Of a stretch of 43,683 nucleotides of DNA, positions 1 through 43,683 are shown one piece after another (positions within the stretch are counted from its first letter, which is position 1; the number at the start of each line of letters is the position of its first letter). The stretch is from positions 1 to 43,683 of the forward strand of contig CACYSA010000009.1 in the NCBI GenBank assembly GCA_902777015.1. The letters are read 5' to 3'. A model generated the notes under the pieces. It saw nothing but the letters and a program-made list of their open reading frames with translations, was not told the origin of the DNA and did not search any database. Both the position numbers and the translations under genes were made by a program. This stretch comes from an uncultured Erysipelotrichaceae bacterium. GTDB lineage: Bacteria > Bacillota_I > Bacilli_A > RFN20 > CAG-826.

Positions 1-219
1 AATGATGTAAACACCATTTCTTGCACCATAGATGTACTTTTTCATCTTTGGGTTCCATCTACGGGTTTGATGACCAAAGTGAGCGCCAGCTTCGAGTAAT
101 TTTCTCATTGTGATAACTGGTGCATCAGGATCATGCATAACTGCTTCCATTGTAGCAGCTTGTTCTGGAGCAGCTTCAACTTTAGCTTCTTCGAGAACTT
201 CTTTCTTTTCTTCTGCCAT
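1..219 (-). CDS. rpsB: 30S ribosomal protein S2, 5' part (runs off window)
   Basis: Only the first 73 codons are in the window; the gene continues past base 1. S2 is a small-subunit ribosomal protein needed for late 30S assembly and S1 docking. After an acidic Ala/Glu-rich extension of about 35 residues, the protein reads [20 protein letters not shown] and then [16 protein letters not shown], which is the conserved S2 N-terminus. The extension is longer than in B. subtilis S2, which starts almost at the MKQLLEAG equivalent. The ATG at 219 is preceded by a strong AGGAGG about 8 nt upstream, so this long start is the likely one. The gene has its own promoter and a structured leader (220-369), which separates it from the xerC cluster. 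Confidence 0.95.
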
Positions 220-340
220 TTTTAGGCCTCCTTTTGTTTGTACCTCCATTGCTTCGAAGAACCCGACCACTTGTTTTATAACAAGCACATTGGCGGTTCA
301 ATCCACAATGTGTGTATTTGCTGTAATCACAGCGCTTAAT
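220..340 (-). promoter_or_regulatory. Structured 5' leader of rpsB
   Basis: The predicted transcript start is near 334, leaving an untranslated leader of about 115 nt before the rpsB ATG. Read on the minus strand it holds three successive hairpins: GCTGT/ACAGC, CACATTG/CAATGTG and CTTGTT/AACAAG, followed by the AGGAGG. Ribosomal protein genes are often autoregulated by the encoded protein binding such a leader. That this leader binds S2 is an inference; I did not match it to a named RNA family. Confidence 0.55.
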
Positions 341-369
341 ATCTTACCAAAGCGCATTTGCGCATGCAA
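341..369 (-). promoter_or_regulatory. rpsB promoter
   Basis: On the minus strand there is TTGCAT (369-364), a 17-bp spacer and TAAGAT (346-341), a good match to a housekeeping SigA-type promoter. The predicted start is near 334. It lies just downstream of the small ORF that ends at 397. Confidence 0.65.
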
Positions 370-396
370 GAGAAAAATAATATTTATTATTGCCGA

Positions 397-546
397 TTAT
401 AAATAGCCGTACTCTTTCAAAAGTTCATAGGCTACATCATGCAAACCTTGTTCACTGAGATTAGCACAGTTAGATTCTGTGCAGACTTCATTTCCATCCA
501 CGAGAACATGTAAAGTTCCTTCATCGTCCAAATAATAATCAAACAT
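397..546 (-). CDS. Small acidic protein, 49 aa, unknown function
   Basis: An ORF of 49 codons starts with ATG at 546, four bases after the xerC stop codon, and ends with TAA at 397. It begins MFDYYLDDEGTLHVLVDGNE and ends ELLKEYGYL. The protein is acidic, predicted to start with a beta-hairpin (DEGTLHVLVDG) and end in an amphipathic helix, and has two cysteines (VCTESNC). There is no strong ribosome binding site: AAGAAG is about 10 nt upstream, inside xerC, so translation is probably coupled to xerC. It fills almost the whole gap between xerC and the rpsB promoter, which supports it being a gene. I do not recognise a family. Confidence 0.5.
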   Translation of the reverse strand: MFDYYLDDEGTLHVLVDGNEVCTESNCANLSEQGLHDVAYELLKEYGYL

Positions 547-550
547 AACT

Positions 551-1492
551 TTATTTCTTCTTTGCCCTTGGGTGCGCAGCCATATATGTTTCCTTCATCG
601 CTTCTTCGGTGACGTGAGTATAGACTTGAGTGGCATTGATGCTTTCGTGTCCAAGCAATTCCTGGATGACGCGAAGGTCCGCGCCATTCTCTAATAGGTG
701 GGTAGCGAAACTGTGTCTAAGTATGTGTGGGTGTAAACCTACATATAGCCCTATTTTTTCTTCTATAGAATCTAGGATATATTCCAATCCTCTAGTGGTT
801 AAAGCTCCACCATTGGCGTTGAAAAATAAAGGCGCAAATAAAGGCACTTCTTTACCTTTGGTTCTTTGTTTTTTCTCCCACTTAAGATATTTAGGAACAA
901 GATCTTTTCTATCGTGATCAATGTAATTTTTTAATGCTTTTTGACATTCTGATGTAAAAGGAATGATTCTTTCTTTGTTTCCTTTTCCTAATACACGTAC
1001 CACTCTTTCTTTTAATGAAACTGATTGCAAATCAAGTGTCACCAATTCAGCGGCACGGATACCTGAATAATATAGCAAATTGAGAATAGCCTGGTCTCTA
1101 GAAGCTAATTCATCTGTTCTTTCTGAATTCCTCTTAAGAAGTTCAGCAACTTGATCTTTATATAGGCCATGTGGATATTTAGTTTCCACTTTAGGAGCGT
1201 CCACGAAAATGAATGGGTTATCATCTATATAACCTACATTAACCATATACTTATAGAAGTGTCTTAAAGATGACAGTCTTCTTTTGCAACTTCTTTTGCT
1301 TATTCCGTGATTAAGTTCTTCGGTTAAGAAATTACGAATACAGATGACATCTACATCCCCTAATAGGACACCTTCTTTAAATATGAAATCACAAAATTTA
1401 TCAATGTCTTCTTGATAACTATTCACAGTCTTGGGTGAATAATTTCTCACATTTTGTAAATGCGCTAAAAATTCTGATTCTGGTTTATTCAT
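551..1492 (-). CDS. xerC: Tyrosine recombinase of the XerC/CodV type
   Basis: A 313-residue tyrosine site-specific recombinase, which together with XerD resolves chromosome dimers at dif. The N-terminal SAM-like core-binding domain (about 1-90) is followed by the catalytic domain. Catalytic residues are visible: Arg in YSGIRAAEL, Lys in GKGNKERIIPF, His-x-x-Arg in HILRHSFATHL, the GHESINATQVY block with the second His, and the nucleophile Tyr in QVYTHV. XerC is favoured over XerD or a phage integrase because the gene sits beside topA and dprA, as codV does in B. subtilis. The start ATG at 1492 has no Shine-Dalgarno and lies 8 nt after an extended -10 element, so the mRNA may be nearly leaderless. 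Confidence 0.9.
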   Translation of the reverse strand: MNKPESEFLAHLQNVRNYSPKTVNSYQEDIDKFCDFIFKEGVLLGDVDVICIRNFLTEELNHGISKRSCKRRLSSLRHFYKYMVNVGYIDDNPFIFVDAPKVETKYPHGLYKDQVAELLKRNSERTDELASRDQAILNLLYYSGIRAAELVTLDLQSVSLKERVVRVLGKGNKERIIPFTSECQKALKNYIDHDRKDLVPKYLKWEKKQRTKGKEVPLFAPLFFNANGGALTTRGLEYILDSIEEKIGLYVGLHPHILRHSFATHLLENGADLRVIQELLGHESINATQVYTHVTEEAMKETYMAAHPRAKKK

Positions 1493-1500
1493 ATAAAACT

Positions 1501-1509
1501 AGTATAGCA
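1501..1509 (-). promoter_or_regulatory. Extended -10 promoter of xerC
   Basis: On the minus strand, TGC (1509-1507) precedes TATACT (1506-1501), an extended -10 element with no clear -35 box. The predicted start is near 1494, only about 2 nt before the xerC ATG at 1492. It lies directly downstream of the topA terminator hairpin. Confidence 0.5.
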
Positions 1510-1512
1510 AAG

Positions 1513-1538
1513 ATAAGAAAAAAACGGATTAATTCCGT
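1513..1538 (-). terminator. Intrinsic terminator overlapping the topA stop codon
   Basis: On the minus strand a perfect 7-bp stem, AAACGGA/TCCGTTT with loop ATTAA, is followed by a run of T. The topA stop codon TAA lies in the loop, so the last codons of topA form the 5' arm. Confidence 0.7.
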
Positions 1539-3649
1539 TTCTTCTTGATGATTTTTTCCATGTGATTGCACTTTGGATAATTGATGCAACCTAAGAAATA
1601 ACCATATCTACCTTTCTTCTTGACCAAATAGCCATCACAGTCCGGGCAGTCTTTCACTTTCTTTTCTTCTTCCACTGTTGGAGAGGAATTAGAGGAAGCG
1701 ACTTTTCTTGTATAGCGACATTTTGGGAAGTTAGAACAAGTGATGAATGAACTACCACCTTTATTTCTTAAGAGAAGTTCACCACCACATTCTGGACATT
1801 TTTCACCAATTGGTGTTGGTGCGGGTGCAGTGCTTTCTTGCTTTTGAACGTATTTACATTCTGGGAAGTTAGAACAGCCAATGAATTGACCGTTCTTGCC
1901 TACTTTGATGACAAGAGGCGCACCACAAACTGGACATTTATCACCAGTTTCAACAAAGCTTTCTTTATACATGATTTTACTAACTTTATCGAATAATTCG
2001 ATAAATGGATAATAGAAATCATTTAAAATCTTGCTTCTTGATTGGCTACCATCTTCAATGTTATCGAGTTTCTTTTCCATTAACGCTGTATATTTGGTAT
2101 CGACGATTTCTGGGAAATATTTGTTCAAGACAACAGATGTTAAGTTACCTTGTTTTGTGGTAATTAAGATACCATTTTCATCAGTAACATATTTTCTTTT
2201 TCTGATTGTATCGATTGTGGAAGCATAAGTGGATGGACGACCAATACCAACTTCTTCCATTAATCTAACAATCTTGGCTTCGGAATAATGGGCTGGTGGT
2301 TGTGTGAATTTTTGTTCTGTTTCTTTAAACACCACATCAAACACTTCATCATTAGCGAAGTCTGGGAAATATTCGTAGTGATTATCTTCTTTTTCTGCAT
2401 CTTTATAGACCGCTTCATAACCTTGGAATAAGGTGCGAGTGAGATCTAATTTAAATGTGAGTTTGTTACCAGTAAGATAAACAGTCATTTGTTCATCTTT
2501 CTTTGGTGACATGAGTGAGGCGAGTGTACGATTATAGATCAATTTATATAAGTTATACTGATCGTTAGTTAAGAACTTTCTCACTGATTCAGGAGTACGG
2601 TGATTACTTGTTGGTCTAATAGCTTCGTGAGCGTCTTGCATCATACTCACTTGTCTAATCTTTTTAGTGTGACCTAAGTATTCTTTACCGAATTTTTCGG
2701 TAATATATGCGGTTGCGCGTTGCACGAATGTTGGTGATAGACGTGTACTATCAGTACGCATATAGGTAATTAAACCAACGTGTTCACCATCAACTTCAAT
2801 ACCTTCATATAATTGTTGGGCAACGAGTTGAGTTTTCTTTGTTTTGAATTTTAAACGAGAGAAAGCTTCTTGTTGTAATGTGGAAGTAATGAATGGTTCT
2901 TTACTGTCACTAACTTTGATCTTTTTCTCGATATTAGAAATGCTTAATTTATCTGGGATACGGTCTAAAATCGCATGGGCTTTTTCACCATTTGATAAGT
3001 CGACTTCTTTACCGTCGTCAGAAAGCAATGTCACATTAAAATCTTTACCAAAGGCATTGATTTTAGTGGATATTGTCCAATATTCTTCTGGAACGAATTT
3101 TTCAATTTCCGCATCGTGATCCGCGATCATTTTTAATGTAGCGGATTGCACTCTACCACCGGAACGTGAATGAATCTTCTTGAAAAGAAGAGTGGATAAT
3201 TTAAAACCGATAATACGGTCGATAATTCTTCTTGTTTCTTGAGAGGAGACAAGGTTTTGATCGATGGTTCTTGGATGACCCATCGCTTCTCCAATTGAGT
3301 CACGAGTAATTTCATGGAACTCTAATCTCTTGGTAGTATTAACATCTAATCCAAGCACTTGCGCTAAATGCCAAGCAATCGCTTCACCTTCTCTATCAGG
3401 GTCGGTTGCCAAGATGACTTCGTCACATTTGTCCATCGCGTTTTTAAGGTCGCGAATAATATGCTGTTTATCTTTATTGACGACGTATGTTGGGGAGAAA
3501 TCATTCTTCACATCAACACCTAAACCGTCTTTTCCTGATGTTGCTAGGTCACGGATGTGACCAAGAGAAGCCATAACGATGTAGTTGTCACCTAGATAGC
3601 GCTTGATTGTGGTACATTTGGCTGGTGATTCAACAATAACTAACTTCAT
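1529..3649 (-). CDS. topA: DNA topoisomerase I (type IA)
   Basis: Relaxes negative supercoils through a transient single-strand break. The 706-residue protein starts MKLVIVESPAKC, the TOPRIM domain start; the ATG at 3649 is preferred to the in-frame ATG seven codons upstream because TOPRIM begins here and AAGAAG lies upstream. Visible motifs are ATDPDREGEAIAWH (metal-binding acidic residues of TOPRIM), the active-site Tyr in LITYMRTDSTR, and QDAHEAIRPT. The C-terminus carries three four-cysteine zinc-finger modules (CPVCGAP..CSNFPEC, CPECGGE..CSNFPKC, CPDCDGY..CINYPKC). The usual ESPAKAKTI is ESPAKCTTI here. It follows dprA with a 115-nt gap that contains its own promoter. Confidence 0.97.
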   Translation of the reverse strand: MKLVIVESPAKCTTIKRYLGDNYIVMASLGHIRDLATSGKDGLGVDVKNDFSPTYVVNKDKQHIIRDLKNAMDKCDEVILATDPDREGEAIAWHLAQVLGLDVNTTKRLEFHEITRDSIGEAMGHPRTIDQNLVSSQETRRIIDRIIGFKLSTLLFKKIHSRSGGRVQSATLKMIADHDAEIEKFVPEEYWTISTKINAFGKDFNVTLLSDDGKEVDLSNGEKAHAILDRIPDKLSISNIEKKIKVSDSKEPFITSTLQQEAFSRLKFKTKKTQLVAQQLYEGIEVDGEHVGLITYMRTDSTRLSPTFVQRATAYITEKFGKEYLGHTKKIRQVSMMQDAHEAIRPTSNHRTPESVRKFLTNDQYNLYKLIYNRTLASLMSPKKDEQMTVYLTGNKLTFKLDLTRTLFQGYEAVYKDAEKEDNHYEYFPDFANDEVFDVVFKETEQKFTQPPAHYSEAKIVRLMEEVGIGRPSTYASTIDTIRKRKYVTDENGILITTKQGNLTSVVLNKYFPEIVDTKYTALMEKKLDNIEDGSQSRSKILNDFYYPFIELFDKVSKIMYKESFVETGDKCPVCGAPLVIKVGKNGQFIGCSNFPECKYVQKQESTAPAPTPIGEKCPECGGELLLRNKGGSSFITCSNFPKCRYTRKVASSNSSPTVEEEKKVKDCPDCDGYLVKKKGRYGYFLGCINYPKCNHMEKIIKKKRN

Positions 3650-3671
3650 AATTAACTTCTTTCGACACAAA

Positions 3672-3700
3672 AATATATGCCTCTATACTGTGCTTGTCAA
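3672..3700 (-). promoter_or_regulatory. topA promoter
   Basis: On the minus strand there is a consensus TTGACA (3700-3695), a 17-bp spacer and TATATT (3677-3672). The predicted start is near 3665, giving a short leader of about 15 nt before the topA ATG at 3649. topA can therefore be transcribed independently of lepB-rbgA-rnhB-dprA. Confidence 0.7.
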
Positions 3701-3764
3701 CGAACATTTTCCCTTATTCCTTAATTAAATATAAGAGAACTATATTTAAGAAAAATTTATCTTT

Positions 3765-4556
3765 TTAATCCCACTTGAGTTGCTTGATGATTTCCTTTCC
3801 ATCTTTTGCAAAAAATGCACCCTCAAGCAAAATTTCGTTATTGATCGCATCTTCAGTAAAAGGTGTTGGAACCACAAATATTGGTTTACTCATTTCCGCC
3901 ATCATATTGATAGAAGACATTGTGCCACTAAACTGTGACCTTATTTGCGGAACTAATAAAGCATCAGATAACGCTGTGACAATACGATTGCGAATAGGAA
4001 AATGATAACCGGCGGGTTCTGACATATTTGGATATTCACTAATAACTAAATGTTTTTTCTTGAGTTCTTTATAAAGTTTATAGTTTTCAGGTGGATAACA
4101 ATTATCTATACCTGAACCTAAAACTGCGATTGTACGGCCACCATTTCTTATTTGAGCTAAATGTCCGACTGTATCTATTCCTCTAGCCATACCAGAAACA
4201 AGAACAGTTCCTTTTGCCATATCACTTACATAGTAATTAGTGACATTGACTCCATATTCGGTACAGTCTCTTGAACCCACAACACCATATTTATGATGAC
4301 GATCATCTAATAGAGTAATATCTCCATAATAGAAAAGCACTATAGGTGGGCGACAAGAATTCTTAAGTTTCAATGGATAATCATAATCTAAAATTGTCAT
4401 TACTTTACTTTTTACAGTGCTACAAGCTTTTTCAACTTCTTCTGGTGTGACTTTAAGTTCCTCATGTAATTCCAAAGCTGTAATTATTTTTGAATAATCG
4501 CCATCGTACTTAAGAGCAAAATAAATTAATAGTTTTCTAGAATCATTGAAGTACAT
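3765..4556 (-). CDS. dprA: DNA processing protein DprA (Smf)
   Basis: DprA binds incoming single-stranded DNA and loads RecA during natural transformation. The 263-residue protein has the Rossmann-like nucleotide-binding core: GVVGSRDCTEYG, VSGMARGIDTVGH, GGRTIAVLGSGIDNCYPPEN and FPIRNRIVTALSDALLV. It ends soon after the core and so lacks the C-terminal winged-helix (DML1-like) domain found in longer DprA proteins. The ATG at 4556 is preceded by AGGAGG, but that sequence is the 3' arm of a terminator-like hairpin (4561-4595), so expression is probably low or conditional. No other competence gene is in the window. Confidence 0.93.
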   Translation of the reverse strand: MYFNDSRKLLIYFALKYDGDYSKIITALELHEELKVTPEEVEKACSTVKSKVMTILDYDYPLKLKNSCRPPIVLFYYGDITLLDDRHHKYGVVGSRDCTEYGVNVTNYYVSDMAKGTVLVSGMARGIDTVGHLAQIRNGGRTIAVLGSGIDNCYPPENYKLYKELKKKHLVISEYPNMSEPAGYHFPIRNRIVTALSDALLVPQIRSQFSGTMSSINMMAEMSKPIFVVPTPFTEDAINNEILLEGAFFAKDGKEIIKQLKWD

Positions 4557-4560
4557 AAAT

Positions 4561-4595
4561 AAAAACCTCCTATATCTTTAGTAGGAGGCATTTTT
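4561..4595 (-). terminator. Terminator-like hairpin that contains the dprA ribosome binding site
   Basis: Between rnhB and dprA, the minus strand reads a 7-bp stem CCTCCTA/TAGGAGG (4588-4582 with 4572-4566), a 9-nt loop and then TTTTT. A matching run of A flanks the 5' side. The 3' arm TAGGAGG is also the only Shine-Dalgarno for dprA. The hairpin should both stop transcription and, on read-through mRNA, hide the ribosome binding site. Confidence 0.65.
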
Positions 4596-4614
4596 CAATT
4601 TTGTCCGAAACTTT

Positions 4615-5238
4615 TTAAAATAATTTTACTTTTTCGATAAAACAAGCTCTTACAGGAGCGTAAGTATAACGATGCAAGTGTTTTACTGGGCCATACTTTT
4701 CAAGCGCTTCTAGGTGGTCTTTTGTTCCATATCCTTTGTTTTTCTTGATGTTGTATTGAGGATATTTTTCATCTAATTCTAAGCACAAGCGATCACGCGA
4801 AACTTTCGCTAAAATTGAAGCCGCGGCAATGCATAAAGATTGGGCATCACCATGTATGATATCAGCGACTGGTTTTGGGTAATTTGGCATCTTCATCGCG
4901 TCCGTTAAAACAAGATCAAAATCATGATTTAATTTATCGATTGCGCGTTGCATCGCAAGCCTAGAGGCGTTATAAATATTAACCTCATCAATCTCATCAG
5001 CATCAACAGAAGCAATGCCATAAGCAATAGCGTTATTGATGATGAAGTTATAGGCTTCTTCTCTTTTCTTAGCACTCAACTTTTTTGAGTCATTAATTAA
5101 AGGAGAAGTAAGACCTTGAGGGAGTATTACAGCAGCGGCAAAAACAGGTCCAAGAAGACAGCCTCTTCCCGCTTCATCACATCCCACTATAAAGTTATAT
5201 CCTTGAGCGTAATATTGCTCATCTAAATCAAGCGCCAT
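4615..5238 (-). CDS. rnhB: Ribonuclease HII
   Basis: Cleaves the RNA strand of RNA-DNA hybrids and removes single ribonucleotides from DNA. The 207-residue protein has the RNase HII signature VGCDEAGRGCLLGPVFAA, whose Asp and Glu bind metal, then LINDSKKL, LTDAMKMP and HGDAQSLCIAAASILAKVSRD. It ends with the usual basic stretch GYGTKDHLEAL and the HLHRYTYAPV block. The start overlaps the end of rbgA by 11 nt, as in the B. subtilis rbgA-rnhB pair, with a weak ribosome binding site that suggests translational coupling. Confidence 0.95.
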   Translation of the reverse strand: MALDLDEQYYAQGYNFIVGCDEAGRGCLLGPVFAAAVILPQGLTSPLINDSKKLSAKKREEAYNFIINNAIAYGIASVDADEIDEVNIYNASRLAMQRAIDKLNHDFDLVLTDAMKMPNYPKPVADIIHGDAQSLCIAAASILAKVSRDRLCLELDEKYPQYNIKKNKGYGTKDHLEALEKYGPVKHLHRYTYAPVRACFIEKVKLF

Positions 5239-6079
5239 ATTTTTCTAAAGTGATTTGGCCTAATAAGCCATCTTTGAATTCTTTGAGCAATAATGCTTCA
5301 GATCTTTTTAAATCGTTTTGACCAACGCCATCGACAAGTTTTCTTTTTTCTGAAATTTGATTTAAGACCACTAGTCGGTCACCAATGGTCTCAATGCCGA
5401 ATCTAGAAAGTAAGGCAGACGGGTATTGGTTTCGTAAATAGGCCAAAAGTAGCTCTCCAAGTGTCTCATTTGGGAGGATATCCTCGCGAATTGAACCAAT
5501 TAAGGCGAGATTTGCAGCCTTTTTCTGATTTTCATAGCTCATTGGCAAGATTCCAGGAGTGTCTAAAAGCAAGAAATCTTGATTAACTTTAATCCATTGC
5601 TCGCCACGTGTAAAACCAGGCTTATTTTGGACGCCCGCTGCTTTACGTTTGGCAATTCTATTGATTAAAGAAGACTTGCCGACATTAGGTATTCCAATGA
5701 TCATTGCTCTTATTGGTTGTGGTTTCATTCCTTTAGCTTTTTCTTTAGCCCATTTATCTTTTCCTAAATTAATAACAGCTTTAGAAAGAATGTTTTCCGC
5801 ACCACTTTTTTTGAGGTCTAAAGTTAGTACTGAATCATATTTTTGTTTAAAGAAATTTATCCATTCTTTAGTGGCTTCTGGATCCGCTAAATCTATCTTT
5901 GTTAAGACGATTAATTTCTTTTTATTTTGAATTAATTTTTCTAAATTTTCGTTAATAGAAGAAAGAGGCGCTCTCGCGTCTAAAAGCTCAATTATGACAT
6001 CAACAAGTTTAACCTTCGTTTCTACTTCGTTTAATGCCTTATTCATGTGTCCTGGGAACCAATGAATTTGTTGTGCCAT
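5228..6079 (-). CDS. rbgA: Ribosome biogenesis GTPase RbgA (YlqF)
   Basis: Circularly permuted GTPase that acts in a late step of 50S subunit maturation. The G4 motif (LTKIDLAD) comes before G1 (IGIPNVGKSSLIN) and G3 (LLDTPGILP), which is the diagnostic permuted order. The N-terminus IHWFPGHMNKAL is typical of the family. The ATG at 6079 is chosen because AAGGAG lies 8 nt upstream; the extra ten residues of the longest reading frame have no such site and run towards lepB. The protein is 283 residues, the normal length. It follows lepB by 11 nt. Confidence 0.95.
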   Translation of the reverse strand: MAQQIHWFPGHMNKALNEVETKVKLVDVIIELLDARAPLSSINENLEKLIQNKKKLIVLTKIDLADPEATKEWINFFKQKYDSVLTLDLKKSGAENILSKAVINLGKDKWAKEKAKGMKPQPIRAMIIGIPNVGKSSLINRIAKRKAAGVQNKPGFTRGEQWIKVNQDFLLLDTPGILPMSYENQKKAANLALIGSIREDILPNETLGELLLAYLRNQYPSALLSRFGIETIGDRLVVLNQISEKRKLVDGVGQNDLKRSEALLLKEFKDGLLGQITLEKYGA

Positions 6080-6090
6080 CCTCTTCTCCT

Positions 6091-6840
6091 TTAGTAATAT
6101 TTTGGCCAAGAATACTGTTTGTTATTAATGTCATAAACTGGCTCAATTTCATTATAGCAACGGTCACACAAACCACTACTATAACTCTTAAATTTTTTAC
6201 CACAATTTGTGCATTGATATTCCTTGATGTAGAGCTTTCCTTTGCCTTCGATTGCCACTAATACACCATGGATATTTTCATAGGTAATTGGTTTACCGAT
6301 TGTGTAGCTATCTCGGCTTGCTTCTCTATTATCACCTAACACCCAATATTCGTTATCTTTAAGTGTTAATGGACCAATGTCTTTGCCTTCGAAATCTTCT
6401 TCAACACTTGGGTTTGTTTTAAATGTATAAGAGATTACTTTATATTCTTCGTTTTGTAAAACATATAAACGACCTTTTTCAATTTTGAATGTTTCGTTTG
6501 GTAAAGCAATGATACGTTTGATTTTCTTTTTAGCGTTCTTTCTTAAAGTGTTTGTTGCTAAATCATAATCAATATTGTCTGGGTAATAAGTACTAACGAT
6601 ACTATATCTTTTAATATTCTTTTTAGCGGAATTATGTGTATCGACAATGCCGAAATCCACGACTGATCCAACAGACTCTCCAGTAGCACCATTTAATGTT
6701 GGTGTCATAGACGAACCTGAAACATATATTAATTCGTAATAATAATTATGAAATAGCAAAGCACCACTAGCGCAGATCGCTAAAATCATCACAAATGTTG
6801 CTAAGGCTTTTAATATGTTTATTACTTTCTTATTTTTCAT
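6091..6840 (-). CDS. lepB: Type I signal peptidase with a C-terminal zinc-ribbon-like tail
   Basis: Removes signal peptides from exported proteins at the outer face of the membrane. From the ATG at 6840 the protein has 249 residues: one N-terminal membrane segment (about 8-30), the catalytic Ser44 in VSGSSMTPTL, the catalytic Lys108 in KIKRIIALPNE and the box E motif LGDNREASRDS. Unusually, about 45 residues follow the catalytic domain with two CxxC pairs (CTNCGKKF and CDRCYNE), a zinc-ribbon pattern not found in standard signal peptidases. Upstream in-frame ATGs at 6849, 6870 and 6903 are less likely: the last two overlap the rplS terminator or the promoter. The -10 box ends 7 nt before the chosen ATG, so a leaderless mRNA is predicted. 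Confidence 0.9.
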   Translation of the reverse strand: MKNKKVINILKALATFVMILAICASGALLFHNYYYELIYVSGSSMTPTLNGATGESVGSVVDFGIVDTHNSAKKNIKRYSIVSTYYPDNIDYDLATNTLRKNAKKKIKRIIALPNETFKIEKGRLYVLQNEEYKVISYTFKTNPSVEEDFEGKDIGPLTLKDNEYWVLGDNREASRDSYTIGKPITYENIHGVLVAIEGKGKLYIKEYQCTNCGKKFKSYSSGLCDRCYNEIEPVYDINNKQYSWPKYY

Positions 6841-6847
6841 CCTTCTC

Positions 6848-6877
6848 ATTATATGAGGTTTTACGCGCATAAGGCAA
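6848..6877 (-). promoter_or_regulatory. lepB promoter (predicted leaderless)
   Basis: On the minus strand there is TTGCCT (6877-6872), an 18-bp spacer and a consensus TATAAT (6853-6848). Transcription should begin at about 6841, directly at the ATG at 6840. The promoter starts right after the rplS terminator, so it fires the lepB-rbgA-rnhB-dprA group. Confidence 0.7.
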
Positions 6878-6902
6878 TAAAAAAGGGCTTTTATCAAGCC
6901 CA
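6876..6902 (-). terminator. rplS intrinsic terminator
   Basis: On the minus strand, GGGCTT/AAGCCC with a short GATAA-type loop is followed by six T. It lies 20 nt after the rplS stop codon. Confidence 0.85.
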
Positions 6903-6923
6903 TTTTTATCTGTTAGCGTTGTA

Positions 6924-7271
6924 TTAGAGAATTTCTTTAATACGAGCAGATTTGCCAGACAATTTACGGATATAAGTGATCTTATTTCTTCTAACTTTAC
7001 CCTTACGGATAACTTGGATAGAAGCAATAGATGGAGAATGAACTGGGAAAGTTCTTTCAACACCGATGCCACCGCTCATTTTACGAACTGTAAATGTGGC
7101 GGAAACACCACCTCCACGACGGGAAATAACGACGCCTTGGAAGTTTTGGATACGAGCCTTGTTACCTTCAACAATACGGACGGAAACTTTGACTTCGTCA
7201 CCAGAATTGAATTCTGGTAAATCATTACGTAATTGACTAGCGGTGATCTCATTGACTAAATTATTGTTCAT
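6924..7271 (-). CDS. rplS: 50S ribosomal protein L19
   Basis: L19 sits at the 30S-50S interface. The 115-residue protein from the ATG at 7271 matches the family length, with [53 protein letters not shown] and the C-terminal [16 protein letters not shown]. The longer frame from 7346 is rejected: those 25 codons lie in the leader, and an AAGGAGGT is found 11 nt before 7271. It is transcribed alone, with its own promoter, leader and terminator. Confidence 0.97.
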
Positions 7272-7361
7272 AACTTGTGTGACCTCCTTCAAGCAATTGT
7301 TCTCTTGATGTTCATTCTCATCTTGACAGCGGAACATCCGTATCATGTTCTATAAACATGC
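7272..7361 (-). promoter_or_regulatory. rplS leader (L19-leader-like)
   Basis: About 90 nt of untranslated leader follow the predicted start near 7361. On the minus strand it carries a CATGTT/AACATG hairpin and then a GGATGTTCC-containing segment before the AAGGAGGT. An L19 leader element is known upstream of rplS in Firmicutes. Assignment to that family is by position and general structure only. Confidence 0.5.
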
Positions 7362-7364
7362 TTG

Positions 7365-7396
7365 ATTATAATACCAATATGGAATAGTCTTTGCAA
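7365..7396 (-). promoter_or_regulatory. rplS promoter
   Basis: On the minus strand there is TTGCAA (7396-7391), a 17-bp spacer and TATTAT (7373-7368), overlapping a second possible -10 TATAAT (7370-7365). It is divergent from the rpsP promoter, with about 40 bp between the two -35 boxes. Confidence 0.65.
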
Positions 7397-7437
7397 CCAC
7401 TTTTTTATAAAAGATATTAAGTGTAAAGCAAAAATGC

Positions 7438-7466
7438 TTGACACCATATCTTATTACTAGTAATAT
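7438..7466 (+). promoter_or_regulatory. rpsP operon promoter
   Basis: A consensus TTGACA (7438-7443), a 17-bp spacer and TAATAT (7461-7466) predict a start near 7474. AGGAGG at 7486-7491 then serves the rpsP ATG at 7500. Confidence 0.75.
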
Positions 7467-7499
7467 TGCTACGGACATAAAAATTAGGAGGCTATTATT

Positions 7500-7772
7500 A
7501 TGGCAGTTAAAATTAGATTAACAAGAATTGGTAGACATAAAGATCCATTCTTCCGTGTCGTCGCCGCTGACAGTCACTTCGCTCGTGATGGTCGTATCAT
7601 TGAACAAATTGGTTACTATGATCCAGCCAAAGGTATCGAAAGTGCCGTCATCGATGAAGAATTAGCATTAAAATGGTTAAACGCTGGTGCTGTTCCAAGT
7701 GATACAGTTAAAGCTATGTTCAACCGTAAAGGTATCAATGCTAAATACGTTGCTAATAAAAAAGCAAAATAG
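7500..7772 (+). CDS. rpsP: 30S ribosomal protein S16
   Basis: A 90-residue S16 protein, needed for 30S assembly. The N-terminus [20 protein letters not shown] and the following [20 protein letters not shown] block are the S16 signature. AGGAGG lies 8 nt before the ATG. It is the first gene of rpsP-khpA-rimM-trmD, the same order as in B. subtilis (without ylqD). Confidence 0.97.
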
Positions 7773-7780
7773 GAGAATCA

Positions 7781-8044
7781 ATGATGGATTACGAGAAAAT
7801 TGTTAAAACAATCATTGATCCTATCGTTGAAGATTCCGATTCAGTTCTTCTCAGAGTTAACGAAGAAGAAAAAGACGTCTTAATTATTATCGCAGCAGAA
7901 AAAGATGATACCGCTAGATTGATTGGTCGTAAGGGCTTAATCGCTAACGCTATCAGAGAAGTTGTTTCTGTCGCTGGTAAGAGTGAAGAAAAACACGTCC
8001 ATCTCAAATTTGAATCTTTTGATGATGAAAGAAAAGAGGATTAA
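7781..8044 (+). CDS. khpA: KH-domain RNA-binding protein KhpA (YlqC)
   Basis: A small KH-domain protein of 87 residues that binds RNA, usually with KhpB/Jag, and influences cell elongation and division in related Firmicutes. The KH GxxG loop is in RLIGRKGLIANAIREVV. It starts 8 nt after rpsP with an AGGAG; two adjacent ATGs (7781 and 7784) could be used. The stop codon TAA lies in the loop of a terminator-like hairpin (8032-8055). Confidence 0.93.
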   Translation: MMDYEKIVKTIIDPIVEDSDSVLLRVNEEEKDVLIIIAAEKDDTARLIGRKGLIANAIREVVSVAGKSEEKHVHLKFESFDDERKED

Positions 8045-8055
8045 TCCTCTTTTTT
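8032..8055 (+). terminator. Terminator-like hairpin over the khpA stop codon
   Basis: AAAAGAGGA (8032-8040) pairs perfectly with TCCTCTTTT (8045-8053) around a TTAA loop that holds the khpA stop codon, with further T at 8054-8055. It sits between rpsP-khpA and rimM-trmD and should reduce transcription of the latter pair. No promoter is visible between it and rimM. Confidence 0.65.
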
Positions 8056-8064
8056 GTTGATATT

Positions 8065-8580
8065 ATGCAAGAAGAATATTTATTACTTGGTTATATCACT
8101 GATGCCTTCTCTTTAGATGGCACTTTTAAGGTACTCAGTAAAACAGATTTCGCTGAAACGCGTTATCAAGAAGGTAAAGATATTTATCTATGTTCTCCAA
8201 GAACTAAAGAACGCCAAGTGATGACTGTTGAAAGCTATCGTGGAAACGGACAATTTGATTTTGTTAAGGTCAAAGAAGTCAACAGTAAAGAAGAAGCTCT
8301 TGCGTTTAAGGGCTATGAAATTAGAGCCTTAAAAGACTACCATTCTTTAGCAAAAGATGAGTATTACTTTGTAGACCTTGTAGGTTGCAAGGTTTTAAAT
8401 GAAAAGTTAGAAGAATTAGGAACTGTTTCTCAAGTTGAGGAGTTCCCAGCGCAGCTCACATTACGTGTAAAAAGAGCGGGCAAAGAAGATTTCTTCGTGC
8501 CATTTGTTAAAGCATTTATTAGAAGAGTAGATATCAACAAAAAGGAAATTGAGATTAATGTCATTGGGGGTATGTTATGA
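8065..8580 (+). CDS. rimM: Ribosome maturation factor RimM
   Basis: Binds S19 and helps mature the 30S head. The 171-residue protein begins MQEEYLLLGYITDAFSLDGT, the usual RimM beta-barrel start, and has the second PRC-barrel-like domain from about residue 95 (DEYYFVDLVGCKV, LTLRV, FVPFVKAFI, RVDINKKEIEI). There is no Shine-Dalgarno; the start is fixed by similarity. It lies 20 nt after khpA, just beyond a terminator-like hairpin, and overlaps trmD by 4 nt (ATGA). Confidence 0.95.
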   Translation: MQEEYLLLGYITDAFSLDGTFKVLSKTDFAETRYQEGKDIYLCSPRTKERQVMTVESYRGNGQFDFVKVKEVNSKEEALAFKGYEIRALKDYHSLAKDEYYFVDLVGCKVLNEKLEELGTVSQVEEFPAQLTLRVKRAGKEDFFVPFVKAFIRRVDINKKEIEINVIGGML

Positions 8581-9356
8581 GAATTAGCATCTTAACTTTA
8601 TTCCCTGAATTCTTTGATGGATTTTTAACTAACTCCATTATTAAACGCGCAATTGCAAAAGAAAAAGTCGAAATCGAAATAATTAATATTAGAGATTTTA
8701 CCACTGATAAATATGGCCGCGTTGATAGCGCACCTGTAGGCGGTGGCGCTGGTTTAATTATGAAGTGCCAGCCAATTATCGATTGCTTAAAAAGTGTTAA
8801 AAAAGATAATAGTCACGTGATCTTACTTTCTCCTAGAGGAAAGACTTACAATCAAGCCCGTGCCCGCTATTTTGCCAAAAACTATGAACACCTTATCCTT
8901 ATTTGTGGTCATTATGAAGGTACTGATGAACGGATTAATAAATATGTTGATGAATTAGTGTCTATTGGTGATTACATCTTAACAGGCGGAGAAATTGGTG
9001 CGGAAATCATCTCTGATTCTATTATCCGTTTACTCGATGGCGTGATCGCTTCTGAATCAATCGTTGATGAATCTTTTGAAAACGGATTATTAGAATATCC
9101 TCAATATAGTGAACCATTTGAATATGATGGTGATTATATTCCAGATATCCTTTATTCAGGTAACCATCAGGCTATTGAGAAATGGAGAAAGAAGCAATCT
9201 TTAAAGCTTACAAAAGAATATCGTCCAGACTTATTAAAGGATTATCCATTAAGTAAGCAAGAAAAGAAATTAATGGATGAACTTGATAGTAACGAAACTC
9301 CTAAATGGGAAAAAGACGCAATTGAAAAAGGCAAAAAATTTATTAAAGAAAAATAG
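8577..9356 (+). CDS. trmD: tRNA (guanine-N1)-methyltransferase TrmD
   Basis: Methylates G37 of tRNAs with S-adenosylmethionine, preventing +1 frameshifting. The 259-residue protein has the SPOUT-class trefoil-knot motifs: VGGGAGLIMKCQP, LLSPRGKTYNQ, ICGHYEGTDERI and SIGDYILTGGE. The C-terminal helical domain includes SGNHQAIEKWR. The start overlaps the rimM stop as ATGA, a standard coupled arrangement. Confidence 0.97.
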   Translation: MRISILTLFPEFFDGFLTNSIIKRAIAKEKVEIEIINIRDFTTDKYGRVDSAPVGGGAGLIMKCQPIIDCLKSVKKDNSHVILLSPRGKTYNQARARYFAKNYEHLILICGHYEGTDERINKYVDELVSIGDYILTGGEIGAEIISDSIIRLLDGVIASESIVDESFENGLLEYPQYSEPFEYDGDYIPDILYSGNHQAIEKWRKKQSLKLTKEYRPDLLKDYPLSKQEKKLMDELDSNETPKWEKDAIEKGKKFIKEK

Positions 9357-9374
9357 GTTAGTTTTAAGTACAAT

Positions 9375-9412
9375 AAAAGCAGACTTTTTAAAGAATTAGA
9401 TCTGCTTTTTTT
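9375..9412. terminator. Bidirectional terminator between trmD and the accessory operon
   Basis: The stem AAAAGCAGA (9375-9383)/TCTGCTTTT (9401-9409) is followed by T on the plus strand and by TTTTATT on the minus strand. It can end both trmD and the convergent gene that stops at 9417. Confidence 0.85.
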
Positions 9413-9416
9413 TATA

Positions 9417-11363
9417 CTAGATGTTTTTAACTATTTTTAGGATGTTTTTACCATCTTTATATTCATAAGTCATATCATCCATACTTTTCTTAACCATGAA
9501 TATTCCCAATCCTCCTTTTTGACGTTCCATCAAGGAAAGAGAAGTATTAGGATCAGGTTTAGCAAGAGGATTATATTCGCTTCCTGAATCAATAAACGTG
9601 ATTTCTATTGAAAGAGGGTCTTCATTCATTGAGACTTGAATGACAGCATCACCGCTAGAAGAGCCATAAGCATAATTTGCAATATTAACAAATATTTCTT
9701 CAACAGCGATATCAATCGTTGTCTGTGTCTTCATTGGGCAATCAACTTCTTCAAGTTTTTGATCAATAAAAGCTTGTACTTCTTCTAAATTATTGACATC
9801 CGCTTTGACGATTAACTCTTCAACGTTTTTTGTTTCTTTTGAGGCTTCTATTGGGTTTGAGCCGATATATCTTATGCCCAACATTGTTAAGTCATCAAAT
9901 TGTGGAGCATCTTTAACAAAGCCATCAACGGCTTTTTTAACGCCTTCTAGGACTTCTTGCTGAGAAATACCTTGAGGAAGATTATTCAAGGCTTCAACTG
10001 TGCGATCAGTTCCAAAAAGCTGCTTATTTGCATTTGTGGCTTCAGCGACACCATCAGTGTAAACGAATATTTGATCACCGCTTTTGAGTGTGATTTCCAT
10101 ATCTTTATATTTGGAATTTGGCATCGCACCGATGGCTAAGCCATGTATATCTTTAAATATTTCATATTTGCCATTTACATTGATAATTGGATATTCATGT
10201 CCCGCACTAGAAGTGACTAGTTTGCCTGTGCTAATTTCTAATATACCAAGCCAAACTGTCACAAACATATGAGCTTTGTTACTAGCGTAAACCGCCCTAT
10301 TGACTCTTTCTAGTATCTCAGAAGGCTTTCCACCGATTAAAGCGTGGTCGTTAATAAGAATCTTACTAGACATCATAAATAACGCCGCAGGAACGCCTTT
10401 TCCTGAAACGTCGGCAATTACCATGGCTAAATGGTCATCATCAATCATAAAGAAGTCATAAAAGTCACCACCAACTTCTTTAGCGGGAGTCATAGAAGCA
10501 TAAATATCAAATTCATGTCTATCTGGGAAAGGAGGGAAAACTGATGGAAGGGTATTTGCTTGGATTTCTGTACCCATATTAAGCTCAGTTTCTGTCGCAG
10601 TCATTTTCTTGTTATTATCGTTAAAAATAACGCAATACATCACGATTAGAGACATTAAAACAAAGCCATATTGAGCCGCCGCCCCATGTTCTCCACCGAC
10701 AAGGTAATAGCCAATGCCTGGGAAAACAACAAATAGCAAGGCCGGAATCTTTTGATTCCAAGGAGCGTGGCAAATAATTATATGAACAATTCCAATAATA
10801 AAAACTATATCAGGAGCAATATCCATGAGCCAAGCAAGGGAGGTATAGGCAAAAACACCCTGTTCATCAACAGCAAATGTTAATGGATAGATAATATTAA
10901 TTAATATAATAAGAGTACCTAATGAAGCTAAAATAGGCACTATTATATCAGTAATCTTGGCTATTTTGCCTTCAATACTAAGTAATTTTTTAATGTAATA
11001 ATAATAAAGATCAACAATTAGTGCCAAATCAAGGAAACTAGAAAGAACGCATAATGTTAAATGTAAGATTCTTAACTCGGATAAGCCGGATACAAATAGC
11101 ATTAATTCATTAATTAAAAAACTTGTACTGACCATCAAGATGAGAAGTCGAAAGATTAAAGTTCCTTCTCCTTTTTGTCTTAAACACCCATAAAAAAGAG
11201 CAACACAAATAATGGCACCAATCGTGTCAACACCAAAATCAAACAAATATGATTGGATCCTTGCTACCTCAAAGTTAATATCACTCCAAACAATGAGAAA
11301 AATCCCTACCGCAATGGTATAGACTAATCCTAATACGTTGAACCAATTAATCTTTTTTAACAT
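9417..11363 (-). CDS. Membrane PP2C-type (SpoIIE/RsbU) phosphatase fused to an RsbW-like kinase domain
   Basis: A 648-residue protein with about eight N-terminal membrane segments (roughly 1-250). A SpoIIE/RsbU-type PP2C phosphatase domain follows (about 275-500) with TPAKEVGGDFYDFF, VIADVSGKGVPAALFM, VYTDGVAEA and DDLTMLGIRY. The C-terminus (about 510-648) is a GHKL ATPase of the RsbW/SpoIIAB type, with the N box AVEEIFVNIANYAYG, FIDSGSEYNP and KGGLGIFMVKKSMD. In partner switching, the phosphatase dephosphorylates a STAS protein and the kinase phosphorylates it or binds a target. Here both activities are in one chain, next to a STAS gene. No sigma factor is nearby. It is the last gene of the accessory operon, 78 nt after the STAS gene. 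Confidence 0.88.
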   Translation of the reverse strand: MLKKINWFNVLGLVYTIAVGIFLIVWSDINFEVARIQSYLFDFGVDTIGAIICVALFYGCLRQKGEGTLIFRLLILMVSTSFLINELMLFVSGLSELRILHLTLCVLSSFLDLALIVDLYYYYIKKLLSIEGKIAKITDIIVPILASLGTLIILINIIYPLTFAVDEQGVFAYTSLAWLMDIAPDIVFIIGIVHIIICHAPWNQKIPALLFVVFPGIGYYLVGGEHGAAAQYGFVLMSLIVMYCVIFNDNNKKMTATETELNMGTEIQANTLPSVFPPFPDRHEFDIYASMTPAKEVGGDFYDFFMIDDDHLAMVIADVSGKGVPAALFMMSSKILINDHALIGGKPSEILERVNRAVYASNKAHMFVTVWLGILEISTGKLVTSSAGHEYPIINVNGKYEIFKDIHGLAIGAMPNSKYKDMEITLKSGDQIFVYTDGVAEATNANKQLFGTDRTVEALNNLPQGISQQEVLEGVKKAVDGFVKDAPQFDDLTMLGIRYIGSNPIEASKETKNVEELIVKADVNNLEEVQAFIDQKLEEVDCPMKTQTTIDIAVEEIFVNIANYAYGSSSGDAVIQVSMNEDPLSIEITFIDSGSEYNPLAKPDPNTSLSLMERQKGGLGIFMVKKSMDDMTYEYKDGKNILKIVKNI

Positions 11364-11396
11364 AATAATCTTCTTTTCAAAGAGAATATAAGAGAA

Positions 11397-11422
11397 AGAA
11401 CGGATTATAAGATGTCCGTTCT
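11397..11422 (-). terminator. Hairpin between the STAS and phosphatase genes
   Basis: On the minus strand, AGAACGGA pairs perfectly with TCCGTTCT across a 10-nt loop and is followed by TTCTCTT. The T run is imperfect, so it may be a weak terminator or an mRNA-processing or stability element that sets the phosphatase level below that of the STAS protein. Confidence 0.5.
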
Positions 11423-11441
11423 AAATTATAGAGATGTTTAT

Positions 11442-11774
11442 TTATTCAATATTGAATACTTGGATGAATCCTGTGACATCAAAAATCTCACGTATTGCTT
11501 CACTAACATGGACAAGAACCATTTCACCTTTACCATCTAATTGTTGCGCAGCACCAAGTAAAACTCTTAAGCCAGCAGAAGAAATATAAGCTAATTTATC
11601 AAGATCAAGAACAAGCTTTTTAGCGTTGCCAATAATCTTGTTAAGTTCTGCATCAAGTTGTGGAGAAGTTAAAGTATCTAATCTACCGTCAACCAAAACG
11701 GTATATGTATCTCCATCTTTATTTACCGAAACTTTTAATTTTGATTCTGTATTCTTTTTACCAAATAATCCCAT
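11442..11774 (-). CDS. STAS-domain anti-sigma factor antagonist-like protein
   Basis: A 110-residue protein: a short basic N-terminus (MGLFGKKNTESK) and one STAS domain of the SpoIIAA/RsbV type. The phosphorylation loop is LAYISSAGLRVLLGAAQQL, with Ser65/Ser66 as candidate phospho-acceptors. In known systems the unphosphorylated form captures an RsbW-type kinase and frees its partner. AGGAG lies 8 nt before the ATG. It begins 31 nt after the last large paralogue and precedes the phosphatase-kinase fusion, so it is probably that enzyme's substrate. The regulated target is not evident. Confidence 0.9.
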   Translation of the reverse strand: MGLFGKKNTESKLKVSVNKDGDTYTVLVDGRLDTLTSPQLDAELNKIIGNAKKLVLDLDKLAYISSAGLRVLLGAAQQLDGKGEMVLVHVSEAIREIFDVTGFIQVFNIE

Positions 11775-11805
11775 ATGTTTTTCTCCTGTTTATATTGTAA
11801 TCCTA

Positions 11806-14217
11806 TTACTCACTAACTTTCATTTCTTTTCTTTTAGAAATAATTAACATAATTGCAATACCGATGCCTGCACCAACTACCGCGCCAATACCTGCAAATA
11901 AGAAGCCAGTACCAGTAGAGAAGTTAGATCCAGCAACAGATGCTTTAGGTAAAGCAGATTCATCAACTTGGAAATATACATATGTACCTTTAGGCGTGTC
12001 GTTATAGCAATAATAAGCGCTAGTCAAGTTATAAGCATTTTCAGTTTCAAAATTATGGATACCTAAATTGGAATATCCAGTTGGGATGTTAGATGTACCT
12101 TTAACAACTAGAAGAGAGTCAGCTTTAATTGGAGCATGACCATCTTCTCTAACATAATATAAAGCTAACCATTCTTTACCAACATCACCATTAAGGTCAG
12201 CGTAGTTTTGAAGTTGCTCATAGTAAGGAGCATCACTCTTACGATTACATTCTGCTACTCGATAATAAGCAGAATCGTTTCTCTTAACCATTGTTTTACC
12301 ATTTACTTCTTCAGTAATTTTAGTTTCTTCAACGATATATTTTGGAATTGGGGTATATTCGACTTGATAATAGGCTTGCAATTCTTGAACTGTACTAATA
12401 ATTGAGTAAACTGCTAAGGCCGCCATCGCGACAGTAAAAGCTGCACCTAAATAAGTACAAATCTTTGATTTAGTAGCTAATTGTGAGACAGTTTTATCAT
12501 AAGTATAAGTGCAATCTCCAGCATATTCTTTTCCGACTACCTCTTCAAGCATTTCCATTCGGGTCTCTAACAAAGCATCTCTATAAGAGCTTTCAAATGC
12601 CTTAGAGACTTTATCATGCATTAAATCCCATAATTTGTCAGAGAATTTTAAATTAATTGTTTTAACTGCATCCTTTGCGCTACTTAACATTTCAAAAGTC
12701 TTAGCATAAGGCGCTCCAATCACCCAAGAAGCAATCATACCAGCGGTAGCAACTGCAGTCGCACCCCATAAAACATAAGTTGTGGCACTTAATGGTGAAT
12801 CTACAACTGCATCATTTTTCATGGCTTCTGCTCTAAGAGCTTTATTAGTTAAAGCAACCTTGCCTTTTTCAAATATTTCTCTATTGACGCCTTCAAAGAT
12901 AGAAACAGGTTCAATATCGCCTAATTCGTTTGCTTCGTAACTTGTCGCATCCGCAGTTGCAATTGTAACTAGGTCTTGAAGAGAAAGGAAATCTAATCCA
13001 GCGAGTTGGCCTGCAGAAAGTGAGGCAACAATTGGATATAAGTTTCTAATGCCGTCTCCATTAAATGCACTAGCGTCTTGCATAAAGAATTCAGCAAGAG
13101 TTGTACCATCATCGAAATCATAATCAATTTCATCCATACGTTCTTTTGCGGCAACAAGTTCGAGATCAAGAGTATCATTGGACATTTCACAACTAGTCAC
13201 AACCTCTGCGGCAATAGATTCGCCGTTTTCGTTAAGTTCTTTGTTGTCGTTATATTTTTCCATTGAGTCGATTTTTTCTTCATATTCTTGTTCTTTAAAA
13301 TTCAACAACTCATTGGCCTTATTATCATAATCTAAAAGAGCGTAATTAAAGACATCCCATTTTTCTAATAATTGTTTAGCACTATCTTCATACGTTTTAT
13401 CTAAGGTTGTATCAACTTCAGTAATATCGACACCTTGATAAATTAATTTATCTTCTAAAGCTTCTAAAGAATTATCTTCTAATCTCTCAATCCAGCTTGT
13501 TTCCGCTGTATCAGTAGCTTTAGTTAATAAAGTTTCCATCGTCAGCATATTTTTACCATTCGCTTGCATAACGATAGTTGCGATATCAGCATGTTGTTTC
13601 TTTTCTTCGATAGATAAGGCGTTATATGCGGTATCTCCTAATTCGTATTTAGTTTCATTCACTAATAAATCACCGAGGAGTCCACCTGTATCATCATCTT
13701 TAAGTTTATTAAGCATAGACTTCATATATGTGGCACGAGCTTTGTTTGCTGGATACTCGGATTGTAGATTAGTTCTATATTCTTGGAGAGTCGCTAAAAA
13801 TCTTTCTATGAAAGGTAAGATCTCTGTCTTTAAACGAGTTTCCATTAAAGATTCATAGTCTCTGATGCTATAACCGCCTCTCATATTCATAACCGCTAAG
13901 TCGGTAATAGCTTGAGTTGGATCATTAGTGATTTTATAACCTAAATAGACTTTCTTTTGTCCTCTACCCATAGTAGGATCTTTAGAACCAGCATCTTCAT
14001 TTAAGTCTGCATATTTTCCATCTTTAGATAGAATAGTAAAACCTTCTTCAAGGAGCTCTTTAACCGCTCCAGCTTCGGTTTTATCCATTCCTACCTTGAC
14101 TTCGGAAATGTATTTTGTTTCACCCGCTGCCATTGCAGGAGCGTAACGAGCTGGAATAGAAACTCCTAAGGCTACCACCATAGCGGCAATTGTTAATTTA
14201 GAAAAGATTTTTAACAT
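11806..14217 (-). CDS. Large surface protein, paralogue 3 (MABP-like domain, variable loop, C-terminal anchor)
   Basis: An 803-residue protein of no family I can name with confidence. A signal peptide ends at about APAMA-A (31). Residues 35-115 form a beta-rich domain (KYISEVKVG, GFTILSKDGKYADLN, KKVYLGYKITND, AITDLAVMNM) that resembles the MABP beta-prism motif. A long acidic helical region follows to about 470, containing LYPIVASLSAGQLAGLDF. A membrane segment (about 475-500), about 80 variable residues and a second membrane segment (about 582-612) come next. A second beta-rich domain (EYTPIPKYIVEE, NYADLNGDVGKEWLALYY, GTYVYFQVDES) precedes GSNFSTG, a C-terminal membrane segment and a basic tail. 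AGGAGG lies before the ATG, and the gene is 22 nt after its neighbour paralogue. Confidence 0.8.
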   Translation of the reverse strand: MLKIFSKLTIAAMVVALGVSIPARYAPAMAAGETKYISEVKVGMDKTEAGAVKELLEEGFTILSKDGKYADLNEDAGSKDPTMGRGQKKVYLGYKITNDPTQAITDLAVMNMRGGYSIRDYESLMETRLKTEILPFIERFLATLQEYRTNLQSEYPANKARATYMKSMLNKLKDDDTGGLLGDLLVNETKYELGDTAYNALSIEEKKQHADIATIVMQANGKNMLTMETLLTKATDTAETSWIERLEDNSLEALEDKLIYQGVDITEVDTTLDKTYEDSAKQLLEKWDVFNYALLDYDNKANELLNFKEQEYEEKIDSMEKYNDNKELNENGESIAAEVVTSCEMSNDTLDLELVAAKERMDEIDYDFDDGTTLAEFFMQDASAFNGDGIRNLYPIVASLSAGQLAGLDFLSLQDLVTIATADATSYEANELGDIEPVSIFEGVNREIFEKGKVALTNKALRAEAMKNDAVVDSPLSATTYVLWGATAVATAGMIASWVIGAPYAKTFEMLSSAKDAVKTINLKFSDKLWDLMHDKVSKAFESSYRDALLETRMEMLEEVVGKEYAGDCTYTYDKTVSQLATKSKICTYLGAAFTVAMAALAVYSIISTVQELQAYYQVEYTPIPKYIVEETKITEEVNGKTMVKRNDSAYYRVAECNRKSDAPYYEQLQNYADLNGDVGKEWLALYYVREDGHAPIKADSLLVVKGTSNIPTGYSNLGIHNFETENAYNLTSAYYCYNDTPKGTYVYFQVDESALPKASVAGSNFSTGTGFLFAGIGAVVGAGIGIAIMLIISKRKEMKVSE

Positions 14218-14239
14218 GACTAATTCCTCCTACATCTTT

Positions 14240-16696
14240 TTATTCTTGAGTTACTTTTGTTTCTTTCTTTTTGTTGAGCACAAACATGATTGCAACCGCA
14301 ATGCCTGCACCAACAACAGCGCCAATACCAGCGAATAAAACTGCAGAACCAGTTGAGAAGTTAGATCCAGTAACTGAAGCGTTTTTAATAGCGGATTCAT
14401 CTAAATTGAAATAGACATAAGTTCCTTTATTTGGATCGTTATAGCAATAATATTTACTTGTTAAGTTATAAGCATTTTCAGTTTCAAAATTATGGATACC
14501 TAAATTGGAATATCCAGTTGGGATAGTAGAAGTTCCCGTTACTACTTTTAAGCTATCAGCTTTAATTGGAGCGTGGCCATCTTGTCTAGCATAATATAAT
14601 GCCAACCACTGCTTACCAACATCACCATTAAGATCAGCGTAGTTTTGTAATACATCGTAGAAATCAGCATCTGGTTTACGGTTACATTCCACGACTCTAT
14701 AATATGCAGAATCATTTCTCACCACAGTTGTGACACCGTTTTCCGTTTTTGTGATGTCTGTCTCTTCAACAATATATTTTGGAATTGGAGTGTATTCGAC
14801 TTTGTAATAATCGAGTAATTCTTTAATTGTGGACCAGATAGAGACAGCTGCAAGAGCCGCCATCGCGACAGTAAAAGCTGCACCTAAATATGTTGCAATT
14901 TTGGATTTAGTAGCTGCATTAGCGGCCACTTTTTCAAAAGATGTTTTACCATCTTGAATTTGCTTAGCGACTTTACTGCCATATATACCTTCTAATCTAG
15001 CATTATAAATCTCTTTAGCGACACGTTGGTCTTCAAGGGCATTAAATGCGCTAAATGAAACTTTTTCCATACCAGGGGTTTGTGTTATTCTAACGTAATC
15101 TTTTGTAAGGGATGGGAGTTGGGCTAAATATATTGATTTAGCAGTTTTGGCTGCTGCGACAGAGGCAGTAGCGAAATCCTTAAGTTGTGAAGCAAAAGCA
15201 AATGAAGCAATCATACCCGCTGTTGCAAGAGCGGTCGCTCCCCAAAGGATATAAGTTGTTGCACTTAATGGATGATCAACAACTGCATCATTCTTCATCG
15301 CTTCAGCACGTAATGCTTTATTTGTTAAAGCGACTTTACCTTTTTGGAAGATTTCTCTATTGACGCCTTCATAAATAGAAACTGGCTCAAGATTGCCTAA
15401 ATCGTTTGCTTCGTAACTTGTCGCATCAGCAGTCGCAATGGTAACTAAGTCTTGAAGAGATAAGAAATCAAGACCTGCTAGTTGACCTGCAGAAAGTGAG
15501 GCAACGATAGGATATAAATCTCTAATACCATCTCCATTAAAGACACTTGCATCTTGAGCAAAGAATTCAGCAAGAGTTGCACCATCATCGAAATCATAAT
15601 CGACTTCATCCATACGTTCTTTAGCCGCGATTAATTCTAGATCAAGAGTTGTTTCTACAAAGTCGTTTTGCACTTCTATACTAGCAACAAGAGCTTCACC
15701 GTTCTTATCTTTGTTTTGGCTATTTTCATCATATTGTTCAATGGCTTTAACTTGTTCATCAAATGCATTTTCACCAATATTAGCTAATTCATTAGCTTTA
15801 TCATCATATTCATTAAGGGCTTGAGAAAATGTATCCCATTTTTCTAATAGTTTATTCGCGTCATCGCCATACATTCTATCTAGTGTTGCATCTTGTTCTG
15901 TGATATCAACACCAGCTTCATCTAATTGCTCTTTCAAATCATCGAGAGTGTTTTCTTCTAATCTATCAATCCAGCTTTTTTCATCTGTATCAGTAGCTTT
16001 AGTTAACAAAGTCTCCATAGATAAAGTAGATTTGCCGTTTGCTTGCATGATAATAGTAGCGATATCAGCGTGTTGTTTCTTCTCTTCATCGGATAAAGCA
16101 GCGTATTCTGTATCGCCTAATTCATATTTAGTTTTATTAATCAATAAATCACCTAATAATCCACCTGTATCGTCATCTTGGAGCTTATTAAGCATTGATC
16201 TCATATATTCTGCGCGAGCTTTATTAGCTGTGAAAGGAGATTTAAGGTTTGCTCTATATTCGTCAAGAGTGACTATAAATCTATCGATAAAAGGGAGAAC
16301 TTCAGTTTTGAGCCTGGTTGCCATCAAGGCTTCATAATCTTTAATACTATAACCGCCTCTCATATTCATAACTGCTAAGTCAGTGATAGCAAAAGTTGGA
16401 TCATTCGTGGTCTTATAGCCTAAATAGACTACTTTTTGTCCTCTACCCATGGTATCATCAGAACCAGCACCTTTATTTAAGTCAGCATTATTACCATTAT
16501 CATCTTTTAAAATAGTAAAACCATCATCAAGAAGTGATTTAGCAGCACCTTCTTCAGTTTTATCCATACCCACTTTTATTTCGGAAATGTATTTTGTTTC
16601 ACCTGCTGCCATTGCAGGAGCGTAACGAGCTGGAATAGAAACTCCTAAAGCTACCACCATAGCGGCAATTGTTATTTTAGAAAAGATTTTTAGCAT
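14240..16696 (-). CDS. Large surface protein, paralogue 2
   Basis: An 818-residue copy of the same architecture as the two flanking genes; the first 35 residues, including the signal peptide, are almost identical to both. The N-terminal beta-rich domain reads KYISEIKVG, GFTILKDDNGNNADLN, KVVYLGYKTTND and AITDLAVMNMRGGYS. The helical region contains DLYPIVASLSAGQLAGLDF. Membrane segments lie at about 475-500 and 598-625. The roughly 95 residues between them (QLKDFATASVAAAKTAKS and onward) bear no visible resemblance to the equivalent part of paralogues 1 and 3. The C-terminus has GSNFSTG, a Gly/Ala-rich membrane segment and NKKKETKVTQE. AGGAGG precedes the ATG at 16696; it starts 22 nt after paralogue 1. 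Confidence 0.8.
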   Translation of the reverse strand: MLKIFSKITIAAMVVALGVSIPARYAPAMAAGETKYISEIKVGMDKTEEGAAKSLLDDGFTILKDDNGNNADLNKGAGSDDTMGRGQKVVYLGYKTTNDPTFAITDLAVMNMRGGYSIKDYEALMATRLKTEVLPFIDRFIVTLDEYRANLKSPFTANKARAEYMRSMLNKLQDDDTGGLLGDLLINKTKYELGDTEYAALSDEEKKQHADIATIIMQANGKSTLSMETLLTKATDTDEKSWIDRLEENTLDDLKEQLDEAGVDITEQDATLDRMYGDDANKLLEKWDTFSQALNEYDDKANELANIGENAFDEQVKAIEQYDENSQNKDKNGEALVASIEVQNDFVETTLDLELIAAKERMDEVDYDFDDGATLAEFFAQDASVFNGDGIRDLYPIVASLSAGQLAGLDFLSLQDLVTIATADATSYEANDLGNLEPVSIYEGVNREIFQKGKVALTNKALRAEAMKNDAVVDHPLSATTYILWGATALATAGMIASFAFASQLKDFATASVAAAKTAKSIYLAQLPSLTKDYVRITQTPGMEKVSFSAFNALEDQRVAKEIYNARLEGIYGSKVAKQIQDGKTSFEKVAANAATKSKIATYLGAAFTVAMAALAAVSIWSTIKELLDYYKVEYTPIPKYIVEETDITKTENGVTTVVRNDSAYYRVVECNRKPDADFYDVLQNYADLNGDVGKQWLALYYARQDGHAPIKADSLKVVTGTSTIPTGYSNLGIHNFETENAYNLTSKYYCYNDPNKGTYVYFNLDESAIKNASVTGSNFSTGSAVLFAGIGAVVGAGIAVAIMFVLNKKKETKVTQE

Positions 16697-16718
16697 GCTA
16701 CATCCTCCTACATCTTAT

Positions 16719-19109
16719 TTATTCTTGAGTTACTTTTGTTTCTTTCTTTTTGTTAAGTATTAACATAATCGCAATACCGATACCTGCACCAACAACTGCA
16801 CCAATACCTGCAAATAAGAAGCCGGTACCAGCTGAGAAGTTAGATGCTGATAAAGAAGCACTCTTTAATACTGATTCATCAACTTGGAAATATACATATG
16901 TACCTTTAGGCGTGTCGTTATAACAATAATGTTTATCAGTTAAATTAAGAGTGTCACCACCAAACATATGGATACCTCTTTCATAACCTGTTGGTAAATT
17001 AGAATTACCAGTTACAACTTTAAGAGAATCCGCTAAAATTGGAGCTTGACCTTCATATTTCACGTAATAAAGGGCTAACCACTGTCTACCGACATCTCCG
17101 TTTAAATCAGCGAAGTTTTGAAGTTGCTCATAATAAGGAGCATCACTCTTACGATTACATTCTGCTACTCGATAATAAGCAGTATCATTTCTTTTGAGTA
17201 TTGTCACTCCATTAATAGTTTCTGAAACCTCAGCTTTTTCAACCATGTATTTAGGAATAGGTGTGTAATCGACATTATAGTAGGCATTTAATTCTTGCAC
17301 TGTGGTAATAATGGAATAAATTGCTAAAGCGGTCATGGCCACTGTAAAAGCAGCACCAAGATAAGCGCAAAATTTAGATTTGGCTGAGTAATTTGCTACA
17401 GTATCCCTATAATCATCTGCGTCTTCAAGAATAGTCTTTGCAGCTCTTGATCCGACTACTTTTTTCATTCCGTCATAATATTCATCATATTTTATTTTAA
17501 AATATTCTGGATTAGACTCTGCATATTTTTCAATTTTATCCGGCCATTTAGCAATATATCCTTTAATATAATGTAAATCATTTTTGACATGGTTAAAGTA
17601 ACCAAACATTCCCCATGAAGCAAGCATTCCAGCGGTTGCGATTGTTGTCGCTCCCCAAAGAATCCAAGTATTTGTGCTTAAAGGAGAATCACTAACTGCG
17701 TCGTTTTTCATTGCTTCCGCACGCAACGCTTCACTAGTCAAAGCTACTTTACCCGTTGTGAAAATTTCTCTGTTAACTCCTTCATAAATTGAGGCAGGTT
17801 CAGCATCACCTAAATCATTACCTTCGTAATTTGTGGCATCAGCAGTCGCGATAGTAACTAAATCTTGAATAGATAAGAAATCTAGACCTGCGATTTGACC
17901 AGCAGATAAAGAGGCAACGATTGGATATAAATCTCTAATCCCATCGCCATTAAATACACTTGCATCTTGAGCGAAAAATTCAGCAAGAGTTGCACCATCA
18001 TCGAAATCATAATCGACTTCATCCATGCGTTCTTTTGCAGCGACTAATTCAAGATCTAATACGCGGCTTGCTAATTCATCTCCTGTTTTTACACTTGTAA
18101 CAACAGCGTTGTTATTTTTCTCATAATTTTTGCTATTTTCATCGAATTGATCAATCGTTTCAAATTGTTCATCATATTCGTGTTCGCCATAATTCGCTAA
18201 AGAGTTTGCCTTATCATCATAGTCGTTAAGAGCCTCTGAGAATGTATCCCATTTTTCTAATAATTTCTTAGCGTCATCACCATACATTCTGTCTAATGTA
18301 GCATCTACTTCAGTGATATCAACACCGTTATCTTCTAACTCTTGTTTTAAATCATCCAATGTATTATCTTCTAATCTATCAATCCAGCTTTTTTCATCTG
18401 TATCAGTAGCTTTAGTAAGGAATGTTTCCATTGATAAAGTAGCTTTACCATTGGCTTGCATGAGGATAGTTAAAATATCAGCATGGTTCTTTTTCTCTTC
18501 ATCGCTTAAAGCGGCATAAGCAGCATCACCAAGTTCGTATTTAGTTTCATTTGCTAATAAATCACCCATTAAACCACCTGTATCATCATCAGTTAGATTG
18601 TTAAGCATGGATTTCATATATTGAGCACGAGCTTTATTAGATGCATAAGGAGAATTAAGATTATCCCTATATTCTTGTAAAGTGACTATGAATCTTTCAA
18701 CGAAAGGAATTATTTGAACTTTTAATTTGTTTTCCATTAATTCTTCATAGTCTTTAATAGAATAGCCGCCTCTCATATTCATGACTGCTAAATCAGTGAT
18801 AGCTTCTTTAGCATCAGTGGTTGTCTTATATCCTAGATAAACAATCTTTTGACCTCTACCCATTGTTGGATCTTTAGAGCCGGCTTCATAGTTCAAATCG
18901 GCATACTTTCCATCTTTAGAAAGGATAGTATAACCACCAGAAAGAAGTTCGCTTTTTGCTTCATCTTCGGTTTTACCGATACCCACTCTAACTTCGGAAA
19001 TATACCTTGTTTCGCCTGCTGCCATTGCTGGAGCGTAACGAGCTGGAATAGAAACTCCTAAAGCTACCACCATAGCGGCAATTGTTAATTTAGAAAAGAT
19101 TTTTAACAT
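16719..19109 (-). CDS. Large surface protein, paralogue 1
   Basis: A 796-residue member of the tandem family, first of the three in transcription order. It has the shared signal peptide, an N-terminal beta-rich domain (RYISEVRVG, GYTILSKDGKYADLN, KIVYLGYKTTTD, AITDLAVMNM) and helical region (DLYPIVASLSAGQIAGLDF). Membrane segments are at about 473-495 and 576-605. The segment between them (HVKNDLHYIKGYIAKWPDK and onward) is unlike that of the other two copies. The second beta-rich domain has FADLNGDVGRQWLALYY. It ends ASNFSAG, membrane segment, NKKKETKVTQE; these last residues are the same as in paralogue 2, so gene conversion between copies is likely. AGGAGG precedes the ATG; the gap to the upstream giant gene is 28 nt. 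Confidence 0.8.
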   Translation of the reverse strand: MLKIFSKLTIAAMVVALGVSIPARYAPAMAAGETRYISEVRVGIGKTEDEAKSELLSGGYTILSKDGKYADLNYEAGSKDPTMGRGQKIVYLGYKTTTDAKEAITDLAVMNMRGGYSIKDYEELMENKLKVQIIPFVERFIVTLQEYRDNLNSPYASNKARAQYMKSMLNNLTDDDTGGLMGDLLANETKYELGDAAYAALSDEEKKNHADILTILMQANGKATLSMETFLTKATDTDEKSWIDRLEDNTLDDLKQELEDNGVDITEVDATLDRMYGDDAKKLLEKWDTFSEALNDYDDKANSLANYGEHEYDEQFETIDQFDENSKNYEKNNNAVVTSVKTGDELASRVLDLELVAAKERMDEVDYDFDDGATLAEFFAQDASVFNGDGIRDLYPIVASLSAGQIAGLDFLSIQDLVTIATADATNYEGNDLGDAEPASIYEGVNREIFTTGKVALTSEALRAEAMKNDAVSDSPLSTNTWILWGATTIATAGMLASWGMFGYFNHVKNDLHYIKGYIAKWPDKIEKYAESNPEYFKIKYDEYYDGMKKVVGSRAAKTILEDADDYRDTVANYSAKSKFCAYLGAAFTVAMTALAIYSIITTVQELNAYYNVDYTPIPKYMVEKAEVSETINGVTILKRNDTAYYRVAECNRKSDAPYYEQLQNFADLNGDVGRQWLALYYVKYEGQAPILADSLKVVTGNSNLPTGYERGIHMFGGDTLNLTDKHYCYNDTPKGTYVYFQVDESVLKSASLSASNFSAGTGFLFAGIGAVVGAGIGIAIMLILNKKKETKVTQE

Positions 19110-19137
19110 GATTAATTCCTCCTAAAGCCTATTACAA

Positions 19138-22100
19138 CTAAGCTCTTCTCGAACTTCTTTTTCGAATTTCACTATATTCATTATTAAGATAAATATTGAA
19201 GTCGTCGATACGACCGTGGCATAAATCTTCGTATGAACGATAGCCACCAAAATTGTCGAATAAGTTAAAGTGATATTGTGCATTAACTTGTAATTTATTT
19301 GCTGCGGTGTTGCTATTACTAGTCACACGATGAATCGTTCCAACAGTCATGGATTCAGAAACGAAACCACCTGTGATTTCGCCCCATGACTTAGCACTAC
19401 CATCTTCACGTTGAATGAAAGCAGTAATTCTATTATCAGTTGGAACATGATCATCATCGAATTTCACAATTCCAGCGTTAAAATCAACAACGGTTCTGAA
19501 ATCGATGCTCGTAATATACTCCCATCTATAAATATTACTTTCTCCATCGCCTTCAACACTTGCGTCTTTTAGATAAGGCACTCTATCATATCTCGCAAAG
19601 GCAATCTTTGTGATTGGAGCGGTGAATATATCGGCAGGATCGTTTGATTTGATTTGAGATGAATCTAGACCAATTTTGCTATTATACGAAGTAGCAACTG
19701 CTGTAGAAGTATAGTACATATAGATTTCTGGTCCTTGCGTACCTGCATTCAAATTAATATTAGATACAGGCGCATAATGTATTTGATATCTTTCAGAATT
19801 GATACCTTCTGGATGGAAAGGTTCTCCAATCGTACAAACGATATCATAAACAGCACCTTGTTGTTGTTTTTTAAGTTCTGCTTCTCGAGCGGATTCAGTA
19901 GGTTGCATCTTGACCTTATCGTAATCAATCGTGTAACCTCGATAGCCGAAATAAACATATTTGCCACCAGAATCAACGTTTAAATCCATATCGCAGAATT
20001 CTGTACAGCCTTGCTCTAATAATGAGAGCATTGCCTCTTTTTTACTATTTCCTTCAGCGATATATAGTTTATTGAAATAAGTATTATTGCCATGTTCATA
20101 AGCAGCATGGATAAAGGCATTTAGATTACCATTGCCGTACATTTCTGCTGGTTCGGTAATAACTTTCTTACCGCCTTCATATGTGACAACATCTTCTTTA
20201 TCACAACAAAGGACAGTCGCTTGTCCAGAAGTAAATGGATCACTACTAATTGATAATTCTGTTAATGGTTTACCTGGATTAGCACCTTTATTGTAAGTGT
20301 AATAGAGATAATAACTCTCATATTCCATCTTACCCTTTTTAGGATCGTTTCCATCTTTATCATTTTTCACAATTCTTAAAGGAGTTGTATTACTAGCACA
20401 GTAATACGTCATACCTTGAATTTGAATTTGTTCAGGAACGGCTTTTTCATTACTCTTAAAGAGTAATAATCCTGTCACAGCATCTTGCTCTTTATCAGTA
20501 CGGGCTACTGAGATATAAGATGCATATTGATATTTATTGGCGGGTTCTAATTTTGATATCCCGTCTTTATTAGAGTAGTTAGTCCATTGATATTCTTTAG
20601 TAATACCCATGTTATAGACAATAACTTCGCCAGAACCAGCTTGACTGGCAATCATCATTGCTTGATGGTCAGTAGATTTACTTAATTCTTCATATTCATC
20701 ATCAGCTTTTTTCTGACTTGTTGGGGTGTAATCTTCTTTACAGTAAGAACCAACAAATACACGAGAAATATATTTACCTTTAATAATTTCTTTTCTTAAA
20801 TAAATATATTTTGTTGTGGATGCTTTCCAAACATCGTCATCATCGTCATCATAATAAATATCAGAATAGGCGATATTGTAGGCTTTTAATGAATATGGGT
20901 TTTTCATTTCTTGAATAGAAACAAAGTCACCAGTGCATTCTTGGCCGTTTAAAGTCTTTTCACCACTGACATCAAATGAAATTGTGTTATCTTCGAGTTT
21001 ACCTGAATGTGAATTAGAAGAAATAATCACATCATCAAGAGTTAATGGGTTTTTGCCTTTTGTATAACCTGCGACATATAAACCAGTTGGCAAAAGATTT
21101 AACATTTTATAACCAAAATCAATGCCTTCAGGAAGGTCTCTAGTGTGTATATCATCAAAAAGTTCAGTAGTCAGCAAACGTTGGTTGATATATGCGTTTT
21201 GAGGTAGATATCCTCTAGAGGCAAAATTGCCTCCTACACCTTGATGAGCAAGAACGCTTGCTGCTACATAATTGATATTAGCTTCGGCAGAACCGGCTTT
21301 TTTATCAGAATAAGTCGACGCTTTAGAAAGTGTATAAGGTAAAGTTTCAACATAAGGTGAAGTCTGATATATAGCCATATCGTATAAAGCGCGATAAGGA
21401 TTGTAACTATATGTATAACAAATATACATATATTTTTGTGAGCTATGAGTATCATGATCGTTCGCTCTACTTGATGAAGCAAGGTTATCAGATATTACCT
21501 CAGTATTTGGTACCTTTTTCACTTCATTAACAAGATCTCTCATGTATGATTTGAGTTTAATTGGGTAACTACCTCCTGACAAATCAGTATCAAAACCATG
21601 GAGGAAGTAGATACCAGAAAGATATTTTGTACCACTTGTATATTTCACTTCTGGTTCAAAATAGATAAGGGTTTTGGTATGACTCCATGAATTAGAATTG
21701 TTATACATTCTGATACCAATAGTAGAGAAAAGACCACTTGAAATATAAACAGTATTGAAATCATATGGCGCACCAGAGAAGGTTGTGACTGGTTCCCAAC
21801 CAGCTTTTGCTTCACTATAATCGGTGACAATATGTAGTTTTCCTTCTTCGATTGGAGTACCCGCTTTAGCGCTCTTAGTGACATATAGTCCAGTTAAATT
21901 ACCAGGACAGTCTTCATCTTCTTCACTAGTATTAGCTTTATAGCCAAGCACTCCAGCACAACCATAGCTTATATCACCAAAATTAGGAGTAGCATCAGGT
22001 AAGAATGTTGCCACTCTTATATCACGAATTGCATCATTAGGATCGGTTGTGAGTTGATAGCCAATATAAGTGTAATATGTCTCATCATCACTAAAATAAT

Positions 22101-24243
22101 GTGCACTACCTGTAGTACTTGGAGAAGGAGTAAGATTACGGTCTAAAATGTAATAACCTTTAACAGTTATTCTATCTTTAGCTTCGGCTTCTGTTTTACC
22201 AGTTCTAACAATAATATCTCCATAATATTGTTTACCAGTCATTGTTGGAGTATAGCCTTCTGGAGCTTCCACCATTTCATTGTTGAGAGATTTAGCAGTA
22301 TGGTAATGGATATAGATGCCATTCACATCATCGTTCTTAGCAAATGTGTTGCAGTTACCTGGGCTGACTTCACCAAAGAAATTGACTGAACTGTAGCCAT
22401 TTTGCTTTTCACTATTTCCATAGACAATATTAAAGATTTTATTTTCATCATCAGCGATAATTGGACTACCAACACGGGTATCTTTTGTCGTATACATACA
22501 AACCCAACCCTTTTGTCCTTCGTAGCCGTTTAAATCGCCGATTTTTCCTTTATTGTTTCTAACAGCTTTATATTTGATGTTAGCGTTACCACTACTAGTT
22601 GTAGGGGCATCAACAACATAATCGGGCATATCTGTATATTCTTTTGGTTTGCTCTTTTCAATCATGTTGATAATCCATCTACACAAATAGTAAACAACCG
22701 TGAATACTAAGATTAATAAACCAAGGAACATACATACTTGTCCTAAAACTGAACCAATAGTGGTTAATACACCAATAACACTAGATAATGTAGACGCCAC
22801 TGCTGCTGAAGCGAATTTAGCAATGATGGTTAATAGACCAACTAAAGCGTATTTACCAATAATAAAGGAAACAACAGTTAAGGCACTTGAAGCAATACCA
22901 ACCCACTTCAAAACTCTTTCAACTGTCTCATGTCCTTCGTTAGATGTATCTTTTTCTAAAGCAGTTTGCGCTGCATTCTTTCTAATCGCATCAGAAGTAT
23001 ACGCCACTTTTGCGTTTTCAAAATCTGGATCAGCATTTAGCCAAATAGAATAAACATCATTTTCTGTCATGATTCTTAGTTTTTCTTTGGCTTTAGCTAA
23101 TAATTCATTAAATTGAGGAGAACGCTCATTTTTACTAAGGTTAGATGCAGCACCGACTAAGCCTGAATACATCGTCATTTTACACTGAGCATAGCTCATG
23201 GAATCGATGATTGGATAAATCGACTTAAGGTCAACTGCATCTTTGGTAGTTTTACCTAAGTTAAAAATATATTCGCCTAAAGGCATAGCGTCAGTAGCCT
23301 GGTATTCATTTAATTTTTCATAAATATCAATATATAAAGAATCGGTTTCATCATTTTCAACCGTTTCAACATTTTCCACGTATTCTTCAACACTTCCTTC
23401 CGCAGTAATTTCTTTGCCGCTATAACGTTGCAAAGCATTATCAACATTAGATGCGAATTCTTGGAATTGTTTATGTAATCCTTGAGCGGAATCATCATAT
23501 TGTTTACGAAGATCATCTTCTTCATCTTCGCTTAAGTCATCTTCAATGATGTCCCATAATGGGCTATCTATAACTTTAGCGGCCCAGCTATTATCTTCAC
23601 CAGCTTCTTCAGCGTCTTTATCATATGGGGCTAAACCAGCAGAAAGATAACTAATAACTGAATTTAATGTGGAAGAGCTAGCTTGAACGATAAATCTAGC
23701 GTAGAAATCTTTTGTGCCTTTACCAGCGAGTAAGAAATCACCGAATTTTTGATTGCCTTCTTCCGGAACAACAATCATATTCATACCGTTATAAGCATCG
23801 ATAGCTTTTGGACTTTCATCCGAGAAATTAGAAACAAACTCAATAGAAGCGGCTTCTAATGTTTCTGCTAATTCGGTTTGCTGTTTCATGTATTCTTGTT
23901 GCATCGAGGCTTTATCTTTAATTTCATAGCCGCGGTCCATAGCAAGAATTCTTATTTCATAAATCGCTTCTTTTTCATTTAATGTGGTTTTATAACCCAA
24001 ATAAACAGGTTTTTTACCTGTACCAGAGTTAACATCTTTACTAATAAATGTATAACCATCGTTTGTACATTCTGTTCTCGCTGCTTCTTCATTATCAGCT
24101 TCATACATCTTAACTTCTGATAAATAGACAGTTTGGTCTTGAGCAAGAACTGGTTTATATCTATTAGGGTTCGCGCTATCTATAAAGAGAAATAAGGATA
24201 ATATAAAGCAAATTATGCCAGTTAAACTAAAACGTTTTTTCAT
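19138..24243 (-). CDS. Giant secreted/membrane protein with repeated MABP-like beta-rich domains
   Basis: A 1701-residue protein. The ATG at 24243 is chosen because AGAGGAGG is 9 nt upstream; the in-frame ATG three codons earlier directly abuts that site. A hydrophobic signal segment (FSLTGIICFILSLFLFI) is followed by a beta-rich domain (VYLSEVKMYEAD, GYTFISKD, KKPVYLGYKTTLN, AIYEIRILAM), an acidic helical region with SIYPIIDSMSYAQ, and a hydrophobic cluster of three to four membrane segments (about 431-531). A domain matching the C-terminal part of the three paralogues comes next (EYTDMPDYVV, GDLNGYEGQKGW). About 1000 residues of further beta-rich units follow, e.g. DIIVRTGKTEAEAKDRI..GYYILDRNL..YIGYQLTTDPNDAIRDIRV. 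There is a run of six Asp at about 1130. The end is basic (RKRSSRRA) with no membrane anchor. Confidence 0.75.
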   Translation of the reverse strand: MKKRFSLTGIICFILSLFLFIDSANPNRYKPVLAQDQTVYLSEVKMYEADNEEAARTECTNDGYTFISKDVNSGTGKKPVYLGYKTTLNEKEAIYEIRILAMDRGYEIKDKASMQQEYMKQQTELAETLEAASIEFVSNFSDESPKAIDAYNGMNMIVVPEEGNQKFGDFLLAGKGTKDFYARFIVQASSSTLNSVISYLSAGLAPYDKDAEEAGEDNSWAAKVIDSPLWDIIEDDLSEDEEDDLRKQYDDSAQGLHKQFQEFASNVDNALQRYSGKEITAEGSVEEYVENVETVENDETDSLYIDIYEKLNEYQATDAMPLGEYIFNLGKTTKDAVDLKSIYPIIDSMSYAQCKMTMYSGLVGAASNLSKNERSPQFNELLAKAKEKLRIMTENDVYSIWLNADPDFENAKVAYTSDAIRKNAAQTALEKDTSNEGHETVERVLKWVGIASSALTVVSFIIGKYALVGLLTIIAKFASAAVASTLSSVIGVLTTIGSVLGQVCMFLGLLILVFTVVYYLCRWIINMIEKSKPKEYTDMPDYVVDAPTTSSGNANIKYKAVRNNKGKIGDLNGYEGQKGWVCMYTTKDTRVGSPIIADDENKIFNIVYGNSEKQNGYSSVNFFGEVSPGNCNTFAKNDDVNGIYIHYHTAKSLNNEMVEAPEGYTPTMTGKQYYGDIIVRTGKTEAEAKDRITVKGYYILDRNLTPSPSTTGSAHYFSDDETYYTYIGYQLTTDPNDAIRDIRVATFLPDATPNFGDISYGCAGVLGYKANTSEEDEDCPGNLTGLYVTKSAKAGTPIEEGKLHIVTDYSEAKAGWEPVTTFSGAPYDFNTVYISSGLFSTIGIRMYNNSNSWSHTKTLIYFEPEVKYTSGTKYLSGIYFLHGFDTDLSGGSYPIKLKSYMRDLVNEVKKVPNTEVISDNLASSSRANDHDTHSSQKYMYICYTYSYNPYRALYDMAIYQTSPYVETLPYTLSKASTYSDKKAGSAEANINYVAASVLAHQGVGGNFASRGYLPQNAYINQRLLTTELFDDIHTRDLPEGIDFGYKMLNLLPTGLYVAGYTKGKNPLTLDDVIISSNSHSGKLEDNTISFDVSGEKTLNGQECTGDFVSIQEMKNPYSLKAYNIAYSDIYYDDDDDDVWKASTTKYIYLRKEIIKGKYISRVFVGSYCKEDYTPTSQKKADDEYEELSKSTDHQAMMIASQAGSGEVIVYNMGITKEYQWTNYSNKDGISKLEPANKYQYASYISVARTDKEQDAVTGLLLFKSNEKAVPEQIQIQGMTYYCASNTTPLRIVKNDKDGNDPKKGKMEYESYYLYYTYNKGANPGKPLTELSISSDPFTSGQATVLCCDKEDVVTYEGGKKVITEPAEMYGNGNLNAFIHAAYEHGNNTYFNKLYIAEGNSKKEAMLSLLEQGCTEFCDMDLNVDSGGKYVYFGYRGYTIDYDKVKMQPTESAREAELKKQQQGAVYDIVCTIGEPFHPEGINSERYQIHYAPVSNINLNAGTQGPEIYMYYTSTAVATSYNSKIGLDSSQIKSNDPADIFTAPITKIAFARYDRVPYLKDASVEGDGESNIYRWEYITSIDFRTVVDFNAGIVKFDDDHVPTDNRITAFIQREDGSAKSWGEITGGFVSESMTVGTIHRVTSNSNTAANKLQVNAQYHFNLFDNFGGYRSYEDLCHGRIDDFNIYLNNEYSEIRKRSSRRA

Positions 24244-24244
24244 C

Positions 24245-25795
24245 TTATTCATCCTCCTCTACTCCAGTATTTCCTTCTACTTTTGGTTTTTTAGCAATTT
24301 TTTTACGATAGATAATTACGAAAACTACCGCTGCTATACCAACACCACCAAGGCCAACGGATACCCAGAAAACACCATTACTGAATAATGAGGCAGTGAC
24401 CACCATTGGTGCTTCTTCTTCTTTCTCGTCGCGAATTACCAAAGAGCCACTATCTGCGTGGAAATATTGCATTTGATATTTGCTCATTTTTAAGGAAATT
24501 ACTACGTCATCAGAACTAGAGTCAGAATTAATTCCAATATATGAGCCAGCGTATAAGCCCGCACTATAAACATAAGCTTGTGAAGCTACACCTTTTTGTA
24601 GTGTGACGTTTCTAAAAGCTGAATTATTAGTGCAAGTATTATTATTGACAATGCATTTTCCTTTAAAGGTGATATCGCTTAAACTATCAACCCAAATACC
24701 ACCACCGGCGGTTTTGGCTCTATTATTATCGATTGTAACGTTAATTAAAGCGACATTATCATCATCGATAAATATCGCGCCACCTTTATCAGTGGCTTCA
24801 TTATTTCTAAAAGTGCACCCATCAAAAAGTGTCGCTGGATTATCTAAATTTGGATATTGATTAGCTTTATCTTTAGATGGGTTGTTATTGATATATAACG
24901 CTCCACCATCATCGTCGGCTTTATTGCCAGCAAAGATACAATCTCTAAAATAAATAAGAGCGTCACCAGCTAGATAAACAGCGCCACCATAATCAATGGC
25001 TTGGTTAGCAGCAAATAAGGAGTTATAGACATTGAGATATCCATTATCCACATAAATAGCGCCACCATAATCTTCACTATAGCAACTATCGAAACTGACA
25101 TTATCAATATCGACTGTGCCATTTTTCACATAAATTGCACCGCCATGGCAATTATCAGCGCTATCGATAGTTTGACAACTGTATATTCTTCCGCCTGTCA
25201 TTTTTAAAGTTGTTTTTTCTGATGATCCATCTAGATAAAAACCACCGCCATGATAGTCGGTAACACAGTCGTAGAGAGTTCCACCTTCCCAGATGACATG
25301 TGCTTCATCTTCAATATGGACTCCACCAGCGCAGTTACCACTAGCGCCACCAGTGACAACTCCACCTTGTATGCCATCATATCCTACTGAATCAGGATCG
25401 CTATCTAAAACTGTTAAAGTGGCACCTTTTTCCACAAGGAAAACACTGCCATCGCTAATCTTTTTATGATCTCTTGTGCGTTTTATATAATGACCATTGA
25501 GGTCAACAGCGAGTTTTTTATTTGGGCCAAGAGCTAATTGGCTATCGTGTTCCCAGTTATCCCCAAGGATGAGTTTTACTTCATCAGTGGAATTAGCTCT
25601 AGCAGTTGCGTCGTTCCATCCTAATCTAGGAGTATCAAATTCATAAACATTAGTATTATTAACAATAACACGTGTTTTCCCGCTAGCAGCTATAACTTGG
25701 CTAGGTGCTTTATAACCACTAAAAGCCGCAGCTCCTAAAAGGAAACTTGTGGCAAAACACGCCATTAATGTTTTGAAAGAAGTCTTTTTGTTCAT
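24245..25795 (-). CDS. Surface protein with right-handed beta-helix (GGAIY repeats)
   Basis: A 516-residue exported protein. An N-terminal signal segment (about 8-36) is followed by a lid region and then tandem units of about 25-30 residues with GGAIYVDNG, GGAVYLAGD, GGALYINNN and GGAIFIDDD, and FxxN turns such as CIFAGNKA. This is the pattern of right-handed parallel beta-helix proteins, including polymorphic-membrane-protein-like and adhesin-like proteins. No catalytic residues of a polysaccharide lyase are evident. The C-terminus has TASLFSNG, one membrane segment (about 477-497), and a basic/acidic tail. GAGGT lies 7 nt before the ATG. It is 1 nt from the giant gene, so the two are probably translationally coupled. 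Confidence 0.82.
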   Translation of the reverse strand: MNKKTSFKTLMACFATSFLLGAAAFSGYKAPSQVIAASGKTRVIVNNTNVYEFDTPRLGWNDATARANSTDEVKLILGDNWEHDSQLALGPNKKLAVDLNGHYIKRTRDHKKISDGSVFLVEKGATLTVLDSDPDSVGYDGIQGGVVTGGASGNCAGGVHIEDEAHVIWEGGTLYDCVTDYHGGGFYLDGSSEKTTLKMTGGRIYSCQTIDSADNCHGGAIYVKNGTVDIDNVSFDSCYSEDYGGAIYVDNGYLNVYNSLFAANQAIDYGGAVYLAGDALIYFRDCIFAGNKADDDGGALYINNNPSKDKANQYPNLDNPATLFDGCTFRNNEATDKGGAIFIDDDNVALINVTIDNNRAKTAGGGIWVDSLSDITFKGKCIVNNNTCTNNSAFRNVTLQKGVASQAYVYSAGLYAGSYIGINSDSSSDDVVISLKMSKYQMQYFHADSGSLVIRDEKEEEAPMVVTASLFSNGVFWVSVGLGGVGIAAVVFVIIYRKKIAKKPKVEGNTGVEEDE

Positions 25796-25815
25796 GCGCT
25801 TACCTCACTCTTTCA

Positions 25816-27240
25816 TTACATTTTGCGTTTTTTAGATCTATTCACTAGCAAGACAACAATCGCGGTAGCAGCACATAAAGCAATTACTCCACCAACAATA
25901 AGGCCAAAATAGCCTTCTGTGAATAATGAGGCGGTTGTACTTGGATTGAGTGGTTCCCATTGTGCGTATAAAACAACTATTTCACCCGCTGTGGAAGAAA
26001 GGTTAGGAATCTTAGCTTTATTTGCAAAGAATGTTCCAGTTCCATCAGCCTTTGTGTTCCAGCCAAGGAATTTATATTCATCACGTACGTAATAATTTAT
26101 CGGAAGAGTCGCGTTCGAATTATAACTGACAGTTTTGTCATTCATTGTTTTACTAACATTTTCTCCGTTCTTATCAAAATGTATCTTATAAGAAATGGTG
26201 TTTAATTTCGCAGTTAATGTCACATCACCAGAAATAAACTTAAATGTAAATTTACCAGTGACTTTATCTTTTGCGACTGTACCCATGTCTGTTTTGTTTT
26301 TATCATAACCTTTAATGTAATAGCCTACAGGGGTTTCTAAATCAGGAAGATCAATTATATCTCCTTCATAACCAATAGTTTTATAAACCACTTCACCATT
26401 CATTTTGATAGTGAGATGTAGAGGAAAAGCAAATCTAACTGTAATCATCTTTTCGACAGTTGGATAAACTGAACTGCCAGTCGAAAAAGAGAAATAATAA
26501 TTACTGGTATGTTCAGTGGTCTTAGAAGTGTTTAATTTCCATTGAAAGCCATAATCATCAAGTCTTTCCGCGATATCTTCACCTGGATAAGATTCATTAT
26601 GCACTGTGATAGGGCTACTAGCTGGAGTTGTCCATTCAACACCATATTGATCAGTAGCGCTTATCTTAACTAGTTGTGTTAACTCATCTTTAGTGTCAAT
26701 ATTTTCTGAATAATCTATATTTATTTTTTTCTGAACTGGGTATGGGAATTTAGTTTCACTGATTTCCACCCAGTTCCAATCTTTGTTACGGCTCCAACCG
26801 CCATAAGAGATATGTCTACTAGCGACGTTAATGCCGTTGATATACACAGTAATATCTGCTTCGCCATAATGATACTGACCCCAGGTACCGATGTCAGTCC
26901 AAGCGACTATTTTGTGTGGAAATTCTGTCCCACAGTCAATCTCACTAGTTGTATAGTCGGCACCAGAATAAGAAACGCTGTTTTTAAAGTCGTCTGACCA
27001 ACATTTAAAGTGTTCTTCTCCTCGACCATTGTTTGGCTTAACCCAAACGCCAATCTCAGCGCCGTTCCAGTCGTCAGAGTCATTAGTAACTCTCCAGTTA
27101 ACTTTGACTTTATATCCTGAATAAGATGCCGCTTCCACTTGTGTAGGAGTGGCATTTTTATTAGTTGTGGTTATAATAGCCGCTATTGAAAATAGTGATG
27201 TAATAAGGGCAGCAGCAATTATTTTAAATATCTTTTTCAT
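25816..27240 (-). CDS. Surface protein with a Listeria-Bacteroides (InlB B-type) repeat
   Basis: A 474-residue exported protein. An N-terminal signal segment (about 5-35) is followed by Trp-rich beta domains of unknown family (WRVTNDSDDWNGAEIGVWV, GTWGQYHYGEADITVYI). Near residues 350-430 there is a typical Listeria-Bacteroides repeat (YKIHFDKNGENVS, YKFLGWNTKADGTGTFF, VVLYAQWEP), the fold seen in internalin B-repeats and many gut surface proteins. The C-terminus is TASLFTEG, one membrane segment (about 444-466) and RSKKRKM. AAGGAG lies 8 nt before the ATG. It is 14 nt after the PrsW-like gene and 20 nt before the beta-helix gene. An adhesin or stalk role is an inference. Confidence 0.8.
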   Translation of the reverse strand: MKKIFKIIAAALITSLFSIAAIITTTNKNATPTQVEAASYSGYKVKVNWRVTNDSDDWNGAEIGVWVKPNNGRGEEHFKCWSDDFKNSVSYSGADYTTSEIDCGTEFPHKIVAWTDIGTWGQYHYGEADITVYINGINVASRHISYGGWSRNKDWNWVEISETKFPYPVQKKINIDYSENIDTKDELTQLVKISATDQYGVEWTTPASSPITVHNESYPGEDIAERLDDYGFQWKLNTSKTTEHTSNYYFSFSTGSSVYPTVEKMITVRFAFPLHLTIKMNGEVVYKTIGYEGDIIDLPDLETPVGYYIKGYDKNKTDMGTVAKDKVTGKFTFKFISGDVTLTAKLNTISYKIHFDKNGENVSKTMNDKTVSYNSNATLPINYYVRDEYKFLGWNTKADGTGTFFANKAKIPNLSSTAGEIVVLYAQWEPLNPSTTASLFTEGYFGLIVGGVIALCAATAIVVLLVNRSKKRKM

Positions 27241-27254
27241 TTTATTAACTCCTT

Positions 27255-27917
27255 TTAAGAAGGCTTAACAATGGTTGTTTTTTGTTTCTTATTTCTAACA
27301 GAGAAGACGAGATAAATAATTAATGGGATATATGTCACTGCAGGCATAAAGAATCCAACATATTGTAAGTTCTTTGATTGAACAAGCATATTAAATAAGC
27401 CGTGATAAATAACTGCAAAAGCGAGTAAAGCGAAAGTACCAGAAACGAATAATTTCTTTTTCTTTCTTACGAAGCTCATGCCATATCCCACTGCTGCGGT
27501 GCAAATGCCATGCATTAAAGCGGTTGAGAAACCTCTGATAATTGCCCAAAGAATTGACACGTTATCAATACTTTGTACTAAGATAACGGTGTTTTCAAAT
27601 AAGGCAAATCCAATACCAGTAGCAAACGCTAATGGTAATAATTTTTCTCTATCATCTGAGAATAAGAATGCATATATGAGAACAGGCAATGCTTTTATTA
27701 TTTCTTCAGTTATTGGTGTGAATGTTGTAGTAACCAAAATCATTTGATTATTAAAAGCAATAAGAATGCGTCCATTGATTTCTGAGATGAATAAAGAGAC
27801 ACAGATACCAATAATGAGATAGAGCATTACTCTTCTTGAAGCACCCTTCATCAAAGGAAGAGTTAATAAAAGAGGAGCAAGCATACAAATAAACAAGATA
27901 TAAATTAAATTAGCCAT
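27255..27917 (-). CDS. PrsW-like intramembrane protease (glutamic type)
   Basis: A 220-residue membrane protein with about seven membrane segments and the four conserved motifs of the PrsW family: TEEIIKALPVL (Glu71, Glu72, Lys75), FALFEN (Glu108), ALMHGICTAAVGYG (His136) and YHGLFN (His172, Asn176). PrsW of B. subtilis makes the first cut in the anti-sigma factor RsiW. Related proteins of the wider CPBP/PrsW group act in other membrane cleavages. AGGAG precedes the ATG, and the start overlaps the upstream gene by 13 nt. No anti-sigma factor is nearby, so the membrane-anchored island proteins are candidate substrates, by position only. Confidence 0.82.
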   Translation of the reverse strand: MANLIYILFICMLAPLLLTLPLMKGASRRVMLYLIIGICVSLFISEINGRILIAFNNQMILVTTTFTPITEEIIKALPVLIYAFLFSDDREKLLPLAFATGIGFALFENTVILVQSIDNVSILWAIIRGFSTALMHGICTAAVGYGMSFVRKKKKLFVSGTFALLAFAVIYHGLFNMLVQSKNLQYVGFFMPAVTYIPLIIYLVFSVRNKKQKTTIVKPS

Positions 27918-28573
27918 TTCTTAACTCCTCTCTCGATAAGTGGAATGATGAGAATAATGCTTATCGCAGATATGATTCCCGCGACAAATGTAAGGACATC
28001 ATTTCCGTGACTTAAGCCAATGCATTCTACTAAAACAGAAGCCGCGTAGATTAAGGCTAATAAGTTATATGGTCTTAAGCATGTCACAACACCTTTATCA
28101 ACATCAGGCGCTAAAAGATGTTTTAAATTGAAATATGTTGATAATGCGATAAAAGCGGTTAATACACCGCCAAAAATTCGCCACATCAATGAGACATCAG
28201 CGAAGATAAAGAAAACTAAATATAAGGCAATAGCAACGACTGGAGCAAAGAAATTAATTAACTTGCTTAATGGGCCTCCATCGATGTTATTTGTGTCAAT
28301 AAGTGAGTCAATCGCACCGTAATTAGCGGAAAAGAAGAACATAAAGCTACCAATCATGCCAATAAAGCCTAATTGGAATGTTTCTGTAATTTCTCCTCCC
28401 GTAAGAATACGTATTACTAAGAATAGTCTCCCAAAAGCAATGACTCCCATTGCAAGAGTAATCATTTGGGAATATAGGGCCTTTTTAGGTCTAAAGAATA
28501 ATATTCCGCCATAAACGAACCCGAAAAAGGCGGAAAAGCAAACAATGATGTTTGCAACTAATAATAAATTCAA
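27905..28573 (-). CDS. Polytopic membrane protein, unknown function
   Basis: A 222-residue protein with six or seven hydrophobic segments and almost no extramembrane domain. I do not recognise a family. It starts with TTG at 28573, with AGGGAG about 8 nt upstream and no suitable ATG. It ends with a basic helix (ERGVKKWLI). It is the first gene of the 19-kb operon, overlaps the PrsW-like gene by 13 nt and faces the divergent two-component pair. Its membrane layout recalls the sensor part of membrane histidine kinases or phosphatases, so a sensing or assembly role is possible, but nothing in the sequence decides. Confidence 0.75.
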   Translation of the reverse strand: MNLLLVANIIVCFSAFFGFVYGGILFFRPKKALYSQMITLAMGVIAFGRLFLVIRILTGGEITETFQLGFIGMIGSFMFFFSANYGAIDSLIDTNNIDGGPLSKLINFFAPVVAIALYLVFFIFADVSLMWRIFGGVLTAFIALSTYFNLKHLLAPDVDKGVVTCLRPYNLLALIYAASVLVECIGLSHGNDVLTFVAGIISAISIILIIPLIERGVKKWLI

Positions 28574-28613
28574 TTTACAATCTCCCTTTCAAATTTTAAA
28601 TTGATTTATGCTA

Positions 28614-28644
28614 TGTATAATGCAGCGTTTGGCTGCAAGTTCAA
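28614..28644 (-). promoter_or_regulatory. Promoter of the 19-kb operon with palindrome in a 19-bp spacer
   Basis: On the minus strand there is TTGAAC (28644-28639), a 19-bp spacer and TATACA (28619-28614). The spacer is filled by a perfect palindrome, TGCAGC-N5-GCTGCA (28621-28637). A long spacer with a central dyad is the layout of promoters that need a DNA-distorting activator, as in MerR-type control. A plain repressor site is equally possible. The predicted leader is about 35 nt. Confidence 0.5.
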
Positions 28645-28682
28645 CTATATTGTATTCTTTTAAATTAATTTTATTAATAGGG

Positions 28683-28699
28683 TGTTCCACATTGGAACA
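28683..28699. promoter_or_regulatory. Palindrome TGTTCC-N5-GGAACA, likely operator
   Basis: A perfect 6-5-6 inverted repeat lies in the divergent region. It is centred about 51 bp upstream of the predicted start of the HTH-receiver gene and 62 bp from the centre of the second palindrome, about six helical turns. The site is followed by T, but no plus-strand gene ends here, so a terminator role is unlikely. The natural candidate ligand is the XRE/receiver protein encoded next to it. Confidence 0.5.
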
Positions 28700-28729
28700 T
28701 TTTTTAAAGATTCATTTTCAATAATTGTT

Positions 28730-28735
28730 TATAAT
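28730..28735 (+). promoter_or_regulatory. -10 box of the two-component promoter
   Basis: TATAAT at 28730-28735 has no acceptable -35 box at 16-18 bp (AAGATT at 17). This weak -35, together with the upstream palindrome, suggests an activated promoter. The predicted start is near 28742. Confidence 0.5.
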
Positions 28736-28767
28736 AATAACAAAGACAAAGACATTTGGTGATATTG

Positions 28768-29364
28768 ATGAATCAATCCTTTTCTAACACTTTAAAAAAA
28801 TTAAGAACTAAAAGCGGTTTATCTCAACAATCATTAGCCGATATGATGTTTGTGACTAGACCAACGATTGCACGTTGGGAGAGCGGCACAAGACTTCCTG
28901 ATGCAATGATGATCAGAAGATTAGCGGAGATTTTAGGTGTCAATGTTGATTACTTAATGTCCGCTGCATCACAAAGTGATGAAAGGCCTAATGTTTTAAT
29001 GGTTGATGATCGTAAACCAGTTTTAACTGGTGGCTTACCAGTTTTAGAAAAAGCCTTACCTAACGCGAATATTGTTGGCTATACCAATACAGAACAAGCC
29101 ATTGAATATGCGAAGAATAACACTATTGCTTTAGCCTTCCTTGATATTGAAATTAGAAATATGAGTGGCTTAGATTTATGTAAGATTTTATTAGACATTA
29201 ATCCACGCACGAATATCATCTTTTTAACAGCATATAGCGAATATTCTCTTGATGCTTGGAATACTGGGGCCTCTGGTTTTATGCTTAAACCCATTACTGT
29301 TGAAGGCGTTAAAGAACAACTTAAAAACCTCAGATATCCATTTTTTGGAGGAGATAGTAACTGA
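28768..29364 (+). CDS. XRE-type HTH fused to a response-regulator receiver domain
   Basis: A 198-residue protein. Residues 5-62 are an XRE/Cro-type helix-turn-helix (LKKLRTKSGLSQQSLADMM, TRPTIARWESGTRLPD, LAEILGVNVDYLM). Residues 75-190 are a receiver domain with acidic Asp80/Asp81 (LMVDD), the phospho-acceptor Asp126 (FLDIEIRNMSG), Thr154 (FLTAYS) and Lys174 (FMLKPI). The DNA-binding part comes first, the reverse of common response regulators, and is of a class usually found in phage-type repressors. The ATG at 28768 is chosen over an upstream TTG; GGTGAT, matching the anti-Shine-Dalgarno, lies just before it. It overlaps the histidine kinase start by 1 nt (TGATG). It probably controls the divergent operon. 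Confidence 0.88.
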   Translation: MNQSFSNTLKKLRTKSGLSQQSLADMMFVTRPTIARWESGTRLPDAMMIRRLAEILGVNVDYLMSAASQSDERPNVLMVDDRKPVLTGGLPVLEKALPNANIVGYTNTEQAIEYAKNNTIALAFLDIEIRNMSGLDLCKILLDINPRTNIIFLTAYSEYSLDAWNTGASGFMLKPITVEGVKEQLKNLRYPFFGGDSN

Positions 29365-30626
29365 TGGAATGGTATTACATCTTTGCTTATTCTACCCTTG
29401 GTGCCTTAATCCTAATTAATATCCTAAGTATTGTTTTTTCTATTGTTGTCCCTGTTTTAGATAAATGGAATAAACGTTATTTAGTGACTCTTTCTTCTTT
29501 CCAATTATTTTGCATGGCAACATGTTTTATCGATCTTTTGACTTATCAAAATCCTAATATGGTTGTTTTAGAAAAGGCTAATATCTTTTTTGAATTCTTT
29601 TCTTTGATATTGATTGTTATCATGCCATCAGTTTTCTTATCGCACTACGCTGGTGAAAGAATTAAAAACGGACTTCTTGCTAAATTAGCCTTTGTTTTCG
29701 CTATCACAGCTTTTGTTTTGCTTGTCATTGGTCAATTTACTGATATCTTTTATTCCATCACAGAGGATAATGAAATTATCCGTGGTCCTCTTTTCCCGCT
29801 TTTAATGGCGCCTATTGTTATTACTTTAGTAATTGATATTATTGGTGTTTTTGTCATTAGAAAGAAAATATTAAGAGGCTTTTTTATCGCTTTCCTCATT
29901 TATTTACCACCTTTAGTGACTGCGGCCTTCCTTCATATGTTTTTCTCTTTAGAATTATTAATTGTTTTAGCGATTGGTTTATGGGCTTTAACAATTCTTG
30001 TTCTTGTCGTTAAAGAAAACTCCATTGAATATCTTAATCAACAAAAAGAAATCGCTAATCAAAACGCCCACATTTTAGTGTTACAAATGCGACCACATTT
30101 TATTTACAATACGATGACTAGTATCTATTATCTTTGCGAACAAGATCCACACAAAGCTAAACAAGTTACCCTTGATTTTACGACATATTTAAGAAAGAAT
30201 TTCGCCGCTATCGCGAGCGAAGAAACTATCGCTTTCACTGACGAATTAGAGCACACGCATGCTTATTTAGCGGTGGAACAAGCGCAATTTGAAGAAACTT
30301 TATTTGTGAATTTTGATACCCCTCATACATTATTTAGGATTCCACCACTCACACTTCAACCAATCGTAGAAAACGCTGTTAAACATGGAATGGTTGCAAG
30401 TGATAAACCAATCCATATCTCGGTTAAAACAAGAAAAACTGAAACCACTAATGAAATTATCGTGGAAGATGATGGTCCGGGCTATCAACCAAAAGACGAT
30501 AATGAGCCACATATCGCTTTAAATAACATTCGTCAAAGATTAGAAATGATGTGTAAAGGAACATTAGAAATCTCTTCTGGAGAACAAGGTGGAACAGCAG
30601 TTAAAATTACCATTCCTTTGGACTAG
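29364..30626 (+). CDS. Sensor histidine kinase of the LytS/His_kinase (PF06580) type
   Basis: A 420-residue membrane kinase. About seven membrane segments occupy residues 5-215 and form the sensor; there is no large extracellular domain. The phospho-acceptor is His245 in LQMRPHFIYNTM, the diagnostic motif of LytS/YehU-type kinases. The ATPase domain has the N box LQPIVENAVKHG (about 335-346), VEDDGPGY, HIALNNIRQRLEMM and GGTAVKITIPL. It is coupled to the HTH-receiver gene by a 1-nt overlap (TGATG), with GGAGGAG upstream, so it is the likely cognate kinase. Confidence 0.92.
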   Translation: MEWYYIFAYSTLGALILINILSIVFSIVVPVLDKWNKRYLVTLSSFQLFCMATCFIDLLTYQNPNMVVLEKANIFFEFFSLILIVIMPSVFLSHYAGERIKNGLLAKLAFVFAITAFVLLVIGQFTDIFYSITEDNEIIRGPLFPLLMAPIVITLVIDIIGVFVIRKKILRGFFIAFLIYLPPLVTAAFLHMFFSLELLIVLAIGLWALTILVLVVKENSIEYLNQQKEIANQNAHILVLQMRPHFIYNTMTSIYYLCEQDPHKAKQVTLDFTTYLRKNFAAIASEETIAFTDELEHTHAYLAVEQAQFEETLFVNFDTPHTLFRIPPLTLQPIVENAVKHGMVASDKPIHISVKTRKTETTNEIIVEDDGPGYQPKDDNEPHIALNNIRQRLEMMCKGTLEISSGEQGGTAVKITIPLD

Positions 30627-30662
30627 TGTTTTACGCGCGCATAAACCTTATTATTAAAAATA

Positions 30663-30699
30663 AAACCCCGTGTCATAACGATACGAGGTTTGTTTTTTA
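30663..30699. terminator. Bidirectional terminator between the histidine kinase and ffh
   Basis: AAACCCCGTGTC pairs with GATACGAGGTTT (30663-30691) with one mismatch and a 5-nt loop. The plus strand continues with TGTTTTTT, and the minus strand with TTTATTTTT. It serves the two convergent transcripts and marks the right edge of the accessory island. Confidence 0.85.
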
Positions 30700-32073
30700 C
30701 ATACCTGGGAAACCACCAAGTCCGCCCATGCCACCCATTCCGCCTAAGCCACCTGGAGGCATCTTACCGGTCTTGCGGTATTGTTCCATCTTCTTCATCA
30801 TTTCTTTCATTTGCTCGTATTTCTTTAAGACCTTGTTAACATCTTGCATGGTCTTACCAGAGCCATTAGCGACTCTTTGCTTACGAGAATATTTGAATAA
30901 TTCAGGATGCTTTCTTTCTTCCTTGGTCATCGAGTTAATGATAACTTCAAAGTTACGCATTTCTCTTTCCGCCATTTCTTGTTGTTCAGGTGTGATTTTT
31001 GGCATACCTGGAATAAGCTTTAATAAACCACCTAATGAACCGAGTTTATTGACTTGCTTCATCTGGGCCAACATATCGTTTAAGTCAAATTGTCCAGACA
31101 TCATTTTGTTCATGGAATGTTTGACTTCTTTTTCATCTAATTCTTGTTGAGCTTTTTCCACAAGAGTCATGACATCGCCCATACCTAAGATACGGTCCGC
31201 CATTCTATCAGGATGGAAGATATCTAAATCAGTGACTTTTTCACCAACACCAGTGAACTTAATTGGAACACCAGTCATATGTCTAATTGATAAAGCGGCA
31301 CCACCACGTGCGTCACCATCTAACTTAGACATAATGCAACCTGTTAATGATATTTTATCATTAAAGGCATTAGCAACGTTGACGGCATCTTGACCAGCAG
31401 CAGCGTCCACTAAAAGGAGAATCTCTTGTGGTTCAACATCGCGTTTGATGTTATTTAATTCATCCATTAAGGCTTCGTCGATTTGAAGTCGACCAGCAGT
31501 ATCAATAATTAAAACATTATAGTCTTCATCATAAGCTTTTTTCTTAGCCGCTTTAGCGATATCAACTGGGTTAACTTTTGTACCCATGTTAACAATATCA
31601 ACACCAACTGATTTAGCAATTTGATCTAATTGGTCAATAGCGGCAGGACGATAAACGTCACAAGCGGCTAATAAGACTTTTTTCTTTAATTTATTTTTTA
31701 ATAAATACGCTAGTTTACCAGCGGTTGTGGTTTTACCACTACCTTGTAAACCGACTAACATAATAATTGTTGGCCTGCCTGTTTGATATTTGATTTCTGA
31801 ATCGTCACTACCTAATAATTCAATCAATTCATCATGAACGATTTTAACAAGCATTTGGCTTGGATTAAGTTTACTTAATACATCTTGGCCTAAGGCTTTT
31901 TCTTTAACGTTTGTGGTGAATTCTTTAACGACTTTGTAGTTAACATCAGCTTCTAAAAGAGCGACACGGATTTCTTTGAGCATGTCCTCCATGTTGCTTT
32001 CAGTCAAACGTGCCTGACCACGAATCTTTTTAAATATGCCAGAAAGGCGTTCAGTTAATGATTCAAATGCCAT
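30697..32073 (-). CDS. ffh: Signal recognition particle protein Ffh
   Basis: GTPase subunit of SRP that binds signal peptides on the ribosome and delivers them to FtsY. The 458-residue protein has an N domain, a G domain (GLQGSGKTTTAGKLA, DVYRPAAIDQL, IIDTAGRLQIDE, SKLDGDARGGAAL) and a Met-rich M domain that ends in a long Gly/Met tail (GGLGGMGGMGGLGGFPGM). AAAGGA precedes the ATG. It overlaps ylxM by 11 nt. The usual downstream gene rpsP is separated here by the accessory island. Confidence 0.97.
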   Translation of the reverse strand: MAFESLTERLSGIFKKIRGQARLTESNMEDMLKEIRVALLEADVNYKVVKEFTTNVKEKALGQDVLSKLNPSQMLVKIVHDELIELLGSDDSEIKYQTGRPTIIMLVGLQGSGKTTTAGKLAYLLKNKLKKKVLLAACDVYRPAAIDQLDQIAKSVGVDIVNMGTKVNPVDIAKAAKKKAYDEDYNVLIIDTAGRLQIDEALMDELNNIKRDVEPQEILLLVDAAAGQDAVNVANAFNDKISLTGCIMSKLDGDARGGAALSIRHMTGVPIKFTGVGEKVTDLDIFHPDRMADRILGMGDVMTLVEKAQQELDEKEVKHSMNKMMSGQFDLNDMLAQMKQVNKLGSLGGLLKLIPGMPKITPEQQEMAEREMRNFEVIINSMTKEERKHPELFKYSRKQRVANGSGKTMQDVNKVLKKYEQMKEMMKKMEQYRKTGKMPPGGLGGMGGMGGLGGFPGM

Positions 32074-32398
32074 AACTATAAATAATCCTTTCTACTTCTT
32101 CGAGTGCTTCTATTTTCTCGTTTCCAGTAGCATCTTTTGCTTTCGCCACTAGTTCGAGAATCTTTTCATTTTTTTGCAATATTTTAAGCTCTTTTTCATA
32201 TTCATCTAATTTCTTAAGAGCTTTCTTAATAGCGTCTTCAACAGCGCTTCTACTGACATCATGAGCTTCAGCGATTTCACTTAACGATAAATCATAAGAG
32301 AAATAGGCATCAGCGAAGGCATATTGAGTTTTACTCAATAAATTACCATAAATATGGAGCAATGAATTATAACGAACAGTCTTTTTAATCTTATCCAT
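32063..32398 (-). CDS. ylxM: YlxM-family SRP-associated HTH protein
   Basis: A 111-residue protein of the YlxM/p13 family, often encoded with ffh and shown in Streptococcus to modulate the SRP pathway. The sigma-70 region-4-like helix-turn-helix is visible: RYNSLLHIYGNLLSKTQ, FADAYFSYDLSLSEIAEAHD and VSRSAVEDAIKKALKKLDEYE. The ATG overlaps the ftsY stop (TAATG), with GGAG upstream, so translation is coupled. Confidence 0.92.
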   Translation of the reverse strand: MDKIKKTVRYNSLLHIYGNLLSKTQYAFADAYFSYDLSLSEIAEAHDVSRSAVEDAIKKALKKLDEYEKELKILQKNEKILELVAKAKDATGNEKIEALEEVERIIYSYGI

Positions 32399-33375
32399 TA
32401 ATTATTCTCCACACATAAACCATAGAGATATTTGTCTAAATCAAATTCCTCTAAATCATCCATCTTTTCACCAAGACCGATGAATCTAACAGGAACACCT
32501 AATTCATCTCTAATCGCTAAGATGATACCACCTTTAGATGTGCCATCCATCTTAGTAATCACAATACCAGTTAAATCAGTAACTTCTTTAAAGGCTTTGG
32601 CTTGAACAACGCCGTTTTGACCAGTCGTCGCATCGACGATTAAGAATGTTTCATGTGGAGCATCTTCAATTTCTTTGCCCATCACACGTTTAATTTTGCC
32701 AAGTTCAAGCATGAGATTGTTCTTAGTTTGTAATCTACCAGCGGTATCAACAATGACTAAATCAATGTTATTTTCTTTTGCTTTTTTGACACCATCAAAG
32801 GCCACAGAAGCTGGATCACTTTCTGGTTTACCAGTGACGATATCAATTTTTAATCTTTCAGCCCATGTAGTGAGTTGTTCAACTGCGCCCGCTCTAAATG
32901 TATCAGCGGCGACTAATAAGACTTTTTTACCTTGATTAATATAGCGATACGCTAATTTAGCGATTGTTGTGGTTTTACCCACACCATTAACACCAACCAC
33001 TAATAAAACTGTTGGGCCGTTTTCTTTGAAAACGACATCGTTTTGAATATCTCCTTTTTCGGCATAACCAACAAACATCTTATCTACTAAGATTTCATTA
33101 ATTCGTTTAGGATCAGTAATGTGTTCTTTCTTAGATTGATTTAAGACATCTTCAATAACATTTAATGTAAATGATATACCAGCATCACTTTCAATTAAGA
33201 TTTGTTCTAATTCATCAAAATAATCTTGATTAACTGTTTTATAGCGTTCAGAAAGACTGTTTAATTTCGAAGAAAAGTTCTTACGAGATTTACTTAAACC
33301 TTCCTGATATTTATCAACTTTTGTATCTTTATTTTTTTTGGAGAATTTTTCTTTAAGAAACGCGATTAGTCCCAT
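32398..33375 (-). CDS. ftsY: Signal recognition particle receptor FtsY
   Basis: SRP receptor GTPase at the membrane. The 325-residue protein has a short basic N-terminus, without the long acidic A domain of E. coli, then the N domain and the G domain with [56 protein letters not shown] and [23 protein letters not shown] lies upstream and the ATG overlaps the rnc stop codon by 1 nt (TAATG). Confidence 0.97.
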
Positions 33376-34061
33376 TACAAAACACTCCTTTTACTTAATG
33401 CATCTTTAGCTGCCATTTCTTCGGCTTTCTTTTTGCTCTTTCCTTCACCAGTACCTAAGATAATATCGTTATATTTAACTTGCACAGTGAAAGTACGGTC
33501 ATGAGCAGGACCTTTTTGTGAAATTGTGACATATTGCACAGCATCACGATGTTCCGCTTGGATTTCTTCTTGTAATTTAGTTTTATAATCAGTCAAGTTA
33601 TCAGCGTCATACGAAATGATATCTTTTAATAAAACTGATTTGATTAAACGATAAGCAACTTTTAAACCAGCATCTAAATAGATTGCGCCGATTAAAGATT
33701 CGAAAACATTTTCTAAAATCTTATCGCTTTCTCTAACTTGATTAGCGGTAATGCTGTGACCGATTTTAACATATTCATCGAGTTTTAATTTGCGGGCATA
33801 GGCCGCTAAAGGCTTGGTGGAAACTAAGACACTTCTTAATTTGGTTAAGTCACCTTCAGACATTTCTGGCCTATTTTTATAGACCAAATCAGCAGTCACA
33901 TAGCCTAAAACCGCATCACCCATAAATTCTAATTTTTCATAATCTTGGTGTTTGGTTTTGTTATCACCATTAAAAGAAGGATGAGTAAAAGCTCTTTCGT
34001 AAATAGCGATATCTTTATATGTGACATGAAGTTTTTTAAGTAAATCACATATATTACTCAT
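33375..34061 (-). CDS. rnc: Ribonuclease III
   Basis: Endoribonuclease for double-stranded RNA: rRNA precursor and SRP RNA processing. The 228-residue protein has the catalytic signature KLEFMGDAVLGYV, then ENVFESLIGAIYLDAG with the second set of metal-binding acidic residues, and a C-terminal double-stranded-RNA-binding domain (DYKTKLQEEIQ, GEGKSKKKAEEMAAKDAL). The ATG at 34061 (MSNICDLL) is preferred because AAGGAG lies 10 nt upstream; the longer frame runs inside plsX. It overlaps plsX by 8 nt. Confidence 0.96.
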   Translation of the reverse strand: MSNICDLLKKLHVTYKDIAIYERAFTHPSFNGDNKTKHQDYEKLEFMGDAVLGYVTADLVYKNRPEMSEGDLTKLRSVLVSTKPLAAYARKLKLDEYVKIGHSITANQVRESDKILENVFESLIGAIYLDAGLKVAYRLIKSVLLKDIISYDADNLTDYKTKLQEEIQAEHRDAVQYVTISQKGPAHDRTFTVQVKYNDIILGTGEGKSKKKAEEMAAKDALSKRSVL

Positions 34062-35031
34062 TTTTAAAACTCTCCTTAAGGTTTTTAACAACTTCAAAGT
34101 CCACCATTTGTTTAGCGACTTTTAAGGCGCTGAAGAATGAATAAGCATCACTATTACCATGCGCTTTAACAACAACACCATTGATGCCTAAAAGCATCGC
34201 ACCACCAACTGACTTATAGTCCATTGTTTCAGACATATCTTTAAAGCCTTTACGAACATGTAGGTAACCTAGCTTTGTCCATAAGTTCTTTTTAAAGTTA
34301 GCCTTGATCATACTAGACATCATTTTAGCGATGCCTTCCATACCTTTTAACAAGACATTGCCAGAAAAGCCATCACAAACAATGACATCACAGTCGCCAT
34401 TTAAAACATCTCTTGCTTCCATGTTGCCTTGGAAGCCAACAAACTTATCTTCTAAGTACATCTTATGTGCTTCTTTCACCAAAGGTGAACCTTTGTGAGC
34501 TTCCGCACCATTGCTTAATAAATAAACTTTAGGTTCTTTAACGCTAAATAAGGCTTGATCATAGGCTTTACCCATATAACCGAATTGCAATAATTCTTCA
34601 GCGTTATTTTCGTTATTAGCACCGACATCTAGAACAACGACTTTCTTGCCTTTAATCTTGGTTGGGAAAGCTGTAACTAAAGCGGAACGTTTTACTCCAG
34701 GAATTGTTTTAAGAATTAAAGTAGCAGCGCTTAAAAATCCACCAGTTGAACCAGCGGATATGACAGCGTCAAACCCTTCTTCTTTCATTGTGCTAATAGC
34801 TTTGCACATTGAAGAATTTTTCATTCTTAAAACTTCTAAAGCTCCCGCTTCCATTGGAACGACATCAGGAGCGTTAACGATACGGCATAAACCATTTAGT
34901 TCTTGTAGCTCTTCTTCTTTACCAAAGACTACTAGTTCATTGCCTGGATACTTATTTAAGAATTCTTTGACGGCTTCGATAACTGGTTTGCTACCGTTAT
35001 CTCCACCCATCGCATCAATCGCTATTTTCAT
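34054..35031 (-). CDS. plsX: Phosphate acyltransferase PlsX
   Basis: Makes acyl-phosphate from acyl-ACP, the first step of phosphatidic acid synthesis with PlsY. The 325-residue protein starts MKIAIDAMGGDNG and has ISAGSTGGFLSAA, VLDVGANNENNAEELLQFG, GFQGNMEARDVLNGDCDVIVCDGFSGNVLLK and LLGINGVVVKAHGNSDA. These are diagnostic PlsX blocks. GAGGA lies before the ATG. It heads plsX-rnc-ftsY-ylxM-ffh; the fab genes, acpP and smc found in this operon in B. subtilis are absent. FakA, encoded 5 kb away, can feed acyl-phosphate from exogenous fatty acids into the same step. Confidence 0.97.
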   Translation of the reverse strand: MKIAIDAMGGDNGSKPVIEAVKEFLNKYPGNELVVFGKEEELQELNGLCRIVNAPDVVPMEAGALEVLRMKNSSMCKAISTMKEEGFDAVISAGSTGGFLSAATLILKTIPGVKRSALVTAFPTKIKGKKVVVLDVGANNENNAEELLQFGYMGKAYDQALFSVKEPKVYLLSNGAEAHKGSPLVKEAHKMYLEDKFVGFQGNMEARDVLNGDCDVIVCDGFSGNVLLKGMEGIAKMMSSMIKANFKKNLWTKLGYLHVRKGFKDMSETMDYKSVGGAMLLGINGVVVKAHGNSDAYSFFSALKVAKQMVDFEVVKNLKESFKNE

Positions 35032-35047
35032 AATTAAATCCTCGATT

Positions 35048-35056
35048 TAATATTCT
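35048..35056 (-). promoter_or_regulatory. Possible extended -10 promoter of plsX
   Basis: On the minus strand the sequence TGCTAGAAT matches an extended -10 element (TGn + TAGAAT), about 17 nt before the plsX ATG. No -35 box is recognisable. It lies after the terminator of the preceding gene, where a promoter is expected. Confidence 0.35.
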
Positions 35057-35083
35057 AGCATGATTAAGCAAATACTCCTAAAG

Positions 35084-35112
35084 AAAAAATAACTGTCTAT
35101 TAAGAACAGTCA
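35084..35112 (-). terminator. Terminator after the 161-residue membrane protein gene
   Basis: On the minus strand, TGACTGT pairs with ACAGTTA across a short loop (35112-35090) and is followed by TTTTTT. It ends the upstream gene and separates it from plsX. Confidence 0.7.
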
Positions 35113-35118
35113 TTTTTA

Positions 35119-35604
35119 CTAGCACCAGTGCTCGAATATACCTAGATTGACATTATTGATATCTAACGATTCATCAATGGTGATTTTAAAACCCAAACCT
35201 ACCTGATAAGAATTATATGTTTCATCTTTATAGAATGGGCCCATATCACGAGGTTCCATTCCTTTATCGTAGGCTGCAATTTTTGTTCCAGCATTTTTAT
35301 ATCTAAAGCCAAATTGAATATCAGTATTAATAATGTAACTAGATTTATCCACTAAGATCCAGTTACCATCGTTATCACTTTTCACATTATAATATGTGAA
35401 TTCATGGTCTTTGACCTTAACTTTCTTTTCCACTAATGTGGCGGTTTTACCAATCTTTTTAGCGTCAATTTTAACTAATCCGCCACCCCTCGGAATAAAT
35501 GGCGAAATCGGAGAAAGCGCAAAGATGATAAAACCACCAAGGGCAAGGGCTAAACCACCCATGACAGAACCAATGGCAATCCATGCTTTCGTTCTTTTGT
35601 TCAT
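35119..35604 (-). CDS. Small membrane-anchored protein, 161 aa, unknown function
   Basis: One N-terminal membrane segment (about 9-32), preceded by a basic MNKRTK, is followed by an extracytoplasmic domain of about 120 residues rich in Lys, Asp and Tyr (KKVKVKDHEFTYYNVKSD, GFRYKNAGTKIAAYD, GLGFKITIDESLD). The protein ends HWC, with Cys as the last residue; there is no lipobox. GAGAGAG lies upstream of the ATG. I recognise no family. The fold looks all-beta, perhaps Ig-like as in DUF4352-type secreted domains. It stands alone between the epimerase remnant and the plsX promoter, with its own terminator. Confidence 0.65.
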   Translation of the reverse strand: MNKRTKAWIAIGSVMGGLALALGGFIIFALSPISPFIPRGGGLVKIDAKKIGKTATLVEKKVKVKDHEFTYYNVKSDNDGNWILVDKSSYIINTDIQFGFRYKNAGTKIAAYDKGMEPRDMGPFYKDETYNSYQVGLGFKITIDESLDINNVNLGIFEHWC

Positions 35605-35686
35605 AACAATACTCTCTCACCAGAATTGTTTATTTGGATGAGTTTTGCCCTCCCACTAAACAAGACGTTTTCAAAATTAAAAATCG

Positions 35687-35806
35687 CTAAATAATTTTAC
35701 TGAAAATGTATTTGCTTGTTCTTTTAACTACTTTGTTAGGGGCTAATTCTAAATTAATAGTTTTATCATCCTGAGGCTCAATCGCTAAAGCGCGGTGATG
35801 ATCAAT
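35687..35806 (-). pseudogene. Out-of-frame 3' end of the aldose-1-epimerase-like gene
   Basis: In the -1 frame relative to the upstream ORF, 39 codons read IDHHRALAIEPQDDKTINLE and then LAPNKVVKRTSKYIFSKII, ending in TAG at 35687. ALAIEPQ matches the place in aldose-1-epimerases where the catalytic Glu is found, and the rest fits the terminal beta-strands. It lacks its own start codon and ribosome binding site. Joining it to the upstream ORF would restore a protein of about 275 residues. The break is a loss of one base near 35807 on the minus strand, or a sequencing or assembly error. Confidence 0.65.
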
Positions 35807-36513
35807 CTAGTTTTAACTCCATCAGGGAAATAATCTGTAAAAAGATGAACTCCTTGATAATCAGTGATGAGTTTTAATTGATATTTATTGCTGTGCAATA
35901 ATACTTCTTTTTCTTTTAATAAGAAAAAATTATCAATATCACCATATTTCATCACATTAGTGAATTCATAGAAGTTATATTTATCTTTGATATTTTCTTT
36001 TCCTATGGCTAATAATTTTTCATCATAAATAACATAAGAATCACTATTGAATCTTAATGATAATTCGTTAATGTCTTTAGCGCCTAAACAGAAGAAAGAA
36101 TGATTTGTTAAAGAAGCATCTATCTTTTGATCAGGAGTGATTTCTGTTTCTGTAATAAGAGCGTTATCGATTAAAGTGTATGTGACTTTGACTTTTAATG
36201 TTCCTTCGTTAGAAGATTCATCACCTAAAGAGACATAAGTAAATATGACTCTGTTATCTTCCTTAACATAGTTAAATTCTTGATGACATAAGCCATGCGG
36301 ACCACCATGGAGGATGACTTTATTATCTTTTAATATTCTTCCTGTAACACGACCAATAGTCTTATTATAAAAGACTCCTTCTTTATCAAAGTCTTGTTCG
36401 TTGATAGGAGAAAGCATCATATCGTTATGATCATAAATAAGACGATAAATAGCCGCTCCTAAGGAGCAGAGAGTGACAGTAATTTTATCGTTTTTAAGTT
36501 CAATGAATTTCAT
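35785..36513 (-). CDS. Aldose-1-epimerase (GalM/LacX)-like protein, truncated by a frameshift
   Basis: A 242-residue mutarotase-family protein: interconverts anomers of hexoses. Visible family motifs are TVTLCSLGAAIYRL, KTIGRVTGRI, LHGGPHGLCHQEF (substrate His) and SLTNHSFFCLGA (second His). It lacks the C-terminal segment with the catalytic Glu, which is present in another frame just downstream (35687-35806). The short end VKTRLIITAL has no family match, as expected for frameshifted translation. The gene starts 2 nt after recG, which is an unusual partner. If the frameshift is real the enzyme should be inactive. Confidence 0.75.
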   Translation of the reverse strand: MKFIELKNDKITVTLCSLGAAIYRLIYDHNDMMLSPINEQDFDKEGVFYNKTIGRVTGRILKDNKVILHGGPHGLCHQEFNYVKEDNRVIFTYVSLGDESSNEGTLKVKVTYTLIDNALITETEITPDQKIDASLTNHSFFCLGAKDINELSLRFNSDSYVIYDEKLLAIGKENIKDKYNFYEFTNVMKYGDIDNFFLLKEKEVLLHSNKYQLKLITDYQGVHLFTDYFPDGVKTRLIITAL

Positions 36514-36515
36514 AA

Positions 36516-38507
36516 TTATGCCTTTTTGATATCTTCTTGGTTGATTAATGAGGTAGCGTGCTTAATCAGCCATTGATATTTCTTATCTTCTTTATTCTTA
36601 ATTATTTCTTTAGCGTCATCTCTAGCCACCACAAAAATCTTGTAGTCATCAATAATATTTAAAAAAGCAAAGTCTGGAATACCAGATTGTTTTAAACCAG
36701 TTAATTCACCTGGTCCTCTTTGTTTCATATCTTCTTCAGCGATAACAAAGCCATCTTCACTCTTGGTTAAAATATCTAATTTATCAGCGTCTTCATCATT
36801 GCTCACTAAGATGCAATAACTTGGCGAACCATCTCGACCAATACGGCCTCTTAATTGATGTAGTGATGCTAGACCAAAATGAGTGGCGTCATAGATGACC
36901 ATTGTATTAGCGTTTTTCACATCAATACCAACTTCTACGACTTGTGTGGACACTAAAACTTTAATTTCATTTTTATAGAATTTATCTAATATTTCTTCTT
37001 TTTCTTCTTGCTTCATTTTGCCATGCAATAGACCCACTGCCGCTCTATATCTAAAAGCGTATTTAGCGTATAGTTGTTCAACAGAGAATCGACCGTCTTC
37101 ACTGAAGTCAATTAATGGCGCGATGACATAAACTTGTTTATCATTTGTTAAAGCATAATCGACCGCTTTAAAAATGCGTTCATTATCGCTTTTAAAAATC
37201 ATTGTTTTCACATCGCGCTTAGTGGATGGGAATGTATATAAAGTGGAGATATCTAAATCACCATAAAGAGTTAACGCTAAGGAACGTGGAATTGGGGTTG
37301 CGGACATCATTAATAAATCGGCGTGTTCACCTTTATTAGCAAGAGCAATTCTTTGGTTCACGCCAAAGCGATGTTGCTCATCAATGATTACTAAACCTAA
37401 TGATGAATATTGGACATCTTTTGAGAATAGTGCGTGTGTTCCAATAATGATATCAATATAACCTTCTCTTAAATCATCTTTGATTTGTTTTTTCTCGCTA
37501 GCAGGAGTTGAACCTAATAGCAAAGCAATCTTCAATTTTGTATCTTTAAAAGTCTTTAAAGCGTTAGCGTAGTGTTGCCTTGCTAAAGCATCTGTTGGCG
37601 CCATTAAAGCGCCTTGATCTCCTCTTAAATGATTAGCGTATAAAGCCACAAAAGAGACCAAAGTTTTACCTGTTCCGACATCACCTTGAAGTAGTCTATA
37701 CATCAAAGCATTTTGGTTCATATCGTTAATTATTTCTTCACTAGCTTTACGTTGATCTTCGGTTAATTTATAAGGAAGAGTGTCTAAGAAAGGTTTGCAA
37801 ATATCTAGATCTATTGGTTCTTTTCTTATCTTTGATAATGATTTGTTGTTTTCTCTAATTAATTGGTTCTTGATAGAGAATAATAAAGCTTCTTCGTACT
37901 TAAGATGACGAAGGGCTTGAGTGACTTCTTGATAGTTAGTAGGATGATGCGCCCAGTTAAGCGCTACTTCCTTATTAACTAAGCGATATTTATTAATATA
38001 ATCATAAGGCACCAAAGGGTAGATTTTACCTTGCAGTTCATTTAATGCTTTAAGCGCTAATTTGGCGAATAAATAGTTCTGGAACTCCTTAGGAAGTGAG
38101 TAGACAGGCTTTAACCTCTCTTCAGTAGGTACTTCACCTTTTAATATCTTTTGACCATCAACTTCATTTCTTTTTAAATTAAATGTTCCAATGATGGAAT
38201 ATTCTCCATCGATTTTGACAGAGTTATTAAGATATGGTTGATTGAAAAATACGACTTTGTAGTAGCGGCGGTTTTGACTCATAAAATCAAAAGTAGCAAT
38301 CGTTACTCCTTTTGCCCTAATAACTTTTGGAATAGAAATGACCTTACCAAAAAGAACCACTCTTTGTTTATCTTGGATATTAGTTTCATCAGTATAGGAA
38401 TAATCATCATAACGATGTGGTAAATGATTAACGACATCGTAATAATTAAAAATACCCATCCCTCCTAAAAGATAATTAAGTCTCGGTGATTTGGTTAATT
38501 TATCCAT
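36516..38507 (-). CDS. recG: ATP-dependent DNA helicase RecG
   Basis: Reverses stalled replication forks and processes branched DNA. The 663-residue protein has an N-terminal wedge/OB domain (YLLGGMGIFNYYDVVNHLPHRYDDY) and superfamily 2 helicase motifs: LLQGDVGTGKTLVS, APTDALARQHY, GTHALF, IIDEQHRFGVNQR, SATPIPRSLALTLYGD, STQVVEVGIDV and HQLRGRIGRDGSPSYC. It is a little shorter than B. subtilis RecG (682 residues). The ATG at 38507 has no Shine-Dalgarno and lies 6 nt after a -10 box, so a leaderless mRNA is predicted. Confidence 0.96.
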   Translation of the reverse strand: MDKLTKSPRLNYLLGGMGIFNYYDVVNHLPHRYDDYSYTDETNIQDKQRVVLFGKVISIPKVIRAKGVTIATFDFMSQNRRYYKVVFFNQPYLNNSVKIDGEYSIIGTFNLKRNEVDGQKILKGEVPTEERLKPVYSLPKEFQNYLFAKLALKALNELQGKIYPLVPYDYINKYRLVNKEVALNWAHHPTNYQEVTQALRHLKYEEALLFSIKNQLIRENNKSLSKIRKEPIDLDICKPFLDTLPYKLTEDQRKASEEIINDMNQNALMYRLLQGDVGTGKTLVSFVALYANHLRGDQGALMAPTDALARQHYANALKTFKDTKLKIALLLGSTPASEKKQIKDDLREGYIDIIIGTHALFSKDVQYSSLGLVIIDEQHRFGVNQRIALANKGEHADLLMMSATPIPRSLALTLYGDLDISTLYTFPSTKRDVKTMIFKSDNERIFKAVDYALTNDKQVYVIAPLIDFSEDGRFSVEQLYAKYAFRYRAAVGLLHGKMKQEEKEEILDKFYKNEIKVLVSTQVVEVGIDVKNANTMVIYDATHFGLASLHQLRGRIGRDGSPSYCILVSNDEDADKLDILTKSEDGFVIAEEDMKQRGPGELTGLKQSGIPDFAFLNIIDDYKIFVVARDDAKEIIKNKEDKKYQWLIKHATSLINQEDIKKA

Positions 38508-38513
38508 AATTAA

Positions 38514-38542
38514 ATTATGAATAATAATAGTTTTATTAACAA
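38514..38542 (-). promoter_or_regulatory. recG promoter (predicted leaderless)
   Basis: On the minus strand there is TTGTTA (38542-38537), a 17-bp spacer and CATAAT (38519-38514). The seventh base after the -10 box is the A of the recG ATG. Confidence 0.6.
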
Positions 38543-38551
38543 TAAAAATAT

Positions 38552-38577
38552 AAAGAAAAGAGGCTTTTATAGCCTCT
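38552..38577 (-). terminator. Terminator of the GH43 lipoprotein gene
   Basis: On the minus strand, AGAGGC pairs with GCCTCT (38577-38572 and 38564-38559) across a 7-nt loop and is followed by TTTCTTT. Confidence 0.8.
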
Positions 38578-38595
38578 AATCTAGTTTATTAATAA

Positions 38596-40122
38596 TTAAG
38601 CAATTGGATATGCTTCTTTAAGTCTATTGGCTTCTTCTTCAGTAATTCTAAGGATTGTGCCATGACGTTTTGTTTGCTTATCCCAGTTAAAGTTACCTTC
38701 ACCAGTACCAGACTTGAGTTGTCTCCAACTGCCTTCGGCATTTTTGATATCTTCAACGTTTGTGGTTGCCCATGGAATGTAACCGATGCTTGTGTTTGCA
38801 TAGAAGTCCGCCATTAAGCCAACTTCAGGAACGTTTGGATCAGTTCTGTCCGCTTGGTTTAGATAGAACCATTCTGGTCCTTCTAGGCACTTATTATCAG
38901 CGTTTCTACCTTCAGCTTTGAAGCCAGCATCCGCTAAGTTTTGGACAAATTCCCATTCGCCATCATAAAGATTTTGTGTCTTTTGAATTCTGATGCCACC
39001 ACCATCTTCATTGTTGCCACCATCTTTACAAGCACTGTAGTACCAATCACCAATCTTCATAACTGAACCATCGATGACTTTTCTAAAGTCATTATTTTCA
39101 GCATATTGATCAGATTCGTTTCTTGTTTTGATGTTATCTTGATATTTAATGTTTGGAATAAACTGTCTTGTTTCAGTGAAATGATGGAAGTCTCTTGTGG
39201 TTGTGTAATAAACACTATCACGTCTTAAAATCTTAGCGTTAACGCCTTTAGAAACATCATCTAAGATTGTGGAAGAGAAGAAGATTAAATATTCACCAGT
39301 TTCTTCACAATATATCATTTCAGGAGCCCAAGCCATACCAGCTTTAGGATCAGCAACTTCGATAAGTCTTTCTTCTGTCCAGTTGACCAAGTCATGGGAT
39401 TCCCATAAAACGATGGAGTGACTACCTGTTTTAGTGGCTTGACCTGCGTTGTTGTTCCAACCACCTCTTGTATAGACTGATAAGTCAGTAGCGATTAAAT
39501 AGAATGTATCGCCTTCAGGTGAACGGCAGATATATGGATCTCTCACGCCTCTTTCACCAATTTTACTTGATAAGACTGGCTTTAAAGAGTTCATTGTGGA
39601 TTTATTCATGTCTTTGAATTTTAAGCCTTGACCAACATCGGCTAAAGCGAAGAACATTTGTTCACCAGTAGCGACCTTTTGACCACCAGAAGTTTTACCA
39701 TAACCTTCACCAACAAAGTGACCAAATAAATAGGCTTTATAATCTTCGTCTTTGATTTCTTCAGGAGCGGCTTTGACTAAGACTTCTTGTTCATATTGGC
39801 TCTTCACGCCTTCCTTATCGATAATCGCTGTTAATTTAACGGTTTTGTCTTCGGCTTGTCTACTGACAATGCCTGGTTTCATATTTTCGTTACCTTTAGC
39901 GTCGATGACTTTTTGATCAGAGCTTTTCCAAGTCACAGTAGCGCCTTCAATTTCAGTTGGAAGATAAATATTTCCATAAACGCCATCTTCACGATTGACG
40001 ACCTCAATTTGATTAATAATGGCTTCATCAGTTTCTTCAGCATATTTTGTGTTACCACAAGCAGTTAAAGAGAGTAATGCTGTCGAAGCAAGGGCAGCAA
40101 AAAGTTTTAATTTTGTTTTCAT
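38596..40122 (-). CDS. Lipoprotein with Ig-like domain and GH43 five-bladed propeller glycosidase domain
   Basis: A 508-residue exported glycoside hydrolase, probably acting on arabinose- or xylose-containing polysaccharides outside the cell. The ATG at 40122 is used because GAGGG lies upstream and a lipoprotein signal follows; the longer frame adds 22 residues of promoter region. The lipobox is SLTACGN (Cys22). Residues 30-120 resemble the atrophied bacterial Ig domain (LPTEIEGATVTWKSSDQKVI). The GH43 domain follows with candidate catalytic residues: base Asp in GVRDPYICRS, modulating Asp in KVIDGSVM and acid Glu in CLEGPEWFYL. WAPEMIY is also typical. No partner polysaccharide-utilisation genes are nearby; it has its own promoter region and terminator. 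Confidence 0.85.
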   Translation of the reverse strand: MKTKLKLFAALASTALLSLTACGNTKYAEETDEAIINQIEVVNREDGVYGNIYLPTEIEGATVTWKSSDQKVIDAKGNENMKPGIVSRQAEDKTVKLTAIIDKEGVKSQYEQEVLVKAAPEEIKDEDYKAYLFGHFVGEGYGKTSGGQKVATGEQMFFALADVGQGLKFKDMNKSTMNSLKPVLSSKIGERGVRDPYICRSPEGDTFYLIATDLSVYTRGGWNNNAGQATKTGSHSIVLWESHDLVNWTEERLIEVADPKAGMAWAPEMIYCEETGEYLIFFSSTILDDVSKGVNAKILRRDSVYYTTTRDFHHFTETRQFIPNIKYQDNIKTRNESDQYAENNDFRKVIDGSVMKIGDWYYSACKDGGNNEDGGGIRIQKTQNLYDGEWEFVQNLADAGFKAEGRNADNKCLEGPEWFYLNQADRTDPNVPEVGLMADFYANTSIGYIPWATTNVEDIKNAEGSWRQLKSGTGEGNFNWDKQTKRHGTILRITEEEANRLKEAYPIA

Positions 40123-40161
40123 ACAATTCCCTCGTATTTTTATATTCAACCTTATTATGTC

Positions 40162-40176
40162 ACGATTATAAATCGT
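40162..40176. promoter_or_regulatory. Palindromic operator candidate upstream of the GH43 gene
   Basis: A perfect ACGATT-ATA-AATCGT inverted repeat lies 40-54 bp before the GH43 ATG and contains the best -10 match on the minus strand (TATAAT). A repressor bound here would cover the promoter, fitting substrate-regulated sugar genes. The regulator is not in the window. Confidence 0.4.
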
Positions 40177-40195
40177 ATTAAAGAGCAAAAATATT

Positions 40196-40220
40196 AAAAA
40201 AGACCACTTTTATGTGGTCT
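40196..40220 (-). terminator. fakA terminator
   Basis: On the minus strand, AGACCAC pairs with GTGGTCT (7 bp, 40220-40214 and 40207-40201) across a 6-nt loop and is followed by TTTTT. Confidence 0.88.
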
Positions 40221-40238
40221 TATCTATAATTCTTTATT

Positions 40239-41852
40239 CTATTCAACACCGATTAAGAATGAATAGACTGGTTGGTTACCTTGTCTGATGTCTAAGTCGA
40301 GATCGGAGAACTTTTCACCAATGGCTTCTGCGACTTGGTTCATTTGTTCTTCGCTGACATCTTGACCGACTAAGATGGTAATGATGCTTGAATCTTCATC
40401 AATCATCTTATCGAGTAATTGCATTAAGGCTTCCATCTTATCTGGGTTATCAACGACGATGTCTTTTTCATAGATACCAATGAAATCGTCTTTTTTGACC
40501 TTTAAGCCGTTAAATTCGGTATCTCTGATAGAGAATGTAACTTCACCGGATTTGACGTTTTTAAGCGCTGCTTTCATGCTGCGGAAGTTTTCTTCTGGAT
40601 CGGCTTCTGGATTAAACATAATCGCGGAGCTAATTCCTTGAGGAATTGTCTTACTTGGAATGACGTAAACGTTTGTGTCAGCGTCTTCCACCATATCACA
40701 AGCTTGAGAAGCCGCCATAACGATATTGGAGTTATTTGGGAAGATGAAGACGTTTCTAGCATTAGCTTTCTTAATTGCAGAAACGAAGTCTTCACTAGAT
40801 GGGTTCATGGTTTGACCACCTTTAACAACGATGGAAATACCAATTTCTTTGAAGAAATCTTCAATACCTTGACCAGCACTAACACCAATCATTGCGTATT
40901 CAGTCTTTTCTTTTTGTTCTTCCGCGAAGTCTAAGCCTTCACCAGCATCTTCTTCTTTTAAGTTAATTAATCTCACTTTGGTGAATTCACCATATTGTTG
41001 AGCGTAATTTAAGATATCACCTGGGTTAAGGACACGGATGTGAACTTTAACATTTTCTTCAGTAGCGTTAATTACTAAATCATCACCGTGTGTAGATAAG
41101 ATATTACCGAAACGATTTTCATTAAATGGTTTCTTATCTTTGCATAATTTTAAGATGAATTCTAATAAATATCTTTCTTCTTCTTCGTCAGCGACAGGAG
41201 CTTGAGTTTCGGTCGCGGTTGCTTGACTTCTTTCAACAAAGTCACCACCAGCGGCGATTCTCATACCTTCTAAGATACGAATTAAACCTGCACCACCAGA
41301 GTCAATAACGCCAGCTTCTTTTAAGACTGGTAATAATTCTGGGGTTCTTTTTAATGATTCTCTTGCTTCTTGAAGCATGAGATCTAAGCATTTTTCAATG
41401 CTCATATTTTCTTTAACGTTATCCGCTAAAAATTGGGAAGATTCACGAATAACTGTAAGGATTGTACCTTCGACTGGATTAACGACTGCTTTATAAGCAA
41501 CTTCAACGCCTTTTTGGAAAGCAGCGGAGAAGGCTAAAGCGTTAACTTCTGCTAAACCATCTAAGCCTTTAGAAAAGCCTCTAAAGATTTGGCTAGTGAT
41601 AACGCCTGAGTTACCTCTTGCGCCCATTAACAAGCCACGAGAGAAAACTTTACTAATTTCATAAGCAGATTCATCACTACGGTTAGAAATTTCTTTACTA
41701 CCAGAGGTAAGTGTTAAATTCATGTTCATACCAGTATCACCATCAGGGACTGGGAAAACATTTAAAGCATCGACTTCTGGGTAGTGATTATATAAATTAT
41801 TGCTACCAGAGAGAAGTAGCAATTTAAGGGATTGTCCGTCTAATGTTTTCAT
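40239..41852 (-). CDS. fakA: Fatty acid kinase catalytic subunit FakA (YloV, DAK2 family)
   Basis: Phosphorylates fatty acids presented by FakB to give acyl-phosphate for phospholipid synthesis. The 537-residue protein has the N-terminal DhaL/DAK2 nucleotide-binding domain (NVFPVPDGDTGMNMNLTLTSG, LLMGARGNSGVITSQIFRGF, GVIDSGGAGLIRILEG), a middle domain and a C-terminal DegV/EDD-like domain (GGQTMNPSSEDFV, IFPNNSNIVMAASQA). The ATG at 41852 (MKTLDGQSLK) is preferred as the family start. It lies 4 nt after the asp23 stop codon, without a Shine-Dalgarno, so translation is coupled. Confidence 0.93.
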   Translation of the reverse strand: MKTLDGQSLKLLLLSGSNNLYNHYPEVDALNVFPVPDGDTGMNMNLTLTSGSKEISNRSDESAYEISKVFSRGLLMGARGNSGVITSQIFRGFSKGLDGLAEVNALAFSAAFQKGVEVAYKAVVNPVEGTILTVIRESSQFLADNVKENMSIEKCLDLMLQEARESLKRTPELLPVLKEAGVIDSGGAGLIRILEGMRIAAGGDFVERSQATATETQAPVADEEEERYLLEFILKLCKDKKPFNENRFGNILSTHGDDLVINATEENVKVHIRVLNPGDILNYAQQYGEFTKVRLINLKEEDAGEGLDFAEEQKEKTEYAMIGVSAGQGIEDFFKEIGISIVVKGGQTMNPSSEDFVSAIKKANARNVFIFPNNSNIVMAASQACDMVEDADTNVYVIPSKTIPQGISSAIMFNPEADPEENFRSMKAALKNVKSGEVTFSIRDTEFNGLKVKKDDFIGIYEKDIVVDNPDKMEALMQLLDKMIDEDSSIITILVGQDVSEEQMNQVAEAIGEKFSDLDLDIRQGNQPVYSFLIGVE

Positions 41853-41856
41853 ATGA

Positions 41857-43683: not shown

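Follow-up and report, generated by a model that had tools for sequence, protein, structure and literature searches.

A discontinuous MABP/MACPF-type beta-prism in predicted surface proteins on a bacterial genomic island

Four large proteins encoded in the window (the whole 43,683-nucleotide stretch of DNA that was analysed) are, we are confident, members of the MABP/MACPF-type beta-prism fold in a discontinuous layout. In proteins A, B and C, and in the first prism of a giant protein, repeat 1 of the prism is parted from repeats 2 and 3 by an insert of about 540 residues. The fold, the split, the membrane segments and the genomic island described below were all obtained by computation. All four proteins are intact minus-strand open reading frames in the ORF list of the window, and an in-frame ATG at 24243 offers the giant an alternative start, giving the 1701 residues reported in a preliminary description of this DNA. 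That description had pointed to a motif common to the four proteins, and we find it right behind the signal peptide in every one of them. In A, B and C it reads YISE[VI][KR]...G[FY]TIL..D..ADLN..AG......VYLGYK[TI]TxxxxxAITDLAVM, and at the N-terminus of the giant YLSEVK...DGYTFISKDVN.GTGKKPVYLGYKTT...AIYEIRILAM, where DVN replaces DLN. Scans of the four proteins with Pfam, NCBIfam and PADLOC returned no family, and no known defence family was matched by PADLOC. The proteins, and the prism parts of A and C, are listed here with the evidence for each in brackets; A7 denotes a contiguous prism profile of distant Clostridial relatives.

11806..14217, minus strand: protein A, 803 aa, B-like architecture, 71% identical to B (ORF, alignment)
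13864..14118, minus strand: protein A prism repeat 1 (profile of the A/B/C copies; A7 HMM)
11947..12300, minus strand: protein A prism repeats 2 and 3, approximate (alignment to B)
14240..16696, minus strand: protein B, 818 aa, split beta-prism membrane protein, the reference copy (ORF, model, structural match)
16719..19109, minus strand: protein C, 796 aa, B-like architecture, 68% identical to B (ORF, alignment)
18759..19010, minus strand: protein C prism repeat 1 (profile of the A/B/C copies; A7 HMM)
16860..17207, minus strand: protein C prism repeats 2 and 3, approximate (alignment to B)
19138..24252, minus strand: giant protein, 1704 aa, a split prism 1 and then a chain of further prisms (ORF, profile comparisons, VIA-align)

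Structural and sequence evidence for a split prism

Protein B was modelled with AlphaFold (AF2), using 35 relatives as input and no templates. Mean pLDDT is 67.6 and pTM 0.57, with the N-terminal unit at about 90 and the C-terminal domain at about 80. Re-examination of Foldseek's candidates by VIA-align matched residues 33-767 of the model to the prism of Mpf2Ba1 (8B6U, residues 335-482) with a Z of 13.6 (139 residues, 2.4 Å, 24% identity), and residues 34-772 to the MABP domain of MVB12B (3TOW) with a Z of 11.3 (141 of 152 residues, 13% identity), while the third-ranked match reached a Z of only 4.5. Among solved structures, the beta-prisms of the bacterial MACPF proteins Mpf2Ba1 and Plu-MACPF (2QP2) come closest. 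Plain Foldseek did not rank the prism match when the B model was compared with the PDB, found nothing among viral models, and for the giant gave 3TOW at an E of 0.2 only. When PDB sequences were searched with HMMs of the full-length proteins, the N-domain and the giant prisms, only chance matches came back.

16346..16597, minus strand: B prism repeat 1, residues 34-117, DLN at 72-74 (structural match, A7 comparison)
14381..14734, minus strand: B prism repeats 2 and 3, residues 655-772, DLN at 688-690 and AYN at 742-744 (structural match, A7 comparison, alignment)

The preliminary description had likened the motif to the MABP domain and proposed that AlphaFold models be compared with the beta-prism fold. 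In that comparison the B model aligned as one prism, and the fold name is borne out by 3TOW both for B and for the second prism of the giant, which by itself gave Z values of 11.8 to 2QP2, 10.7 to 8B6U and 9.6 to 3TOW. As an identification of the N-terminal motif the name holds at the level of the fold but not of completeness, the unit of about 84 residues being one third of the domain. Because repeat 1 is only about 84 residues long, both ends of the B chain must build one prism; how the two parts dock in B is predicted by a modest-confidence model plus homology. The C-terminal domains that had been described as a variant of the repeat are real (giant against paralogues: probability 99.9, score 197, null maximum 18), but they are repeats 2 and 3 and not a variant of the same repeat. 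Sequences of the A/B/C type have D[LMV]N in repeats 1 and 2 and keep the Asn alone in repeat 3 (AYN, AFN, TLN, AQN), and the DLN positions vary more in the giants and in a two-gene relative, L041, than in these sequences.

The sequence bridge to solved prisms came through the contiguous relatives only. Each of the three repeats in A7 has a DLN-type motif followed by a YIYxxYK-like strand, and the profile matches the Mpf2Ba1 prism at E 3.4e-15 from sequence alone. Run over the 1.6-Mb window genome, the A7 HMM hits six places, all within A, B, C and the giant (E 5e-14 to 2e-9). Positions 5-66 of A7 match the N-terminal unit of B (score 101, null maximum 16) and positions 70-171 its C-terminal domain (score 44.5, null maximum 18.2), with no match in the helical and transmembrane (TM) regions of B. 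Because repeat 1 of A7 maps to the N-terminus and the rest to the C-terminus, the insertion sits between repeats 1 and 2. The usual one-segment layout is absent from A, B, C and giant prism 1, and present in giant prism 2.

Three protein identities were considered and rejected. PF10240 has no match in the window genome at E ≤ 10, which removes membership of the MVB12 family, and the Pfam scan found neither a MACPF nor a DENN domain in A, B, C or the giant.

The insertion, the giant protein and relatives

Membrane segments were predicted by hydropathy, and the insertion in B, with the C-terminal anchor, is laid out as follows.

15272..16345, minus strand: B acidic helical domain, residues 118-475, the first part of the insertion (AF2 helices, pLDDT mostly 70-90; net charge -42)
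15194..15262, minus strand: B predicted TM1, residues 479-501 (hydropathy)
14903..15193, minus strand: B hypervariable TM1-TM2 loop, residues 502-598 (column majority, dN)
14831..14902, minus strand: B predicted TM2, residues 599-622 (hydropathy)
14285..14341, minus strand: B C-terminal TM3 anchor, residues 786-804, with basic tail (hydropathy, tail charge)

A, B and C all end in this third helix and basic tail. We expect both prism parts to lie outside the cell and the loop inside because the signal peptide precedes repeat 1 and because of the order of the membrane segments, not because of charge. Charge fits the predicted topology with TM1, TM2 and TM3 (-10 per 100 aa in the ectodomain, +21 in the tail), and the loop, with a mean charge that is about neutral, gives weak positive-inside support for a cytoplasmic location. 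The helical domain, which was searched within a long model only, showed no convincing structural match. Over its roughly 100 residues the TM1-TM2 loop has a mean column majority of 0.21, where the prism repeats and the helical domain reach 0.61-0.70, and between the window paralogues its dN is 0.65-0.77, against 0.16-0.24 in the flanking regions. We also note that the loop has diverged between tandem paralogues (14903-15193 in B, and the corresponding stretches of A and C) with the adjoining domains conserved.

Prism 1 of the giant is split like that of A, B and C, and is followed by further copies of the repeat. The profile of the A/B/C copies finds the N-terminal copy at i-E 4e-10 and a second at residues 675-747 (i-E 3e-6), and profile-profile comparison finds five copies of repeat 1, at residues 42-110, 674-747, 875-963, 1158-1263 and 1390-1447. 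The four newly found copies score 31-77, and column-shuffled controls (20 each) score at most 20. The repeated motif of the preliminary description is thus genuine and far above chance.

23923..24129, minus strand: giant prism 1 repeat 1, residues 42-110 (A7 prism HMM E 4.6e-14)
22693..22914, minus strand: giant hydrophobic membrane segments within prism 1, residues 447-520 (hydropathy)
22285..22575, minus strand: giant prism 1 repeats 2-3, residues 560-656 (hhalign to the B C-domain, probability 99.9)
21646..22236, minus strand: giant prism 2, three contiguous repeats, residues 673-869 (VIA-align; A7 HMM E 1.7e-9)
20821..21624, minus strand: giant prism 3, probable, residues 877-1144 (repeat-1 score 31, null maximum 16; model strand pattern)
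20086..20781, minus strand: giant prism 4, probable, residues 1158-1389 (repeat-1 score 34, null maximum 15; model strand pattern)
19651..20085, minus strand: giant prism 5, partly supported, residues 1390-1534 (repeat-1 score 44, null maximum 15; A7 HMM)

By our reading the giant carries four prisms beyond prism 1: prism 2, confirmed by structure, prisms 3 and 4, which are probable, and prism 5, which is partly supported. Prisms 3 to 5 are low-confidence assignments from repeat-1 similarity and the strand pattern of a low-confidence model, to which prism 5 adds an A7 HMM match (E 2.9e-10 across prism positions 2-120); no structural match of their own was obtained for these three.

The relative L041 (contig 47 of genome G436; L041:5787-10888) has two tandem copies of the A/B/C type, each coded as two adjacent genes in different frames. 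The N-half comprises the signal peptide, repeat 1 and the helical domain, and the C-half the TM hairpin, repeats 2-3 and TM3. The halves have dN of 0.05 and 0.035 and dS of about 0.45; both are under purifying selection, and only the loop has diverged. A dN/dS of about 0.1, with purifying selection on both halves, led us to reject the idea that these split genes are decaying pseudogenes. Unless there is an assembly fault, the L041 prism must form from two chains.

Several other relatives were observed. The ORFs L068:3752-6223, L070:3475-5913, L071:3267-5804 and L072:614-3274 encode secreted calcineurin-like phosphatases with a contiguous prism and then a dockerin, an enzyme layout of which we found no description in the open literature. 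A 697-aa ORF (G666:C133:14071-15717) has several tandem matches to the contiguous prism profile, and a 472-aa membrane-anchored protein in a related cluster (L067:8985-10403) has a prism-like domain free of the helical/TM insertion.

Genomic island and neighbouring genes

All the cluster genes lie on an island that is recognised by comparison with a congener, G004, which is 95% identical on both flanks (window 541-9360 and 30690-33668) and has 9 bp in the island's place. Ten minus-strand genes at 9417-28573 are tightly packed, and a kinase/regulator pair diverges upstream.

9361..30689, no strand: 21.3-kb genomic island between trmD and ffh, carrying all cluster genes (comparison with congener G004)
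9417..11363, minus strand: SpoIIE-type PP2C phosphatase with HATPase (RsbW-like) domain and hydrophobic N-terminus (Pfam E 1e-42 and 6e-20; adjoins the cluster in other genomes)
11442..11774, minus strand: STAS anti-sigma-factor-antagonist protein (Pfam E 1e-16)
24245..25795, minus strand: Pmp-repeat surface protein with C-terminal TM (Pfam E 3e-13; adjoins the giant in other loci)
25816..27240, minus strand: surface protein with List_Bact (Flg_new) repeat and C-terminal TM (Pfam E 2e-9, hydropathy)
27255..27917, minus strand: PrsW-type intramembrane protease (Pfam E 9e-19; conserved in L008, L009, L042 and L067)
27905..28573, minus strand: 222-aa hydrophobic protein paired with PrsW (pair conserved in the same four loci)
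28756..29364, plus strand: HTH plus receiver response regulator (Pfam)
29364..30626, plus strand: histidine kinase (Pfam)

The 3' end of the Pmp-repeat gene overlaps the start of the giant by 8 bases, and relatives of the window proteins have neighbours of like gene kinds in other loci. The ffh of G004 is 99% identical to that of the window. In genome G433 (locus L005), where cluster and ffh are on different contigs, SpoIIE and STAS are 85-88% identical to those of the window and ffh only 71%. Given the empty site in G004 and the cluster shared with G433, the simplest reading is that the island moved between species by horizontal transfer. No integrase was seen on it; repeats at its ends were sought within each end region on its own. 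A phage or plasmid origin is not supported, as no relatives turned up among plasmids, phages and viral contigs. Searches of 15 genomes of the same genus, and of about 390 genomes sampled evenly across the window's phylum, likewise gave none.

Two observations concern the host genome. Elsewhere in it, a 517-aa lipoprotein-like ORF (L051:952-2505; G000:C3:123703-123927) that includes a YGTEYI stretch matches the Pfam MACPF profile below threshold (E 0.004; 17.7 bits, cut-off 21.5), and no such MACPF-like ORF was found in the five other cluster-bearing genomes. The penicillin-binding transpeptidase PF00905 was not found in the whole genomes of the window host (82% complete) and G433, while the four other cluster hosts have several each; from its absence in the window genome at that completeness, this host may lack a peptidoglycan wall.

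Proposed role and relation to known prisms

We think it rather probable that all four are surface proteins anchored in the membrane and built on a split prism, and that they act as a cation-stabilised, multivalent adhesin or receptor. Repeat 1, just past the signal peptide, and repeats 2-3, about 540 residues on, would form one prism outside the cell, which they can do since both are predicted to be extracellular. This prism would stand on a hairpin of two membrane helices whose hypervariable loop is predicted to be cytoplasmic, A, B and C being also anchored C-terminally, and the giant would be a chain of prisms and so multivalent. What we infer of metal, ligand, adhesion and any signalling is as follows. 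In Mpf2Ba1 the DLN motif is a ligand of Mg2+, and Ca2+ is bound in related prisms (PMC10344926); by analogy, Ca2+ or Mg2+ is probably held by the DLN motifs here at the threefold axis, and a membrane-held prism with such motifs suggests a cation-stabilised adhesin or receptor. The prism would most likely hold on to neighbouring cells or host surfaces by their membranes or glycans. Negatively charged lipids are ligands of the MABP domains of MVB12B and MPEG1 (PMC6753088). The prism parts of the window proteins, however, have an overall acidic charge, which lends no support to contact with acidic lipids by way of a basic loop as in MVB12B; binding to glycans, or contacts bridged by cations, is no less likely. 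Other TM-anchored surface proteins, the PrsW protease and a SpoIIE/STAS regulator are encoded alongside on the moved island.

A plain adhesin has no need of a cytoplasmic loop that is hypervariable, which counts against our proposal; because it is the cytoplasmic loop that has diversified, we keep a signalling role open. One form of this is a transmembrane receptor in which the prism is wrapped round the membrane hairpin and a ligand of the prism, or a pull on it, would move TM1/TM2 and the paralogue-specific loop and signal to the adjacent SpoIIE/STAS switch or the kinase/regulator, with PrsW cutting or retiring receptors. Variability in the loop and not in the surface domain is consistent with this, as are SpoIIE or STAS genes adjoining prism genes in L005, L009, L042, L047, L048 and L076 and the PrsW pair near them in the four loci listed above. 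However, the loop has no recognisable signalling domain, that of the giant is short and hydrophobic, and the neighbouring genes may merely regulate expression, and we regard the scheme as unlikely. Only tentatively, and as a possibility that we would put a little higher, do we suggest a receptor class in which an extracellular prism is nested round its own TM hairpin, closing, opening or pulling of the prism being transmitted to the hairpin and to a cytoplasmic loop peculiar to each paralogue, with one relative rebuilding the prism from two separately encoded chains.

Two further readings fare worse. That the closest solved prisms come from MACPF pore-formers, and that the insertion has two hydrophobic segments, might by analogy point to a membrane-attacking protein whose prism would target a neighbouring cell while helical domain and hairpin insert as a pore. 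Yet the Pfam scan shows no MACPF or other pore-forming domain, TM3 and the basic tail anchor A, B and C in the producer, the helical part lacks a convincing structural match and no known defence family was matched, making such an attack very improbable. More improbable still is that the N- and C-terminal units are separate small prism-like domains that do not assemble together. The docking does come from a modest-confidence model and the match was not reported by Foldseek alone, but a single rigid superposition takes in both ends, and the two units map to adjacent, non-overlapping parts of a single domain that other proteins, and the giant itself, have in contiguous form.

Compared with known systems, the window proteins share a three-repeat prism, and DLN motifs in repeats 1 and 2 of the A/B/C type, with the C-terminal prisms of Mpf2Ba1 (8B6U/8B6V) and Plu-MACPF (2QP2), but they have no MACPF domain, their prism is split by a helical/TM insertion, they are membrane-anchored, and the giant has several prisms. 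Human MVB12B has the same fold at 13% identity; unlike it, the window proteins are bacterial, extracellular and outside any ESCRT context, and PF10240 misses them. MPEG1/perforin-2 resembles the window proteins in holding its MABP prism outside the cytoplasm and in being anchored by a transmembrane helix at its C-terminus (PMC6753088), but its prism is contiguous and accompanied by a MACPF domain. No match to MPEG1 was obtained, an absence that excludes nothing. The nearest contiguous relatives found are the Clostridial phosphatase-prism-dockerin proteins (L068-L072), with DLN motifs in all three repeats; those, in contrast, are secreted enzymes with no membrane insertion. In the open papers and libraries that we covered, we found no description of a split-prism, membrane-anchored architecture.

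The finding extends the MABP/MACPF-type prism, so far known mainly from eukaryotic membrane traffic and pore-formers, to anchored bacterial surface proteins that have no MACPF domain, and identifies a surface system, previously without annotation, that gut bacteria carry on a mobile island. It also presents an unusual case of domain nesting, in which a large module of helices and membrane spans interrupts a small threefold-symmetric domain behind its first repeat. With uninterrupted sister proteins and a natural two-gene version to hand, the evolution and assembly of the prism become directly testable.
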